A DNA stretch of 64,000 bases from Arenibacter aquaticus (GTDB lineage: Bacteria; Bacteroidota; Bacteroidia; Flavobacteriales; Flavobacteriaceae), in contig NZ_RQPJ01000005.1 of the NCBI RefSeq assembly GCF_003957295.1, positions 430,282 to 494,281 on the forward strand, in the 5' to 3' direction. Shown piece by piece: positions 1 to 64,000 of this stretch. Numbering within the stretch: the stretch's first letter is position 1; each line of letters opens with the position of its first letter. Below the pieces are notes generated by a model. That model was not told the DNA's origin and did not search any database. It saw only the letters and a list, made by a program, of their open reading frames with translations. The position numbers were made by a program, and so were the translations under genes.

Positions 1-782
1 TTTGCCAATTCCGGACTGGCCAAAATAAAGTCTATGCGTTCATTTCTATTGTTTACTTCTTTGGAAGCAGGGCATGGGTAGGTATACCTATTGTCTGGCC
101 CTGTAAAATCTAGACAAACATCAATGGCCGGTAAGGCCAAAAAGGATGATATTACCGAATAATCAAACTCTCCAAATCGTAAGTTGGAACGTCCCGCTCC
201 CAATTTCTGGTTTTCAAACGCCGTTCTGAGTACCTCTTTTTCTTCTAAAAAATATTCATCAAAGGGAGAATGTGAGTTAAAATCACCGAGCAAAATATAC
301 TTTTCACTTTTGCTCTTTCTCACCTTTTCTGCTATAATACCGGCTTCCTTGAGCCTAATATTACAATCGGATGGGGAGAGGTGCACAACAAAAAAATCGA
401 TTCCAAATGTTTGGCAATGCAAGGAGCCATGAGACATGCCATCCAATATTCGTTCTTTTAAAACTATTGGCTTTTTGGAAGTAAGCCCTACCGGATATCC
501 CTCGGTCTTGAGGATCATGACAAAAGGATGTCCCCACTTGGATGCATCTCTCTTTAGCTTTTCCTCATCATAGCCGCAAAGTTCCTGTAAGGCCATTACA
601 TCTGGATTTTGGGACTTGATCCATTCAATAGTGGCCACTTGGCGTTCGCTGTCCTTGCCCCAATCAAATCCGTTCCAGATATTATAGGTCATCACTTTTA
701 ATTTCTCTTGCGACCTTAACCCATTTGAAGAAACTCCAAAAGTTAGCATTAAAAGTACAAAGGGCTTTATTTTATTGATCAT
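1..782 (-). CDS. Endonuclease/exonuclease/phosphatase family protein, secreted (3' end cut by window edge)
   Basis: Reading leftward from the ATG at 782 there is an open frame to the window edge, about 260 residues without a stop. It opens with a signal-peptide-like stretch (MINKIKPFVLLMLTFGVSS). EEP-fold motifs follow in order: KVMTYNIWNG, the metal-binding Glu in MALQELCGYD, LLGDFNSHSP, and RIDFILAS close to the edge. Such enzymes cleave phosphodiester or phosphomonoester bonds (nucleases, sphingomyelinases, inositol phosphatases) using a divalent metal. The signal peptide argues for a periplasmic or secreted phosphodiesterase rather than DNA repair. It is the last visible gene of the minus-strand glycan locus, 155 bp after the hexosaminidase, so a role on phosphate-substituted glycans or lipids is possible but inferred. 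The C-terminal catalytic His lies beyond the window. Confidence 0.85.
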   Translation of the reverse strand, partial: MINKIKPFVLLMLTFGVSSNGLRSQEKLKVMTYNIWNGFDWGKDSERQVATIEWIKSQNPDVMALQELCGYDEEKLKRDASKWGHPFVMILKTEGYPVGLTSKKPIVLKERILDGMSHGSLHCQTFGIDFFVVHLSPSDCNIRLKEAGIIAEKVRKSKSEKYILLGDFNSHSPFDEYFLEEKEVLRTAFENQKLGAGRSNLRFGEFDYSVISSFLALPAIDVCLDFTGPDNRYTYPCPASKEVNNRNERIDFILASPELA

Positions 783-937
783 TTGATATATGTGTTATAA
801 TTAATTTCTTATGCTGCGTATTACTTTATCAGTTCTTACTTAGTTCACCTTCAAAATCTACCCCGACCAAGGTCAGGGATATTAAATATTCCCACTACAC
901 TGTTTTCGGCGAATGGTTGGTCTTCATTTGGATATTT

Positions 938-3241
938 TTATTCTACTACTAATTCATCAACTAGAATAATTGCGTTGGCCCCGGACATATGATGCCCCTT
1001 AGGAATGGGATTAATTTGTTTTCCAATGAACCTTAGATAGTTAACCTTAACCGGATCAAACGCTACCTCATAAGGTATTTCGTTTCTTCCCTGCACACTA
1101 CTAATTTCAAACTTGTCCACCGTTCCCAATTTATAAAAATCCATTCCGTTCACAGACCCATGGACCTCTACATTTCTGGGTGGGTAGATCCCTGCAATCG
1201 TAAAGCGTAAGGCATCAAACTTAACCTCCTTTACAGCCGTCAGGGTATCAAACTTAATGGTTACATCCATACCATTTTTAAAAGACACCCAGTTAGGGTC
1301 ACTTCTGTTCAATTTACCATAGTTGAGATCCGTCAACTTTTGCAAATCAGGAGATTCATTTAGCACTCCGGCAGCCTTATGTACATAAAAATCCATGGAT
1401 GATGTATAGCCTACAGCTTGGCCATCCTTAAATGCCCTTGCTTTGATGGTGGCCGACTTGTTTAGTTTGAAGTTGCCGCTATATTGTTCCGACTTCATTG
1501 TAGGTTCAGAGCCGTCCAACGTATAGTAAATATCCAAATTGTTCACTTCTGTTTTTAAAGCAATTTCTATATTATCTCCCTGGCCCGTATGATCTATCCA
1601 AGGGCTATATGCGCTTACGGCATACCGAACACCTTGCTTATCCAATCGTAAAAATTGGGTTTGAAGGCGATTTGTAAAGTTGTCCCAGTCTTTTACCCGA
1701 GGAGAGGTCCAGCCACTCTCGGCTATGGCGTACAATCTTGGGAAAGTCATATAGGTAAGTTTACTCCAATCGCTTATAGACTCCGTCCACATATTGGCTT
1801 GAATCCCTTTTATTAGGCCAGCTTCCTCTTCTGAAATACCTTTGGGAATAACATCACAGCTATAGGCAGTGGATAATAATAATTGGGAATAACCTAAATT
1901 TGGCTCTAAGTCGTCGTGTCCCTGCTTTAAATCTATATAACAATAGTTACTGGGGGTCATAATTACTTCATGTCCCATTTTGGCGGCTTCTATACCGCCC
2001 TCTTCGCCCCTCCAGCTCATAACCGTGGCATTGGGAGCCAGACCACCTTCCAATATTTCATCCCAACCAATCATGATTTTGCCACGGGCGTTGATGATTT
2101 TTTCAATTCGCTTTATAAAATAGCTTTGTAGTTCGTAAACATCCTTTAGCCCCTCTTCCTTTATTCTACGTTGTGCATCGGGATCTTTTAACCACTGACT
2201 TTTGTTGCATTCGTCCCCTCCAATATGCATATAATTAAAAGGAAATAGGTCCATCACCTCATTCAACATTTTTTCGGCAAATACAAAAGTCTCCTCTTTT
2301 CCTGGGTTCAATGTATTATTTTTAACCACTCCCCCAGTAGCCACATATTTTTCGGAATTAACGCAGCCAATTTCGGGGTAGGAAGCTACCATGGCCTGGG
2401 CGTGACCAGGCATGTCAATTTCGGGAACCACCTCTATAAAACGTTCTTTGGCATACGCTACAATTTCCTTGATATCATCTTGGGTATAATAGCCCCCGTA
2501 GGTAGGTTTTTCCCCTGGTTTTTGAACGGGCCTTCCAAACCAATTGGAAATACGCTCGTCCGTAGTATTGTAGTCCATACGCCAAGCCCCTACCTCGGTA
2601 AGCTTGGGATAGCTTTTAATTTCTACCCGCCAACCCTGATCATCGGCCAGATGCCAATGAAAGCGGTTCAGTTTGGATTCTGCCATAAAATCCAACACCT
2701 TCTTTACTTGTTGCTTATCAAAAAAATGACGTGACACATCCAACATATAACCTCTCCACTCAAAAGCGGGCTTGTCCTGAATACGCACCGAAGGTATCCC
2801 CCAGACTATATTGGGTTGCAACTTGCCACTGTAAAAGGATACCGGCAATAATTGCTTTAAACTCTGAAGTGCGTAAAAGAATCCGGCTTCCGAACCAGCG
2901 ATTATTTTAATATTTTCAGGAGTGACCTCTAAATTATAGGCCTCTGCAGCCATAGTTGGTTCCGTTATAAAAACGATATCGCCATCGCCTCCAATATTTA
3001 CTTTTGGCATCCATCCGGACACCGTGGTAAATTCATCAAAAAACAAATTGGCCAAAGCCATTTGGGCATCGGTTTCAACTGTAACGCTTGTACCTTCATT
3101 GATTTCAAAATGCCCCGTTCCCACTAGCTGCTTTTCTGGAAGTGGAATAATGGCCACCTTCCCTATTTCTACTTTTTTCTGAACACAGGAAACATGGGTC
3201 AGTGCTACCAAAAAAAGTATTATGCTGTATTTATTCATCAT
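938..3241 (-). CDS. Beta-N-acetylhexosaminidase, GH20, lipoprotein
   Basis: Predicted exo-acting enzyme that removes terminal GlcNAc or GalNAc from glycans by substrate-assisted catalysis. The 767-residue product has a lipoprotein signal (FLVALTHVSC), a GH20 N-terminal domain (about 30-155), the GH20 TIM barrel (about 160-520) beginning EWRGYMLDVSRHFF, and the catalytic Asp-Glu pair in HIGGDECNKSQW (D343, E344). C-terminal to the barrel is a chitobiase-C-like module (YYTLDGSEPT, about 570-630) followed by a discoidin-like F5/8 type C domain (about 650-767), an accessory arrangement common in Bacteroidota hexosaminidases. It lies 137 bp downstream of the fucosidase and probably belongs to the same transcription unit as susCD. 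The Cys after the signal suggests anchoring in the outer membrane, facing periplasm or surface. The family assignment is firm; the linkage and sugar preference are not readable. Confidence 0.95.
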   Translation of the reverse strand: MMNKYSIILFLVALTHVSCVQKKVEIGKVAIIPLPEKQLVGTGHFEINEGTSVTVETDAQMALANLFFDEFTTVSGWMPKVNIGGDGDIVFITEPTMAAEAYNLEVTPENIKIIAGSEAGFFYALQSLKQLLPVSFYSGKLQPNIVWGIPSVRIQDKPAFEWRGYMLDVSRHFFDKQQVKKVLDFMAESKLNRFHWHLADDQGWRVEIKSYPKLTEVGAWRMDYNTTDERISNWFGRPVQKPGEKPTYGGYYTQDDIKEIVAYAKERFIEVVPEIDMPGHAQAMVASYPEIGCVNSEKYVATGGVVKNNTLNPGKEETFVFAEKMLNEVMDLFPFNYMHIGGDECNKSQWLKDPDAQRRIKEEGLKDVYELQSYFIKRIEKIINARGKIMIGWDEILEGGLAPNATVMSWRGEEGGIEAAKMGHEVIMTPSNYCYIDLKQGHDDLEPNLGYSQLLLSTAYSCDVIPKGISEEEAGLIKGIQANMWTESISDWSKLTYMTFPRLYAIAESGWTSPRVKDWDNFTNRLQTQFLRLDKQGVRYAVSAYSPWIDHTGQGDNIEIALKTEVNNLDIYYTLDGSEPTMKSEQYSGNFKLNKSATIKARAFKDGQAVGYTSSMDFYVHKAAGVLNESPDLQKLTDLNYGKLNRSDPNWVSFKNGMDVTIKFDTLTAVKEVKFDALRFTIAGIYPPRNVEVHGSVNGMDFYKLGTVDKFEISSVQGRNEIPYEVAFDPVKVNYLRFIGKQINPIPKGHHMSGANAIILVDELVVE

Positions 3242-3378
3242 TGATTCGTTTATTATTCGTATTCATTTTCTACTGATCACAGCCATACCTAGCTAGGAGA
3301 GTTTGTTTAAATATGATTCTTTAAAAGCTCGTCTCATGGCAATTAGTTCCTACCTCCGCTGGAATTATAATTCAATTC

Positions 3379-5475
3379 CTATTTGGTGATAACTCCTATT
3401 TCCCCAACTGATAATCTTTTATCATCGTCAATTATTTTAACTCCTTTCAATTTTATAAATCGTGCTTTCGTTGTTTTAAAGCTTACGGTTTGTTCAATAG
3501 GGTTGTTTTTGATATTGGCAAACTCCCCAGTAGCTGCCACAGACCATGTTTTATTATCCCTACTAATTGAAAACTCATACTTTGAAACAATTCCCACCGG
3601 CCATCTTCCCCGAACGGGCATATAGGTAAATCCTTGTAACCGCTGTACTTCTCCTAAATCAACAACGACTTCAACAGCTGTATCGCTTGCCGCGCTAGCC
3701 CAAGTAGTGTTTGGATTGTCGTCAATAATCCTATGGGCGTCTCCAAGCTTTCCGGCACTTACCTTTAGCACCTTCCAATCTTTTTTGCTAATGTCAAAAT
3801 ACATTTCCTTGACCGAGGTTTTCTCCCTGTTTTCCGGATTATAGGCCAAGGCCTTAATAGTTGTAGGTTTATCTATCCTGAAACCTGATTGGTATTTGGG
3901 AGATTTTTCTGATGGCTCCGAACCATCCAAGGTGTAATGGATATCTATATTTTTATCGCTTACCTCCATGCTTACCACACCACTTTTATCTCTTTTGATA
4001 ATAGGTTGTGTCAGTAAATTGGGAGCACGGTACAACTCGATATTCGAAATAACGGGTACCGCTTTTGATGCGGTAATATTTATTCTGACGGCTGTAGCTT
4101 CAACGGTATCAAATCGTAAGATTCTTTTCACTCCTATGGTAGTTTGCGTATCTAGAAGTTTCCAATTTCCGTCTATCCTAGCCTCTACGTTAAATCCATA
4201 AATACGTTGTCCCAAGGCAATATATTCTTGAAGTAGAATTCTGTTAACTTCTGTTGGTGAATCGAAGTTTAGGGTAAGGGAAGCTGTTGTGACCCCCTCA
4301 TCGGTTGTCCAATAGGTGTTGTTGTCCCCATCAATAACATTCCCAGCTCCAAATTTGGAATGATTACCCCTAACATTTGTGGCACCAACCTCAGCGGTTT
4401 TAGCAATGTTATTTGCAAAATCCTTCTTTATTTGTTCCTTTAGCGCCATTAGTTGAACCGAATCCCTCTCATGTACAAGCCCTCTATCATCTACGGGTAG
4501 ATTAAGCAACAATGAGGCATTCCTTCCCACCGATTCATAGTAAATCTTTACCAAATGTTCCAGGGATTTCACTTGCGAATCCTCGGAAGGGTGGTAGTAC
4601 CAGCCTGGTCGTATAGATACATCGCATTCGGCCGGTACCCAATGCGTACCGTTCTCATGTCCGGAACGTAATTCCTTATACTTGGAATAGCCTGGATAAA
4701 CTTTGTTTCTTTCCAACAAACTCCAATTGGTTTCATTGGCCCATCCTTCCTCATTGCCTACCCAACGGACTCCAGGACCACCATCACCAAAAATCACTGC
4801 ATTGGGCTGTAGTTCCCTTATTATTGCAATGGCCTTATCCCATTGATAATAGGTTTTGTTATCAATTTTCCGTGTTTCATTAGCCCCTCCATAATAACCG
4901 GACCCTCCATTGGCCCCATCGAACCAGACCTCAAATATCTCCCCGTAATTGGTAAGCAATTCCCGTAATTGATTATGAAAATAGGTCACGTACTCCGGTT
5001 TGCCGTAGTCCGCATGGTTTCTGTCCCATGGAGAAAGATACACCCCCATTTTTAAACCGAACTCTGCGCAAGCTTCAGATAAATCCTTTAACACATCACC
5101 TTTACCATTTTTCCAAGGAGAGTTTTTTACGGAATGTTCTGTGTATTTTGAGGGCCATAAACAGAATCCGTCATGGTGCTTGGCAGTTATTATAACCCCT
5201 TTCATACCGGCTTCTTTTATAGTTTTCGCCCATTGTCTGGCATCCAAATCTGTTGGGTTGAATTGTGATGGTTTTTCACTCCCCATGCCCCATTCCATAT
5301 TGGTGAAGGTATTCATATTGAAATGAATAAACCCATAATACTCCATATTGTGCCATGCCAATTGACGCTCTGAAGGCAAAGGTCCGTAAGGTTCCGGTGC
5401 ATCATTATACTGCGCATTGGACAGATAGAAATTTAGTACTGCTAACAGTACAATATTTAGATAAAATTTACTCAT
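3379..5475 (-). CDS. Alpha-L-fucosidase, GH29
   Basis: Retaining alpha-L-fucosidase expected to release terminal fucose from glycans. From the ATG at 5475 the product is 698 residues; a TTG six bases upstream is less likely. It has a cleavable signal peptide (LLAVLNFYLSNAQ). The GH29 barrel shows the N-terminal WHNMEYYGFIHF, the TAKHHDGFCLW motif, and EVWFDGANGG carrying the nucleophile (D186). After the barrel come an F5/8 type C domain (about 365-480), a chitobiase-C-like module (HYTLDGSEPS, about 505-560) and a second F5/8 type C domain (about 575-698). The general acid/base is poorly conserved in GH29 and I did not place it. Its position behind susD and before a GH20 enzyme suggests that the two exo-enzymes trim the same fucosylated glycan after import. 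Family assignment is firm; linkage specificity is unknown. Confidence 0.95.
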   Translation of the reverse strand: MSKFYLNIVLLAVLNFYLSNAQYNDAPEPYGPLPSERQLAWHNMEYYGFIHFNMNTFTNMEWGMGSEKPSQFNPTDLDARQWAKTIKEAGMKGVIITAKHHDGFCLWPSKYTEHSVKNSPWKNGKGDVLKDLSEACAEFGLKMGVYLSPWDRNHADYGKPEYVTYFHNQLRELLTNYGEIFEVWFDGANGGSGYYGGANETRKIDNKTYYQWDKAIAIIRELQPNAVIFGDGGPGVRWVGNEEGWANETNWSLLERNKVYPGYSKYKELRSGHENGTHWVPAECDVSIRPGWYYHPSEDSQVKSLEHLVKIYYESVGRNASLLLNLPVDDRGLVHERDSVQLMALKEQIKKDFANNIAKTAEVGATNVRGNHSKFGAGNVIDGDNNTYWTTDEGVTTASLTLNFDSPTEVNRILLQEYIALGQRIYGFNVEARIDGNWKLLDTQTTIGVKRILRFDTVEATAVRINITASKAVPVISNIELYRAPNLLTQPIIKRDKSGVVSMEVSDKNIDIHYTLDGSEPSEKSPKYQSGFRIDKPTTIKALAYNPENREKTSVKEMYFDISKKDWKVLKVSAGKLGDAHRIIDDNPNTTWASAASDTAVEVVVDLGEVQRLQGFTYMPVRGRWPVGIVSKYEFSISRDNKTWSVAATGEFANIKNNPIEQTVSFKTTKARFIKLKGVKIIDDDKRLSVGEIGVITK

Positions 5476-5565
5476 GTACAAAAATTTACAATTCTTACTT
5501 ATTATAAGTCCTATGGATAAGGCTAGTTCTCAAAGTAATGGCATTTTCATAATAAAGCAAGAATA

Positions 5566-5593
5566 AAGGAGAGACTAATAAAAGTCTCTCCTT
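5566..5593 (-). terminator. Hairpin terminator after susD
   Basis: A perfect 11-bp inverted repeat (AAGGAGAGACT / AGTCTCTCCTT) with a 6-base loop lies about 85 bp after the susD stop. On the minus strand it is followed by TTTATTC, a weak T-rich tail. It may end or attenuate the susCD transcript ahead of the fucosidase gene, which would raise susCD mRNA over the enzyme mRNA. Confidence 0.65.
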
Positions 5594-5677
5594 AACAACT
5601 CAACTAATTAATAAAAACAAACCAATTAAACTCTATTTTAATTTTTATAATCAATTATATATAAAGGAGGCTGATTC

Positions 5678-7288
5678 TTACCAACCACTATTCTGCTTCA
5701 TATTTTCGTTTGCGTCTATTTCTGCTTGCGGAATTGGTAAATAGTCATTCTTGGGAGAAGAATAAACTCTTGTCTCAACCACAATAGGACTTTCATTGTC
5801 TGGATCATAGGCTCCTTCAAGTGTCCCCTCCATTTGTTGTTCCGCTATTTGCCATCTCCTTAAGTCAAAATACCTTTGGCCTTCAAAAGCTAATTCTACC
5901 CTTCTCTCCCTTCGAAGAAGCTCACGTAGTTTCTCCTGAGTATTGTAGACCGTTTCATCTACATTGGGCATTCCAGCCCTATTCCTGATCTTATTTAAAT
6001 ATATTACCACATCTGGATTATTGTAATCCCCCAATTCTATCAGTGACTCCACATATACCAACAATATTTCGGCATATCGAATAATCATATAGTCCAAGTT
6101 ACCAGAATAGGTCTTGCTAACATCCTCGGGGTCTATGAATTTTGATAAGGCAAATCCTGTTTTTGAAGCCCCACTCTGGGAAATAGCGTCGTCACTATTT
6201 TGATCAAAAGGATTTAAGGTATGCCCTAAAAATTCTTCTCCAGGGAGCCAAATAGAGGCGTCCAACCTAGGATCTCGAGCCATGAAATTAGGATCTTTTA
6301 TAAACTCTTCTCGGTTGTCCGTATACTCATCAATAGTTTTCCCTTCAAGTGTTTCGTAGGCATTTACTATAGAAGCCGTTGGGTTTGAAGCTCCTTGTCC
6401 ACCCATAGACTTAGGCATGGACCTAAACCATGACTCAGAAAAGCCCCTTCTAGTGTACATAATTCTTTCATTATTGATTTGTCCAACATATCTGAACAGA
6501 TCTCTATAATGCAATTGTTCCGGGTCCGAGGTATAAAAAAGATCAAATTCCTGCATATTAATAACCTTGAGGGCGGCCTCCTTGGCTACTTCGTAGCGCT
6601 TGGCTTGAAGCCCTACAATAGCTTTTAGGGAATAGGCTACCGCCTTGGAAACTCTCCAGCTTTTATCTTCCGTATACTTATTTGGCAGGTATGGGTTATT
6701 GATAGCCAAATCTAATTCGGACAGGATAAAATCTTCCGTTTCAGTTTTAGATGCTCTTGAAGCAAAAATTTCCTCCGGATTCAAAGGGTGGTCAACAATA
6801 GGTATTCCTTCATTTCCTCCAAAATAGAAATAGAGCAACATATGGTAATAAGCCCGTAGTATGTGTGCTTCACCTATCATTCTATCCCTTTCTTCCTCAC
6901 TGGTGAAATAAGGTGTTTCAATATTTTCAAGAAACCTACTACACCTCCTAATGTACTCGTAATAAGACTGCCACATTTGTCTGGGATGCCAATTCAGGGA
7001 ATTGTTGGTCCCACTTCCTATAGTCTTAACATCACCAAGGTAGTTTCCAGAATGATACATATTATCCGTCATACCTTCTAAGGCTACATTGGAAACATAA
7101 GGTGCCGAATAGTGATATCCTCCATGAGGAAGCCCACCATAACAGCTATTTAGTGCATTTACCGCATCATTGGTTGTCTTCCAAAAATTTTCATCGGTTA
7201 TACCAGTTGGATGATCTCGCGTTAAAAATTCATCCGAGCAACTCGTGCAAAAAACAAAAATTAATATTATATATTTTATGTGTTTCAT
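5678..7288 (-). CDS. SusD/RagB-family glycan-binding outer-membrane lipoprotein
   Basis: Surface glycan-binding lid that works with the SusC-type transporter to capture oligosaccharides. The 536-residue product starts with a lipoprotein signal (YIILIFVFCTSC) and a SusD-like N-terminal region (DEFLTRDHPTGITDENFW). A TPR-like middle includes AHILRAYYHMLLYFYFGG. The RagB/SusD C-terminal region includes YMIIRYAEILLVYVE, IRNRAGMP and LRRERRVELAFEGQRYFDLR, the most conserved family stretch. Length is typical. It sits 36 bp downstream of susC, the invariant order for such pairs, and a strong hairpin follows it. The ligand cannot be deduced from sequence, but the adjacent GH29 and GH20 enzymes suggest a fucose- and GlcNAc-containing glycan. 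Confidence 0.96.
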   Translation of the reverse strand: MKHIKYIILIFVFCTSCSDEFLTRDHPTGITDENFWKTTNDAVNALNSCYGGLPHGGYHYSAPYVSNVALEGMTDNMYHSGNYLGDVKTIGSGTNNSLNWHPRQMWQSYYEYIRRCSRFLENIETPYFTSEEERDRMIGEAHILRAYYHMLLYFYFGGNEGIPIVDHPLNPEEIFASRASKTETEDFILSELDLAINNPYLPNKYTEDKSWRVSKAVAYSLKAIVGLQAKRYEVAKEAALKVINMQEFDLFYTSDPEQLHYRDLFRYVGQINNERIMYTRRGFSESWFRSMPKSMGGQGASNPTASIVNAYETLEGKTIDEYTDNREEFIKDPNFMARDPRLDASIWLPGEEFLGHTLNPFDQNSDDAISQSGASKTGFALSKFIDPEDVSKTYSGNLDYMIIRYAEILLVYVESLIELGDYNNPDVVIYLNKIRNRAGMPNVDETVYNTQEKLRELLRRERRVELAFEGQRYFDLRRWQIAEQQMEGTLEGAYDPDNESPIVVETRVYSSPKNDYLPIPQAEIDANENMKQNSGW

Positions 7289-7324
7289 CTTGTTTTATTT
7301 AATAATTTAATGCTTCGACCTGTT

Positions 7325-10300
7325 CTAAAACTTAACATTCACCCCAACGGTAAATACTTTTATCAATGGGTAAGTACCTGACCCTCCCAAGTTCTCAGGA
7401 TCTGTTATATCTTGGGAAGTAAAGGTTAAAGGGTTCTGTGCATTCGCATAGATCCGGCATTTCTGAATACCTATTGGATCAAGGAATCCCTCCTTTAAAG
7501 TATATCCCAACTGCACATATTTTACTCTTAAATAAGAAGCATCAAAACTCCAATAATCGGAAGGTTGCAGATTATTACCTGGTTCTGGTGTAGGTCTTGG
7601 ATAATATGCATCAGGATTTTCAGGGGTCCAATAATCCGAGTGGAATTTTTGTGGGGTGCTGCCTGAATCACCGTTCAAGTTTAAAGGAATCGCATGGACC
7701 CCGTTATAAAATGCATCAACACCTTCTACTCCTTGTAACAGTAACTCAAAATCCCAATTTTTATATCCAAATGAAAAATTTGTAAAATAATTAAAATCGG
7801 GCTGCCCATCGCCGGCTATCACCCTATCTTCATCGTCAAAACTCCCATCATTATTTGCATCTATGAAGCGGATGTCCCCTGGCTTTTGGTTCCCCCATAG
7901 GGTAACGCCCTCATTGGGCACAAGGTTTCCTTCGCCATCTTTAGAAAAATCAGATTCTTGCAATAGCCCATCGGTAACAAACCTATAATGGGATCCCAAA
8001 GCATAACCTTCTTTATGAATTGTTGACCCACTGATATAGGGTCCTCCAGGTAGATTTTCTATTTTATTTTTATTTCGAGACACACCTCCATGTATTGTGA
8101 AATAACCATCAGTGAAATTTTTAGCATAATTTATACCCAATTCAAAACCTTTGTTCCTTACCTCTCCAGCATTAATTTTTGCTGAAGATGTACCGCCGAT
8201 ATAGGATATAGGTGGTGAAAGAATAATATCCTTCGTCAACTTATCGTAGGAGTCAAAAGTAACGTCCATATCCTTGAACACTGTTAGATCAAATCCATAA
8301 TTAAGCATATTAACAGTTTCCCATGTTATGTTTGGATTTCCAAAAACCGTTTCAACACCATTTGATGCATTAATAAGGTTTTGATATTGATAAAGACCAA
8401 TATTCTCATTTCCCAACTCACCGTAGGATACTCTAGCCTTCAGGTTTTGCAACCAAGATAAATTATTCAGGAACTCCTCTTTATGCATGTTCCAACCCAA
8501 TGAATAAGAGGGAAAATAGCCGTACTTGTTATCCTTACCAAATCGTGAAGAGCCATCAGCCCTAAATGTCACCTCGGCCAAGTACTTATCATTATATGTG
8601 TAATTTGTTTTTCCGAAAAAAGACTGCATAGACCATTGATCCCAATTTCCAGAATTTGTCAACTCCTGGTTGTATCCTCCAAAAGCAAAAAGCCTATGTT
8701 TATCATTTAGATAAGTATAGTCAACATTTCCTCCTATAAAATAATAACTAGACCTGTCCGTTGAGGCAGACCGAACGTTATCCCAAGTATAGTTTAATAC
8801 ACCGGTATCATATTCAAAAAAATTAAAAGGGTCTCTCCTTTGATTGGTTGCACCACTATTGATCCTATAACTATATTGTCCATTCAAGTTAAGATCAGGT
8901 AAAATCTCCCATTTGGGCTGTATATTGATACTCATATTATCATTAAGCCTCTGAGTAATACCCCCACGGTCCAACATGGCTCTAGGGTTTCTCATTTCAA
9001 AGAAAATTCCGTAAAAATCCGTCCCATCCTTAGTAGGGTATTTGGGCACTAAATTTGGAGGGGCCCTATATATGTAATTCAATACATAATCAGTTTCACC
9101 ATCTCTTAGGTTTGTTTCTATCTGATCTTTTCTTATGGAATTAAAGTCCATATTTACCGTAACGTTATCAGTAAGGTTTACAGTGGTATTGGCGCGTATA
9201 TTAAACCTCTCAAAACCTACATTTTCAATAAACCCTTCCTGATCCAAATAGTTTACTGTAAGGGCAAATCTAGCTATGCTATTTCCTCCTTGAACCCCCA
9301 CTGAATGATTGGTCAAAAGGGCGTTCTTTTGCCAGGTCTCATCAAGCCAATTAGTATTGGGGTAGTTTATAAGGTCAGTTTTATTCCTTGTTAAACTAAT
9401 TGTTTCTTGGGAATAAATTGGGTTTCCACCGTTGTTGGAATAGGCTAAATTTACCATATCCATATAATCGGCCCCATCCATAAAATCTGGAAGATAGGTC
9501 GCATTTTGTACTCCTATATAAGAATTATAACTTACACTTACTTGACCAACTTTCCCTCTCTTGGTCTTGATGACAACAACCCCATTTGCAGCTCTTGCTC
9601 CATATATTGCAGCCGCCGAGGCATCTTTTAATACCGTGACACTTTCAATAGTATTGGGATCAAGATCGTTCATATTCATAGGGATCCCGTCAACCAGAAC
9701 CAATGGGTCCGAATACCCCAAAGTAGAAATCCCCCTAATTTTTATAGAAGCGGCATCTCCTCCAGGTAATCCGGTACCTTGAGTTACCGTAAGGCCGGTA
9801 ATACCACCCTGAAGCGCTTGGGATAGGGAGGTAATTGGTTTATTGGCTACATTCTTCGCAACATCCAAGGTTGCGATAGAACTGATCATATTAAGCTTTC
9901 TTTCCTCGCCATATCCTGTAACTACCACTTCTTCCAATTTGCCTACCTCCTCTTCTAAGGAGATAATTAAATTAGAATAAGCCTTCTCAACTTTGAATTC
10001 TTTGGTAGTATACCCTATAAAAGAGAAAACCAATAAATCTCCTTTTGCAGCCTCTATGGTAAAATACCCATTATCATCGGTAATTACCCCCTTATTACTA
10101 TCCTTTATGGATACGGTCACGAAAGGTAAAGCCTCTGGAGGTTCATTGGAGTCAAAAACCCTTCCTTGTATAGTTAACAAATCCTGTTCCGAACTTACTT
10201 CGCTATTAATTGTTGGCTTATTGTTTCCTGCATAACATAGCGTCACCTGAAAACTCATCACCATTAACAGGAGAAATAGTTTTTTACATGTCCCTTTTAA

Positions 10301-10342
10301 TTTGGAAGCGGTCCTCTTCCGTAATTTTTGATTCATACTCAT
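7325..10342 (-). CDS. SusC/RagA-family TonB-dependent outer-membrane transporter
   Basis: Energy-coupled outer-membrane channel importing oligosaccharides delivered by the SusD partner. The 1005-residue product has a signal peptide (LFLLLMVMSFQVTLCYA), a CarboxypepD_reg-like domain (about 55-135: IQGRVFDSNEPPEALPFVTV, NGYFTI, FSFIGYTTKE) and the SusC signature EEVVVTGYG. The TonB plug follows (about 150-260: GLPGGDAASIKIRGISTLG, PLVLVDGIPMN, ESVTVLKDASAAAIYGARAA), then a long beta-barrel ending with a C-terminal strand (YPLIKVFTVGVNVKF). There is no N-terminal FecR-interacting STN domain, which agrees with control by the divergent hybrid two-component sensor rather than by an anti-sigma pair. 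ATG at 10342 is used; a second ATG lies two codons on. Confidence is high for family, low for substrate. Confidence 0.97.
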   Translation of the reverse strand: MSMNQKLRKRTASKLKGTCKKLFLLLMVMSFQVTLCYAGNNKPTINSEVSSEQDLLTIQGRVFDSNEPPEALPFVTVSIKDSNKGVITDDNGYFTIEAAKGDLLVFSFIGYTTKEFKVEKAYSNLIISLEEEVGKLEEVVVTGYGEERKLNMISSIATLDVAKNVANKPITSLSQALQGGITGLTVTQGTGLPGGDAASIKIRGISTLGYSDPLVLVDGIPMNMNDLDPNTIESVTVLKDASAAAIYGARAANGVVVIKTKRGKVGQVSVSYNSYIGVQNATYLPDFMDGADYMDMVNLAYSNNGGNPIYSQETISLTRNKTDLINYPNTNWLDETWQKNALLTNHSVGVQGGNSIARFALTVNYLDQEGFIENVGFERFNIRANTTVNLTDNVTVNMDFNSIRKDQIETNLRDGETDYVLNYIYRAPPNLVPKYPTKDGTDFYGIFFEMRNPRAMLDRGGITQRLNDNMSINIQPKWEILPDLNLNGQYSYRINSGATNQRRDPFNFFEYDTGVLNYTWDNVRSASTDRSSYYFIGGNVDYTYLNDKHRLFAFGGYNQELTNSGNWDQWSMQSFFGKTNYTYNDKYLAEVTFRADGSSRFGKDNKYGYFPSYSLGWNMHKEEFLNNLSWLQNLKARVSYGELGNENIGLYQYQNLINASNGVETVFGNPNITWETVNMLNYGFDLTVFKDMDVTFDSYDKLTKDIILSPPISYIGGTSSAKINAGEVRNKGFELGINYAKNFTDGYFTIHGGVSRNKNKIENLPGGPYISGSTIHKEGYALGSHYRFVTDGLLQESDFSKDGEGNLVPNEGVTLWGNQKPGDIRFIDANNDGSFDDEDRVIAGDGQPDFNYFTNFSFGYKNWDFELLLQGVEGVDAFYNGVHAIPLNLNGDSGSTPQKFHSDYWTPENPDAYYPRPTPEPGNNLQPSDYWSFDASYLRVKYVQLGYTLKEGFLDPIGIQKCRIYANAQNPLTFTSQDITDPENLGGSGTYPLIKVFTVGVNVKF

Positions 10343-10676
10343 AATAATTTGATGGTTAATTATTTATTCAATACTCCCCTCTTTGCCATGTCTTATACAT
10401 TACGCATGGGTATAAAAAAGCGGTCCATCAAAACTATTGGGCTATGGGTATAACTACGGGGGGATAACTGGTTTCCTTAGGCATACAATTGTACATTATA
10501 CCACCTGCAAACTAACTTTTTATAGGGCTCATTTATACTTTGCTTAACTTAAACTATCACATAAAGGATTGATTATAAGATGATTACTATCACATAAAGC
10601 ACATTAATCTAAAATTTTAACTATAGGTAAAATTTTAGCTCTTCCCAGTTAAACCCCATAATTGTATATTTGGATC
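10343..10676. promoter_or_regulatory. Divergent susC / hybrid-sensor control region
   Basis: No gene is seen in these 334 bp, which separate two divergent starts. On the minus strand TAGTTTTG (10436-10429) fits the Bacteroidota -7 box and would start susC about 80 bp upstream of its ATG; no good -33 TTG was found. On the plus strand TATATTTG (10665-10672) is a candidate -7 box for the sensor gene. Two repeat pairs are visible: ACTATCACATAAAG at 10553-10566 and 10586-10599, and ATGGGTATAA at 10406-10415 and 10444-10453. Confidence 0.55.
10553..10599. repeat. 14-bp direct repeat, candidate operator
   Basis: ACTATCACATAAAG occurs twice, identically, with starts 33 bp apart (10553 and 10586), close to three helical turns. 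AraC-type output domains of hybrid two-component systems commonly bind direct repeats upstream of susC, so this is a reasonable candidate binding site for the divergent regulator. This is an inference from position and repetition only. Confidence 0.5.
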
Positions 10677-13600
10677 ATGTCCATTAGAATTAGTTTATTT
10701 TCAGTACCCCCAGAAAGATTGAAGGTAAAAGTCACAGCACGGAATTATTTTTTTATACTGATAGCATTTTGTTGCAACATCATTTTTGGACAACAGGCGT
10801 TCAACAACATTCCTTTCTTTACCTTGAATGTAAAAGATGGGCTTTCACAAAATTATATTACATGTAGTGCTCAGGACTTTGAGGGGTTTATTTGGATCGG
10901 CACACGAAATGGTCTTTATAAATATGATGGCTACCATTTTGAACAAATAAATCTAAAAGAAAAGGGAATTGAGAACAATCATATCAACTGTCTATATAGG
11001 GGAAATGACCAAAATTTATGGATAGGTACCAATCAAGGCCCGGTACTTTATGACTACCACAGCGGAGACATTACCCCCCTATTCTTGGAGAATGGTGCCC
11101 TGGCAAAAAGCATTACGACTTTTTTTCAGCAAGACAAAAAAAACATCTGGATAGGTACTGGCGAAGGACAGCTCTTATCATACAACATAGCCAATAATGA
11201 AATAAAGACGTACAACCACCCCGGATTTAAGAACATTTCCAATATTGGAATGACAAACACCAACTCCTTATTGGTTGGTTTCAAATACGGTGGACTGTTA
11301 ACCTTCTCTATAAAAAATGAAAAATTCTCTGTCCCGAAAGGATATGAAAAGATAGGTGGAACCGGGATCAATACTTTAATTGAGATCAAACCAGAAACTT
11401 TCCTTGTCGTTACCCCCAAAGGAGTATTCCTTTATAAACATGGGGTTAACCCCTTGGAAGTTCAAAAATTGAAAAGCCCAACGAATGCCAATGCCCTAAA
11501 TTCAGTTATTAGTCTATTGGCGGCAAATAAGAAACATATATGGCTAGGTACGGACGGTCATGGTATACTTGATTATACTATTGCATCTGGAAAACTGGAG
11601 CCATTACATTTCGAAGGGCTATCCCCTTCCTTCTCCGTCACCTCCATGTTCAAGGCCAGGGATAATTCCATATGGATAGGAACTACCAATCAAGGACTAA
11701 AAATAGTCAACCCCTATAAAAGTCAGTTTAACCATTGGGCTTTTGAAAAAGGCAATAAAACAGGCTTAAGTAGTAATTCTGTTTTAGGATTGACGGAGGA
11801 CAGCAATGGAAAAATAGTCTTGGCAATGGATGGAGGCGGCATTACTATATTTGATCCTAACTCCAGAAAATTTGAACATTATTTCAAAAATTCAGAGGAA
11901 AAAAGGGTGGTTAACACGGTAATCCAAGATAAAAATAATCGTATTTGGGCCGGAACCTTCAATCATGGATACCATGTTTCCCGACTTTCCTCCTCCAACT
12001 TCCTAGAGCCACTGACCCTTACAATACCCAAAGAAATTGAAAACATTTCTGTTAAATCCTTTCTTCGGGACAAGCAAAACAACATTTGGATTGGTACCGT
12101 TACTGGAGGAATCTACCTTTTCGACTATAAAAACGGAACGATAAAAAAGTTTAAGGAAAATAATCCCCTTGTTCAATACTCACAACCCTATTGTATTTAT
12201 CAAAGCTCGGATTCCAAAATCTGGTTTGGATGTTACTCCGGCCTGTACGTTTATAACCCAAAAGATGATTCTTTAAAAGAATTCTTTCCTGAAAAAGGAT
12301 CCCACTTTAAACAGGTTATCTCCATTGAGGAATTGGATGGGGACAATTTATGGTTAGGCACCAAAACCGGATTATATAATATAAATAGAAAATACAATAA
12401 AACAACACTTTATACAGAGAAACAAGGCTTGCCCAGCAATGTAGTCAATTCCCTTTTGGTTGATTCCTCAAAATTCTTATGGTTGGGAACAGACAAAGGT
12501 CTATCTCAATTTAATCCAATTTCTAAGGAATTTCGAAATTTTGGACGTGAAGATGGTGTTGATGGACTTGAATTTAATGAAAACGCCAAACTGAAAGGAA
12601 GTGACGGCACTTTGTATTTCGGCAACACTAACGGAGTATATTTCTTCCATCCCAACCAAATAAAAAACAATCCCAATCCGCCCGAAATAGTTCTGACCAA
12701 TTTTAAAGTTACTTCAGACAACAGTAATATATCCCAAAATACTATCACGCAACATAAGCCCGTCAACCAAGTAAAAAAAATCTATTTAAACCATAACCAA
12801 AATTTCTTTAACCTCCACTTTACAGCCTTAAATTTTACAAATCCAAACAAAAATCAGTACAAATACAAACTTTTAGGTTTTGACAAGGATTGGGTTTTTA
12901 CCCAGAATGGGAGAATGGCCACTTATACGAATATTCCTCCCGGAGAATACACTTTTATGGTAAAGGCCAGTAATAATGATGGTGTATGGACTCCTACTGC
13001 CAAATCGATAACTATTACCATACTCCCCCCTTGGTGGCATACCTGGTGGGCCAGGGCTCTATTCGCTTTAGTGGCTATTGGATCTATTATCTTGGCCAAT
13101 ACCTATATCTTGAAGCAGATAAAACTAAAGAATGCCCTGAAAATTGAACGCTTGGAAAAGAACAACCAGATTCAGTTAAATGAATTCAAGACCAAGCTAT
13201 TTACTAACCTTACCCATGAATTAAGAACTCCCTTAACCATGATTTTGAGTCCCTTGGACAAATTGATTGCTACCGAAGTCAAAGGACCAGAATCTAAAAA
13301 ACAATTATTATCCATTCAAAGAAATGCCCACAACCTCCTAAAATTGATCAACGAATGGTTAGATTACCGCAAAACTACCTCAACACAACCTATCATCAAG
13401 GCCGTAGAACTGGACTTGGTTCAATTTGCTGAGACTATTATAGAATCCTTTAAAGAGCTAGCGCATGACAAAGCTATATCCATAAAATACACCTCCCATT
13501 CGCCTTCCATTAATTGCTATTTTGACCCAAGTGCCATTCAAAAAGTAATATCCAACCTTATTTCCAATGCCATTAAATATTCTGGTGAAGGGAGTAACAT

Positions 13601-14765
13601 TGCAGTAGAAGTAGGAGCATCCGCACAGAAGGTAAACGGAAAGCCACATGCTTTTTTAATAATTGAGGACGAAGGGGTAGGGATTTCATCTGAAGAACAA
13701 AAACTGATATTTGAACGCTTCCAAACACTGGGCGAAAATCCGTCTGTCGGGACTGGTATTGGGCTTGCGCTTTCCAAAGAGTTGGTGGAGGCCCATCATG
13801 GAAAATTAAAACTTACCTCTGTCCCCGGAAAGGGTAGCACCTTTACGGTAATTTTACCTTTGGGTACCGCACATTTTACTGATGAGCAATTATCCAATAC
13901 TACCAACCACCACATACCAATAACCTCAACGCAAAAACAAGATCTTCAAAAAGAAGTTTTCCCCAACTTAGACACTATTAAAGAATTTAACTCAGCATCC
14001 GATTACACCGTTTTAATCGTAGAAGACGAGGATGATATACGTGAATTTATAGCGAACGAAATGTCTGATTACTTTAAGGTGTTGACCGCTAATAATGGCC
14101 AGGAAGGGATTCAAAAAGCAATTGAAGCAATACCAGACTTAGTGCTCTCCGATGTTTTGATGCCAAAGACAACAGGACTGGAACTTTGCAAGAGCCTTAA
14201 GAACAACCTACAAACCAGTCATATCCCTATTATTCTATTAACCGCCTTATCTGATGAAGAAAGTCAGGTACAAGGCTTAAAAGAGGGAGCGGAAGACTAT
14301 ATAACCAAACCATTTAGCATAAATGCCCTATTCTTTAAAATTAGGTCGATTATAGAAAATAGAAAGCTAAGCTCACAAAGATATCAGATAGAGACGGTAA
14401 TGAAACCAAAGGAGTTGGCACAATCCACACCAGACAAGGACTTCTTGGAACAGACCGTAAAAATAATACATAACAATATTTCGGAGCCCAACTTCACTAT
14501 AGATAAATTGGTTGTTGAATTGGGCATGAGCAGAACTCCTTTCTTTAAAAAGATCAAAAGCCTGACCAATTTGACCCCGAACGAATTTTTAAAAATTGTC
14601 CGTTTGCGGCATGCTGCGCAGCTTCTATTGAAAACTGAAATGAATATATCGGAGATAAGTTTTGAAGTTGGGTTTTTGTCCGCTAAATACTTTCGATCAA
14701 CCTTTAAAAAACAGTTTGGGGAAACACCTTCAAGTTATAGGGAAAAGAGAATAAAGGTATCCTGA
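10677..14765 (+). CDS. Hybrid two-component sensor histidine kinase / AraC response regulator (HTCS)
   Basis: One-protein signalling system that senses a glycan breakdown product in the periplasm and activates the locus. Counting from the ATG at 10677 (1362 residues): signal segment, two propeller domains of Reg_prop repeats (about 45-690, many W-[IL]-GT motifs such as GFIWIGTRNGLYKYDG), a Y_Y_Y domain (about 700-790) and one membrane helix (about 792-815). A HisKA domain follows with phospho-acceptor H847 in LTHELRTPLTMI, then HATPase (about 955-1068, NAIKYS, DEGVGIS, GTGIGLAL). The receiver (about 1110-1225) has D1159 in VLSDVLMP, and an AraC HTH ends the protein (about 1260-1362). Start is uncertain: the TATATTTG box ends four bases before this ATG, and a TTG at 10719 would give a cleaner signal peptide (MKVKVTARNYFFILIAFCC). 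It lies divergent to susC. Confidence 0.95.
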   Translation: MSIRISLFSVPPERLKVKVTARNYFFILIAFCCNIIFGQQAFNNIPFFTLNVKDGLSQNYITCSAQDFEGFIWIGTRNGLYKYDGYHFEQINLKEKGIENNHINCLYRGNDQNLWIGTNQGPVLYDYHSGDITPLFLENGALAKSITTFFQQDKKNIWIGTGEGQLLSYNIANNEIKTYNHPGFKNISNIGMTNTNSLLVGFKYGGLLTFSIKNEKFSVPKGYEKIGGTGINTLIEIKPETFLVVTPKGVFLYKHGVNPLEVQKLKSPTNANALNSVISLLAANKKHIWLGTDGHGILDYTIASGKLEPLHFEGLSPSFSVTSMFKARDNSIWIGTTNQGLKIVNPYKSQFNHWAFEKGNKTGLSSNSVLGLTEDSNGKIVLAMDGGGITIFDPNSRKFEHYFKNSEEKRVVNTVIQDKNNRIWAGTFNHGYHVSRLSSSNFLEPLTLTIPKEIENISVKSFLRDKQNNIWIGTVTGGIYLFDYKNGTIKKFKENNPLVQYSQPYCIYQSSDSKIWFGCYSGLYVYNPKDDSLKEFFPEKGSHFKQVISIEELDGDNLWLGTKTGLYNINRKYNKTTLYTEKQGLPSNVVNSLLVDSSKFLWLGTDKGLSQFNPISKEFRNFGREDGVDGLEFNENAKLKGSDGTLYFGNTNGVYFFHPNQIKNNPNPPEIVLTNFKVTSDNSNISQNTITQHKPVNQVKKIYLNHNQNFFNLHFTALNFTNPNKNQYKYKLLGFDKDWVFTQNGRMATYTNIPPGEYTFMVKASNNDGVWTPTAKSITITILPPWWHTWWARALFALVAIGSIILANTYILKQIKLKNALKIERLEKNNQIQLNEFKTKLFTNLTHELRTPLTMILSPLDKLIATEVKGPESKKQLLSIQRNAHNLLKLINEWLDYRKTTSTQPIIKAVELDLVQFAETIIESFKELAHDKAISIKYTSHSPSINCYFDPSAIQKVISNLISNAIKYSGEGSNIAVEVGASAQKVNGKPHAFLIIEDEGVGISSEEQKLIFERFQTLGENPSVGTGIGLALSKELVEAHHGKLKLTSVPGKGSTFTVILPLGTAHFTDEQLSNTTNHHIPITSTQKQDLQKEVFPNLDTIKEFNSASDYTVLIVEDEDDIREFIANEMSDYFKVLTANNGQEGIQKAIEAIPDLVLSDVLMPKTTGLELCKSLKNNLQTSHIPIILLTALSDEESQVQGLKEGAEDYITKPFSINALFFKIRSIIENRKLSSQRYQIETVMKPKELAQSTPDKDFLEQTVKIIHNNISEPNFTIDKLVVELGMSRTPFFKKIKSLTNLTPNEFLKIVRLRHAAQLLLKTEMNISEISFEVGFLSAKYFRSTFKKQFGETPSSYREKRIKVS

Positions 14766-15145
14766 TCGCCTGTTCCAATGTCCTTTTTTTTAGGACGCTT
14801 GCGGATAAACTTTTTAAGGAGAAAAATGTACAGCATACTTAACCAATAGGCAGTTTTAGAAACTGTCATCACAACCTTTATTTTAACTGAGAATGAATAA
14901 GATAATACTCATCCTTCATTAAAGCCACCTATTTGGGCAGCATGTAAAACAAACGTCCCCACCCCCATACACAGAGTATTCCAACGGTAGTTTCTGTAGT
15001 TCCCTCCCTAGATTCAAAAGACAACACTCCATCTTGCTTCATCACCACAATATACACTTTAACTTTTTCCAAAAGCTGCACCTATTCATGTTCATCCATC
15101 TTAAAACTAGAAATAATGGTATCTTCGGGACAACAATAATGGAAT
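14766..15145. other. 380-bp gap with a possible decayed minus-strand frame
   Basis: No intact gene is seen between the sensor and the DUF2188 gene. Just after the sensor stop, GTCCT-T7-AGGAC forms a small hairpin. On the minus strand a 74-codon frame (15099 to 14878) has protein-like composition but two in-frame TAG codons; it is listed separately. Confidence 0.4.
14878..15099 (-). pseudogene. Possible short gene remnant with two in-frame TAG codons
   Basis: From an ATG at 15099 the frame reads MDEHE, TAG, then a 50-residue stretch including EKVKVYIVVMKQDGVLSFE, a second TAG, then VALMKDEYYLIHSQLK and TAA. The residue mix looks more like a soluble protein than random A+T-rich DNA, but I recognise no family. 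It could be a decayed small gene or chance. A stop-codon recoding explanation is not supported by anything else in the window. Confidence 0.18.
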
Positions 15146-15430
15146 ATGTCGAACGTCAAATCTTGGTTACGAACCCTCATTGACCTTTTGGAAGTCTTTT
15201 TAAACAGCTCGCATCAAAGTAAACGCGGCAGAACTTGGCACCAACATGTTGTGCCCTATAAGGAAGGCTGGGCTGTGCGCCGCGAGGGCAACCAACGTAT
15301 AAGCAGTAAACATAGAAAACAGAGCACGGCCATACGTAAGGCCAAAAGTTTAGCTAAAAAATACAAGGCCGATGTCATTATCCACAGAGCGAGTGGTGGT
15401 ATACGTGACCGGATTAGCTATGATGATTAA
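15146..15430 (+). CDS. DUF2188 domain-containing small protein
   Basis: A 94-residue basic protein. Residues about 31-92 match the DUF2188 pattern: WHQHVVPYKEGWAVRREGN, then ISSKHRKQSTAIRKAKSLAK, then DVIIHRASGGIRDRISYDD. The family is widespread and of unknown function; members are usually 60-80 residues, so the first 30 residues (including LRTLIDLLEVFLNSS) are an extension or indicate a later start, although no later ATG exists in frame. It has no signal peptide and should be cytoplasmic. It stands alone, with about 380-390 bp of non-coding DNA on each side, and shows no operon partner. Family assignment is good; the role is unknown. Confidence 0.8.
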   Translation: MSNVKSWLRTLIDLLEVFLNSSHQSKRGRTWHQHVVPYKEGWAVRREGNQRISSKHRKQSTAIRKAKSLAKKYKADVIIHRASGGIRDRISYDD

Positions 15431-15824
15431 AAAATAAATTCATAAAAGAATACCATTGGGTCTAAAAAAAAGACAATCCGAGTTATTAAGAAGAGTTTTT
15501 TTACATGCCCATATTAAAAATTAATCTGTCCACAAAAAGTCAGTTGGCCATTGATATAAAATCATCAAACAGATCCCAGAAGTTTTACATGATTTTTAAA
15601 ATTATTGGTCTAAAATGAATTATCAGTATTTCTGGAGTTCTCATTGGTAAATACTTAATTCTAAAGGATGTAAATGGTTCTTGAACCACCAATATTCTTC
15701 ACTTCCTAATTAAAAAACTCAAGGTTAATTTTCTTATATTCGGACTTATTAATCAGATTTTGAAGACTGATTATCGCTCTTGGCATACTGCCATGTAGCG
15801 GAGTAACTTTAAAACCAAAGAATA
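15431..15824. other. 394-bp intergenic region upstream of the M81 gene
   Basis: No gene is seen. Two short inverted repeats are present: TGGTTC-TT-GAACCA at 15675-15688, and AATCAG...CTGATT about 75 bp before the M81 start. Either could be a regulator site or a short RNA hairpin. No clear TAnnTTTG box was found. Confidence 0.4.
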
Positions 15825-17396
15825 TTGAAACCGCTTATCCATTGCTATATCTTACTCCTAGTCCTCCTAGCTTCTTGCAAACAAGACAAAAAACAACATG
15901 AATCAGAAAATCTGCCTAAAATCGCCATTGCCGGTTTGGGTATAGAAAGCAGCACCTTTTCTCCTGCCCTGACCCATGAGGACGCCTTTCATGCCAAAAT
16001 AGGTGATTCTATATTTTCCAAATACCCATTTCTCCAAGTAGATTCCTTAAATAGAAAAAGGGCGCAATGGGTACCTACCTTGGTCGGGAAATCTTTGCCA
16101 GGGGGTACGGTTACCAAGGAAGCCTACGAGTCCTTGGTCTCCAAGACCTTAAAATTATTAAAGGAAAATGGTCCTTTTGACGGACTTTTTTTTGATATTC
16201 ACGGAGCTATGAGTGTGGTAGGGATGGATGACCCCGAGGGTGATCTCATAGAACGAATTAGGGAAGTCGTCGGGACCAATGTCCTCATATCCACCTCCAT
16301 GGACCTACATGGAAACGTATCCAAGAAATTAGCTAAACATACCGATTTAATAACTTGTTATAGAATGGCTCCCCACGAGGATGCCATACAGTCCAAAAAA
16401 AGGGCCGTTACCAACCTTTTGGACCGACTTGAAAATGGTATGGGCAAGCCCAAATATAAAGCTTGGATCCCTGTACCCATATTGTTGCCAGGGGAGAAAA
16501 CCAGTACCCGAATTGAACCAGGGAAAAGCCTTTATGCAAAAGTGCCCAATGTGGCCAATAAAGAAGGGGTTATAGATGCTGCTATCTGGATTGGCTATGC
16601 TTGGGCAGACGAACCCCGCAACCATGCCGTAGTTATGGTTACGGGAGACGACAGGGAAAAAGTTAAAGACGGAGCCGAAACCTTGGCTCAAAGCTTTTGG
16701 GATGTACGAAATCAATTTGAATTTGTTGCCCCAACGACCAGCTTGGAAGAAAGCCTAAAGTTGGCACTGGCCAGTAACAAGCATCCATTCATAATCAGTG
16801 ATATGGGAGATAACCCCACTGCTGGTGGTGCGGGGGATGTTACCTGGACCTTGGAACAATTGTTGGAAAGACCCGAATTTAAATCGGACAACGGCCCCTC
16901 CCTGATCTATGCCTCTATCCCTGGTCCAAAATTTGTTGAAAAAGCCATTGAAATAGGTGTAGGCGGAAAAATAAAAGCCACTGCAGGAGCTACAGTGGAC
17001 AGTCGTTTTGCCGGGCCCTTGGAACTGGAAGGTACCATAGAAGCAATCAAATCAGGTGATCGGAATGCAGAAACCGAAGTCGTCGTTAAAATTGGGAGTA
17101 TAATGGTAATCGTTACCAAAAAAAGGAAACCCTACCACCACCTGAGCGATTTTACCAACCTTGGCTTACATCCCAAAAAGACCGACATAATTGTGGTGAA
17201 AATAGGGTATTTGGTCCCAGAACTTTATGACATGCGCGGAGATTGGGTCATGGCATTGACCCCTGGTGGGGTTGATCAGGATATTAACCGACTTGGCTAC
17301 AAACGTATCAAGAGACCTATGTTTCCCTTAGATAGCACCATGGCACAACCAGACTTGAAAGCTCAATTTATTCCCGCCTCCAACGCAACCGAATAA
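15825..17396 (+). CDS. M81 family metallopeptidase (MlrC-like), predicted lipoprotein
   Basis: Homologue of MlrC, the zinc metallopeptidase that finishes linearised microcystin breakdown; most M81 proteins act on unknown substrates. The 523-residue product starts at a TTG (15825), as no in-frame ATG precedes the signal, which reads HCYILLLVLLASC, a clear lipobox. M81 features follow: GLGIESSTFSP near the N terminus, FFDIHGAMSVVGMDDPEGD, the metal-binding MDLHGNVSKK, and CYRMAPHEDA. The C-terminal domain includes ISDMGDNPTAGGAGD and GVGGKIKA, and the protein ends near LYDMRGDWVMALTPGGVDQD. A lipidated, exported M81 protein is unusual because characterised members are cytoplasmic. Its neighbour downstream is an AraC regulator 440 bp away. 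Family assignment is strong; the substrate is unknown. Confidence 0.9.
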   Translation: MKPLIHCYILLLVLLASCKQDKKQHESENLPKIAIAGLGIESSTFSPALTHEDAFHAKIGDSIFSKYPFLQVDSLNRKRAQWVPTLVGKSLPGGTVTKEAYESLVSKTLKLLKENGPFDGLFFDIHGAMSVVGMDDPEGDLIERIREVVGTNVLISTSMDLHGNVSKKLAKHTDLITCYRMAPHEDAIQSKKRAVTNLLDRLENGMGKPKYKAWIPVPILLPGEKTSTRIEPGKSLYAKVPNVANKEGVIDAAIWIGYAWADEPRNHAVVMVTGDDREKVKDGAETLAQSFWDVRNQFEFVAPTTSLEESLKLALASNKHPFIISDMGDNPTAGGAGDVTWTLEQLLERPEFKSDNGPSLIYASIPGPKFVEKAIEIGVGGKIKATAGATVDSRFAGPLELEGTIEAIKSGDRNAETEVVVKIGSIMVIVTKKRKPYHHLSDFTNLGLHPKKTDIIVVKIGYLVPELYDMRGDWVMALTPGGVDQDINRLGYKRIKRPMFPLDSTMAQPDLKAQFIPASNATE

Positions 17397-17836
17397 TTAT
17401 AGACCAGCTAATTCTAAAACCGTTTAAAGGCTACAACTCCCTGTGATACCTAAACTAGTTTTTATTACAATCTAGTTGTTCCAATTCTGACTTATTTCGA
17501 CAGCTAATTTCAGAATTTCTGTGTCACTGGATTTTACCATGTTATTTGTCTTTTAAGAATATTCTTCTGGGGGTACTGGTATTTGAGTATTACATAATCA
17601 TATAGTAGCTCACAATTACCCCAACTAAACTGTATTTAGAACCATCGCTATACAAACCCAACAATTGACCCCGGGTCAGTTTTTAGCAATGCTACAACTA
17701 CCCAGTCATTATCCCCCCCTATTTCCTTTTAGGTACCCGAAACGGCTTTTAGAATAATGAATCCCCAATGGGCATAGGTGAACATAGGCCATATACCATT
17801 TTATTATTATCAAAAAATCACTATTCTTGTAACATT
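17397..17836. other. 440-bp intergenic region between M81 and AraC genes
   Basis: No gene is seen. A perfect 12-bp palindrome AAGAATATTCTT lies at 17555-17566 and could be a dimeric regulator site. The region also holds the start choice of the AraC gene: an in-frame ATG at 17768 would add 23 residues that do not resemble the family. Confidence 0.4.
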
Positions 17837-18706
17837 ATGAAATCGGCCATCCGTAAATTTCCTATCCCCAATACAAAATGCCTAAAGGTAAAGCAACTTG
17901 TTGAGCCCCACTTTGATCCTACTTGGCATTTCCACCCGGAATTTCAACTTGCCTGTGTGTTCCAAGGAACTGGGACCCGCTATGTAGGTGATGATATCAG
18001 CCAATTTGATTCAGATGATATGGTCTTGACAGGCGCCAACCTACCCCATGTTTGGAGAAGTGATGACAAATACTTTGAGAATAAGGGATTAAGTACAAAA
18101 GTTATAGTAACCTACTTTTCTCCTGATTTTATGGGCGATATTTTCTTAAACAAGGATGAGATGGCTAGAATTAAACAACTACTAATTTCTGCTGATAGAG
18201 GTATAGAGATCGTTGGCAATACAAAAAAAAAGATTCGTAAAATAGTCCAAAAAATGTACCGGCAAGAAGGTTTTGAAGAAGTCCTGTCCCTTTTGCACAT
18301 TTTGCATATACTGTCTACCTCCAACGATTTGCGCATGATAAACAAACAAGGTTATGTAAACAGGGTTTCCGATTCGGATTCCACAAGGATGCAGCTGGTG
18401 CATAATTATATTCTAAATCATTATAAAACAGAAATTAGATTGGAGGAGATTGCTAAACTGGCGAATATGGCCCCCAATTCGTTCAGTCGCTATTTTAAGT
18501 CCAGGACCAATAAATCTTTTACCGATTTTATAGCGGAGCTAAGGATAAGCATGGCTTGTAAATTATTAAAATCAAACAATCAATCCGTTATTCAGATTGC
18601 ATACGAATGTGGTTATAAAACCCTTTCCAATTTTAACAAGAAATTTAAGGAGATTACAGGTACAACCCCAAAAATGTACAGAAAGAATTATCTACAAATT
18701 CTTTGA
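17837..18706 (+). CDS. AraC family transcriptional regulator with cupin sensor domain
   Basis: DNA-binding regulator that likely senses a small sugar-like ligand. From the ATG at 17837 the product is 289 residues. The N-terminal cupin domain (about 10-130) includes VEPHFDPTWHFHPEFQLACV and a DMVLTGANLPHVWRSD strand typical of AraC sensors in Bacteroidota. The C-terminal double HTH (about 185-289) includes RLEEIAKLANMAPNSFSRYF and VIQIAYECGYKTLSNFNKKF followed by TGTTPKMYRK. The alternative ATG at 17768 adds residues not seen in relatives. The gene converges with the long dehydrogenase-like gene (48 bp gap) and follows the M81 gene, so it may regulate either; this is inferred from proximity. 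Confidence 0.92.
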   Translation: MKSAIRKFPIPNTKCLKVKQLVEPHFDPTWHFHPEFQLACVFQGTGTRYVGDDISQFDSDDMVLTGANLPHVWRSDDKYFENKGLSTKVIVTYFSPDFMGDIFLNKDEMARIKQLLISADRGIEIVGNTKKKIRKIVQKMYRQEGFEEVLSLLHILHILSTSNDLRMINKQGYVNRVSDSDSTRMQLVHNYILNHYKTEIRLEEIAKLANMAPNSFSRYFKSRTNKSFTDFIAELRISMACKLLKSNNQSVIQIAYECGYKTLSNFNKKFKEITGTTPKMYRKNYLQIL

Positions 18707-18754
18707 TCTTCAATTAATGGTGCAACTTACAAACGCATAATTCCAGGGTTACCG

Positions 18755-21700
18755 TTATTTTATCCAAACGACACTATTTTTAAGGATTGTCCGATACGCT
18801 TTTAATCCATGGGCCCTTTCATCATGCCCCAAGGTATTTCCAATAATTTTAGCCTTGGGATGCTTTACCACCCATACTACTGGGTACTCTTTTCCAGATT
18901 GTAACCCCCTGCCTACTGCCAAAACTTCTATTTCAGCATCAGGGTCTTTTTCCCATCTATAAAGTTCATCAGTGATCCTAAAAGTCGAAGGAACCCCTTT
19001 CATTAAAGGGTGATTAGGTTTTATAACTTTTACCTCAAATTCTTGAAGTTTCTCATGGGATCTAGATCCTCCGCCAACAAGTGTTTTGTTATATTCTGGC
19101 CAATCTTCCCAATTGTACCAAGTACTTGGGTGATAGATCAGCATATTCATCTTACCCTGATTTACCCTGGTCATAACAGCATTTTTGGTATTAATATCCA
19201 AGGGCTTGTTATTGCTAAGAAAAAGAATATCGGTAGACGGTATCAGGGCTCCCAGTTCCCTAGGGTTCTCAGTGTAAATCACAGTATTCTTGCCTCCTTC
19301 ACTGAGCACCTTACCATCGGCGATACCAAAATACTTAAGAAAGTCATGGGAGCCACCGCCTCCCATTACAGTAATTTTTGGGGCATCTTTATTTTCTGAA
19401 ATGTACGATCCGGGAGCCGTTACTATGATAACGCCTTGCATCATTCGCCAATGACCCGGAAAAGTACATACATAGGGGTAGATACCAGGAGTATCCGGTA
19501 GTTTTAATACAACAGACCCCTTAGCTCCCGGAGTCAACATATCCGTAGCTCCCAATACGTATCTTGATTTGGGGACATATCCATATTTTTCGGCTTCAGG
19601 ATTTTTTAGGAATCCATCTACCATAGCTCCAAAAGCATCTAGGCTACCTGGTTGAATAACCACCAAATTATGGGACATTTGATCCCTGTTGTTCAAAACA
19701 ATTTCTACGGTCTGACCAGCCGTGGCGCGGAGGGTTTTCTTATCAAAAGCCATCTCTTGATTCACGGTATTAAGAACAAAGGTAACATCGGCCTTCACCT
19801 TACCAACTTTGCCTATACCCATATCTATATGCTGATTACCTCCCGTATTAACACAGTGAACGGCAATTAGATTCTTGCCTTTAGTAAACAATTTACCTTT
19901 CTCCTTGTCCAGTTTTATGTATTTATAAGTCTCACTAGAGCCGGTTTCTGATATTAAAAGCTGTCCGTTAATATAAATTTCATAATCGTCATCATGGGCT
20001 ATTTTTATTACAGGCTCCGTCATATCATCATGGATAACCACCTCTTTCCGCATCCAAATATCATTGCTGCTCCATGGGGTGTTCACCTGTTTCATATTAT
20101 CACCACCAAACTTGGCAGCCCCTTTTTTCCAATTAGAATCATCGAATTCCCATTTCGTCCAATCAGCTGTAGGCTTTACAGTAGTATAGTTCCAGATAGA
20201 TTTTTTTTCTTCTGCCGAAGGCACTGTCATAACCACGGAAGAAGGGTCCACTTCCTCAAAGTTCAATTCCCTGAAATAAATCTTTATAGCGGCATTGAGC
20301 CATTTGTCCGAAGTAATAGCTGGATCCTTGGCCAACTTTTCTATTTCGGTGTACAAGGCGTTGGATTCTGGCAATTCCCCCGCCCGTAAAATGGCAGCGA
20401 GCTTTATCTGTGCATCCGGACTGTTCAATACGCCCGATTGGGCCAGGATCTTACTACTTTCCCGGGTGGTCGGCAATAAAGCGAGAGCAGCACGTTGCAC
20501 GGCATAGGAACTACTGTTCAATGCGCCAACAGCCAATTGGTTAGCCTCATCATTGGAGCCACTCAACGCGCCCAACCCTTTTAAGGTCCATAGGGCATGT
20601 AAAGCCGAGGCGTTAAGTCCACTTTTATTGTTATTGTCCGCAGCTAATTCTATTAGATCTGGTATAAGGGATACTTTCTTATTTTCCACTATCAAACGCT
20701 GAGCTGTGGTCCTCCAAAACATATTGTCGCTCTTAAGAGCTTCTAGAAGTTTTTTATCATCCTTAGGGTTCAAGGAGCCAATATCAGGGTCTTCCGCATC
20801 CTCATGGGTAATTCTGTATATTCTACCATGTCCATAATCGCGCAACTTGTTTTTATGGGCATTGCCTTCTCCTTTTTCCGCATTCCATATTTGGTTTTCC
20901 ATACCCCGTTTATCCGGGTTGTGCTGAATTACCGGGTTGTACCAGTCTGCGACCCACAAATTGCCGTCAGGACCTGTTTCTGTAAAAACCGGTGCGGTCC
21001 AGGCATCGGTACTGGCAAAAATATTTCCTCCATCAACCTCTTTATACCCTGCCCCATCCCTTACAATTTTTGCTATATGTACCAAATGACCTGTAGGCTC
21101 ACAAACATACATTTGGTTCCAATATTCTTTAGGATAGTTTCTTGCGGTATAAAAATTGGCTCCTGAAGCCGCTGTATACCCCCCACGCACATCAACCTGT
21201 TGCAAGGGAATGGTATCTACCGGACTTATTTCGTAATGCCCTTGAATAAAATCTGCATTAACGGCCCATGAGGGTAGTTTATTTAAGTAGTTGTAATGCT
21301 TTAATGGAATGCCTACAAAACAACAGTGGTTATTGTTGGCGGTAGATCCAAATACTTCAAAGTTTTCATTAAAACCCAATCCCCAAGTATTGTTGTTAAA
21401 TTGTCCCACAGGTTCAAAGTAAGAACCGTCTTTGGTAAATTTGTAGACCCCCATTTTAAATTCCACAGGTTTTCCTTGGAACTGATTCTCAAAACCGGAA
21501 TAGCCTACGGCACCCCAGATCATATTATCCAATCCATAGTGCAAATTTGATGGTCCCGCATGAGTGTCCCAAGTTCCGAACCCATCAAACAGAACGGTGG
21601 TTTTGTCCATTTTGTCGTCCCCATCCGTATCCTCCAAGAAAACCATATTTGGAGCCTGTGCTACAATGGCACCTCCTTTTACCAAGGTAATGCCCGTTGT

Positions 21701-22087
21701 TAAATTTTGCTCGGTTGCAAAATCAGTAAAGGTATCTGCCTTCCCATCGCCATTGGTATCCTCACAAATGGTAATTCTATCACCCCCAACATCATTGGCC
21801 AATCCATGTGGATAATCTTTGGACTGTACTACCCATAGTCTTCCCCTTTCATCCCAAGTAAAGGCTATAGGATTAATGATATTGGGCTCAGCGGCATATA
21901 GCTCTGCCTTGAATCCTTCTGGAAGTTGAATGTGTTTTTGGGAATCCTCCGGACTCAAAGGGTTTTGTACCCGTGGGGTTTCACCTGTATATGTCAATGG
22001 CGGAGGCGGCTCTTTTTCCCCAGAACAACTAAACATGAAGACCATACCACAACATAGTGGTAAAATGTAGGCAGTTATAATTTTCAT
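18755..22087 (-). CDS. Multidomain lipoprotein: dehydrogenase-like propeller, HEAT, jelly-roll, azurin-type copper and ThuA-like domains
   Basis: From the ATG at 22087 the product is 1110 residues and starts with a lipoprotein signal (FMFSC, C21). Domains in order: a sugar-dehydrogenase-like beta-propeller of the PVC/planctomycete membrane-dehydrogenase type (about 35-430, LPEGFKAELYAAEPNIINP, FTWDERGRLWVVQSKDYP), and HEAT-like repeats (about 440-600). A galactose-binding-like jelly-roll follows (about 625-760, HDDDYEIYINGQLL), then a blue-copper domain with ligands H806, C874, H879 and M883 (YVCTFPGHWRMMQG), and a C-terminal ThuA-like domain (about 895-1110). Relatives often carry a CxxCH cytochrome c domain; none is present here, so the copper domain probably takes the electron-carrier role. 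It is last in a minus-strand cluster after a cupin and a TIM barrel. It probably oxidises a sugar or polyol in the periplasm; the substrate is unknown. Confidence 0.85.
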   Translation of the reverse strand: MKIITAYILPLCCGMVFMFSCSGEKEPPPPLTYTGETPRVQNPLSPEDSQKHIQLPEGFKAELYAAEPNIINPIAFTWDERGRLWVVQSKDYPHGLANDVGGDRITICEDTNGDGKADTFTDFATEQNLTTGITLVKGGAIVAQAPNMVFLEDTDGDDKMDKTTVLFDGFGTWDTHAGPSNLHYGLDNMIWGAVGYSGFENQFQGKPVEFKMGVYKFTKDGSYFEPVGQFNNNTWGLGFNENFEVFGSTANNNHCCFVGIPLKHYNYLNKLPSWAVNADFIQGHYEISPVDTIPLQQVDVRGGYTAASGANFYTARNYPKEYWNQMYVCEPTGHLVHIAKIVRDGAGYKEVDGGNIFASTDAWTAPVFTETGPDGNLWVADWYNPVIQHNPDKRGMENQIWNAEKGEGNAHKNKLRDYGHGRIYRITHEDAEDPDIGSLNPKDDKKLLEALKSDNMFWRTTAQRLIVENKKVSLIPDLIELAADNNNKSGLNASALHALWTLKGLGALSGSNDEANQLAVGALNSSSYAVQRAALALLPTTRESSKILAQSGVLNSPDAQIKLAAILRAGELPESNALYTEIEKLAKDPAITSDKWLNAAIKIYFRELNFEEVDPSSVVMTVPSAEEKKSIWNYTTVKPTADWTKWEFDDSNWKKGAAKFGGDNMKQVNTPWSSNDIWMRKEVVIHDDMTEPVIKIAHDDDYEIYINGQLLISETGSSETYKYIKLDKEKGKLFTKGKNLIAVHCVNTGGNQHIDMGIGKVGKVKADVTFVLNTVNQEMAFDKKTLRATAGQTVEIVLNNRDQMSHNLVVIQPGSLDAFGAMVDGFLKNPEAEKYGYVPKSRYVLGATDMLTPGAKGSVVLKLPDTPGIYPYVCTFPGHWRMMQGVIIVTAPGSYISENKDAPKITVMGGGGSHDFLKYFGIADGKVLSEGGKNTVIYTENPRELGALIPSTDILFLSNNKPLDINTKNAVMTRVNQGKMNMLIYHPSTWYNWEDWPEYNKTLVGGGSRSHEKLQEFEVKVIKPNHPLMKGVPSTFRITDELYRWEKDPDAEIEVLAVGRGLQSGKEYPVVWVVKHPKAKIIGNTLGHDERAHGLKAYRTILKNSVVWIK

Positions 22088-22166
22088 TGTTTTCTCTTTT
22101 AATTCTATAATTACTCTAATCAAACCCAATTGGATCGCTTAATGAAAGGGTTAATTTTTTAGTCGC

Positions 22167-22577
22167 TCAAATTCTCGGACGATACTGGCAATAGGGAACT
22201 TTTTCACTTACATCTATTGTTCCGGCCTCCCACCCATTGGGAGGGGATAAAATTGCCAAAAATTCCAATTCTTCATCTCCCGCATTGAAGGTACCGTGGG
22301 CAACATTTGCACCTATATAAACAGAGTCACCCGCTTCAAGTAGCTGCATCTCTCCTTCTACCCACTGTTCGGCGGTGCCTTTAAGTATATAAAGAATTTC
22401 ATGCATTGCCGGATGCAGGTGAAAATTATGGCCACCTCCTTTGGGCACCACCACCTTCACCATATAGGAGTCTGCCTGTTCTATAATATCGGGATGATAG
22501 TGCCAATGATGTACTCTCCCAATAATCTTTTCCAACATTAGGCCCTTCTCCCTTACAAATTTCCAATTCCTTTCCAT
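22167..22577 (-). CDS. Cupin domain-containing protein
   Basis: A 136-residue single-domain cupin. Metal-site motifs are visible: GGGHNFHLHPAMHEILYILKG (His-x-His and Glu of motif 1) and the second motif around DSVYIGANVAHGTFNAGDEE. It has no signal peptide, so it should be cytoplasmic. Small cupins of this kind serve as sugar isomerases, dioxygenases or ligand-binding proteins; the sequence does not decide. It starts 7 bp after the end of the TIM-barrel gene and precedes the multidomain lipoprotein by 79 bp, which suggests one operon and a shared pathway. Confidence 0.88.
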   Translation of the reverse strand: MERNWKFVREKGLMLEKIIGRVHHWHYHPDIIEQADSYMVKVVVPKGGGHNFHLHPAMHEILYILKGTAEQWVEGEMQLLEAGDSVYIGANVAHGTFNAGDEELEFLAILSPPNGWEAGTIDVSEKVPYCQYRPRI

Positions 22578-22584
22578 GGGTTAA

Positions 22585-23445
22585 CTATAGGGTCAATGCC
22601 TTAAATTCCTTGGTCAAATTGGTCAATGACTGTTCTACCCCCATTCTTTCCAAGGAAGAGGCCCCCACAAAACCGTGCAGGCCCTTGCAATGTTCCAGAA
22701 CGTATTTTACATCGGCAGGGGTATTGATCGGACCGCCATGGGCCAACAAAAATGCATTGGGATTTGCCTTCTTTACGGCGTCCACAATTTTTTGGGTACG
22801 CTCCAGGGCATCATCCATTGAGGCAGTAGCGTTTGTAACCCCAATAGATCCACCTACTGTTGTCCCCACATGGGCAATTATAGCATCCGCACCCACATCG
22901 GCCATTTGTACGGCCTCTTCGGGCTTCCCCACATAAACTACTGAGAAGAGGTCCATTTTGGTGGCCAGATCTACCATTTGCACTTCTTTTTGAAAGCTCA
23001 TTCCTGTCTCTTCCAATACGTTTCTAAAGTGACCATCAATAATGGAATGGGTAGGAAAATTATTTACCCCGGAGAACCCCATGTCCTTTACTTTTCCAAG
23101 GAAATGCCACATCCTTCTCCTTGGGTCGCTACCGTGTACACCACATATCACCGGAACCTCCTCTACCACCGGAAGCACTTCAAACTCTCCAATCTCCATG
23201 GCCACCGCATTGGCATCGCCATAGGCCATCATACCGGCCGTAGAACCGTGCCCGGACATTCTAAACCTACCAGAATTGTAAATAATGATCAAATCCGCAC
23301 CTCCCTTTTCTATAAATTTAGCGCTAATTCCCGTTCCTGCACCTGCGGCAATAATTGCTTTTTTTTGATCTATCACTTTTTGCAACCTGTCTCTCACCTC
23401 CTTTTTCGTATAAGGGTTTCCTTTCCCTGTCCATGGATTCGGCAT
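22585..23445 (-). CDS. Phosphoenolpyruvate hydrolase-like TIM-barrel protein (PF09370 family)
   Basis: A 286-residue protein of the TIM-barrel signal-transduction / PEP hydrolase-like family, related to the PEP mutase superfamily. Visible features are IIAAGAGTGISAKFIEKGGA, IIYNSGRFRMSGHGSTAGMM, PVICGVHGSDPRR, VNNFPTHSIIDG, IIAHVGTTVGGSIG and LLAHGGPINTPADV, all characteristic of the family. In many bacteria this domain is encoded beside, or fused to, a Tm-1-like ATP-binding domain (UPF0261); no such partner is present here. It is the first gene of the minus-strand cluster with the cupin and copper-containing lipoprotein. Members are proposed to act in sugar or aromatic catabolism, but the reaction remains uncertain. 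Confidence 0.87.
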   Translation of the reverse strand: MPNPWTGKGNPYTKKEVRDRLQKVIDQKKAIIAAGAGTGISAKFIEKGGADLIIIYNSGRFRMSGHGSTAGMMAYGDANAVAMEIGEFEVLPVVEEVPVICGVHGSDPRRRMWHFLGKVKDMGFSGVNNFPTHSIIDGHFRNVLEETGMSFQKEVQMVDLATKMDLFSVVYVGKPEEAVQMADVGADAIIAHVGTTVGGSIGVTNATASMDDALERTQKIVDAVKKANPNAFLLAHGGPINTPADVKYVLEHCKGLHGFVGASSLERMGVEQSLTNLTKEFKALTL

Positions 23446-23907
23446 ATTCTTTTATTTTATGATTAACTGATTTTTGGTTAAAATTGATTTCTAGCAGTTG
23501 TTTTATTTGCAATTGAAGTAATTTGAAATGGACCTTTACTCCCAATTTCGCGCACCATATTAAAACCGTCTATTGTTTTGAGGCAATCAAAACTTATTGC
23601 CACCAAAAGGACACGATTTTACATATTGACCGATTAACTGCCAATTCCATAACAAATGTTGTAATTAATCTCTATAAAAGAAATCTGCATTTCACCCAAA
23701 ACTGACTGTTTAAAACCATATTATTCATAAAACAAGTATATAAACAGCATAATCAAGAGTGGTTTAGAACTAATCAAGCCTACTGCTTGTATTGAAAGGA
23801 CTAGAATCCTACCTATTACTTTAGGGATTTTTAACAATTAAGATTTCGTTAATATAAAATTAGCCCTAAAAACGGTACTTTAGAAAAAACCTAAACACCA
23901 CCCACCA
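23446..23907. other. 462-bp divergent intergenic region
   Basis: No convincing gene. It lies between the divergent PEP-hydrolase-like cluster and the efflux operon. TACTTTAG near 23876 resembles a Bacteroidota -7 box (one mismatch) about 25 bp upstream of the efflux start. Confidence 0.35.
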
Positions 23908-25338
23908 TTGCAGATTTCAAACACTTCCTTAAAGTTAAAACCGCAATTCAAACTAAAAGGAATATATAAGTCCCTTCTAATTTGTTTTTCCATAACCGCT
24001 CTGGCCTTTTTTGGCTGTTCCCCCAAATTATCCCACATAACCCCGCCCATTGGAGTAATAAAAGAATTTTCAAATAGTGGTAATGGTATTTTGGAAGATA
24101 AGTGGTGGACTGCCTTTAATGATGAACAACTGAATATCCTAATTGATTCAGCATTACAGTCCAACCTAAACTTAGCCGCTACCTGGCAGCAATTTTTATC
24201 GGCCAAGGCCGTAGTGGCCCGGGAAGCCTCCAATAAATGGCCGCAGATAGAAGCCTCGGCGCAATCGGCCATAAATTTACCGGAACCCGATTTTGTGGGT
24301 GGTGAAAATACGCAATTGGGTCTCTCCGCCAATTATGAAATTGATTTATGGGGCCGCATAGGCACTGCTGTGCAAGCCGAGAAATTAAGAGCAGATGCAA
24401 GCCTGTATGATTACCGTACTGCAGCTATTTCCCTCTCTGCTGAAATTGCTTCAACTTGGTACCAACTCATAGCTGCAAAAAAGCAATTGCAGATTACGAG
24501 GGACCAAATTGCCACGAACGAGGACATTATAAAACTAATAAGGTCCCGGTTTGTGGGCGGCCAAATTAGGGCCGTAGATATTCTAAGGCAAGCCCAACTC
24601 TTGGAAAGTACCAAAGAACAGGAAATAATCTTTGAAACCAATGTGGCTCTTCTGGAAAATCAATTGGCTGTACTTATAGGTAAGCAGCCGCAGTCCAGTA
24701 TAGTGTTCAAAACCACCCAATTACCCGTTCTTCCAGCATTACCGGCAACCGGTATGCCCTTGGAACTTATTAGGCGTAGACCGGACATACAACAATCCTA
24801 TGCCCAATTATTGGCTACTGATAGGGATATGGCTTCGGCCGTACGCAGTAAATACCCAAGATTATCGGTAAGCGGAAGGGGGCAATTACGATCCAATAGT
24901 TTTAAAAACCTCTTTGATAATTGGGCCTATACCCTGGCCGGAAATATTTTGGCCCCTCTGTTTTATGGCGGACAGCTAAGTGCGGAGGTAAATAGAACCA
25001 AAGCTCTAAAACAACAGCGCCTTTTGGAGTACGGACAGATCACTTTGGAGGCATTTCAGGAAGTTGAAAATGGTTTGGTACAGGATGTAATGCAAAAGCA
25101 ACGGGTAGAAAATATTGCCCGGCAATTACAGCTTGCCGAAAAAAGCAACCGGCAGTTGCGAATAGAATTTTTAAATGGTTTTAGTCCCTATTTGGATGTA
25201 CTCATCGGTTTGGATGCGGAACAGCAATTACGAAGGGATTATATACAGGCCCAAAGGCAACGCATTCAGATACGGATTGGGCTATACAGGGCTTTGGCGG
25301 GAAGTTTTGAAACCGAAAGGGAATTTAGCAACCAATAG
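23908..25338 (+). CDS. TolC-like efflux outer-membrane lipoprotein (NodT family)
   Basis: Outer-membrane exit duct of a tripartite RND pump. The 476-residue product starts at TTG 23908, since no ATG precedes the lipoprotein signal (LLICFSITALAFFGC). It carries two outer-membrane efflux repeats: DKWWTAFNDEQLNILIDSAL near residue 65, NYEIDLWGRIG, then the second half with PLELIRRRPDIQQSYAQLLA and LEAFQEVENGLVQDV. These are standard NodT-family signatures. It is the first gene of a three-gene operon, 12 bp before the membrane-fusion protein. No dedicated TetR- or MarR-type regulator lies beside it. Substrate specificity cannot be inferred. Confidence 0.93.
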   Translation: MQISNTSLKLKPQFKLKGIYKSLLICFSITALAFFGCSPKLSHITPPIGVIKEFSNSGNGILEDKWWTAFNDEQLNILIDSALQSNLNLAATWQQFLSAKAVVAREASNKWPQIEASAQSAINLPEPDFVGGENTQLGLSANYEIDLWGRIGTAVQAEKLRADASLYDYRTAAISLSAEIASTWYQLIAAKKQLQITRDQIATNEDIIKLIRSRFVGGQIRAVDILRQAQLLESTKEQEIIFETNVALLENQLAVLIGKQPQSSIVFKTTQLPVLPALPATGMPLELIRRRPDIQQSYAQLLATDRDMASAVRSKYPRLSVSGRGQLRSNSFKNLFDNWAYTLAGNILAPLFYGGQLSAEVNRTKALKQQRLLEYGQITLEAFQEVENGLVQDVMQKQRVENIARQLQLAEKSNRQLRIEFLNGFSPYLDVLIGLDAEQQLRRDYIQAQRQRIQIRIGLYRALAGSFETEREFSNQ

Positions 25339-25350
25339 AAAAACGACTTT

Positions 25351-26559
25351 ATGAGCAATAAAAAAATACTGTGGATATGTTTGGCAATTCTACTTGGAGG
25401 CATTGCCATTACCACCTTAATTTTCTCTACAGAACCTGAAGCACAAACCGAAGGGGCAAGTATTGAAACGGCAATGTTAGTAGACGTAATAAGGGTACAA
25501 AGTGGCACTTACAAACCAATAATAGTGGCTACAGGCAATGTACAGCCCGTGGAAGATGTTATATTAAGTCCGTTGGTTTCTGGACAGATTATCAGAAGGG
25601 ATCCTGCCTTTAGCCCAGGTGGTTTTGTAAGAAAAAACCAAGTACTCTTACAGATAGACCCCTCCGATTACAAAAACACCCTAGAACTAAGAAAGAGTGA
25701 ATTACTGCAATCACAGACTACCTTGGACACTGAAATGGGCCGTCAACAAATTGCGGAACAAGACTTAAAACTTATAACGAACGATTCCCTTTTTGGAAGC
25801 GACCCGCTATCTGAAAGTGAGCGTCAACTGGTGTTGAGGCAGCCACAACTCAATGCTGTTAAGGCTACCATCCTAGGTGCCAAGGCCTCAATGGAACAAG
25901 CTCAACTAAATTTGGAACGAACTACCATTCGCGCTCCTTTTGATGCCCATATCCTGAGTCAAAATGTTACCCGGGGATCACAAGTTGGCCAAGGGGATAA
26001 TTTGGGCCGACTTGTGGGAACGGACTATTACTGGGTTACTGCAACGGTACCGGTCTCCAAACTGCAATGGTTACGTTTTCCCAATAATGACACGGAAAAG
26101 GGAGCAATGGTCCATATTACCAATAGTACAGATTGGCCGCAAGGTCTTTATCGAGAAGGCTATCTGGACAAACAGATAGGGGCGTTGGACGGACAAACAC
26201 GCTTGGCACGTATACTGATCAAAGTAGCGGACCCCCTCTCCAAAAGCACCCCTCTTAAAGAAAAACCAAAGCTTATGATAGGCACTTTTGTAGAGGTCAA
26301 CATCCAAGCAAACCCCATAAAAAATGTAGTGCGACTTAAAAGAGATTATGTGCGAAGCAATAACACAGTTTGGGTAATGAAAGATGGGAAATTGGAAATT
26401 CGCAATGTAGATATTGAGTTGACCGATAATGAGTACGCTTATATTCAGAGTGGCCTAAATGAAGGTGAACAGGTCGTTATCACAGATTTGAGTACGGTGA
26501 GCAATGGCATTGGGCTTAGGACCCGTTCTGCGGGAACCGAGAACGAAATGAAAGAATAG
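25351..26559 (+). CDS. RND efflux periplasmic adaptor (HlyD/AcrA family)
   Basis: Membrane-fusion protein linking the inner-membrane pump to the outer-membrane duct. The 402-residue product has an N-terminal hydrophobic anchor (about 5-27). The lipoyl/barrel-sandwich hybrid is marked by [20 protein letters not shown] and, after a coiled-coil hairpin (about 110-190), by [20 protein letters not shown] beta-barrel domain (about 225-320) and a membrane-proximal domain (about 330-395, [20 protein letters not shown]) complete it. It lies 12 bp after the duct gene and 7 bp before the pump gene. Confidence 0.95.
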
Positions 26560-26566
26560 CAAAGCC

Positions 26567-29500
26567 ATGGAACAGAGGAAAATAAAAGACAATAATAAAC
26601 CTAGAAGGGACGGGGCTATAGCCTATATGGCCAAAAACTCCATAGCTACCAATCTCCTAATGTTGGTTCTTTTGGGCGGTGGTATTTTTACAATGTTCAA
26701 CATACAGAAGGAAGTCTTTCCGGAATTTCAACTGGATTTTGTAGAGGTTTCCGTGGCCTACCCTGGTGCTTCCCCTGCTGAAGTGGAACAGGGTATTCTG
26801 CAACCCGTGGAGGAGGCTGTCCGGGCCGTACAAGGCATTAAGGAAATTGTTTCCGAGGCCAACGAGGGATCGGGACAGATCAGCATTGAACTTGTTGCAG
26901 GATCAGAGCGCATGAAAGCCTTTCAGGATATAGATCAGGCCATTAATCGCATACGTACCTTCCCCGACGATATTGAACAACCCGTTGTAAGCCTTCAATC
27001 GCGCCAGCGAGATGTACTTCAAATAGGGCTTTATGGCAAGGCTGACATTTGGACCTTACGTCAACTTGCCGAAAGGTTGCGCACTATACTGCTAAACAAC
27101 CCTAAAATTACACAGGTGGAATTAGGAAATGTTCCGGATTATGAAACCCGTATTGAGATTCCGCGCCACACCCTGCAAAAATACAATCTTACACTGGGAC
27201 AGGTGGCAGATATTATTGAACAGAGCAGCAATGACGTGCCGGCAGGGGCAGTACAAACCCAAAGCGGGGAAATATTACTCCGGATGCAGGAGCGTAAACA
27301 ATGGGCAGATGAATATGGAAATATCACCGTTGTCTCCTCACCATCAGGTGCCAACCTAGCCTTAAAGGATATTGCTACCATAACCGATGGTTTTGAAGAA
27401 ACCGGATTTCACGGGCAATTTAATCAAGAAAACTATGTGGAATTGAGGATCTTCCGTATAGGGGACCAATCCCCTTTGGAGATTGCAGATGCCGTGGAGC
27501 ATATTATGGAAGATTTCCAACTTCCGCCAGGCATCAATTACCGTACAGACAGTAATAGAGCCGCAGATTATCGTGAACGACTATCGCTATTGACCGAAAA
27601 TGGTATTCTGGCCATTATTATTGTACTCATCATCCTAACGCTTTTCTTGGAGTACCGTTTGGCCTTTTGGGTAATGATGGGTATGACGGTCTCCTTTGTT
27701 GGAGGAATGATATTGCTGCCAATTATCGGAATAAGTGTAAATATGATTTCCATGTTTGGTTTTTTGGTGGTATTGGGTATTGTAGTTGATGATGCCATTG
27801 TGGTGGGAGAGAATGTGTACGAATACCGTCAAAAGGGGTTAAGCCCCATAAAAGCTGCTATTGCAGGCACAAAAGACGTTTCCCTACCGGTGGTCTTTAG
27901 TATCATGACTACCATCATAGCTTTTGTACCCCTGCTATTTATGCCCGGGGAAACAGGTAAATTCTGGCAGCCCTTGCCGGCAGTTGTAATTGTTATTTTG
28001 GCTGTCTCCCTTTTGGAAGCCTTATTTATTCTTCCCTCCCATTTGGCACATCTTAAAAAAGAAACAAATAAAAATAAATGGGTCCTTAAACTTGAGGGTT
28101 GGCAACGTTCTTTTGCCAAAAGTTTTGATCGTTTTGTTGAAAATCATTATCGCCCACTGCTCGACTTGTGTTTACAATACCGATATATAACCCTCAGTGC
28201 GGCGGTGGCACTTTTGCTCATTGTTGGGGGCTTTGGCTATAGTGGCCATATGGGAATGATCATGATGCCAGAAGTAGCGGCGGACGAAATAGAGGCCGGT
28301 GTACGTCTTCCGGTAGGCACTACACCAGATCAGGCTGCCAAGGTAGCACATGCCATTTCCAGTTCTACACAACGTATGTTCGAGGAGCACAATCTTTATG
28401 AAGTTGCCGAAGGAATCAAAACCAACGTACGGGGACAGAACTTTATAGACGTCGAAATTGTGATGTTGCCCCCAGATCAACGAGACATCACAGCTGGAGA
28501 AGTTATCGCTTTGTGGCGTGATAATATTGGGGATATTGAAGGAGTGGATCAAATTACATTTGAGGCAGAAAGAGGACCTGGTGGTGCTAGACAGGCTATA
28601 AGCATTGACCTCAGCCATTCGGACATCAATGTACTGGAAAAGGCCAGCTCGGCCTTCGTAGAACGAATGAAGGCTTTTTCCAACACCCGGGATGTAACCG
28701 ATAATTACAACAAGGGAAAAATGCAGTTCGACTTTACATTGTTGCCCCAAGGCAGAAATTTGGGGCTCACCTCAGACGAGGTGGGCCGACAGGTACGTGA
28801 TGGTTTTTTTGGGGCCCTGGCAATGAGACAACTAAGGGGAATGAACGAAATAGAAGTTCGGGTAAAATTGCCACTTGATGAACGTAAGGACATACAAAAT
28901 TTGGAAAATTTTCTTATTCGTACCCCTGATGGAATTGAAGTTCCCTTAATGGATGTTGTTGAAGTAACCCAACGGGAAGCCTTCACCAGCATCAACCGGA
29001 GGGATGGCAGGAGAATTGTCAATGTTGGTATGGATGTAGAACCCGCCAATACGGTTACCAGGGTCATCAACATGGTACAGGAAGAAACCCTCCCCCAATT
29101 ACGTGCCGATTTTCCGGGTATTACATGGAGCTTTGAAGGCAGTCAGGCCGATATGAGAGAAAGCACCAACACCCTTAGGGCTGGCTTTACCATAGCCATG
29201 GGCCTTATATATGTCTTACTGGCCATAGCCTTTAGCAGTTATACACAACCCTTGATTGTCATGACCGCCATTCCTTTTGGCATAGTTGGGGCCGTAATAG
29301 GACATATCTTGTTGGGATACGACCTGTCCCTGGTAAGTTTAATGGGCGTAATAGCCCTATCCGGTGTTGTTGTGAACGATTCTTTGATTATGATAGATTA
29401 TGCCAATAAACGAAGGAAGGAAGGAAATCCTATTTATACTTCCATCCATGAGGCGGGAATAAGAAGGTTTCGCCCAATTATCCTAACGACTATGACAACC

Positions 29501-29740
29501 TTTGGTGGCCTAGCACCTATTATCCTGGAAACTTCCAGTCAGGCCTATTATTTAATTCCCATGGCCATTTCCTTGGGATTTGGAATTGTATTTGCTACAG
29601 CCATTATATTGGTTATTGTTCCCTGTCTATACCTTGCCTTGGAAGATATAAAGCTACTGGTAAATAAAGGTAGGACCGTAAAACAAATGGATGTATCCAA
29701 AACTCCAAAAAATGAGGATCCGGTACTTGTTGATAAATAG
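26567..29740 (+). CDS. RND efflux transporter permease (AcrB family)
   Basis: Proton-driven inner-membrane pump of the tripartite system. The 1057-residue length and layout fit the HAE1/AcrB group: TM1 near residue 25-45, a porter domain with [20 protein letters not shown], then TM helices with the proton-relay Asp pair in [17 protein letters not shown]. The second porter half follows, then C-terminal helices with [18 protein letters not shown] and [16 protein letters not shown]. Exported compounds could be drugs, detergents, lipids or metabolites. It is the last gene of the operon; the next gene converges. The annotated ATG is near-adjacent to the adaptor stop, suggesting coupled translation. 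Confidence 0.96.
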
Positions 29741-29800
29741 AACAAAATGTGGGTAAAATACCAAAGAAAAACTTAAACCCCTTAATAAAAAAATACAATA

Positions 29801-29836
29801 GGGCCTATATTAATTCTACACGGTGAATATAGCCCC
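29801..29836. terminator. Inverted repeat between efflux operon and receiver gene
   Basis: GGGCCTATATT and AATATAGCCCC form an 11-bp stem with one C-C mismatch in the gap between convergent genes. There is no clean T-run on either side, so terminator function is only possible. Confidence 0.35.
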
Positions 29837-29914
29837 TTAAGCCATTTTAAAAGAAAAAGTCCGTACCATACTCTTAACCCTAGATCTCCCTTAAACAGTA
29901 CATGCCCAGGCTGT

Positions 29915-30340
29915 TTATTTAGCAGAAGAATTACTGGCATCTTCCGCCTCAATTTCCGCAAACAAATCAACGAGTACTTTGTCTGATAAAGGTTTGGCTA
30001 TAAAATCCTTTACCATAGAATACTCACTGGCCTTTTCTAAATCGTTGGAATCTATTGAGGAACTAACAATATAAATCATGGGATATTTGTCTAAGGACAA
30101 CTTGGTAAATTCATCCAAAAATTGCCATCCATCCATTACGGGCATATTTAAATCCAAAAACAGAATATCTGGCAGCTCTTCCCCAGAGTTCACCATGGCG
30201 ACCAAACTGTCCAATGCTTCTTTTCCGTCTTCATGGACCATTATGGTAGAACCAAAGCTACAATTGTAGTTCAATAACACCTTAGTGCCATAAACAAAAA
30301 TGGGGTCATCATCAATAATACATATTGTCTGGATCTTCAT
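29915..30340 (-). CDS. Stand-alone response regulator receiver domain protein
   Basis: A 141-residue single receiver domain without output module. Conserved residues are present: acidic cluster in CIIDDDPIFV, phospho-acceptor Asp in DILFLDLNMPVMDGWQF, switch Ser in YIVSSSIDSND, and the conserved Lys in FIAKPLSD. Such single-domain regulators act in phosphorelays or by protein contact. No histidine kinase lies beside it, so it is an orphan. The last residues (EIEAEDASNSSAK) form a short acidic tail. Confidence 0.93.
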   Translation of the reverse strand: MKIQTICIIDDDPIFVYGTKVLLNYNCSFGSTIMVHEDGKEALDSLVAMVNSGEELPDILFLDLNMPVMDGWQFLDEFTKLSLDKYPMIYIVSSSIDSNDLEKASEYSMVKDFIAKPLSDKVLVDLFAEIEAEDASNSSAK

Positions 30341-30678
30341 ACGCTAAAAATTGTAAAATAAAACAAGTTAACCACCCTCAACTATTTATGAATAGCGCAA
30401 TAAAATTGACGCATAAACTATATTAGCGAACGTAACAACATTATAATTCCAGTGGTCCTAATTTGGGTAAGTTTATGTGGATAACAAAGTACTATTTTTC
30501 CTATATCAATTTTTTTTTACAAATGTAAGAAAATAATCGTAAAACGAAGTGATGCCATATAGATGTTATCGCTACAATGATTCTTAACCAAAAAAGAAGG
30601 TTAATTTACTTGCCCTTCTAGAAGTCAATTAGTTAAAAAACAACAAACATCCTGACACGGAAACGACAGTGGAAAACG
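30341..30678. other. 338-bp intergenic region
   Basis: No gene is seen between the receiver gene and the penicillin-binding protein gene. On the minus strand TACATTTG (30527-30520) matches the -7 box and could serve the receiver gene with a leader of about 180 bases; no -33 partner is evident. Confidence 0.3.
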
Positions 30679-33060
30679 TTATAAATTTAGGTTTAAGCTA
30701 TCCATTACTATAGAATCCAAGCTAATTGACCCAGGCACAATCCCTTGCACGCTATCAATGCCAATAGGCTTATCTATTAACTGCTCCAATGTATCCCTTA
30801 TCCGCAATTGCATGAGATATGTGGTATCCTGTTTTGCAAATTCATAGGCCTCTTTGGCACTTAATTCACTATAGGGCATACATGGGAAATAGTCAAAATT
30901 ATACTCAAAATTAGTTAGCAGCGGCCTTTTCCAATAACTTAAATTCTTAAATATGGAAGCTACAATAGGCAGGGCCGTATTGGCCCCAGAGCCCAGTCTT
31001 GTTGTTGCAAACTGAACCCTTTTATCTAAGGTTCCCACCCATGAACCAACAACTAGCTCAGGGGAACAACCTATGAACCAGCCATCCCCATTATTTTGTG
31101 TGGTACCCGTCTTACCTATTAAATTATAAGGAATTTCGTAGCTCTTTAGCCTAGCGCCTGTCCCTTCCTCAACCACCTCTTCCATCATTTTTTGAAGGGT
31201 TTTAATGTTTTCTACAGTGGCCACCCTTGCTGTATACTTAGGTTTAGCCTCATAGAGAAGGTTACCCATTTCATCTTCAATTCGCTCTATAGCGTATGGT
31301 TGCACCCCATTGCCCCCATTGGAAATACTGGCGTATGCGGTTGCCATTTCCAACAAACTTATATCCGCGGTTCCCAGGACCAAGGAGGGAACAGCTGGTA
31401 ATTCAGATTTTATCCCCATTAATTTTGCCTGGTCCAACACTTTTTCCATACCTGTTTTAAATTGTAAGGCCACGGACACCGTATTTATAGAATGCGCCAA
31501 AGCCCCGTGCATACTATAGCTACCACCATAGTTATTATTGGAATTACGGGGACTCCAATTGTCATACTCCTTATAAGTAAGTTGTTTATTATTATAATAG
31601 TCACAGGGGTCCTCTCCAGATTCTAGGGCTGCCAAATAGGTAATAGGCTTAAAAGTAGAGCCTACTTGTCTTTGGCTTCTAATATTGTCTATCTGACTAA
31701 ATCCATAGTCGATTCCCCCAACATAACCCAAAATTCCTCCAGACCTACTACTTAACACTACAACTCCGGCATGAAGCCTATTAATACTCTGTGCGATAGA
31801 ATCCTCGAGGCTTAGCATACGATCTTCATACCCTTTGCCGATGACCCAGTATTCCCTATTGCGCCTTTCTTGTACAAAGGAATCAATTTCTGCCTCCGAC
31901 CTCCCGTTTTGACGCATTTGAACCACTTCCTTACTGCCGTCAACAATTTTTCTCAATAAGGCTTGTTTTCCTCCCTCTGTGGTGAGGGCCGCCCAATGGT
32001 CATGCATTAGTTTTTGAAGTCCCTCCAACTGATTTTGCAATGCCGATTCCGCATATTTTTGGATATTGGCATTCAGGGTGGTATAAATACTCAGCCCATC
32101 AGATTCCAGATCGTAAATATGTCCGTCCGGAGCAGGGTTATTACCGGCCCATTTTGAAAATTCAGTTGCCACATAATCTTTAAAATAGGTGGAGAGGGAA
32201 GATATTTTTCTTGGGGGTTGATAGTTGATCTTCAAAGGGGATTTAGCTGCATCATAGGTATCTTTTCCAATATAGTTGTACTTTCTCATTTGCGACAGCA
32301 CCACATTCCTTCTATGTTCGGCCCGCTCCGGGTTTCTCCTCGGGTTATAATAGGAAGGAGCCTTGAGCAAGCCTACCAAGGTTGCACTTTCCTGTAGGGA
32401 TAATTCCTCTGGCAACTTATTAAAAAACCGATGGGCAGCCTTTTCAATTCCGTATAGATTCTCCCCAAAGGAAACCGTATTGAAGTATAGTAGTATTATT
32501 TCCGATTTGTCATAAATAGCCTCTAACCTTTTTGCAATGAACAATTCCCTTATTTTATTGATCGGGGTCGACAGAAAAAACTGTTTTTCCCTACCAAATA
32601 AATTCTTCGCCACTTGTTGGGTAATAGTACTTCCTCCACCGGCATTCTGTTGTAAAATAATAGATTTGACCAAAACCCGTAAATAACTCCTATAGTCTAT
32701 ACCATCATGATCATAAAAACGGGAATCCTCCGTGGCCACCAAGGCGTTTCTTAAAGTTGGGGTAATTTGTGAACTATCTACATTAGACCTATTTTGGAGA
32801 TAATAATACCCTACAGGCTCATTATTGCTGGCATATATAGTGGAGGTAACAGGATTTTTCAATTTTTTTAAATACGAGCTTGAAGGCAATTTCCCAAAGG
32901 CACCTAGGTAAATGCTAAGAAACAGTAAAAACAAACCAAAGATACCTGCCACAAAAACATACAAAATAGCCTTATATGGATGATTCCATATAAAAGCAAG
33001 TAGCTTTCTCGACCAATTTCTTAGTCCAGTCCATATGGCCCCTAAAACTTTGACTGTCAT
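30679..33060 (-). CDS. Class A penicillin-binding protein (PBP1A type; transglycosylase/transpeptidase)
   Basis: Bifunctional peptidoglycan synthase. The 793-residue product has an N-terminal membrane helix (about 28-53). The GT51 glycosyltransferase domain (about 75-250) contains the catalytic Glu motif ATEDSRFYDHDGID, then GGSTITQQVAKNLF and KLEAIYDKSEI-like RLEAIYDKSEIILLY. The transpeptidase domain (about 410-690) contains SxxK in GSTFKPITYLAAL, SxN in HSINTVSVAL, and KTG in LIGKTGTTQNNGDGWFIG. All active-site residues are present. Relatives in Bacteroidota are annotated as PBP1A. It is monocistronic as far as the sequence shows. Confidence 0.96.
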   Translation of the reverse strand: MTVKVLGAIWTGLRNWSRKLLAFIWNHPYKAILYVFVAGIFGLFLLFLSIYLGAFGKLPSSSYLKKLKNPVTSTIYASNNEPVGYYYLQNRSNVDSSQITPTLRNALVATEDSRFYDHDGIDYRSYLRVLVKSIILQQNAGGGSTITQQVAKNLFGREKQFFLSTPINKIRELFIAKRLEAIYDKSEIILLYFNTVSFGENLYGIEKAAHRFFNKLPEELSLQESATLVGLLKAPSYYNPRRNPERAEHRRNVVLSQMRKYNYIGKDTYDAAKSPLKINYQPPRKISSLSTYFKDYVATEFSKWAGNNPAPDGHIYDLESDGLSIYTTLNANIQKYAESALQNQLEGLQKLMHDHWAALTTEGGKQALLRKIVDGSKEVVQMRQNGRSEAEIDSFVQERRNREYWVIGKGYEDRMLSLEDSIAQSINRLHAGVVVLSSRSGGILGYVGGIDYGFSQIDNIRSQRQVGSTFKPITYLAALESGEDPCDYYNNKQLTYKEYDNWSPRNSNNNYGGSYSMHGALAHSINTVSVALQFKTGMEKVLDQAKLMGIKSELPAVPSLVLGTADISLLEMATAYASISNGGNGVQPYAIERIEDEMGNLLYEAKPKYTARVATVENIKTLQKMMEEVVEEGTGARLKSYEIPYNLIGKTGTTQNNGDGWFIGCSPELVVGSWVGTLDKRVQFATTRLGSGANTALPIVASIFKNLSYWKRPLLTNFEYNFDYFPCMPYSELSAKEAYEFAKQDTTYLMQLRIRDTLEQLIDKPIGIDSVQGIVPGSISLDSIVMDSLNLNL

Positions 33061-33283
33061 CAGGCTGTTTTACATATTTCCATAATAGAATAAAATAAAA
33101 ATAAATACTATTGCAACAACAAACGACCATTTTTTTAATTGAAATAGCCACAATCCTAAACTACATAAGTATTGAACACAACAAGATCAAAAAATCATAC
33201 TGCCAACAATTGAAATTTTAAGGGAATGATAGGAATATTGAATATCAAACATAGATTTTCACCCATCCTGAATACCTCTAATT

Positions 33284-33436
33284 ATGCCTTCCATGATATA
33301 CATCAGAAAAATGTATAATTACAACGAAATTGGTGTCCTTAAATTCAAAATTTCGTTCTTGTTCTTTATCTTGCTGATTAATTGCCAATTAGAGATCATC
33401 CCGTTGGCAACCAAACCTACTGGAATTTTAAGATAA
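33284..33436 (+). CDS. Small hypothetical protein, possible truncated lipoprotein
   Basis: A 50-codon frame from ATG 33284 (an internal ATG at 33311 is also possible). The part after residue 10 reads like a lipoprotein signal (ISFLFFILLINC) with a lipobox-like LINC, followed by only 16 further residues. It may be a real small lipoprotein, the stub of a decayed gene, or chance. No family is recognised and no promoter box was found in front of it. Confidence 0.25.
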   Translation: MPSMIYIRKMYNYNEIGVLKFKISFLFFILLINCQLEIIPLATKPTGILR

Positions 33437-33453
33437 TTTTGATTTTTGATGTT

Positions 33454-33461
33454 TATCTTTG
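33454..33461 (+). promoter_or_regulatory. Candidate -7 promoter box upstream of apaG
   Basis: TATCTTTG fits the Bacteroidota TAnnTTTG consensus. It would give a leader of about 140 bases before the apaG ATG. The expected -33 TTG is not at good spacing (a TTTG lies only 12 bases upstream). Confidence 0.4.
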
Positions 33462-33607
33462 CAATATCCCAGTAAAAACTTTGGCAGATAAAGTGGCCTG
33501 ATAGAAAGCTAGAAACAGCTATTTTGGCAATGTATTTTTAGTTTAGGCACAGGCGACCGAACTGATAGGACAAAGAAGTTTATGTACATTTTATTGAATC
33601 CAATTTT

Positions 33608-33994
33608 ATGATCACACAGGTAACAAGAGGAATAAAGATTTCGGTAAATACAAGTTTTGAAGGAACATTCTTTAAGAACTACAAAATGCACTTTGCTTTT
33701 GGTTATACCATTACCATAGAAAACCAGAGCAAGGATTCGGTACAATTGACTTCCAGGCATTGGCGAATCTATGATTCCCTGAACGAGTTGGAAGTTTTGG
33801 ATGGCGAAGGTGTAATTGGGAAAAAACCTGTTATTTTACCTGGTGAATCGCATACCTACAGCTCGGGATGTTTATTGGCATCTACCGTTGGGGCCATGAA
33901 AGGCCATTACAATATGGTTAGTATCAATAATTCCGAGAAATTCAGGGTATACATCCCAACGTTTAAATTCAGTGCCCCGTTCACTCTAAACTAA
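33608..33994 (+). CDS. apaG: ApaG domain protein
   Basis: A 128-residue protein matching ApaG over its whole length: VTRGIKISVNTSFEGTF, FGYTITIENQSKDSVQLTSRHWRIYD, VLDGEGVIGKKPVILPGE, the glycine-rich loop before TYSSGCLLASTVGAMKGHY. ApaG is a small fibronectin-III-like beta-sandwich; in enterobacteria it was linked to cobalt/magnesium efflux, but the molecular role is unsettled. It has no signal peptide. It stands alone here, with long non-coding flanks. Confidence 0.95.
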   Translation: MITQVTRGIKISVNTSFEGTFFKNYKMHFAFGYTITIENQSKDSVQLTSRHWRIYDSLNELEVLDGEGVIGKKPVILPGESHTYSSGCLLASTVGAMKGHYNMVSINNSEKFRVYIPTFKFSAPFTLN

Positions 33995-34440
33995 GCCTTC
34001 CAAAAATAGGGCTGTGCCAATAGCCATATTTTAAACAGGGAGCACAATTTTACATTTCCGAAAGGAAAGTCTCAAAAATTACCAGAGTTGCATGTGCACC
34101 AAACAATCCACCGGTGCTAATAGGATAACAACTTGTTGTTTAAGATGGTTTTTCTTTTTGGATCCAAGTGCCTCTTATCTTTCCTAAACTGCCTTAAAAT
34201 ATCTACAGCCAAGACTAACCAGTATTACACTCTGTTGGATAAAATACAATGAAGAGCTTTAAAAGACCATTAAACCGCTGTCACCCTCTATAGTACGGGC
34301 CTTTTATTGACGGCTTCATCCTGCATTTTTCTCCATCCGCCCCTTTAACTTTTAACTGTTAATTCAGCTGTTAATTCGTTTTTTAATGGAACATGCATTT
34401 AGTACCTTTGTTAGTATTTTAACTTTAAAAACTAACTATT
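33995..34440. other. 446-bp intergenic region upstream of pruA
   Basis: No gene is seen. CTGTTAATTC occurs twice (34356-34365 and 34368-34377) just upstream of the candidate pruA promoter box TACCTTTG (34403-34410), a plausible regulator site. Confidence 0.4.
34403..34410 (+). promoter_or_regulatory. Candidate pruA promoter -7 box
   Basis: TACCTTTG fits TAnnTTTG and lies 30 bases before the pruA ATG. The -33 region has no clear TTG; the tandem CTGTTAATTC repeats lie directly upstream. Confidence 0.5.
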
Positions 34441-36069
34441 ATGGGCAAAGGATTTTTTCAAGTCCCTACGGCGATTAACGAACCAATTAAAAGTTATGCC
34501 CCAGGCTCAGCAGAGCGGGCAGAAGTATTGGAACAATACAAGGCTTATTACAATAGCACAATAGACATTCCAATGTTTATTGGTGGAAAGGATATAAGAA
34601 CAGCCAATACCAGATCCATTTCACCACCACATGATCACCAGCATATTGTAGGGCAGTACCATTTAGCCAATGAAGAATTGGTATCCGATGCCATATCCAA
34701 CGCCTTGGCAGCAAGAAAAAAATGGGCAGAATTACCATGGGAGCAGCGTGCCGCAGTCTTCCTAAAGGCCGCCGATCTTATTTCCGGGCCTTACCGGGCC
34801 AAGATCAATGCAGCTACCATGATGGCCCAATCCAAAACAATACATCAGGCAGAAATTGATTCGGCCTGCGAACTCATAGATTTCCTTCGTTTCAACGTTG
34901 AGTACATGTCCCAAATCTATGAAGAACAACCAGATTCTGCCGAAGGCCTTTGGAACCGGGTAGAGTACCGCCCATTGGAAGGATTTGTCTATGCCATAAC
35001 CCCCTTTAATTTTACCGCTATCGCCGGCAACTTGCCAGCTAGTGCCGCTATGATGGGAAATGTGGTACTTTGGAAACCAAGTGACCATCAGATCTATTCG
35101 GCCAAAGTAATTATTGATATCTTTAAGGAAGCCGGACTCCCTGATGGAGTAATCAATGTAGTGTACGGAGACCCCGTCATGATTACTAAAATAGCTTTGG
35201 AAAACCCAGATTTTACAGGTATCCACTATACGGGATCCACTCAGGTTTTTAAGGATTTATGGAAACAGATCGGCAACAACATCCATAAGTACAAAACCTA
35301 CCCTAGAATTGTAGGTGAAACAGGAGGAAAGGATTTTATAGTAGCACACCCAACAGCCAACCCAAAACAAGTGGCCACAGCTATAGTTAGAGGTGCCTTT
35401 GAATTCCAAGGTCAAAAATGTAGTGCCGCATCCAGGGTATACCTACCCAAATCTATTTCCGAGGAAATATTGGAACATGTTAAAACTGATCTGCAGTCTT
35501 TTAACAAGCCAGGATCTCCAGAAGACATGAGCAATTTTATCACTGCCGTTATTCATGAAGCCTCATTTGACAAATTGGCAAAATATATAGATCAGGCTAA
35601 AAAGGACCATGATGCTACCATTTATGCAGGAGGAAACTATGACAAATCCAAGGGGTATTTTGTAGAGCCTACCGTGATTGTAACCACGGACCCAAAATAC
35701 ACCACCATGGAAACCGAGCTTTTTGGCCCAGTAGTCACTATCTATGTATATGATGACCAGGATTGGTCCCAAACTCTTGAATTGATAGACAGCACCTCTG
35801 AATATGCCCTTACAGGAGCTGTAATTTCTGGGGATCGCTATGCCATTGACGAAGCCACCAAAGTATTGGAGAACTGTGCCGGTAACTTTTATATCAATGA
35901 CAAACCAACTGGAGCCGTAGTAGGCCAGCAACCTTTTGGTGGAGCCCGAGCGTCTGGAACCAATGACAAGGCCGGATCTGCCCAAAACCTACTTAGGTGG
36001 GTTTCCCCTAGATTGATCAAAGAAACCTTTGTAACACCAGTGGATTATCGTTATCCCTTTTTAGGATAA
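34441..36069 (+). CDS. pruA: L-glutamate gamma-semialdehyde (1-pyrroline-5-carboxylate) dehydrogenase
   Basis: Oxidises glutamate gamma-semialdehyde to glutamate with NAD+, the second step of proline catabolism. The 542-residue product has the aldehyde dehydrogenase fold of the stand-alone eukaryote-like P5CDH group: cofactor region AITPFNFTAIAGNLPAS and VVLWKPSD, catalytic Glu in RIVGETGGKDFI, catalytic Cys in FEFQGQKCSAASRVYLP, and the C-terminal QQPFGGARASGTNDKAG. It is not fused to proline dehydrogenase, and no putA-type partner lies in the window. A strong hairpin terminator follows. Confidence 0.96.
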   Translation: MGKGFFQVPTAINEPIKSYAPGSAERAEVLEQYKAYYNSTIDIPMFIGGKDIRTANTRSISPPHDHQHIVGQYHLANEELVSDAISNALAARKKWAELPWEQRAAVFLKAADLISGPYRAKINAATMMAQSKTIHQAEIDSACELIDFLRFNVEYMSQIYEEQPDSAEGLWNRVEYRPLEGFVYAITPFNFTAIAGNLPASAAMMGNVVLWKPSDHQIYSAKVIIDIFKEAGLPDGVINVVYGDPVMITKIALENPDFTGIHYTGSTQVFKDLWKQIGNNIHKYKTYPRIVGETGGKDFIVAHPTANPKQVATAIVRGAFEFQGQKCSAASRVYLPKSISEEILEHVKTDLQSFNKPGSPEDMSNFITAVIHEASFDKLAKYIDQAKKDHDATIYAGGNYDKSKGYFVEPTVIVTTDPKYTTMETELFGPVVTIYVYDDQDWSQTLELIDSTSEYALTGAVISGDRYAIDEATKVLENCAGNFYINDKPTGAVVGQQPFGGARASGTNDKAGSAQNLLRWVSPRLIKETFVTPVDYRYPFLG

Positions 36070-36094
36070 CACCCAATTTATATAAGATAAATTA

Positions 36095-36132
36095 AGCCCG
36101 TATATGCAATTGCTATACGGGCTCTTTTTTTT
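36095..36132 (+). terminator. Rho-independent terminator after pruA
   Basis: Perfect 10-bp stem AGCCCGTATA / TATACGGGCT with a 9-base loop, followed by CTCTTTTTTTT. It lies 26 bp after the pruA stop. Confidence 0.92.
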
Positions 36133-36470
36133 AACCAACCTAAATATACAGCTGGTATTACACAACAGGAACATTGGGTTTGTAATGAGCTTAACAATTA
36201 AAATTTAGAGTCGCAACAAGGATCTTAACAGTTTAGCAATATATCCAAACAGCTTGTTTTACTACTGTTCATCCCCTCTACTTCAAGAGGACTTCTACTC
36301 CAGAAATTCATGCATATCGTTGAAAAAATTTAAAAGACAGCCTTGGCAAATTACTGCCTATCAACAGTTTTAACATTCCTTTACATACGTATTTCACAAT
36401 ATTAATGTAAATTTAACGTTAAGTAATTGTAAACTTACCATAAATATAGTGTTAACTAAAATAGAATGTC
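36133..36470. other. 338-bp intergenic region after the pruA terminator
   Basis: No feature recognised. The stretch is A+T-rich and leads to a 42-codon ORF at 36471. Confidence 0.3.
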
Positions 36471-36599
36471 ATGAAAGAAAGACTAGAAAAAAACGCTACA
36501 GAAAAGACAAAAGGGTTCTCTTTGAGAAATATCCCCAAGTTTATTAAGGATTACGCAAAAACCTGCAGGGAATCTTATTATCACATGTTAAGCCTGTAG
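36471..36599 (+). CDS. Small basic hypothetical protein (42 residues)
   Basis: ATG 36471 opens a 42-codon frame ending in TAG at 36599. The product is basic and amphipathic: MKERLEKNATEKTKGFSLRN, then IPKFIKDYAKTCRESYYHML. Codon use and residue mix look protein-like, and the frame ends 3 bp before the convergent rsmG stop. It has no signal peptide or membrane segment. I do not recognise a family; function is unknown. It could be a genuine small protein or chance. Confidence 0.45.
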   Translation: MKERLEKNATEKTKGFSLRNIPKFIKDYAKTCRESYYHMLSL

Positions 36600-36602
36600 T
36601 AA

Positions 36603-37238
36603 TTAGCCCTTATATTTCATGGGCAAATAGACCATTTTTTTGGTTTCAAAGAATTCCTCTTCAAATATTTCCGCAAGATTATAAATCTGTACGGTACGGT
36701 ATTCCTTTAATTCTTCTTCCAGATCCCCACCTTTTAAGTATAGGATGCCATTTTTGCGCGAGTGATCGGAATTCTTTTTTATTTTCCCTTTCACCCAGTG
36801 CACAAAGGTTGGCATGGCTGCCACTGCCCTGCTCACAATAAAATCAAATTGCCCTTCAATATCCTCCACTCTGGAATGTATGGCCGAAACGTTTTTAATT
36901 TGTAAGCCATCGACCACCTCTTGCACCACTTTAATTTTTTTTCCTATGGCATCTACCAAGGTAAAATGGGTATCCGGAAACAATATGGCCAGTGGAATTC
37001 CTGGAAATCCACCTCCAGTACCAACATCCAACACAGCAGCCCCCGGATTAAACTGCTGAATTTTAGCAATTCCCAAGGAATGCAGCACGTGGCGCACATA
37101 CAACTCATCTATGTCCTTGCGGGATACTACGTTAATTTTCATATTCCAATCTTTGTACAAATCTTGTAATAATTCAAACTGATGTTTCTGGGATGCTGTT
37201 AGATCGGGAAAATATTTATATATGATTTTTAAGTCCAT
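36603..37238 (-). CDS. rsmG: 16S rRNA (guanine527-N7)-methyltransferase RsmG
   Basis: SAM-dependent methyltransferase that modifies G527 of 16S rRNA. The 211-residue product matches RsmG throughout: LYKDWNMKINVVSRKDIDELYVRHVLHSL near the N terminus, the SAM-binding loop AAVLDVGTGGGFPGIPLAI, TLVDAIGKKIKVVQEVV, and FDFIVSRAVAAMPTFVHWV. Length is normal for the family. It is divergent from the desaturase gene. On the minus strand TATTTTTG (37276-37269) lies about 30 bases before its ATG and fits the -7 box. Confidence 0.97.
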   Translation of the reverse strand: MDLKIIYKYFPDLTASQKHQFELLQDLYKDWNMKINVVSRKDIDELYVRHVLHSLGIAKIQQFNPGAAVLDVGTGGGFPGIPLAILFPDTHFTLVDAIGKKIKVVQEVVDGLQIKNVSAIHSRVEDIEGQFDFIVSRAVAAMPTFVHWVKGKIKKNSDHSRKNGILYLKGGDLEEELKEYRTVQIYNLAEIFEEEFFETKKMVYLPMKYKG

Positions 37239-37364
37239 TTTAAGTCCGTAAGTTTATTAAATTAATGGCAAAAATAGTATATTAATGGCCATCGCCTAAG
37301 TTTTAATAAATCAGTTATATTTAATTTGGGCACGAATTACCGTATATTTACAAAAAATTAAATC

Positions 37365-38468
37365 ATGGACAAGAATCCCATTCGATTTTCTCGAAAAGAC
37401 TCTGCACAATTTTTCAAAACCCTCAACAAGCGGGTTAATGACTATTTTAAGGAAAACAACCTAAAAAAAACCGGCAATTGGAAATTGCACCTCAAGACAG
37501 CTGTAATGTTTGCGCTGTTTCTGGCCCCGTATTTTCTGATATTAACCCTTGGCCTACCTAATTGGGCCAATTTATTATTGACCATAACCATGGGCGTTGG
37601 TATGGCAGGTGTGGGCATGAACGTTATGCACGATGGCAATCACGGCTCCTACTCCAATAAAAAGTGGGTAAATAAAATTATGGGGGGCAGTATTTACATA
37701 CTTGCTGGGAATGTTTACAACTGGCAGGTACAGCACAATGTACTTCACCATACCTATACCAATATCCATGAACATGACGAGGATCTTGAGGCAGGAAGAA
37801 TCTTAAGGTTTTCAAAACATGCCAAATGGCACAGGTTCCATAAGTTTCAGCATTATTATTCCATATTTCTTTACGGACTACTGACCTTTAACTGGGCCAT
37901 CACCACCGATTTTCAACAAATGTATCGCTACACAAAAAGAAAATTGGCCTATGGAAAATTTCCAAACCCTATTATGAACTGGAGTATGTTGGTGATCACT
38001 AAAATGATCTATTTAACAATATGGATCATATTGCCTATGTTGTTCTTGGACATTGCTTGGTGGAAAATCCTTTTGGGCTTTTTTATTATGCATTATGTTG
38101 CCGGGGTTATTCTAAGTGTGGTATTTCAATTGGCACATGTGGTAGATGAGGCAGAAACACCACTTCCGGAAACAGATGGAACTATGAAAAATACCTGGGC
38201 CATACATCAATTGTTTACTACGGTTAATTTTGGCACCAAAAACCGTATCGTCAATTGGTTTACAGGTGGCTTAAACCATCAGGTAGAGCATCATATATTC
38301 CCTAACATTAGCCATATTCATTACACAAAAATTGCCAAAATTGTTAAAGAGACCGCTAATGAATTTAATTTACCCTACAACGAATATAAAACTACAAGAA
38401 AAGCTATAATTTCGCATTTCAAACATCTAAAAGAACTGGGCAAGAAACCCAATTTTCAGTATCAGTAA
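37365..38468 (+). CDS. Membrane fatty-acid desaturase
   Basis: Di-iron membrane desaturase introducing a double bond into acyl chains. The 367-residue product shows the three histidine boxes: HDGNH (in MHDGNHGSYSNKKW), HNVLHH (in QHNVLHHTYTNIHEHDED) and HQVEHH (in GGLNHQVEHHIFPNISH). Hydrophobic segments at about 42-62, 66-85, 175-200 and 220-260 fit the four-helix fold. The HxxHH-type third box with Gln resembles front-end and acyl-lipid desaturases, so regiospecificity is not settled. There is no fused cytochrome b5 domain. The aminotransferase starts 15 bp downstream, possibly co-transcribed although unrelated in function. Confidence 0.93.
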   Translation: MDKNPIRFSRKDSAQFFKTLNKRVNDYFKENNLKKTGNWKLHLKTAVMFALFLAPYFLILTLGLPNWANLLLTITMGVGMAGVGMNVMHDGNHGSYSNKKWVNKIMGGSIYILAGNVYNWQVQHNVLHHTYTNIHEHDEDLEAGRILRFSKHAKWHRFHKFQHYYSIFLYGLLTFNWAITTDFQQMYRYTKRKLAYGKFPNPIMNWSMLVITKMIYLTIWIILPMLFLDIAWWKILLGFFIMHYVAGVILSVVFQLAHVVDEAETPLPETDGTMKNTWAIHQLFTTVNFGTKNRIVNWFTGGLNHQVEHHIFPNISHIHYTKIAKIVKETANEFNLPYNEYKTTRKAIISHFKHLKELGKKPNFQYQ

Positions 38469-38482
38469 ATTATAATAATACA

Positions 38483-39667
38483 ATGAAAAACCATTTATCC
38501 GATAGGATCAATTCCATGTCCACTTCGGCCACATTGGCCATGGCCGCCAAAGCAAGGGAATTAAAAAGCGAGGGCAAAGACATTATAGGCCTCAGTTTAG
38601 GGGAACCAGACTTTAATATTCCCGATTTTATAAAAGACGCTGCAAAAGAGGCTATAGACCAAAATTACAGCAGCTATTCCCCAGTTGATGGATATGCCGA
38701 CCTAAAGCAGGCCATTGCCAATAAATTTAAGAGAGACAACGGACTAACCTACGGTCTTAACCAGATTGTGGTCTCTACAGGTGCAAAACAGTCTTTGGCC
38801 AATATCGCCATGATCATGTTAAACGCCGGAGATGAAGTTATTTTACCAGCTCCGTATTGGGTGAGTTATAGCGATATTGTAAAATTGGCCGGAGGTGTTC
38901 CCGTTGAAGTGCCTACAAGCATTGATACGGATTTTAAAATGACACCGGACCAATTGGAAAAGGCGATAACACCAAAAACCAAAATGATGTGGTTCAGTTC
39001 TCCTTGTAACCCCAGTGGATCCGTATACAACAAAGAGGAATTGGAAGGCTTGGCAGCAGTTCTAAAAAATCACCCTAATATATTTGTGGTATCAGACGAG
39101 ATCTATGAGCATATTAATTTTAGGGGCGGACATGTAAGTATTGCCAATGTTGAAGGTATGTATGACCGTACCATCACGGTAAATGGTGTTTCCAAGGCAT
39201 TTGCCATGACCGGATGGCGTATAGGATATATTGGTGGACCGGAATGGATTGCCAAGGCATGTACCAAATTCCAAGGACAGATCACCAGTGGTGCCAACGC
39301 CATAGCCCAACGCTCCACTATCGCTGCCCTGGAAGCTCCTGTATCCTCCATCAAATTCATGATAGATGAATTTCACAAAAGACGTGATCTTATCTTGGAA
39401 TTGTTGGGTGAAATTGAAGGATTTAACCTTAACGTACCAGAGGGTGCATTTTATGTATTCCCAGACATTTCCAGCTTCTTTGGCAAAACCCTTAAAGGCA
39501 CATTGATCAACAATGCCTCGGATTTTGCTTTGTACCTATTGGAAAACGCCAATGTAGCCACTGTTACCGGAGAAGCTTTTGGAAACCCCAATTGCATACG
39601 TATTTCCTACGCTGCATCAGAAAAGGAGTTGAGGGAAGCTATTTCTAGAATAAAAGCGGTAGTATAA
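38483..39667 (+). CDS. PLP-dependent aminotransferase, class I (aspartate aminotransferase type)
   Basis: Transfers amino groups between aspartate and 2-oxoglutarate or similar substrates. The 394-residue product has the fold-type I signatures: DIIGLSLGEPDFNIPDFIK, YSPVDGYADLKQAIANKF, VSTGAKQSLANIAM, WFSSPCNPSGSVYNKEEL, SDEIYEHINFRG, and the PLP-lysine in TVNGVSKAFAMTGWRIGYI. The C terminus has NCIRISYAAS with the substrate-binding Arg. It follows the desaturase by 15 bp and is followed by a strong bidirectional terminator. Confidence 0.95.
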   Translation: MKNHLSDRINSMSTSATLAMAAKARELKSEGKDIIGLSLGEPDFNIPDFIKDAAKEAIDQNYSSYSPVDGYADLKQAIANKFKRDNGLTYGLNQIVVSTGAKQSLANIAMIMLNAGDEVILPAPYWVSYSDIVKLAGGVPVEVPTSIDTDFKMTPDQLEKAITPKTKMMWFSSPCNPSGSVYNKEELEGLAAVLKNHPNIFVVSDEIYEHINFRGGHVSIANVEGMYDRTITVNGVSKAFAMTGWRIGYIGGPEWIAKACTKFQGQITSGANAIAQRSTIAALEAPVSSIKFMIDEFHKRRDLILELLGEIEGFNLNVPEGAFYVFPDISSFFGKTLKGTLINNASDFALYLLENANVATVTGEAFGNPNCIRISYAASEKELREAISRIKAVV

Positions 39668-39690
39668 CAATTACTACAAGCTCAACATAA

Positions 39691-39724
39691 AAAAAATGGA
39701 CATCCTCACCGATGTCCATTTTTT
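39691..39724. terminator. Bidirectional terminator between aminotransferase and trkH
   Basis: AAAAAATGGACATC and GATGTCCATTTTTT form a perfect 14-bp stem with a 6-base loop. A T-run follows on both strands, so it can end both convergent transcripts. Confidence 0.92.
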
Positions 39725-39793
39725 TTTATATCAATACAATCCCTCCATATACAAATCAAAAAATACTGCAACCAGTAAGTTTAGTTAGGATCT

Positions 39794-41284
39794 TTAAATG
39801 CGTTTCCAAAAATAAGGTGAAAGCAATATAAGAACTGTAAAAAGCTCCAACCTTCCCAATAGCATTAAAAACCCACACCACCATTTTCCCAAGGCTGGAA
39901 GGCTGTTAAAATTGGTCAATGGGTACAAGGATCCCAAAGCCGGACCTACATTGCCCAGGGAAGAGGCTGCTCCGCCAATAGCACTTTCAAAATCCAAACC
40001 CAGGCCTCCCAACACCAAGGATCCAATTATAAACAACAACATATAGAGTACAAAAAATGCAATTATATTGTAAACTATATTTTCTTGCACCGTTTTGTTG
40101 TTATATCTCACGGGTATAATAGCATTGGTATGCAGGGTACGTTTAAACTCCAACAAACCATTTTTGATAATAATCAAATGCCTCATTACTTTGATACCTC
40201 CAGCGGTAGAACCTGCAGACCCTCCCAAAAACATAAGTCCAAAAAAGAATACTGTTAAAAAGGGCGTCCAAGAAGTAAAATCTGCTGTCACAAACCCAGT
40301 AGTAGTAATTACAGAAATTACCTGGAACAAGGTATGCCTAAAGGTACTTTCTGCCTCACCAAAAATCATGGGATGAAAATCCGAAACAGGTACATTTCCT
40401 TGAAAATAAACCACCAAGCCAGCCACAACAGTAAAACAGAGCACAAAAATAGAATAGAATTTAAATTCCTCATCCATAATCACTTTCTGCACCTTTCCCT
40501 TAAAGGCGTAGTAGCTAAGTACAAAATTACTACCTGCCAAAAACATAAACAGTATAACGATATATTGTATTAACGGCTCATCGTTCCAATAGGCCATACT
40601 AGCGTTTTTGGTAGAGAACCCGCCAGTAGAAAGAGTTGCCAAGGAATGATTCACAGCATCAAAAAAGCTCATTCCTGCCAGTTTTAACAAAATAGTTTCC
40701 GCAACCGTATAACTAAAATATATTAACCACAACCTCTTCGCCGTATCGGTAATCCTAGGGTGCAATTTATCACTACTGGGCCCCGGGGCCTCTGCCGCAA
40801 ACAACTGCATTCCCCCTATCCCCAATAATGGCAAAATAGCTATGGCAAGGACTATAATCCCCATTCCACCAATCCAATGGGTAAGACTCCTCCAAAGAAG
40901 AATACCTTCGGGCAAGGCCTCTATATCATCTACCACGGAAGCTCCGGTGGTAGTATAGCCAGAAATGGTTTCAAAAAACGCATTGGTAAGATCGGGTATG
41001 GTTCCGGAAAAGAGGTAAGGCAACATACCGGAGGCTGACATTACCAACCATCCGAAAGTAACAATAATATACCCCTCCTTTCGTTTTACCTGTTTCTTAT
41101 GGTTTCTGGTATAGAACATGCCCAAAACGCCTACCAACATAGTAACGATAGCCGCCAGGGTAATATCCAAGGTGGCACCATCGTCATAAATACCGCTGAC
41201 CACTGCTGCCAATATCATAAAAAAGCCATTACACAGTAACAGCAATCCCATTAAGTGAAAGATTATTTTGGAATTTAGACCCAT
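39794..41284 (-). CDS. trkH: Trk-type potassium uptake protein TrkH
   Basis: Ion-conducting membrane subunit of the Trk potassium uptake system. From ATG 41284 the product is 496 residues; a TTG seven codons upstream overlaps the trkA stop and is less likely. It is strongly hydrophobic with about ten membrane segments and the repeated selectivity-filter loops typical of TrkH: SGYTTTGASVVDD, SLATLSTGGFSTKNAS, SVITTTGFVTADF and AASSLGNVGPALG. The gene follows trkA with only one base between the trkA stop and its ATG, consistent with an operon and translational coupling. Confidence 0.96.
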   Translation of the reverse strand: MGLNSKIIFHLMGLLLLCNGFFMILAAVVSGIYDDGATLDITLAAIVTMLVGVLGMFYTRNHKKQVKRKEGYIIVTFGWLVMSASGMLPYLFSGTIPDLTNAFFETISGYTTTGASVVDDIEALPEGILLWRSLTHWIGGMGIIVLAIAILPLLGIGGMQLFAAEAPGPSSDKLHPRITDTAKRLWLIYFSYTVAETILLKLAGMSFFDAVNHSLATLSTGGFSTKNASMAYWNDEPLIQYIVILFMFLAGSNFVLSYYAFKGKVQKVIMDEEFKFYSIFVLCFTVVAGLVVYFQGNVPVSDFHPMIFGEAESTFRHTLFQVISVITTTGFVTADFTSWTPFLTVFFFGLMFLGGSAGSTAGGIKVMRHLIIIKNGLLEFKRTLHTNAIIPVRYNNKTVQENIVYNIIAFFVLYMLLFIIGSLVLGGLGLDFESAIGGAASSLGNVGPALGSLYPLTNFNSLPALGKWWCGFLMLLGRLELFTVLILLSPYFWKRI

Positions 41285-41285
41285 A

Positions 41286-42635
41286 CTATAGGAAAAGCTT
41301 TTCAATTTTTGGTATAGCGCTGGGCAAACAACATACCACTACCCTATCCCCTTCAGTAATTTTAAATCCCCCTAAGGCAATTATTCCCTCATCATCACGG
41401 ATTACCCCTCCTATGGTAGCCTCCCTCGGAAAATTAAGCTCCCTAACAATTTGCCCGTTCACCTGGGATGTAGGTTTTACTATAAATTCCAATATCTCGG
41501 CATTGAGGTTGTTCAATCTTGTCATGGCCACGATCTCACCCTTTCTAATATGCCTAAAAATATTATTGGCGGCCAAAAGTTTCTTGTTCAGCAAGGTATC
41601 AATACCAATGGAATGCGATAGTTGAAAATAATCCATATTCTCCACCAAGGCAATTGTTTTCTTAACGTTTTTGGACTTAGCTACCAAACAGGACATGATA
41701 TTGGTTTCAGAATTACCGGTAACCGCTACAAAAGCATCCATGGCCTCCATGTTTTCCTCCTCCAACAATTCCACATTGCGCCCATCGCCATTTATTATAA
41801 GAGCACTGGGCAATTCATCGGCAAGATCAAAGGCCTTTTCCTTATTTTTCTCTATAAGTTTAACGTTGAACTTTTTCTTACAAAGGTCACGGGCAGTCTT
41901 AAAGCCAACCTTACTACCCCCTAAAATCATCACACTTTTTATCTCCTTTTTCTCTTTCCCCGTAAGTTTATACAATTCATCCAAGCCCTCCCTTGAGGTA
42001 ATAAAGTACACTTGATCATTTTCCTTAAAAACCGTATCTCCTCTGGGAACTATGGTATATTGGGTTCCCATCCGCTGTATAGCAATGGGCATAAAATGAA
42101 GTTCAGGAAATACTTTGGCAGCTTCCTTTACCGACTTTCCAACAAATGGGGCCGATTTGGGAAGGGAAACCCCCACCATGATCAGTAATCCCTCCTCAAA
42201 CTCATAGGTATTGTTAAAAGCGGATTGATTTAATAGAAGTTGTATTTCGGTAGCTGCGAGTGCCTCAGGGGAAATAAGTTCATCTATCCCCAAATCCGAA
42301 AACTTTATAGCCTCCTTATTACGGATAAATTCCGCATTGGAAATACGGGCAATGGTTCTTTTACAGCCCAATTGCTTCGCCAACATACACAATGTTATAT
42401 TGGTGGTCTCTGAAGCCGTAACCCCAATAACCAAATCCGATTTTTCAACCTGTGCATCCTTTAGAACCGAGATAGAGGTAGCATCACCACGTAGCACCCT
42501 AATATCCAAATGTGTATCGGCGTAGGACAGACTATCTTTATTACAATCTATTAACGTAATATCCTGAGATTCATAGGACAATAATTTGGCTAAATGAAAA
42601 CCTACTTCACCTGCTCCTGCAATAATAATTTTCAT
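41286..42635 (-). CDS. trkA: Trk system potassium transporter regulatory subunit TrkA
   Basis: Cytoplasmic NAD(H)/nucleotide-binding gating subunit of the Trk system. The 449-residue product is a tandem duplication: RCK_N (MKIIIAGAGEVGFHLAKLL) plus RCK_C, then a second RCK_N (VMILGGSKVGFKTARDLC) plus RCK_C (LNFPREATIGGVIRDDEGII). Both glycine-rich nucleotide loops are intact. It is the first gene of the trkA-trkH pair. A candidate minus-strand promoter (TAATTTTG at 42867-42860 with TTTG 23 bases upstream) would give a leader of about 220 bases. Confidence 0.96.
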   Translation of the reverse strand: MKIIIAGAGEVGFHLAKLLSYESQDITLIDCNKDSLSYADTHLDIRVLRGDATSISVLKDAQVEKSDLVIGVTASETTNITLCMLAKQLGCKRTIARISNAEFIRNKEAIKFSDLGIDELISPEALAATEIQLLLNQSAFNNTYEFEEGLLIMVGVSLPKSAPFVGKSVKEAAKVFPELHFMPIAIQRMGTQYTIVPRGDTVFKENDQVYFITSREGLDELYKLTGKEKKEIKSVMILGGSKVGFKTARDLCKKKFNVKLIEKNKEKAFDLADELPSALIINGDGRNVELLEEENMEAMDAFVAVTGNSETNIMSCLVAKSKNVKKTIALVENMDYFQLSHSIGIDTLLNKKLLAANNIFRHIRKGEIVAMTRLNNLNAEILEFIVKPTSQVNGQIVRELNFPREATIGGVIRDDEGIIALGGFKITEGDRVVVCCLPSAIPKIEKLFL

Positions 42636-42991
42636 CTGTATTGTAAAATCTTTATCATTGACCTATGAGTATTCAAAACCATTAGCTGTATACCTCATCG
42701 GCATTATGAATTTCGTTACCCCTGCCCAAAACACCATTTATTTTTTTGCCATACCTTGTTATGGGCAGGCCCAGTTCAGTAAGGGAATTTATATTAGCCC
42801 CATAAGAACAAGGGGATTCCCTATGTCCTTTTCTTTTAAACTTTGAATATAGAGCGCCACAAAATTACATAATTAAATTGGGTTGTGTTCCAAAATATTG
42901 AAGTTAAAACATATAGGCCCTACTGTTTATTGTGAAAATTTAGAACTATAACTTTATACGATATAGTATATTTACCAAAAATTTGAAGACA
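42636..42991. other. 356-bp divergent region between trkA and ubiE
   Basis: No convincing gene. On the minus strand TAATTTTG (42867-42860) with TTTG 23 bases upstream fits the Bacteroidota promoter layout for trkA. TATATTTA before the ubiE start is a weak match. Confidence 0.35.
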
Positions 42992-43720
42992 ATGGATAAG
43001 AAGGTTACCCCATACAAAGATTCAAACCTTGGAAAAAAGGAGCAGGTAACAAAAATGTTCAATACCATATCAGAAAACTATGACGGTCTAAACAGGGTCA
43101 TCTCTTTTGGCATTGATATAAAGTGGAGAAAAAGAGTTGTATCCATAGTCTCCAAAAACAAACCTACCAAAATTCTGGACATTGCCACAGGTACAGGAGA
43201 CCTGGCCATAAATATGGCTACTACCGGAGCCAAGGAAATCATTGGACTGGACATTTCCCCTGGCATGCTGGAAGTAGGCCAGAAAAAAATTGAGGACAAA
43301 AAACTGGGGAATATCATCAAAATGGTAGTAGGCGATAGTGAGAACCTCCCCTTTGAAGACAATACATTTGATGCCATTACGGTTGCATTTGGTGTAAGAA
43401 ACTTTGAAGATCTTAAAAAAGGACTAAAGGAAATTTACAGGGTCCTAAAACCGGGAGGGACTTTTGTTGTATTGGAAACCTCTGTACCCACCCGAACCCC
43501 TTTTAAACAAGGATATACATTCTACACAAAATACATTCTTCCTGCCATAGGGAAGCTTTTCTCCAAAGACCGTAGCGCCTATGCTTACTTATCCGAATCG
43601 GCAGCAGCTTTCCCCCACGGGGAACAGTTCAACAATATTTTGGATAAAATTGGGTTTATAGGTATAGAGAATAAACCCCAAACATTTGGTGTGGCCTCTA
43701 TTTACATCGCTACAAAGTAA
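42992..43720 (+). CDS. ubiE: Demethylmenaquinone methyltransferase UbiE/MenG
   Basis: Last step of menaquinone synthesis: SAM-dependent C-methylation of demethylmenaquinone. The product is 242 residues from ATG 42992; a TTG three codons upstream is less likely. Motifs: [36 protein letters not shown] loop [51 protein letters not shown] and [14 protein letters not shown]. Flavobacteria use menaquinone, so the menaquinone role is preferred over ubiquinone. porT starts 4 bp after the stop. Confidence 0.96.
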
Positions 43721-43723
43721 AGT

Positions 43724-44419
43724 ATGAAAAACATCCTTATTCTTTTTATTGGCTTTTTACTACTGTGCAAGACCACTAGCGCCCAGTTTAATGAAAATCC
43801 CGTCATAAACCTGGAAAACGAGGACAAACCACTTCTAAATTGGGGGTATTTTTTAGGCCTTAATCAATACGACTTTAAATTTGGATACAAAGAAGACCTT
43901 CCGGACATATTGGTAGAAAAAACGTTTGGCTTCAATGTGGGGCTAATAGGTGAATTACGTCTAAACAATTTTTTGGATTTACGTTTTGAACCAGGACTAC
44001 ATTACAACCAAAGAAATTTGGGTTTTCCCGGTTTTGACAATGAAAGAGACGCCATAAGGGAGGTAAAATCAACCTACATCAACTTTCCCCTCCTCCTTAA
44101 AGTCAGTACAAAAAGACTGGGAAACTGGAAACCGTTCCTTATCGGTGGTGCCTCAACCTCCCTAAACTTGGGTAGTAATGAACAGAGTCTGGATGACAAT
44201 AGTAGCGCTACATTCCGAATGAAAAAGAGAACCTATTATTACGAAATGGGTTTTGGAATTGATTTTTATTTGGAATACTTTAAGTTTACCCCTTCTATCC
44301 GCGGGGTATTTGCTATTAATGATGAATTGGTGAGGGACAATGACCCCAACAGTCCGTGGACCGGCAATATTGAAGCCATGATGACAAGGGGCCTGTTCAT
44401 CAATTTCACCTTTGAGTAA
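43724..44419 (+). CDS. porT: PorT family outer-membrane protein (type IX secretion)
   Basis: A 231-residue outer-membrane beta-barrel protein with a signal peptide (LILFIGFLLLCKTTSAQ). Features include PLLNWGYFLGLNQYDFKFGY at the first strand, LDLRFEPGLHYNQR, STYINFPLLLKVSTKR and MTRGLFINFTFE at the C-terminal strand, the PorT/SprT layout. PorT is required for type IX secretion and, in gliding flavobacteria, for motility. The length and the tight link to ubiE support this over a generic porin. The assignment rests on recognition of the family and gene order, not on a search. Confidence 0.8.
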   Translation: MKNILILFIGFLLLCKTTSAQFNENPVINLENEDKPLLNWGYFLGLNQYDFKFGYKEDLPDILVEKTFGFNVGLIGELRLNNFLDLRFEPGLHYNQRNLGFPGFDNERDAIREVKSTYINFPLLLKVSTKRLGNWKPFLIGGASTSLNLGSNEQSLDDNSSATFRMKKRTYYYEMGFGIDFYLEYFKFTPSIRGVFAINDELVRDNDPNSPWTGNIEAMMTRGLFINFTFE

Positions 44420-44423
44420 AAAA

Positions 44424-45146
44424 CTACCCTCTTCTTACCTCATTCAGCAGAATGGCAGTAGCTGTCGCCACGTTTAAACTTTCGGCAGTCTTATCGCCAA
44501 ATTGGGGGATACTAATTTTTTTATCAACTAAATCCGCTATAGCCGTAGAGACACCATTAGCCTCATTCCCCATCACCAACACCCCTTTTTTGGGCATTTG
44601 CTCTGTATAGACCACCTTTCCATCCATAAATGCCCCATATATAGGAAGTTCCAATTCCCCCAATAGCTGTATCAGATCGGCATAGACAATATTGACCCTA
44701 CTAATAGACCCCATGGTAGCCTGCAAAGTCTTCGGGTTATAACAATCTACCGTATTGGGCGAGCAAATTAAAGAGGAAATTCCAAACCAATCACACAAGC
44801 GGACAATAGTACCCAGATTCCCCGGATCACGAACATCGTCCAATGCAATGACCCAGTCAGAAAAATCTATTGGCCCAGGCTCCGGCATATGAAAAACCCC
44901 CAAGACCTTATTGGGAGTTGCCAAACCACTCATCTTTTTCAATTCTTGCTGGGTGACCAATTCCAAAAAATCATGGTCATCCCCAAGTACACTGCTGTCC
45001 GTTACATAGATTTTATAGACCTTCAAATTGGAATCCAAAAGCTCTTTAACAGTCTTTACCCCTTCTACAACAAAGAGCCTATTTTGGCTTCGATACTTTT
45101 TCTGCTGTAAATTTTTTATAAATTTTATTTGGCTTTTAACAACCAT
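44424..45146 (-). CDS. TrmH-family (SpoU) RNA methyltransferase
   Basis: 2'-O-ribose RNA methyltransferase with the SPOUT trefoil knot. The 240-residue product has an N-terminal substrate-binding domain (SQIKFIKNLQQKKYRSQNRL, FVVEGVKTVKELL) and the catalytic motifs LDDVRDPGNLGTIVRLCDWF, VLVMGNEANGVS and IPQFGDKTAESLNVATATAI. It probably modifies rRNA (RlmB-like) but tRNA is possible. It is divergent from the BamA-like gene, with their ATGs only 24 bp apart, and converges with porT. Confidence 0.93.
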   Translation of the reverse strand: MVVKSQIKFIKNLQQKKYRSQNRLFVVEGVKTVKELLDSNLKVYKIYVTDSSVLGDDHDFLELVTQQELKKMSGLATPNKVLGVFHMPEPGPIDFSDWVIALDDVRDPGNLGTIVRLCDWFGISSLICSPNTVDCYNPKTLQATMGSISRVNIVYADLIQLLGELELPIYGAFMDGKVVYTEQMPKKGVLVMGNEANGVSTAIADLVDKKISIPQFGDKTAESLNVATATAILLNEVRRG

Positions 45147-45156
45147 ACAAATAACG

Positions 45157-45164
45157 TATTTTTG
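45157..45164 (+). promoter_or_regulatory. Candidate promoter -7 box for the BamA-like gene
   Basis: TATTTTTG fits TAnnTTTG and ends six bases before ATG 45171. Transcription would start close to that ATG, so the message is either nearly leaderless or the true start is the ATG at 45189. Confidence 0.5.
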
Positions 45165-45170
45165 ACCTCT

Positions 45171-47765
45171 ATGAGGATGCGATCGTTTATGGATTTAAAC
45201 AGTACGAAAGTAAGATTATTATTGCTAGTTATTGCAATTACCTCATGTAATGCCGTAAAAAGAGTTGGTGAAGATGAGCTACTACTTACCAAAAACTTTA
45301 TTTACGCGGATAGTGTAAAGGTTACCAATGAAGATATCCACAGCCTTATCTTTCAAAAACCCAATAGTACCTTATTGGGATACCCGCTACGATTAAACCT
45401 CTATAACCTGGCCAAGAAAAACCCCGACTCCTCTTTCCAGGCATGGCTCCACAAGAAAGAAAAAAGGGAAAAACGACTTACAAGTATACTCTCTAAAAAG
45501 CAGGTGGACCGATTGGGCGAATCCTTCTTGGTAAAGGGCGCCAGCGTTTGGTTAAAAAATATAGGAGAAGCACCAACCATAGTAGATACCACTAAGGCAA
45601 GAAGGTCGCTACAGCGCTTGAATGCCTACTATAAGAGCAAGGGCTATTTTAACAATTCCACCACCTACGAACTAGACAGTAGCGCCAGAAGTAAACGGGC
45701 TATTATGAACTACAGGCTAGACTTGGGCAAGCCTTATTTAATAGACTCCATATCTACCCAGATAGCCTCCCCAGCTTTGGATTCCATCCAAAAAAAGAAC
45801 AATGACAACACCTTTATCAAACCAGGGCAACGAATTGATCTGGAAAATTTCAATAGCGAACGGGAAAGACTGACCAACCTCTTTAGAAACAACGGTATCC
45901 ATAATTTTCAAGAAAGCTCCATTTCCTATGATTTAATTGGGGACACTACCAAAATAGGGAACAATCAAAAGTTGGATATTCTTTTAAATATTGAAAACCT
46001 TAAAAAAAGAACCGACAACAACCTTACAACCTCCGAATACAAGGTACATACCTTTAAAAAAATTAATATTTACACAAACTACCTGTTCAACAATGGACAG
46101 GATAGCCTAAAAAAGGTAGATTATAAAGACTATACCATCTACTACCACCGTAAATTACGGTTCAAGCCAAAAACGCTTACCGACGCCGTTTTCCTTAGTA
46201 AGGACAGTATTTATAGGGAAATTGACAGAATACGCACCTATAGGCAAATCACCAACTTAAACACTTTTAAGTATCCCAATATAGAATTTGTGGAAGATAG
46301 TACCCAGTCAGAATTGACTACCAACATCTACCTTTCCCCTAAACCAAGATATTCATTGGGAACCGATTTTGATGTAACCCATTCCAACATCCAATTCCTG
46401 GGTTTGGCATTTAGCCCTTCCTTACAAGCAAGAAATTTATTCAAGGGAGCAGAAAACCTAAGCATATCGGGAAGAATAAACCTAGGTGCTTCCAAGGATC
46501 CGGATATTGTAGACAACCGTTTTTTTAATTTGCTGGAATTTGGAGGTGACATCAACCTGAACCTCCCTCGTTTATGGTTTCCATTTGTGAACACCTCCAG
46601 GATCATTCCCAACTATATGCTCCCCAAGACCAATATATCTATTGGAACCAGCTTTCAGCAAAATATTGGCTTGGACAAGCAAACCTTCAATACAGTATTG
46701 GGTTACAATTGGTCACCCACAGATTTCAAAAAGCTCACTGCCGAACTGATCAACGTACAATTTGTGCGCAATGTAAATCCCGATAGGTTTTTCTCGGTAT
46801 ACGAGAACACCTTTGAAAACCTGGACGAAATAGCCGATAATTACGAGACCGAAGCTTCCCTGGCCGATTACTACGAGACCACATCGGATGAAACAGACCC
46901 CACATTGATTATCCCTGAGGGTACCACAGGATTTATCAATGCCATTCTTAATGAGGAAGTATCCGCTTCCGAAGATGATTATGACGACATAAGTAGTATT
47001 GAGGAAAGACGAAAAAGGCTAACGGAAAACAATTTGATTTTTGCCAGTAATTTTACCTTCAACAAAAACAACAAACAAGGTATTACCGACAATAGTTTTT
47101 ATAAGTTTAGGTGGAAACTGGAAAGTGCCGGAAACCTGCTCAGCGGTATATCCTCCTTTATCCCCTTCAACAAAAACGAGGACGATAAGCTATTGGTCTT
47201 TAACGTTCCCTTTTCCCAATACGTAAAAACCGAGTTCGATTTTATAAAACACTGGAGTTTCTCCGGAACCAATGTATTGGCCTTTAGAAGTTTCTTTGGA
47301 ATTGCGGTACCTTACGGCAATTCGGACAACATACCATTTGTGAGAAGTTATTTTGCCGGTGGATCCAACGACAACCGGGCTTGGCTACCGTATTCCCTAG
47401 GCCCTGGAAAGACCGAAGATGTGAACGATTTTAACGAAGCCAATCTAAAATTGGCCTTTAACCTGGAATACAGGTTTCCTATTGTAGGGGATATAAAAGG
47501 GGCTCTTTTTGCCGATGCCGGTAATATTTGGAACGTATTGGACAATGTTAAAGATGAGAATGCCACCTTTGACAGTTTAGCGGACCTTGGGGACATAGCC
47601 TTGGGAACAGGATTTGGATTGCGTTATGATTTTACCTATTTTGTTTTTAGGCTAGATATGGGGTTTAAAACCTATAATCCGGCCGAAGAATCCTCTAAAA
47701 GATGGTTTCGGGACTACAATTTATCCAATGGAGTATTTAACATAGGTATAAATTATCCTTTTTAG
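45171..47765 (+). CDS. BamA/TamA-like outer-membrane assembly lipoprotein (surface antigen D15 family)
   Basis: Predicted outer-membrane beta-barrel of the Omp85 superfamily, 864 residues from ATG 45171 (ATG 45189 is an alternative). A lipoprotein signal is clear (VRLLLLVIAITSC). An extended periplasmic part with POTRA-like folds (about 40-400, including RLNAYYKSKGYFNNSTTYEL) precedes the C-terminal Omp85 barrel (about 410-864). The barrel includes SYFAGGSNDNRAWLPYSLGP, whose RAW element matches the Omp85 (V)RG(Y/F)-type lid motif, and ends GVFNIGINYPF. A lipidated Omp85 protein of this kind is common in Bacteroidota and is distinct from BamA proper. Its clients are not known. A disordered acidic stretch sits in a barrel loop near residues 560-600. 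Confidence 0.9.
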   Translation: MRMRSFMDLNSTKVRLLLLVIAITSCNAVKRVGEDELLLTKNFIYADSVKVTNEDIHSLIFQKPNSTLLGYPLRLNLYNLAKKNPDSSFQAWLHKKEKREKRLTSILSKKQVDRLGESFLVKGASVWLKNIGEAPTIVDTTKARRSLQRLNAYYKSKGYFNNSTTYELDSSARSKRAIMNYRLDLGKPYLIDSISTQIASPALDSIQKKNNDNTFIKPGQRIDLENFNSERERLTNLFRNNGIHNFQESSISYDLIGDTTKIGNNQKLDILLNIENLKKRTDNNLTTSEYKVHTFKKINIYTNYLFNNGQDSLKKVDYKDYTIYYHRKLRFKPKTLTDAVFLSKDSIYREIDRIRTYRQITNLNTFKYPNIEFVEDSTQSELTTNIYLSPKPRYSLGTDFDVTHSNIQFLGLAFSPSLQARNLFKGAENLSISGRINLGASKDPDIVDNRFFNLLEFGGDINLNLPRLWFPFVNTSRIIPNYMLPKTNISIGTSFQQNIGLDKQTFNTVLGYNWSPTDFKKLTAELINVQFVRNVNPDRFFSVYENTFENLDEIADNYETEASLADYYETTSDETDPTLIIPEGTTGFINAILNEEVSASEDDYDDISSIEERRKRLTENNLIFASNFTFNKNNKQGITDNSFYKFRWKLESAGNLLSGISSFIPFNKNEDDKLLVFNVPFSQYVKTEFDFIKHWSFSGTNVLAFRSFFGIAVPYGNSDNIPFVRSYFAGGSNDNRAWLPYSLGPGKTEDVNDFNEANLKLAFNLEYRFPIVGDIKGALFADAGNIWNVLDNVKDENATFDSLADLGDIALGTGFGLRYDFTYFVFRLDMGFKTYNPAEESSKRWFRDYNLSNGVFNIGINYPF

Positions 47766-47780
47766 AGCTAAATATTTTAT

Positions 47781-47788
47781 TACTTTTG
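47781..47788 (+). promoter_or_regulatory. Candidate fba promoter -7 box
   Basis: TACTTTTG fits TAnnTTTG, 34 bases before the aldolase ATG and 15 bases after the preceding stop. The -33 element is weak. Confidence 0.45.
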
Positions 47789-47822
47789 TCCCATCTTTTA
47801 ATTAACTCAATAAAGTAAGATT

Positions 47823-48890
47823 ATGGCTCACAATATTAAACCAGGAGTTGCTACCGGTGATGAAGTTCAGGAAATTTTCAATTATGCCAAAGAAAAGGGT
47901 TTTGCTCTTCCAGCCGTTAATGTTATAGGATCAAATACTATGAACGGAGTTTTGGAAACTGCTGCCAGTTTAAATGCTCCCGTAATTATACAATTTTCCA
48001 ATGGAGGTGCTCAATTCAATGCAGGAAAAGGCTTGTCCAATGAAGGACAACAAGCTGCTATCTTAGGGGCTACTGCAGGAGCAAAGCATATACACCAAAT
48101 GGCTGAGGCCTACGGCGCCACTGTAATTCTACATACAGACCACTGTGCCAAGAAACTATTGCCTTGGATAGACGGACTTTTGGATGCCAGTGAGAAACAT
48201 TTTGCTGAAACCGGTAAACCATTGTACAGCTCACATATGATAGACCTTTCCGAAGAACCTTTGGAGGAGAACATTGAAATATGCAAGCAATACCTTGCCA
48301 GAATGAGCAAAATGGGCATGACCTTGGAAATTGAATTGGGAATCACAGGAGGGGAAGAAGATGGTGTGGACAACACAGATGTAGACGATTCCAAATTATA
48401 TACCCAGCCAGAGGAAGTTGCTTATGCCTATGAGGAACTTTCCAAAGTAAGCCATAGGTTTACCATTGCTGCGGCATTTGGAAATGTACATGGGGTATAC
48501 AAACCTGGAAATGTAAAATTGACCCCTAAGATCTTGAAGAATTCACAAGAATTTATCTCTGAAAAATACGGGGTAGAACACAACCATATAGATTTCGTTT
48601 TTCACGGTGGATCTGGTTCAACCGTAGAAGAAATTCGCGAAGCAATTGGGTACGGGGTTATTAAAATGAATATAGACACAGACCTACAGTATGCCTTCCT
48701 AGAAGGGATAAGGGATTATGTACAAGGTAAAAAAGACTATCTTCAGTCCCAGATCGGAAACCCTAACGGAGCGGACGAACCCAATAAAAAACACTACGAC
48801 CCACGTGTTTGGTTAAGAGAAGGAGAAAAAACATTTATAACACGTCTAAAAAAGGCTTTTGAAGATCTTAATAACGTGAATACCCTATAA
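47823..48890 (+). CDS. fbaA: Fructose-bisphosphate aldolase, class II
   Basis: Zinc-dependent cleavage of fructose-1,6-bisphosphate to glyceraldehyde-3-phosphate and dihydroxyacetone phosphate. The 355-residue product matches the FbaA (class IIA) type: FALPAVNVIGSNTMNGVLE, VIIQFSNGGAQFNAGKG, metal ligands in VILHTDHCAKKLLPWIDGL, MTLEIELGITGGEEDGVDN, AAFGNVHGVYKPGNVKL and FVFHGGSGSTVEEIREAI, then IKMNIDTDLQYAF. Length is normal. accD starts 25 bp downstream and may share the transcript. Confidence 0.98.
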   Translation: MAHNIKPGVATGDEVQEIFNYAKEKGFALPAVNVIGSNTMNGVLETAASLNAPVIIQFSNGGAQFNAGKGLSNEGQQAAILGATAGAKHIHQMAEAYGATVILHTDHCAKKLLPWIDGLLDASEKHFAETGKPLYSSHMIDLSEEPLEENIEICKQYLARMSKMGMTLEIELGITGGEEDGVDNTDVDDSKLYTQPEEVAYAYEELSKVSHRFTIAAAFGNVHGVYKPGNVKLTPKILKNSQEFISEKYGVEHNHIDFVFHGGSGSTVEEIREAIGYGVIKMNIDTDLQYAFLEGIRDYVQGKKDYLQSQIGNPNGADEPNKKHYDPRVWLREGEKTFITRLKKAFEDLNNVNTL

Positions 48891-48914
48891 TCCTCAAACC
48901 CTAAAAGAAAACGT

Positions 48915-49775
48915 ATGTCATCTTGGTTTAAAAGAAAGGAAAAAGGAATACAGACCGCCACGGATCAGAAAAAAGACACCCCAAAAGGGCTCTGGTACAA
49001 GTCCCCAACCGGGAAAATTGTTGAATCTGATGAATTGGCAAAGAATTTTTATGTTAGCCCAGAGGATGATTATCATGTAAGAATAGGCAGTAAAGAGTAT
49101 TTTGAGATTCTTTTTGATGATAACAAGTTTACCGAACTGGATGTTAAACTTTCCTCCAAGGACCCTTTAAAATTTGAGGACACCAAAAAGTATGTAGACC
49201 GCTTAAAGGCAGCTGAGGCCAAAACCGGATTAAAGGATGCGGTAAGGACTGCTGTGGGAAAATCTATGGGCAAGAACGTAGTTATTTGCTGTATGGATTT
49301 TAGCTTTATAGGAGGCTCTATGGGAAGTGTTGTTGGTGAGAAAATAGCGAGGGGAATAGACCATGCCATTAAAAAGAAGCTTCCTTTTGTGATGATTTCC
49401 AAATCTGGGGGAGCGCGTATGATGGAAGCTGCGCTATCACTAATGCAACTGGCCAAAACATCGGCCAAACTAGCACAGTTGGCAGAAGCCGGAATTCCCT
49501 ATATCTCTTTGTGTACAGATCCTACTACAGGAGGTACAACCGCCTCGTACGCCATGTTGGGGGATATCAATATTTCCGAACCAGGGGCATTGATAGGTTT
49601 CGCCGGGCCCCGTGTAGTTAAGGAGGCTACGGGCAAGGAGCTTCCGGAAGGATTCCAGACAGCCGAATTTTTACAGGAACACGGATTTTTAGATTTTATA
49701 GTCCATAGAAGGGACCTTAAAAAGAAAATCAACCTCTATATAGATTTGATAGAAAACAATCCGGTTAGACAATAA
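48915..49775 (+). CDS. accD: Acetyl-CoA carboxylase carboxyltransferase subunit beta
   Basis: Carboxyltransferase beta subunit that, with AccA, transfers carboxyl from biotin to acetyl-CoA for fatty-acid synthesis. The 286-residue product has the crotonase-fold core with [59 protein letters not shown] and [20 protein letters not shown]. In E. coli an N-terminal C4 zinc ribbon precedes the core; here the matching stretch reads [17 protein letters not shown] then [13 protein letters not shown], with none of the four cysteines. The rest is intact, so the enzyme should work. A bidirectional terminator follows. Confidence 0.97.
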
Positions 49776-49780
49776 AGACA

Positions 49781-49815
49781 AAAGGCCCTGAAATTAGATC
49801 AGGGCCTTTTTTTTA
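49781..49815. terminator. Bidirectional terminator between accD and the lipoprotein gene
   Basis: AAAGGCCCTGA / TCAGGGCCTTT forms a perfect 11-bp stem with a 7-base loop, followed by a run of T on the plus strand. Confidence 0.93.
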
Positions 49816-49818
49816 CTC

Positions 49819-50679
49819 TTATTTGTTGAACCTTCTCAGGAAAATTTCTTCCGTGGATCCGTCGGGATACGTTAGTTCCCCTTTGGCATCACAACTGCCA
49901 TCACCAAAATCGAGGCTTACAGAGGCATCGTTTCTGCTTACCTCCACAACTCCACTAACAATAAACCTACAGGAAAGCTCACGACGCAAAGGAGTTGTGA
50001 TTTCCCTGCTGTGCACATTTCCCAGTTTCCCATTATACGTACCCTTTCCTGTTATAAGGAACACATTGTCTGCCCAATAACCACTGCCATATCCCTCTAT
50101 CCATTCACGGGTCCTATTGCCTTCAAAACTAGCAGTGCTTCCATCGGGCCATACGCCATTATAACTGGCCACAGCGTCTGATTGGGGATTGCCATTTTCA
50201 TTGGAAGCAGTCCTTACCAAGGTACCCCCGCCTTCCACGGCCACCCCATTAAAGCTGAAATTTTCCAATGAAAAATTCACTGTTGCCGTCGCCGCATCGG
50301 CGTCTCTGGAGCGACTTAAAAAAAGTATTCCGCTCAGTAGATTTCCATTGGGCAGCTCACAGCCTTCCCCAAAATCTATAGTGGTTTCCCTAGTGGTATC
50401 CGTAACAACCTTAGTAATGGTGACACAATCTGGCAAATAATTGGATCTGTATAAGGACTTGCCGGTAGCATTGATAGCCTCGGTGGCCATAACATCCTCA
50501 CCAATGGTGGCAATTTCCTCAGATATTGATTCTGCCTCATCACTGGACACTAACTGGGCCACTTCAAAAGCAGAATCTTCTTCATTGACCGTGGAATCCT
50601 CATTACTACAGGAACCCATTACCAATAATACAATAAGCAACCACCCCGTTCCGTTTGTTATTTTAAATTTCTCTTTCAT
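49819..50679 (-). CDS. Hypothetical lipoprotein with two similar modules
   Basis: From ATG 50679 the product is 286 residues; 13 extra codons upstream are unlikely. The signal ends in LLIVLLVMGSC, a clear lipobox, followed by an acidic Ser/Glu-rich linker. Two similar modules follow: one with CVTITKVVTDTTRETTIDFG and EGCELPNGNLLSG, and a C-terminal one with CRFIVSGVVEVSRNDASVSL and DFGDGSCDAKGEL ending in a YPDGST strand. Both share Cys - beta strands - DFG(E/D)G-Cys, suggesting a duplicated beta-rich fold. I recognise no characterised family. It is inserted between core genes (accD and rpsO), so its function is not hinted by neighbours. It is probably on the outer membrane. Confidence 0.8.
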   Translation of the reverse strand: MKEKFKITNGTGWLLIVLLVMGSCSNEDSTVNEEDSAFEVAQLVSSDEAESISEEIATIGEDVMATEAINATGKSLYRSNYLPDCVTITKVVTDTTRETTIDFGEGCELPNGNLLSGILFLSRSRDADAATATVNFSLENFSFNGVAVEGGGTLVRTASNENGNPQSDAVASYNGVWPDGSTASFEGNRTREWIEGYGSGYWADNVFLITGKGTYNGKLGNVHSREITTPLRRELSCRFIVSGVVEVSRNDASVSLDFGDGSCDAKGELTYPDGSTEEIFLRRFNK

Positions 50680-50846
50680 CTTTTTTAGATTTAATTGTTG
50701 AACAATTGTTACAAGCAATTAGCGGGTATATGGCTAGCCTAACATTACGATCGTTTACCGCCTACTGCATTATAACATTTTTTTAACGTTTAATATATGA
50801 CCGCGTTTAAATAAAAAAGTTTAATCCATGATAAAAAAAAGCCGGA

Positions 50847-50880
50847 TTGGACGGGGATTCTAAAAAATAGTCTATCTTTG
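50847..50880 (+). promoter_or_regulatory. rpsO promoter
   Basis: TTGG (50847-50850) and TATCTTTG (50873-50880) are separated by 22 bases, a good match to the Bacteroidota -33/-7 layout. The leader before the rpsO ATG would be about 45-50 bases. Confidence 0.7.
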
Positions 50881-50933
50881 CGGCCTGATTGAAAATCAAT
50901 CATGTACATAAAAATCATTAAAGTAATATTGGA

Positions 50934-51203
50934 ATGTATTTAACTAAAGAAGTAAAAGCCGAGATTTTCAAAAAACACGGCGGAGAAGCAAAAAACACAG
51001 GTTCCGCTGAAGGGCAGATCGCTTTGTTTACTCACAGAATCAACCACTTGACAGAACACTTAAAGAACAATCGTAAAGATTTCAACACTGAGCGTTCATT
51101 GGTTAAATTGGTAGGAAAAAGAAGATCTCTTCTTGATTATTTAATAAAGAAAGATATCGTTAGATATCGTGAAATCATTAAAGAATTAGGAATTAGAAAA
51201 TAA
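50934..51203 (+). CDS. rpsO: 30S ribosomal protein S15
   Basis: An 89-residue primary 16S rRNA-binding protein of the small subunit. It matches S15 throughout: FKKHGGEAKNTGSAEGQIAL, FTHRINHLTEHLKNNRKDFN, the conserved LVKLVGKRRSLLDYLIKKD and RYREIIKELGIRK. Length is exactly as expected. It is followed by a terminator-like hairpin and pnp, the common bacterial gene order. Confidence 0.99.
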   Translation: MYLTKEVKAEIFKKHGGEAKNTGSAEGQIALFTHRINHLTEHLKNNRKDFNTERSLVKLVGKRRSLLDYLIKKDIVRYREIIKELGIRK

Positions 51204-51209
51204 TTTATC

Positions 51210-51244
51210 AAAAAAGGGGGAAGTCTAACTTTCCCTTTTTTTTT
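51210..51244 (+). terminator. Terminator after rpsO
   Basis: AAAAAAGGG...CCCTTTTTT with two inner G-T pairs forms a stem of about 12 bp and an 8-base loop, running into a T-tract 7 bp after the rpsO stop. Confidence 0.75.
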
Positions 51245-51284
51245 ACAATACCGGTACAATTTTTTTTTAATTTTACCGCAAAGC

Positions 51285-51424
51285 CCCAAAGGCTTACCTT
51301 TGGGCACAATCAAAAAGCTTGCACATAGTTTTTCATTGGTCCGCAACACACAACTACAACACAACAACGTCGTCTTTACTAGACGAAAGACCATTGTTTA
51401 ACAAACCTGTAATAAGGCAGGTTT
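51285..51424 (+). promoter_or_regulatory. pnp leader with three inverted repeats and a promoter-like box
   Basis: Three hairpins are visible before pnp: CCCAAAGG-CTTA-CCTTTGGG (51285-51304), CGTCT-TTACT-AGACG (51371-51385) and AAACCTG...CAGGTTT (51403-51424). The first overlaps TACCTTTG (51295-51302), which also fits a -7 box. In enterobacteria the pnp leader hairpin mediates PNPase autoregulation; a similar role here is only inferred. Confidence 0.45.
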
Positions 51425-51436
51425 TAATTCGTATTT

Positions 51437-53659
51437 ATGATACCAAAAGTATTTAAAGAGGTCATTGACCTTGGTGACGGTAGGGAGATTTCTATCGAAA
51501 CCGGAAAATTGGCAAAACAGGCCCATGGTTCTGTTGTTGTACAATCAGGAAAATGTATGTTGTTATGTACAGTAGTTTCCAATTACAAACAAAGTGATGT
51601 GGATTTCCTTCCATTGACGGTAGATTACCGTGAGAAATTTGCAGCTTCCGGGCGTTACCCTGGAGGTTTCTTTAAAAGAGAAGCAAGACCAAGTGATGGC
51701 GAAGTATTGACCATGAGATTGGTAGACCGTGTTTTACGTCCTCTTTTCCCAAAGGATTACCATGCTGAGACACAGGTAATGATACAGTTGATGTCCCATG
51801 ACGAGGATGTTATGCCAGATGCCATGGCAGGATTGGCCGCATCTGCTGCTATCCAATTATCTGACTTCCCATTTGAATGTGCCATTTCAGAGGTACGTGT
51901 GGGACGTGTTGATGGTAAATTTATCATTAACCCAACCAGGGCACAATTAGCGGTATCCGATATTGATATGGTTATTGGTGCTTCTGCCGATTCTGTAATG
52001 ATGGTAGAAGGGGAGATGAAAGAGATTTCTGAAGAGGAGATGGTAGAAGCCATTAAATTTGCCCATGAAGCCATTAAAGTACAGTGTGCGGCACAGATAA
52101 AACTTGCCGAAGCATTTGGCAAGAAAGAAGTTCGTGAATACGAGCCGGAAAGAGAAGATGAGGAATTGGCCAAAAAAATCCATGACATGGCCTATGATAA
52201 GGTTTATGCCATTGCCAAAGCCGGATCTTCCAAACATGAAAGAAGTGCGGCATTTGACGCAATAAAAGAAGAAATAAAGGCTACTTTTTCCGAAGAGGAA
52301 TTGGCCGATATAGGAGACTTGATTTCCAAATACTATTACAAGGCTGAAAAAGCAGCCGTAAGAGACCTAACCTTAAATGAAGGGCTTCGTCTTGATGGTA
52401 GAAAAACCGATGAGATCAGACCTATATGGTGTGAAGTTGACTACTTGCCTTCTACCCATGGTTCCGCAATTTTTACCCGTGGGGAAACCCAGGCCTTGGC
52501 AACGGTTACCTTAGGTACCTCCAGGGAAGCCAACCAAATAGATATGCCTTCTTATGAAGGAGAGGAAACTTTCTATTTACACTATAACTTCCCTCCATTC
52601 TCAACTGGGGAAGCAAGGCCTATCAGAGGAACTTCACGTAGGGAAGTAGGACACGGTAACTTAGCACAACGTGCCTTAAAAGGTATGGTTCCTGAGGATT
52701 GCCCTTATACCGTTCGTGTAGTATCCGAGGTATTGGAATCTAACGGTTCCTCTTCCATGGCTACCGTATGTTCCGGTACTATGGCCTTGATGGATGCCGG
52801 TGTACAATTAAAAAAGCCGGTTTCAGGTATTGCCATGGGATTGATTTCCGATAGCGAATCTGGAAACTATGCAGTATTGTCCGATATCTTGGGAGATGAA
52901 GACCACTTAGGGGATATGGACTTTAAAGTAACGGGTACCGCAGATGGTATTACGGCCTGTCAAATGGATATTAAGGTAAAGGGACTATCCTATGAAATAT
53001 TGGTAAATGCCCTTAAACAAGCCTCTGCTGGTCGTTTGCACATTTTGGATAAATTGGTTGAAACCATAGCTACACCAAATGCAGATGTAAAAGCACATGC
53101 ACCGAAAATGGTTACCAGAGTTATTCCTGGCGAATTTATTGGAGCCTTGATAGGACCTGGTGGCAAAGTAATCCAAGAATTACAAAAAGCTACCAACACT
53201 ACCATCGTTATCAATGAAGACCCTGTTACTGAAGAAGGTATCGTAGAAATTCTTGGGACCTCTCAAGAAGGGATTGATATGGTTCTTGCTAAAATAGATT
53301 CATTATTGTTTAAGCCAGAAGTAGGTAGTGTCTACGAAGTGAAGGTTATTAAAATGTTGGATTTTGGTGCTGTGGTAGAATATACCGAGGCTCCAGGTAA
53401 CGAAGTGTTGCTTCACGTATCCGAATTGGCTTGGGAACGTACAGAAAATGTTTCCGATGTTGTAAACATGGGCGATGTTTTTGATGTTAAGTATTTTGGC
53501 ACAGACCCAAGAACAAGAAAGGAAAAAGTTTCACGTAAGGCTTTATTGCCAAAACCTGAAGGTTTTAAAGAAAGACCTCCAAGAGAAGATCGTGGACGCA
53601 ATGACAGAGGAAGAAACGATAGAGGTAGAGACAGGGACCGCAAGCCCAGAAGGGATTAG
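51437..53659 (+). CDS. pnp: Polyribonucleotide nucleotidyltransferase (PNPase)
   Basis: Phosphorolytic 3'-5' exoribonuclease in RNA turnover. The 740-residue product has the two RNase PH cores (about 10-140 and 315-540; [46 protein letters not shown]-like [11 protein letters not shown]) and the linking helical domain. A KH domain follows ([20 protein letters not shown]), then an S1 domain ([20 protein letters not shown]), and a basic Arg/Asp/Gly-rich tail ([18 protein letters not shown]). The tail may add RNA affinity. A strong terminator follows. Confidence 0.98.
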
Positions 53660-53684
53660 TTTGTAACTACAACTCTTAATACTC

Positions 53685-53727
53685 AAGGCCGCCTTTACCA
53701 AAAAATGGTAATAAGGCGGCCTTTTTT
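53685..53727 (+). terminator. Terminator after pnp
   Basis: AAGGCCGCCTT / AAGGCGGCCTT, a perfect 11-bp outer stem, with TACC/GGTA pairing inside and a T-run after it. Confidence 0.93.
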
Positions 53728-53847
53728 TATGCATTTTATCCAAAAAAGTAAAATAAAGCAGACTTGTTGTAACATTTCATATTTATTTACGTATAACCTT
53801 ATACAGCTTATGCTTAGTGAACTTAACTTTAGAAAGAAAATATTTCG

Positions 53848-54711
53848 ATGAGACAGCTTAAAATAACAAAACAGGTTACCAATAGGGAAACCGCTTCCTT
53901 GGATAAATACTTACAAGAAATAGGCAAGGTTGATTTGATTACCGCCGATGAGGAAGTAGAATTGGCACAGCGCATCAAGGCCGGAGACCAAATTGCCCTT
54001 GAGAAGCTGACCAAAGCCAACCTTAGATTTGTGGTATCTGTTGCCAAGCAATACCAAAACCAAGGACTTACCCTACCTGATTTGATCAACGAAGGTAATC
54101 TTGGTCTTATTAAAGCGGCACAGCGTTTTGACGAAACCCGTGGATTTAAATTTATCTCCTATGCGGTTTGGTGGATTCGCCAGTCTATCTTACAGGCTTT
54201 GGCAGAACAGTCGCGTATTGTAAGATTGCCCCTTAACAAGATTGGTTCCATCAACAAAATAAATAAGACCTTTGCCTTTTTGGAGCAAGCGCATGAAAGA
54301 CAACCTTCAGCAGAGGAAATTGCCAAGGAATTGGACATGACTGTTGAAGATGTTAAGCAGTCCCTTAAAAATTCTGGTCGCCATGTATCCATGGATGCCC
54401 CATTGATAGACGGTGAAGATTCTAACCTTTACGATGTACTGCGTAGTGGTGAATCTCCTAACCCGGATAAGGAGCTATTGCACGAATCCCTTAGAACAGA
54501 AATAGAAAGAGCCCTTGAGACCTTAACACCTAGGGAAGCAGATGTCATCCGTTTGTACTTTGGCTTGGCAGGACAACACTCCATGACCTTGGAAGAGATA
54601 GGAGAAACTTTTGACCTCACCAGGGAAAGGGTCCGTCAGATAAAGGAAAAGGCTATCAGAAGACTAAAACACACTTCAAGAAGTAAGATTCTTAAAACAT
54701 ATCTTGGATAG
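53848..54711 (+). CDS. rpoD: Primary RNA polymerase sigma factor (RpoD/SigA type)
   Basis: Housekeeping sigma-70 factor that recognises the -33/TAnnTTTG promoters of Bacteroidota. The 287-residue product lacks region 1.1, as is typical of the phylum. Region 1.2 is [20 protein letters not shown]; region 2 includes [39 protein letters not shown] and [17 protein letters not shown]; region 3 includes [20 protein letters not shown]; region 4 ends with [15 protein letters not shown] and [20 protein letters not shown]. Group 1 rather than an alternative factor is favoured by the full region set. It stands as a single gene with a following terminator. Confidence 0.96.
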
Positions 54712-54832
54712 TTGATCCATACAATTAAAATTTTAACGCAATCCTTTCCCGCATTGGAAAGCTGTATTTAAAATTGTAATTTGTAAACAATAACAACAGT
54801 TATCATGACTGTTCGTTTTTTGATTGATGAAT

Positions 54833-54860
54833 AAACTCCGGCTGATTACCGGAGTTTTTC
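54833..54860 (+). terminator. Terminator downstream of rpoD
   Basis: AAACTCCGG / CCGGAGTTT stem of 9 bp with a 7-base loop, followed by TT. It lies about 120 bp after the stop, so the transcript has a long 3' untranslated part. Confidence 0.8.
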
Positions 54861-55043
54861 CATTTTTACGGCCCGTTAACCACCATTTAATCCTTCAATT
54901 CCAGTGTTTTAATTAAATTCATAGGCAGTTAATACACTTCTTGACATTATTTTCCTAATCAGGGGTGTTCAATTAGCCCTACTCTAAACAGAAATTTCCA
55001 TTTTGCAATAGGGGTTTAAGGTACCTTTTACCCCAAACACTCC

Positions 55044-55051
55044 TATCTTTG
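55044..55051 (+). promoter_or_regulatory. Candidate -7 box for the radical SAM gene
   Basis: TATCTTTG, 20 bases before the ATG at 55072. No TTG at proper -33 spacing. Confidence 0.45.
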
Positions 55052-55071
55052 CAATTATATATACTATTGCC

Positions 55072-57273
55072 ATGTCGAAAGACCTTTTACTAATTACCCC
55101 GCCTTTCACTCAATTAAACACTCCTTACCCGGCCACGGCCTATTTAAAGGGCTTTTTGAACACAAAGGACATTAGCGACTTTCAAATGGATTTAGGAATT
55201 GAAGTCATCTTAAGGCTCTTCTCCAAAGATGGCTTACAAAATATCTTTGACCATGCGCATAGCAATAAAACAATTGCCACTGATAATAGTTCACGGATAT
55301 ACGCTTTAAAGGACCATTATATACGCACAATTGATTCGGTCATTCTTTTTTTACAGGGACAAAACCCAACTCTTGCCCGACAAATATGTACTTTTAACTT
55401 TCTCCCACAGGCTTCCAGATTTGACCAATTGGAAGATTTGGAATGGGCCTTTGGCTCCATGGGCAATCAAGATATGGCCAAACATTTGGCTACCCTTTAC
55501 CTAGAAGATTTATCCGACTTTATAGTGGAATGCATTGATGAAAATTTTGGTTTTAGTCGTTATGCGGAGCGACTTGGCAGGAGTGCCAATTCCTTTGATG
55601 AATTACATGCCCACTTGCAAGACAAAACCACCTATATAGACCAGTTGACCCTAGAACTATTAGATGATAGCATAAAAAAGGTACAGCCTAAGCTGGTTTG
55701 TTTTTCTGTTCCCTTTCCGGGAAATCTTTACAGTGCCTTTAGAAGTGCCCAACATATCAAAGCCAAATACCCTGACATAAAAATAGCCATGGGTGGAGGC
55801 TTTCCCAACACCGAATTGCGGTCCGTATCGGACCCCCGTGTCTTTGACTATTTTGACTACATTACCTTGGATGATGGGGAGCTACCCATGGAATTACTGG
55901 CACAACATTGCACTAATCCCAATAAGAACGATAACAATGTACAACTAAAAAGAACGTTTTTACTCAAGGATGGCGCCGTATTTTACAACAACCTATGTTC
56001 CCGACAAGATTATAAACAAAGTGAATTGGGTACCCCTAGCTATAAAGATCTACCGCTAAGCCAATACATATCGGTCATAGAAATTGCCAATCCTATGCAC
56101 AGCTTATGGAGTGATGGTAGATGGAACAAACTTACTATGGCCCACGGCTGCTATTGGGGCAGGTGCACTTTTTGCGATATTTCCCTAGACTATATTAAGG
56201 TGTATGAGCCAATAGCTGCCAAACTTTTGGTAGACCGCATGGAGGAGCTTATGGAAGAGACCGGCGAAAGTGGGTTTCATTTTGTTGATGAGGCCGCCCC
56301 ACCCGCGTTAATGCGAGCCCTGGCCCTAGAAATCATCAACCGTGGAATTACTGTAAGCTGGTGGACCAATATTAGATTTGAAAAGAGCTTTGGCCTTGAC
56401 CTGTGCAAGTTGCTAAAGGCATCAGGCTGTATTGCCGTTTCCGGTGGGCTAGAGGTGGCCTCGGACCGCTTGTTGCAACTTATCCAAAAAGGGGTAAGCG
56501 TAGAACAGGTTGCAAGGGTAACCCGAAATTTTACCGAAGCAGGCATATTGGTACACTGCTACCTAATGTACGGCTATCCCACCCAAACAGTACAAGAGAC
56601 CATAGATAGTCTGGAAATGGTACGTCAAATGTTCCAAGCAGGAATCCTTCAATCTGGCTTTTGGCATCAATTTGCCCTTACGGCCCATAGTCCGGTAGGA
56701 CGCAATCCGGATGACTACCATATTATACCTGAGTATCAACCCATAACTTTTGCCAATAACGACATCCAATTTAAGGATACCACAGGAATAGACCACGAGC
56801 AGTTCCGATTTGGGTTAAAAAAATCGATCTATAATTTTATGCATGGTATCTGTTTGGATTTTCCCTTACAAGAATGGTTCGATTTTAAGATACCCAATAC
56901 TACCATATCACCCAATTTTATTCAAAATGCGCTGAACGAACCACCTCCCCTAACTACTAAACCAAATGCCAAAATACTATGGCTAGGGGGGCAACCAACA
57001 GTGACTACAATAAAAAAAACCAAAAAGGGACAAAGCTGGGAAATGCTTAAGTTAGGATTTCACGATATAGCAGACAGTGTAACGGCCACCCTTAATAAGC
57101 AGGAAGGGGAATGGCTAGTAGATCTTTTGAACAAGCTATCTATACACCCCAGGACTCCCCTTACCTTTACACAGCTTAAAACCGATTTTGAATCCCATTT
57201 TCAAGATTTTGAATTATTTTGGTATTCCAAGCCCATGCAGATAATACGCACAAAAGGTCTGTTGACCCTTTAA
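55072..57273 (+). CDS. Radical SAM protein with cobalamin-binding-like N-terminal region
   Basis: A 733-residue protein. Its N-terminal half (about 1-300) resembles the B12-binding domain of B12-dependent radical SAM enzymes (LLLITPPFTQLNTPYPATAY, IKIAMGGGFPNTEL, TLDDGELPMELLAQ), although no DxHxxG cobalamin motif is seen. The radical SAM core (about 350-590) has the cluster ligands in MAHGCYWGRCTFCDIS: C360, C365 and C368, that is Cx4Cx2C instead of the usual Cx3Cx2C. After that come GFHFVDEAAPPALMRALALE, VSWWTNIRFEKSF and CIAVSGGLEVASDRLLQLIQ. A C-terminal extension (about 620-733) matches nothing I know. Function is unknown; methylation, lipid or RiPP-type chemistry are options. Confidence 0.85.
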   Translation: MSKDLLLITPPFTQLNTPYPATAYLKGFLNTKDISDFQMDLGIEVILRLFSKDGLQNIFDHAHSNKTIATDNSSRIYALKDHYIRTIDSVILFLQGQNPTLARQICTFNFLPQASRFDQLEDLEWAFGSMGNQDMAKHLATLYLEDLSDFIVECIDENFGFSRYAERLGRSANSFDELHAHLQDKTTYIDQLTLELLDDSIKKVQPKLVCFSVPFPGNLYSAFRSAQHIKAKYPDIKIAMGGGFPNTELRSVSDPRVFDYFDYITLDDGELPMELLAQHCTNPNKNDNNVQLKRTFLLKDGAVFYNNLCSRQDYKQSELGTPSYKDLPLSQYISVIEIANPMHSLWSDGRWNKLTMAHGCYWGRCTFCDISLDYIKVYEPIAAKLLVDRMEELMEETGESGFHFVDEAAPPALMRALALEIINRGITVSWWTNIRFEKSFGLDLCKLLKASGCIAVSGGLEVASDRLLQLIQKGVSVEQVARVTRNFTEAGILVHCYLMYGYPTQTVQETIDSLEMVRQMFQAGILQSGFWHQFALTAHSPVGRNPDDYHIIPEYQPITFANNDIQFKDTTGIDHEQFRFGLKKSIYNFMHGICLDFPLQEWFDFKIPNTTISPNFIQNALNEPPPLTTKPNAKILWLGGQPTVTTIKKTKKGQSWEMLKLGFHDIADSVTATLNKQEGEWLVDLLNKLSIHPRTPLTFTQLKTDFESHFQDFELFWYSKPMQIIRTKGLLTL

Positions 57274-57278
57274 CACAG

Positions 57279-57308
57279 AAAAGAACATTGATTTTCCAAT
57301 GCTCTTTT
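57279..57308. terminator. Hairpin between convergent radical SAM and NmrA-type genes
   Basis: AAAAGAACATTG and CAATGCTCTTTT form a 12-bp stem with one mismatch and T-runs at both ends, in a gap between convergent genes. Confidence 0.65.
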
Positions 57309-57341
57309 CCTAAATTAAGTAGTGGTTGTTCCCTGTATCTT

Positions 57342-58316
57342 TTAGGCCATGGCCGCCTCACCGTGTATTCCCGATTCTAAAAGCCCCTTGTTTTTGGCTA
57401 ACCAGGTACTAAAGTCCATCAATTCCGGATATAATTCCTTGGTAAATTGTACATCCCTTGCCATGCAGTAATAGTCCTCAAATTCTTTCTTAAACTGAAA
57501 CATATTCCCTAGGTCTTCTGCCCCAGGGAAATCAAATTTTCTATAAGCATCTGCCGAAACATCCTTATATCCTATTTCCATATCCAACAATTTGCTAAAG
57601 GCATTGGCCATTTGCTCACCTGTCAGCTGCTCCCCTGCTATTCCAACGGTTTTGTTCCAATATTTGGTTCCCGCCTTAAAAATATTCAGGGCACATTTAC
57701 CAATATCCCCTACGGCAATTCCCGGAAGTTTTTTGTTCCCCATGGGCATGGTTATAGCCCATTTTCCATCAGCACCCCTAGCGGGTCCGGATCCAAAATA
57801 AATAAAGTTCTCCCAATAAAATGATGTAAGCAACAAGGTATAAGGAATCCCGCTCTCTTTAAAATAAACATTGGAAGCTCCTTTGGCATCAAAATGTGGT
57901 ACTTTATAATGCTCCATCAATGTAGGCATTCGTTGATCGTCCAAGGGCACCCATTTACGGGTATCCTCCAAGGTAGACCAAATAACATGCTTCAACCCCG
58001 CTTCTTTAGCAGCTTCTGCCATATTTTTAGCATGTTCCATCTCTTTCCCTGGAGAAAAGTGCTCCCAAAAAAATGTAACACAATAGGCCCCATAGGCCCC
58101 TTTAAAAGCTTTTACAACACTTACCCTATCATCCAAGTCTGCATAGACCACCTTCGCCCCCAATTGCTCTAACTCCATTGCTTTTTTGGAATTCGGATTT
58201 CTGGTAATGGCCCTTACCCCAAATTCACCTTTACCGTCGTTTAAAATTGCACGGACCAGTCCGCCACCCTGGGCACCAGTGGCACCTACAACAGCAATAA
58301 TTTTTCTCTTTTCCAT
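57342..58316 (-). CDS. NmrA/HSCARG-family NAD(P)-binding protein
   Basis: A short-chain-dehydrogenase-like Rossmann protein of the NmrA family. From ATG 58316 the product is 324 residues; ten upstream codons do not look coding. Features: glycine motif IIAVVGATGAQGGGLVRAIL, VRAITRNPNSKKAMELEQLG, ADLDDRVSVVKAFKGAYGAY, HVIWSTLEDTRKWVPLDDQR and YTLLLTSFYWENFIYFG. Members such as human HSCARG and fungal NmrA sense NADPH/NADP+ rather than catalyse. It may be a redox sensor or a reductase. The genes around it are unrelated. Confidence 0.9.
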   Translation of the reverse strand: MEKRKIIAVVGATGAQGGGLVRAILNDGKGEFGVRAITRNPNSKKAMELEQLGAKVVYADLDDRVSVVKAFKGAYGAYCVTFFWEHFSPGKEMEHAKNMAEAAKEAGLKHVIWSTLEDTRKWVPLDDQRMPTLMEHYKVPHFDAKGASNVYFKESGIPYTLLLTSFYWENFIYFGSGPARGADGKWAITMPMGNKKLPGIAVGDIGKCALNIFKAGTKYWNKTVGIAGEQLTGEQMANAFSKLLDMEIGYKDVSADAYRKFDFPGAEDLGNMFQFKKEFEDYYCMARDVQFTKELYPELMDFSTWLAKNKGLLESGIHGEAAMA

Positions 58317-58801
58317 GATATTAACTATTTTGATTAACCAATTCATCCAATCTATTAAAAACCATAGATCATACCATTTTTAACAGCATTGGAAAGAGGT
58401 TTCCAACAACATCACCATGGGCAATTGCCATAGTCCAGAAGGGACCTTTGCCTGTCTTTTTATATCCGATAAGTTTTTAATAGCTCATATAGCTAGCGGG
58501 TTCATAACCGCTATGGGACACCTGGTTATTACCATAACCAAGGTACTGGGGAGAGTATTGTGTTCCGAATTGCGGCAGTCATACCCTTATTTATAGGATA
58601 CGAAGATCAAAACGGATATTAAATTTAAATAAATTTATCAAGTCCATAAAGGATTCAGAGTTAAGGTTAAGCCAATTTTGAATAATTATGTTAATGGCTT
58701 GGAACAGACCATGGTTTAGGGTTCAATGCCATTTGTATTTGGCCTTGTCCCCTGACTTGACCAATTTATACCGTTGACAGCGAATTTAGCGTACCTTTGC
58801 A
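58317..58801. other. 485-bp intergenic region
   Basis: No gene is seen between the divergent NmrA and helicase genes. A short hairpin TAGCGG...CCGCTA lies at 58494-58513. TACCTTTG at 58792-58799 is a candidate helicase promoter box. Confidence 0.35.
58792..58799 (+). promoter_or_regulatory. Candidate helicase promoter -7 box
   Basis: TACCTTTG ends two bases before ATG 58802. Transcription would start at or past that ATG, so the ATG at 58829 is the more likely translation start. Confidence 0.5.
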
Positions 58802-58828
58802 ATGAAGACTGACAAAATCAGTACCCAT

Positions 58829-60064
58829 ATGAGTTTCAATGAACTAAAGCTAAGCACACAGCTATTAAAAGCTATTGCCAAAAGAAATTACGAATCCCCC
58901 ACCCCAATACAGGAAATGGCCATTCCCTTGGTACTAAAAAATAGGGATGTAATTGCCTCTGCCGAAACCGGAACCGGTAAAACTGCGGCCTTTTCCCTTC
59001 CAATACTTCAACTGTTGTTGAATAAACAAGGGGCTTCGGCGAAGAAAAAAAGGATAAGGGCCCTTATAGTTAGTCCCACCAGGGAACTGGCCCAACAAAT
59101 ACATGAAAGCTTTACGGCATACGGGCAATTTACCCCCCTAAAATCGGGTGTGGTATACGGAGGAACGGGCATAGAACCACAGCTAACCATGCTCAAAAAA
59201 GGGATCGATATCTTGGTCGCCACGCCAGGCAGGCTATTGGACCTTCATAAGCAGGATATGGTTCACTTGGACCATGTGGAAACATTGGTATTGGATGAAG
59301 CCGATTTAATGTTGGATATGGGGTTTATAGACGATGTAAAAAAAATAGAACGTTTGTGCCCATCGGAAAAACAAACCCTGCTCTTTTCCGCCACCATGCC
59401 CTTCAAGGTAGTACAGTTGGCAGACACTATTTTGAAAGATCCGGAAAAAGTAGCCGTATCACCCACCTCCTCTGCTGCGGCCACAGTGATGCAATTCCTG
59501 TGCTATACACCCAAACCCAACAAAATTGAATTATGTCTATACCTACTCAGAAATACCATTAAAGGTAATATTCTCATCTTTAGGCGTACCAAATACGGGG
59601 TAGACAAATTGGAAAAAACGCTGCTTAAAAATAATTTTAAGGTTGAAACCTTACACGGTGATAAATCCCAGGCAGAGCGACAGGAAGCCTTGCGGAAATT
59701 TAAGAATAAGGAAACCAATATTCTTGTAGCCACGGATGTGGCCGCACGAGGACTGGATATAGATGAATTGGACGCGGTTATAAACTTTGACCTGCCCAAC
59801 ATTCCTGAAACCTATGTACACCGTATTGGAAGAACGGGAAGGGCCGGCAACACAGGAACAGCCTATGCGCTGTGCTCGGCAGACGAAAAGGGGTATTTGG
59901 CCAGTATACAAAAACTGATGCAAAAACAATTGGAGGTGATAGAAGACCACCCCTACCCTTTAGACCCAAAGGCCAAGCCCCAGGTACACAAAAGAAAAGG
60001 CAGCAAATACAAAAAAGGCAGGAAATCTGCAGCTTCCAAAAAGAAAAAGAAACGCTGGTATTAA
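58829..60064 (+). CDS. DEAD-box ATP-dependent RNA helicase (RhlE-like)
   Basis: RNA helicase for ribosome assembly or mRNA decay. From ATG 58829 the product is 411 residues; an in-frame ATG at 58802 adds nine codons but would lie at the predicted transcription start. Motifs: Q motif YESPTPIQEMAIP, Walker A in ASAETGTGKTAAFSLP, PTRELAQQ, DEAD in LVLDEADLMLDMGF, SAT in LLFSATMPFK, VATDVAARGLDIDELD and HRIGRTGRAGNTG. A very basic C-terminal tail (about 380-411, KRKGSKYKKGRKSAASKKKK) should bind RNA. The RhlE label is by overall likeness only. Confidence 0.93.
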   Translation: MSFNELKLSTQLLKAIAKRNYESPTPIQEMAIPLVLKNRDVIASAETGTGKTAAFSLPILQLLLNKQGASAKKKRIRALIVSPTRELAQQIHESFTAYGQFTPLKSGVVYGGTGIEPQLTMLKKGIDILVATPGRLLDLHKQDMVHLDHVETLVLDEADLMLDMGFIDDVKKIERLCPSEKQTLLFSATMPFKVVQLADTILKDPEKVAVSPTSSAAATVMQFLCYTPKPNKIELCLYLLRNTIKGNILIFRRTKYGVDKLEKTLLKNNFKVETLHGDKSQAERQEALRKFKNKETNILVATDVAARGLDIDELDAVINFDLPNIPETYVHRIGRTGRAGNTGTAYALCSADEKGYLASIQKLMQKQLEVIEDHPYPLDPKAKPQVHKRKGSKYKKGRKSAASKKKKKRWY

Positions 60065-60121
60065 ATTAAAAAGTGCGCTAGAAAAATATTGTGTCGCCCA
60101 TTATCGGGCAGGGCCCCATTA

Positions 60122-60150
60122 TTTGAAACCACATCAATTCATTACCTTTG
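60122..60150 (+). promoter_or_regulatory. rpe promoter
   Basis: TTTG (60122-60125) and TACCTTTG (60143-60150) are spaced by 17 bases, in keeping with the Bacteroidota promoter pattern. The rpe ATG is 24 bases downstream. Confidence 0.6.
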
Positions 60151-60173
60151 CAAATCAATACTAGTAGATACAT

Positions 60174-60833
60174 ATGGATAAAAAGATTATTGCCCCTTCC
60201 CTACTGGCAGCCGACTTTGCCAACTTACAGCGCGACATAGAAATGGTGAACCAGAGCGAGGCGGACTGGCACCATATTGATATTATGGATGGTGTTTTTG
60301 TTCCTAATATTTCCTTTGGTATGCCTGTCCTCAAGGCAATTTCTGCACACGCCAACAAAACTTTGGATGTGCATCTAATGATCGTTGATCCAGATCGCTA
60401 TATAAAAACCTTTGCCAAACTGGGAGCTGACAGGCTTACCGTACACTATGAAGCCTGTCCCCACCTGCACCGTACCTTGCAAGCCATTAAAGCAGAAGGA
60501 ATGATGGCCGGAGTAGCTTTAAACCCACACACCAATGTGAGTCTCCTTGAGGATACTATCAACGACATAGATCTGGTATGTGTAATGAGCGTTAACCCAG
60601 GCTTTGGAGGGCAATCGTTTATAGACAACACCTATGACAAGGTTAAAGCCCTAAAAGCCCTAATAGAAAGGAAAGGAGCCAAGACCCTTATTGAAATAGA
60701 CGGCGGGGTTAGCTCGGAAAATGCCAGGCAACTGGTAGACGCTGGAGCCAACGTACTGGTAGCCGGAAGTTTTATATTTAAAAGTGAGCAACCTGCGCAG
60801 ACCATAAAAGAACTTAAAAACTTAATAGCATAA
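60174..60833 (+). CDS. rpe: Ribulose-phosphate 3-epimerase
   Basis: Interconverts ribulose-5-phosphate and xylulose-5-phosphate in the pentose phosphate pathway. The 219-residue TIM barrel has IIAPSLLAADFANLQRDIEM, WHHIDIMDGVFVPNISFGMP (metal-binding His and Asp), LDVHLMIVDPDRYI, VMSVNPGFGGQSFIDNT, and IEIDGGVSSENARQLVDAGA with VLVAGSFIFK. All catalytic elements are present. The stop TAA shares its last A with the ATG of the downstream reductase, implying translational coupling. Confidence 0.98.
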   Translation: MDKKIIAPSLLAADFANLQRDIEMVNQSEADWHHIDIMDGVFVPNISFGMPVLKAISAHANKTLDVHLMIVDPDRYIKTFAKLGADRLTVHYEACPHLHRTLQAIKAEGMMAGVALNPHTNVSLLEDTINDIDLVCVMSVNPGFGGQSFIDNTYDKVKALKALIERKGAKTLIEIDGGVSSENARQLVDAGANVLVAGSFIFKSEQPAQTIKELKNLIA

Positions 60834-61825
60834 TGAAGATTTGGGATATAGTGATAGTAGGTGGAGGACCCATTGGTATTGCCTGTGGCCTGGAAGCCAA
60901 AAAACTGGGATTGTCTTATATTATCCTGGAAAAGGGATGTATTGTTAATTCTCTCTATAACTACCCTCAAAACATGCAGTTCTTTTCATCGTCCGAAAAA
61001 CTGGAAATAGATGGTATTCCCTTTATCAGTATTGAGGCTAAACCAAAAAGAAACGAAGCCTTGGAGTATTATAGACGCATTGTTACTTCCAATGACCTCA
61101 ACATATCCCTATTTGAAAAAGTAAACTCCGTTACCAAAACAGATGGAAATTTCCAAATCACATCGGATAAGAATAAGTACCTTGCCAAGAACGTAATTGT
61201 AGCTACGGGCTTTTATGACCTACCCAATAAGATGAACGTCCCTGGTGAGGATTTAAAAAAGGTATCCCATTATTACAAGGATCCACATTTTTATTCCAGT
61301 CAAAAATTGGCCGTTATCGGGGCTAGTAATTCTGCCATAGATGCTGCTTTGGAGTGCTACCGTAAAGGTGCCGAAGTATCCCTAATAATTAGAGGTCCTG
61401 AGGTTGGGAAACGGGTAAAATACTGGGTAAGACCCGATATAATCAACAGGATTGAGGAAGGCAGTATTAAAGCCTACTACAATAGTACTGTTAAGGAGAT
61501 TACAGAGAATCATATTACAATAAAATCGCCCCAAGGAACAACCAGCCTTGAAAACGATTATGTACTGGCCCTAACGGGATATATGCCCAATTTTGGATTT
61601 TTGGAAAAAATGGGCATCCACTTGTCCCAGGATGAAAAAAAACTCCCGCAATATAATCCTGAGACTATGGAGACCAATATTGAGAATTTATATTTGGCAG
61701 GGGTAATATGTGGCGGAATGGAAACCCATAAATGGTTTATTGAAAATTCGCGTATCCATGCCTCTATGATTATGGATAATATTAAAAAGAAGTTGTCCTC
61801 CAAGCTCAGTTTTTCCAATAGTTAA
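60833..61825 (+). CDS. ypdA: YpdA-family FAD/NAD(P)-dependent thiol disulfide reductase
   Basis: Flavoprotein of the YpdA group, which reduces bacillithiol disulfide in Firmicutes; many Bacteroidota make bacillithiol-type thiols. The 330-residue product has the FAD loop IVIVGGGPIGIACGLEAK, SLYNYPQNMQFFSSSEKLEI (a family hallmark), ATGFYDLPNKMNVPGEDL, the NAD(P)H loop LAVIGASNSAIDAALECYRK, and VLALTGYMPNFGFLEKMGI. As in the family, there is no CxxC thioredoxin-reductase redox motif. Its start overlaps the rpe stop by one base. Bacillithiol use in this organism is inferred, not shown. Confidence 0.9.
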   Translation: MKIWDIVIVGGGPIGIACGLEAKKLGLSYIILEKGCIVNSLYNYPQNMQFFSSSEKLEIDGIPFISIEAKPKRNEALEYYRRIVTSNDLNISLFEKVNSVTKTDGNFQITSDKNKYLAKNVIVATGFYDLPNKMNVPGEDLKKVSHYYKDPHFYSSQKLAVIGASNSAIDAALECYRKGAEVSLIIRGPEVGKRVKYWVRPDIINRIEEGSIKAYYNSTVKEITENHITIKSPQGTTSLENDYVLALTGYMPNFGFLEKMGIHLSQDEKKLPQYNPETMETNIENLYLAGVICGGMETHKWFIENSRIHASMIMDNIKKKLSSKLSFSNS

Positions 61826-61876
61826 AATGAAAAAGTTGGTGAGGCGTGCCTAATATGGAAATAAAAAGAATGAAAT

Positions 61877-61946
61877 AGCGGGCAATACCCCAATTGTATT
61901 GGGACAGTAAAAATTAAAAGTAGGTATTGGCATCCCGCTTTCTTTT
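61877..61946 (+). terminator. Long hairpin terminator after ypdA
   Basis: AGCGGG-CAATACC pairs with GGTATTG-GCAT-CCCGCT (one 4-base bulge) and encloses a small CCAAT-TG-TATTGG-like hairpin; a TTCTTTTA tail follows. It lies about 50 bp after the stop. Confidence 0.7.
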
Positions 61947-62100
61947 ATATGATAATGTATTGACCAATTCCCCTCCAGGGTTGATACCTCTTTAACAAAT
62001 ATTAACTAACTTCTTCTATTACATCATCTTTAACCATCCAATATATTCGTATTTTTAATATTGGAAGGCCAACCTCATAATAACAGTTCAAGAGATTCTT

Positions 62101-63639
62101 ATGGAAACTGAAAAACTGGAAAGAGAGTTGGAAAAAATTCACGCAACATTGATAAAGAAGGAGTCGGTTGCCGTTAGGATTGGTGCATCCGTACATCCAC
62201 TATATATCAACAGTGCCAAAAACCTATATCGTTATTTACTTTTACGGAGCAAGGACATAAGAAAAACCCAGAATGCCCTATCCGAGTTGGGCATATCTTC
62301 TCTAGGGACTGGGGCCGGGTATGTATACTCAAATGTATTTGCCGCCCTAAAGCTTGTAAAGCTAATAAATGGCAAGAGATGGAAAGCCAATAAGCAGATA
62401 GAAACTTTAAGTTTTAGTGATAGCAAGGCACTTTTAGTACGACATGCCAATTTACTTTTCAATACAGAAAGCCTCGTCCGCGACACGGAAATCATGGTTA
62501 CCATGCAGGACGAACTGAACAATAGCAAGAAACAAATCAGAAAATTAGCTATGGCCGGTATGGGTATTGCCAGAATAAACCTTAGTCACGGAGACCCAAA
62601 GATCTGGAAAAAGATACTCCACAAAATCCATGTTGCCACCCCAGCAGGATACCGGCCCACCCAAGTTTATATGGATCTCCCAGGTCCAAAAATTAGGATA
62701 GACACCATTTATCATAAAACGGGCAAAGGGACAGATTTAGAGACCCTTCCGTATGTAAAAATTGGCAAGGGCACCCATATACTGCTGATTAAACACCCCT
62801 CTGTAGCAATGTCCCTAGAGGACAAAAACCCACAACTTAGTGTTGCCCAAATTTTAGTTGAGGTCTCACTACCACAAATTATTAAGGGCTTACAAGAAGG
62901 GCACTCAGTATTCTTTGATGATGGAGCTATTGAAGCCGAAGTGGTTTCCTCCTCCAATGTTGCCGCATTGCTGTTAGTTAAAAAATCTCGCAAAAAGAAG
63001 TTACGCCCCAGTAAAGGCATTAATTTACCACAAACCAATCTAGAGCTTCCCTCCCTAACAAAGGAGGATTTGGAACTCCTTCCCTTTATAAAAGCCAACG
63101 CCCAATTAATGGGGTATTCATTTGTACAGACCGCAGAAGACGTTGCGCAATTGTATGAGGAGCTAAATAAAATTGGAGATCAGGATACAGGGGTCATTTT
63201 CAAGATCGAAAACAGTAAGGCTTTTGAAAATTTGCCCTCCATCTTGTTAAAAGCCATGCAAAGACCAAAGGTTGGGGTGATGATTGCTAGGGGCGACTTA
63301 GCGGTAGAGGTTGGTTTTGAGCGTATCTCCGAGGTTCAGAACGAGATACTTTGGCTATGTGAGGCTGCACAAATCCCCGTTATATGGGCCACCCAAGTAT
63401 TAGACAGCCTAGCCAAAAAGGGCATGGCCACCAGGGCCGAAATTTCAGATGCCACTATTAGCGCACAAGCCGAATGTGTAATGCTCAATAAAGGACGTTA
63501 TATTTTGGAAGCTACTAAAACCCTAAGAAATGTGTTAAGGCGTATGGAAGCGCATTCCCAAAAATCCAAGAACACCCTGCGTGCCCTGAAAGTAGCAAAA
63601 ACAGGCTTAAAAAATATTCACAAGGAATATGCTGTATAA
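62101..63639 (+). CDS. Atypical pyruvate kinase
   Basis: Pyruvate-kinase-fold protein, 512 residues. Residues about 128-470 match the catalytic barrel and lid: RDTEIMVTMQDELNNSKKQI, GMGIARINLSHGDP, VYMDLPGPKIRID, KGINLPQTNLELPSLTKEDL, VIFKIENSKAFENLP (catalytic Lys), VGVMIARGDLAVEVGFERI, IPVIWATQVLDSLAKKGMAT and RAEISDATISAQAECVML. The active-site residues are therefore kept. Two oddities: an N-terminal extension of about 125 residues without a known domain, and the absence of the usual C-terminal regulatory domain (about 120 residues). Such pyruvate kinases form a distinct branch in bacteria and plants. Whether it makes pyruvate in glycolysis or another keto acid is not settled. It is monocistronic. 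Confidence 0.88.
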   Translation: METEKLERELEKIHATLIKKESVAVRIGASVHPLYINSAKNLYRYLLLRSKDIRKTQNALSELGISSLGTGAGYVYSNVFAALKLVKLINGKRWKANKQIETLSFSDSKALLVRHANLLFNTESLVRDTEIMVTMQDELNNSKKQIRKLAMAGMGIARINLSHGDPKIWKKILHKIHVATPAGYRPTQVYMDLPGPKIRIDTIYHKTGKGTDLETLPYVKIGKGTHILLIKHPSVAMSLEDKNPQLSVAQILVEVSLPQIIKGLQEGHSVFFDDGAIEAEVVSSSNVAALLLVKKSRKKKLRPSKGINLPQTNLELPSLTKEDLELLPFIKANAQLMGYSFVQTAEDVAQLYEELNKIGDQDTGVIFKIENSKAFENLPSILLKAMQRPKVGVMIARGDLAVEVGFERISEVQNEILWLCEAAQIPVIWATQVLDSLAKKGMATRAEISDATISAQAECVMLNKGRYILEATKTLRNVLRRMEAHSQKSKNTLRALKVAKTGLKNIHKEYAV

Positions 63640-63832
63640 CAAAAAACCGTCTATACTGGAAAGGCCACGCATACCTTACACCCAGGTCCTGTTAATCTAA
63701 TTTAGCTAACGGCTTTATCTTACAATACCACAAACAAAAAAGTTTTGTTCTATTAGAAATTATATAAAGAAAATTACCAATAGCCCAAATTGCTTAGTTA
63801 GCCATTATAGTCCCCCTTTTAATCCATATAAA

Positions 63833-64000
63833 ATGAAATATTTGCAATTTTACTTGGTTTTATTCACAACAATTTCCTTATCAACTTCCTGCCGCAACAG
63901 TCAAAAAACCAACCGCAATGATCTGGTTACGGTTAATGTTTCTAAAGCAAATTTTAATGATGATGTTACCATAACAAAGGTTCCCTGTACACTTTCCGAT
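63833..64000 (+). CDS. Lipoprotein of unknown family (3' end cut by window edge)
   Basis: From ATG 63833 a frame of 56 codons runs open to the window end. It begins with a lipoprotein signal (LVLFTTISLSTSC) followed by RNSQKTNRNDLVTVNVSKAN and an acidic DDVTITKVPCTLSD region. The layout resembles the start of the 6-bladed beta-propeller lipoproteins common in Bacteroidota, but too little is visible to decide. Confidence 0.7.
   Translation, partial: MKYLQFYLVLFTTISLSTSCRNSQKTNRNDLVTVNVSKANFNDDVTITKVPCTLSD

Follow-up and report, generated by a model that had tools for sequence, protein, structure and literature searches.

A cupredoxin-bearing, sugar-dehydrogenase-like lipoprotein encoded with a Tm-1-related TIM barrel and a cupin in Bacteroidota

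Introduction

Plant Tm-1, famed for blocking tomato mosaic virus, is a fusion of UPF0261 and PF09370 halves. Proteins of these two kinds are widespread, with members of the family in bacteria, archaea, fungi and plants. No bacterial function is given for them in the titles and abstract openings found under these names. Pairing and co-evolution of the two families have been reported in a study that also notes evidence hinting at a further role of full-length Tm-1, and in which PF09370 bears the alternative name TIM-barrel signal transduction (PMC5028733).

Among enzymes that oxidise sugars, the sGDH/aldose sugar dehydrogenases (PF07995) are described with roles for a catalytic His, Arg228 and Asn229 (sGDH numbering; PMC6881810). 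The fungal AA12 pyranose dehydrogenase is fused to an electron carrier, there cytochrome b (PMC6881789). Oxidative deoxyribose catabolism offers a precedent for a whole route: a probably periplasmic oxidation is followed by uptake through an MFS carrier, cleavage of a beta-keto acid and glycerate kinase (PMC6365646).

The window analysed here, 64,000 nucleotides of the Arenibacter aquaticus genome, holds a TIM-barrel gene of the same family as the UPF0261-PF09370 pairs and Tm-1; in contrast to those pairs, it stands apart from UPF0261 and is tied to a cupin and a dehydrogenase-like gene. This set, found in marine Bacteroidota, couples a sugar-dehydrogenase-like copper lipoprotein to two Tm-1-related proteins, thus offering a way into the family's normal role.

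Results and Discussion

Three minus-strand genes make up the set: one for a PF09370 TIM barrel (PEP_hydrolase-like, 286 aa; 22585..23445), assigned from Pfam, PDB and a model; one for a small cupin (Pfam Cupin_2, 136 aa; 22167..22577); and one for a multidomain lipoprotein (18755..22087), assigned from Pfam, TIGR02604 and a structure model, with 1110 aa from its ATG (an in-frame TTG upstream would make 1124 aa). Re-derivation returned the same three genes, and the same gaps of 7 and 79 bp, as the original prediction. A convergent plus-strand neighbour (17768..18706) encodes an AraC-family protein (HTH_18, E=2.4e-22) and shows DNA homology with the related locus L035 over 17807-18704; homologues adjoin the gene set in L035, L039, L049, L054, L056 and L066, making this gene a candidate regulator of the TIM, cupin and lipoprotein genes. 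As read from their N-termini, the TIM and cupin proteins begin without a signal peptide, so that a division of labour between periplasm and cytoplasm is reasonable.

The lipoprotein (mean pLDDT of the model 84.3) consists of a propeller, HEAT-like repeats, a jelly roll, an azurin-type cupredoxin and a ThuA domain, in that order; Pfam and TIGR profiles bore out the domain order that had been named earlier, with the HEAT and jelly-roll parts coming from the model. Its signal stretch (22025..22087, minus strand, as are all domains below) ends in a candidate lipidated cysteine, Cys21, and a cysteine close to the end of this stretch can be seen by eye in 29/29 azurin-type rows. The propeller is a DUF7133 domain (PF23500; residues 45-430; 20798..21955; E=2.8e-108), and the lipoprotein also passes both curated cut-offs for the TIGR02604 N-terminal domain (E=4e-67; 227.2 bits against a cut-off of 122.2). 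This N-terminal domain is common to the PVC-type heme-binding CxxCH proteins, which carry a heme site, whereas the window lipoprotein contains no CxxCH and has a type-1 copper domain instead. The HEAT-like part (residues 444-604; 20276..20758) is drawn from model helices and from profile matches of residues 435-619 to artificial alphaRep helical repeats (e.g. 4zv6, E=1.9e-8), Pfam HEAT_2 reaching E=0.3, below the family cut-off. The jelly roll (residues 618-761; 19805..20236) is all-beta in the model, with no Pfam family above cut-off, a sub-threshold PA14 match, and GH2-type rows among its Foldseek matches.

The cupredoxin (residues 768-890; 19418..19786; Copper-bind PF00127, E=6.8e-11) is of the azurin/auracyanin type (auracyanin A 2aan, E=1.4e-13; Foldseek TMt 0.85), and its type-1 ligands H806, C874, H879 and M883 (His-Cys-His-Met) are invariant in 29/29 azurin-type rows. 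Predicted fold and all four ligands, in common with auracyanin and azurin, thus agree with the type-1 copper domain proposed for this protein; unlike those free proteins it is fused into a lipoprotein of 1110 residues. The full ligand set also stands where the genome's own paralogue has cytochrome c. A second such fusion (ThuA-DUF7133-azurin) lies elsewhere in the same genome, and azurin regions 39-45% identical are found in similar-length proteins of other genomes of the family; the cupredoxin-DUF7133 fusion is not peculiar to the TIM/cupin cluster. The ThuA-like domain (residues 904-1110; 18758..19378; PF06283, E=4.9e-22, 79.7 bits against a gathering score of 33.4) resembles 4e5v (Z 22.3, rmsd 2.5, 204 aligned), and a hand count of azurin-type loci uncut by a contig end finds ThuA in 37/37, fused in 26 and as a separate next gene in 11.

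The neighbourhood survey confirmed that TIM, cupin and lipoprotein genes co-occur in other genomes with conserved order. Among 199 genomes of the same family, the same 8 carry TIM, UPF0261 and the close form of the copper lipoprotein (at least 62% identity across 281 aa of jelly roll and cupredoxin); for independent genomes, the probability of two such matching sets would be 1.9e-14, but these genomes do not fulfil that assumption. In the genus, TIM and UPF0261 share the same 16 of 18 genomes, so that UPF0261 is present in every TIM-bearing genome of both surveys (8/8 and 16/16). The best 80 related loci comprise 46 from Bacteroidota and 34 others (33 Verrucomicrobia by title). Among the Bacteroidota loci of these 80, cupin directly follows TIM in 39/46, the lipoprotein comes next after cupin in all 37 that are testable, and UPF0261 lies just upstream of TIM in 32 of the 44 with at least 2 kb upstream; in the 34 others, a DUF7133 protein lies downstream in 9/31, UPF0261 is near in 7/34, and the DUF7133 proteins lying with TIM bear no azurin domain. 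Glycerate kinase is found on the same strand in 17/46 Bacteroidota loci versus 1/34 others among the 80 (in the remaining 29 Bacteroidota loci, some of them cut upstream, it was not found). Because the source genome has a single glycerate kinase of this kind, chance would hardly place the gene so near, and the linkage points to a route with glycerate as its end product. Against this, the kinase gene of the source genome itself lies ~98 kb past the window's end, in the company of other sugar genes. In some relatives the gene set is also linked to an MFS carrier. Other neighbours vary by lineage (GH43, sulfatase and epimerase, or GH67N-like, HpcH aldolase and 2-hydroxyacid dehydrogenase), and therefore do not fix the substrate.

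The Tm-1-like partner, which had been thought missing, is indeed absent from the locus: tblastn of the window with the UPF0261 protein of L029 gave a best E of 0.62, inside the lipoprotein gene, and the TIM control was recovered full length. The genome nevertheless has one UPF0261 copy (G000:C9:382119-382649), which belongs to a paralogous cluster with a dehydrogenase that has cytochrome c at its end; the UPF0261 protein of a relative matches a Tm-1 structure with E=9.1e-67. One UPF0261-TIM pair is flanked in L050 and L057 by dehydrogenases of the cytochrome-c and azurin types, and L037 has in a row the CxxCH-bearing end of a DUF7133-cluster protein, UPF0261, TIM, MFS, a second TIM, cupin and the azurin type. 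In both phyla the same propeller is fused to an electron carrier, be it of one kind or the other. Cupredoxin and cytochrome c are thus naturally exchanged on one dehydrogenase type, giving two interchangeable carriers, copper and heme, within one genome.

Starting from the established gene order, co-occurrence, domains, copper ligands, predicted propeller fold and carrier exchange, we tentatively read the set, with a probability of about 0.4, as a split module for carbohydrate oxidation, with parts on either side of the inner membrane, in which a cupredoxin stands in for cytochrome c and UPF0261, PF09370 and cupin carry out a cytoplasmic step. Outside the cytoplasm the propeller would oxidise a sugar, sugar acid or glycoside (activity, cofactor and substrate class all being putative), and the electrons would leave via the lipoprotein's own azurin-type domain rather than via cytochrome c as in the paralogues; the ThuA domain may act on the oxidised product or aid its release. 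After import, the product would be cleaved, presumably at a C-C bond, by the UPF0261/PF09370 pair and the cupin, and a three-carbon compound, probably glycerate, would enter glycolysis via glycerate kinase; in this strain UPF0261 would be supplied by the second cluster. The overall plan is common to the oxidative deoxyribose pathway as described in PMC6365646, but dehydrogenase, carrier and cleavage enzyme differ. Of the original prediction of a periplasmic module with cytoplasmic processing, co-occurrence, remote homology of the propeller, copper ligands and a reasonable split of compartments are retained; it has to be amended in that UPF0261 is present at another locus, the fusion is not unique and the PQQ site is altered.

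Since the cluster connects UPF0261 and PF09370 with a carbohydrate-dehydrogenase-like protein, and frequently with glycerate kinase, the role of the Tm-1 family becomes testable with defined substrates, and in marine bacteria that are harmless. A more specific and decidedly doubtful proposal is that UPF0261 and PF09370 form an ATP-using, two-component C-C cleaving enzyme that takes oxidised sugars to a glycerate-level product, the cupredoxin lipoprotein supplying the substrate. If true, this would give a metabolic function to an uncharacterised family of bacteria, archaea, fungi and plants, and would define a dehydrogenase class whose built-in carrier is swapped between heme and copper. Such a cleavage could, for example, involve a kinase and, after it, a barrel that binds phosphate and acts as lyase or hydrolase.

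A special case of the split module, differing in the position oxidised, is a 3-keto-glycoside route, in which the dehydrogenase would form 3-keto sugars in the periplasm and ThuA or PF06439-type proteins would process them there, before UPF0261, TIM and cupin act on the 3-keto sugar or acid. For a lactose 3-dehydrogenase of the periplasm, a PF06439 protein has been proposed as the 3'-ketolactose hydrolase that works alongside it (PMC9007349). A gene for a PF06439 3-keto-disaccharide hydrolase adjoins the dehydrogenase in the same genome's cytochrome-c twin and DUF7133 in L045 and L062, and in Mesorhizobium a Gfo/Idh/MocA oxidoreductase comes after the UPF0261-TIM-cupin set. However, the window cluster is without a PF06439 gene, L045 alone of the named azurin-type loci has one, and sGDH-type enzymes oxidise C1 (PMC6881810); we regard this route as unlikely.

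In the split oxidation module the propeller would be the dehydrogenase, and its predicted structure supports a remote homology to PQQ-type sugar dehydrogenases: the 16 best structural rows (identity 12-17%, Z 24.0-28.1) are all glucose, aldose or pyranose dehydrogenases of the sGDH/AA12 kind by title, among them 3a9g (Z 28.1, rmsd 2.9, 286 aligned) and 1qbi (Z 25.3, rmsd 4.0, 307 aligned), and hhalign against 11 PF07995 rows gives Prob 93. N233, kept in 36/37 rows, aligns with sGDH Asn229, and position 232, which aligns with Arg228 at the PQQ ketone, is N in 31/37 and G in 4/37 rows; both pairings come out of hhalign with default settings, with mact 0 and in global mode, are lost without realignment and fall in columns left unaligned at mact 0.7. 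D174-T175-H176, invariant in 36/37 rows, sits in the loop expected for the catalytic His (sGDH His144), which hhalign pairs with A177, one residue off from H176; the other PQQ contacts given for AA12 (list in PMC6881789) are, by eye, apparently not kept. With the Arg228 equivalent lost, the AA12 contacts seemingly not kept and the His paired inexactly, the fold by itself would overstate how firm PQQ use and the dehydrogenase assignment are; structure prediction bears out the propeller fold and the sugar-dehydrogenase matches, but with an altered PQQ site. Compared with sGDH and AA12, with which it shares fold and Asn229 equivalent (and with AA12 a fused carrier, here a cupredoxin), the window protein also adds the HEAT-like, jelly-roll and ThuA domains. 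The altered site leaves room for an unlikely rival, in which the propeller serves as a lactonase or for binding, and the copper domain stores copper or does no more than accept electrons from a different enzyme: the propellers of lactonase, gluconolactonase and DFPase reach Z 22-23, little below the dehydrogenases, and a PqqC search gave no match in 8/8 carrier genomes, nor in 14 control genomes and the chosen positive control. Against this reading stand the unbroken run of dehydrogenases among the best rows, the kept Asn229 equivalent and the fusion of some electron carrier to the propeller in both phyla. As to the supply of PQQ, those Bacteroidota that encode PqqU lack its synthesis and are thought to scavenge it (PMC12124388).

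The cytoplasmic half of the split module comprises a TIM protein with E=2.9e-108 to PF09370 (361.5 bits against a cut-off of 33.8) and 1.6e-82 to PDB 2p10, and a cupin (Cupin_2, E=2.5e-18) in which H53, H55, E60 and H94 are invariant in 26/26 aligned rows. That TIM barrel and UPF0261 are instead a small-molecule sensor or regulatory pair, as the signal-transduction name of PF09370 (PMC5028733) and a 1749-bp Qingshengfaniella gene annotated as PEP hydrolase family near one of normal size (consistent with a longer fusion) might suggest, is improbable: the TIM model resembles phosphate-binding synthases (after 2p10 at Z 26.7 come IGPS/TrpA barrels and designed proteins on that scaffold, Z ~16-18), the operon already has an AraC gene beside it, and 146/286 positions are invariant in 36 Bacteroidota and Verrucomicrobia rows, which, being at least 74% identical, are only suggestive of an enzyme site. 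Chance neighbourhood without joint function, which the loss of local order in part of the Verrucomicrobia loci might favour, is refuted by the shared 8-genome sets among 199 and the 37/37 cupin-lipoprotein order, and a single branch sets the azurin-linked TIM genes apart from the others (1 change versus a shuffled mean of 9.4; SH-aLRT 86).

Layout and domains of the cluster

Three minus-strand genes separated by 7 and 79 bp encode, as originally predicted, a TIM barrel of the PF09370 type (22585–23445), a metal-type cupin (22167–22577) and a 1110-residue lipoprotein (18755–22087), and the domain order claimed for the lipoprotein is recovered in its predicted model (mean pLDDT 84.3, pTM 0.75), in which propeller, helical repeats, jelly roll, cupredoxin and ThuA domain succeed one another. 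The best explanation of the cluster, to which we assign a probability of about 0.4, is periplasmic carbohydrate oxidation feeding a cytoplasmic step that involves the TIM protein, the cupin and UPF0261, the Tm-1-like family that usually partners this barrel. The separate parts of the cluster are already known; the gene combination, its conservation and its link to the Tm-1 halves were not found in the literature searched, which covered few subscription papers.

Lipoproteins were aligned using 36 of 45 non-redundant rows plus the window's own, and all 29 azurin-type rows share the predicted type-1 copper ligands H806, C874, H879 and M883 without variation, in agreement with the copper site first proposed from the window. 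Fusion to a cupredoxin in itself extends beyond this cluster: azurin regions 39–45% identical to the window's are found in other genomes of the family, in proteins of ~1035–1197 residues. By hand count over 37 azurin-type loci uncut by contig ends, ThuA is fused to the lipoprotein in 26 and encoded by the following gene in the other 11 (six cut azurin-side loci, L031, L041, L063, L068, L070 and L072, were dropped, and L062, L071 and L086, Bacteroidota loci lacking an azurin-type neighbor, lie outside the count). A second DUF7133–azurin protein of the same genome (C24, locus L001) carries ThuA at its N terminus. ThuA is thus fused, separate or N-terminal, and this recombination with DUF7133–azurin proteins points to a common task.

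Assignment of the propeller

When the predicted propeller was compared with solved structures, the 16 best rows were all, by title, sugar dehydrogenases of sGDH/AA12 type (glucose, aldose or pyranose), led by 3a9g (Z 28.1, rmsd 2.9, 286 aligned residues) and including 2ism (Z 26.8), AA12 (26.7), 6jt5 (25.9) and 1qbi (25.3); lactonase, HHIP and DFPase propellers came next (Z 22–23). The modeled fold fits a dehydrogenase. The propeller profile was aligned by hhalign to 11 PF07995 rows of related genomes, at Prob 93 and E 2.8e-7; of the 20 loci drawn on for these rows (L163–L182), 9 yielded no ORF. The sequence profile searched against the PDB returned, among teneurin rows, a weak glucose/sorbosone dehydrogenase row (2g8s, E 0.054); the fold assignment therefore relies on the predicted model and hhalign.

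With sGDH residue numbers transferred from the motif, the set having no sGDH row of its own, hhalign pairs N233 (36/37 rows) with sGDH Asn229 and N232 with sGDH Arg228, so that the Arg228 equivalent is lost (residue roles for sGDH and AA12 are taken from the available text of PMC6881810 and PMC6881789); this pairing disappears without realignment. The PF07995 catalytic His is paired with A177, one residue off the invariant H176 (36/37 rows). The His–A177 pairing and the fragile N232/N233 pairing slightly weaken the periplasmic oxidation reading, to the probability stated, and slightly strengthen the alternative that the propeller is not a dehydrogenase, which we still consider unlikely. Because the PQQ site is altered, the lipoprotein is not filed as a PQQ enzyme. 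A search for PQQ synthesis is no evidence on the cofactor, since its controls were uninformative: PqqE gave only sub-threshold matches and did so equally in all 14 controls, PqqC gave none, and the S. meliloti plasmid used as positive control was also silent.

Conservation of the cluster

Of 199 genomes drawn from the same family, 8 have a match to the TIM protein, and the UPF0261 family occurs in the same 8. The 281-residue jelly-roll–cupredoxin stretch has matches in 93 of the 199, and its close form (at least 62% identity) is confined to the 8 genomes that have the TIM protein. Were genomes independent, the chance of two sets of 8 coinciding would be 1.9e-14; as they are related, the value gives the scale only. 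Of 18 genomes from the genus, 16 carry TIM, and these 16 are also the ones with UPF0261.

Gene order was counted in the best 80 of 233 relatives, a sample biased to close relatives (46 Bacteroidota loci and 34 others, 33 of these titled Verrucomicrobia). In the Bacteroidota loci of this sample the cupin directly follows TIM in 39/46, a DUF7133 protein lies downstream in 40/43, the lipoprotein comes next in all 37 that have the cupin and room downstream, and UPF0261 stands just upstream of TIM in 32/44. The 34 other loci of the sample are looser (cupin next in 14/32, DUF7133 downstream in 9/31, UPF0261 near in 7/34). The proposed co-occurrence of the three genes is thus upheld by the neighborhood survey, and chance adjacency is ruled out by the genome-level co-occurrence together with the gene-order counts. 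Gene calls were ORF-based and uncurated; 12 loci (11 titled Verrucomicrobia, one Proteobacteria) had no TIM call, we think because longer ORFs masked it, and HMM maps were used instead.

Copper-linked and cytochrome-linked clusters

The Tm-1-like partner had been thought missing; the genome does carry a single UPF0261 gene, located on a different contig within a paralogous cluster that consists of AraC, PF06439, DUF7133 with cytochrome c, UPF0261 and a TIM protein 78% identical to that of the window. The genome therefore has the same plan in two versions, one with cytochrome c and the other with copper. In the available text of PMC5028733, UPF0261 is present in 491 of 504 bacterial genomes having the TIM domain. 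In loci L050 and L057 one UPF0261–TIM pair stands between dehydrogenases of the two kinds. Arenibacter certesii (L037) has in a row the CxxCH-bearing end of a DUF7133-cluster protein, UPF0261, TIM, MFS, a second TIM, cupin and copper lipoprotein; a partial module of the cytochrome c type here adjoins one of the copper type, UPF0261 and MFS each being present once, and a second ThuA copy appears as two ORFs.

In a TIM tree of 84 rows (built by a quick method and including one very long row; seven loci, L020–L026, were left out, five of them copies of other loci), with copper and heme labels set by hand, 39 copper-linked and 10 cytochrome-linked TIMs are separated by one change (SH-aLRT 86, not starred). 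Shuffled labels required 9.4 changes on average, and 0 of 500 shuffles were as low as one.

TIM barrel, cupin and UPF0261

The predicted TIM model (pLDDT 70.6, middling) has 2p10 as its nearest solved relative, followed by IGPS and TrpA barrels, to which the closeness is one of fold only. In its family (35 of 45 rows aligned) an HGGP stretch never varies and a glycine-rich turn close to the C terminus is conserved; these features, with the likeness to 2p10, IGPS and TrpA, suggest a phosphorylated ligand. PDB matches of the cupin (alignment of 22 of 40 rows, three plasmid loci and the window) include quercetin dioxygenase, TM1459, KdgF, oxalate decarboxylase and others, too mixed for a reaction to be named from them. 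Two cupin genes follow TIM in L073, L074, L076, L078, L081, L085, L089 and L090, with a PfkB-type kinase further along in L073 and L074.

A relative's UPF0261 protein matches the structures of Tm-1 (3wry) and of the UPF0261-domain protein 9mpy. Among six plasmid records examined of 230 matching, UPF0261 is annotated as ATP-binding in 5/6 and adjoins TIM or lies one gene off in 6/6, and the cupin is next after TIM in 3/6. Plasmids of Mesorhizobium, Sinorhizobium and Halobaculum hold UPF0261, TIM and cupin together, with no DUF7133 product among the annotated neighbors; the Mesorhizobium set continues with a Gfo/Idh/MocA oxidoreductase, perhaps a soluble counterpart of the dehydrogenase.

Proposed pathway and linked genes

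The oxidative deoxyribose pathway comprises, in the available text of PMC6365646, MFS uptake, beta-keto acid cleavage and glycerate kinase, and its authors suspect a periplasmic location for the oxidation, with cytochrome c. The gene content of the cluster and its linked genes resembles this pathway as that text presents it. On the same plan, the proposed differences are that oxidation would be performed by a dehydrogenase carrying a cupredoxin and that UPF0261, PF09370 and cupin would be the cleaving machinery; by chemical reasoning, a pentose-derived 3-oxo acid, if hydrolyzed between C2 and C3, would yield glycolate and glycerate.

Glycerate kinase is linked in 17 of the 46 Bacteroidota loci (best 80 of 233; Arenibacter, Cellulophaga, Kriegella, Maribacter, Sediminicola and Flaviramulus) and in one Akkermansiaceae locus among the 34 others. 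The same 46 loci have linked MFS carriers (9), GH43 (11), sulfatase (9) and aldose epimerase (9), and several Arenibacter loci a linked HpcH/HpaI aldolase and 2-hydroxyacid dehydrogenase. One GH43 example is nearest to enzymes under several names, including xylanase and arabinase, and no substrate is therefore deduced from it.

Genomic surroundings

The window's TIM protein is 94–97% identical to those of the Arenibacter records compared. When window positions 10001–30000 were compared with seven Arenibacter loci (one of them, L041, cut), DNA similarity in five was confined to ~18755–23480, the three genes; in L035 these match in pieces and the AraC gene, which follows the cluster convergently at 17768–18706, is common too. 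Upstream, at 23908–29740 on the plus strand, lie genes that from their sequence resemble an RND-type efflux operon, in the position where many relatives have UPF0261 and glycerate kinase. A tblastn search for decayed genes of UPF0261, glycerate kinase or esterase next to the cluster, using proteins of Arenibacter algicola (L029), gave no match at E 1; when it was repeated at E 10, the TIM control was recovered at full length and the strongest other match, from UPF0261, had E=0.62 and fell within the lipoprotein gene.

On the other side, near the cluster, is a gene for an M81/MlrC-family protein with a lipoprotein-like start (15825–17396, plus strand), which did not cluster with genes of other loci at the settings used. 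A polysaccharide-utilization locus at 938–14765 combines minus-strand genes for GH20, alpha-L-fucosidase-like, SusD and SusC-like proteins with a plus-strand gene for a hybrid two-component regulator.
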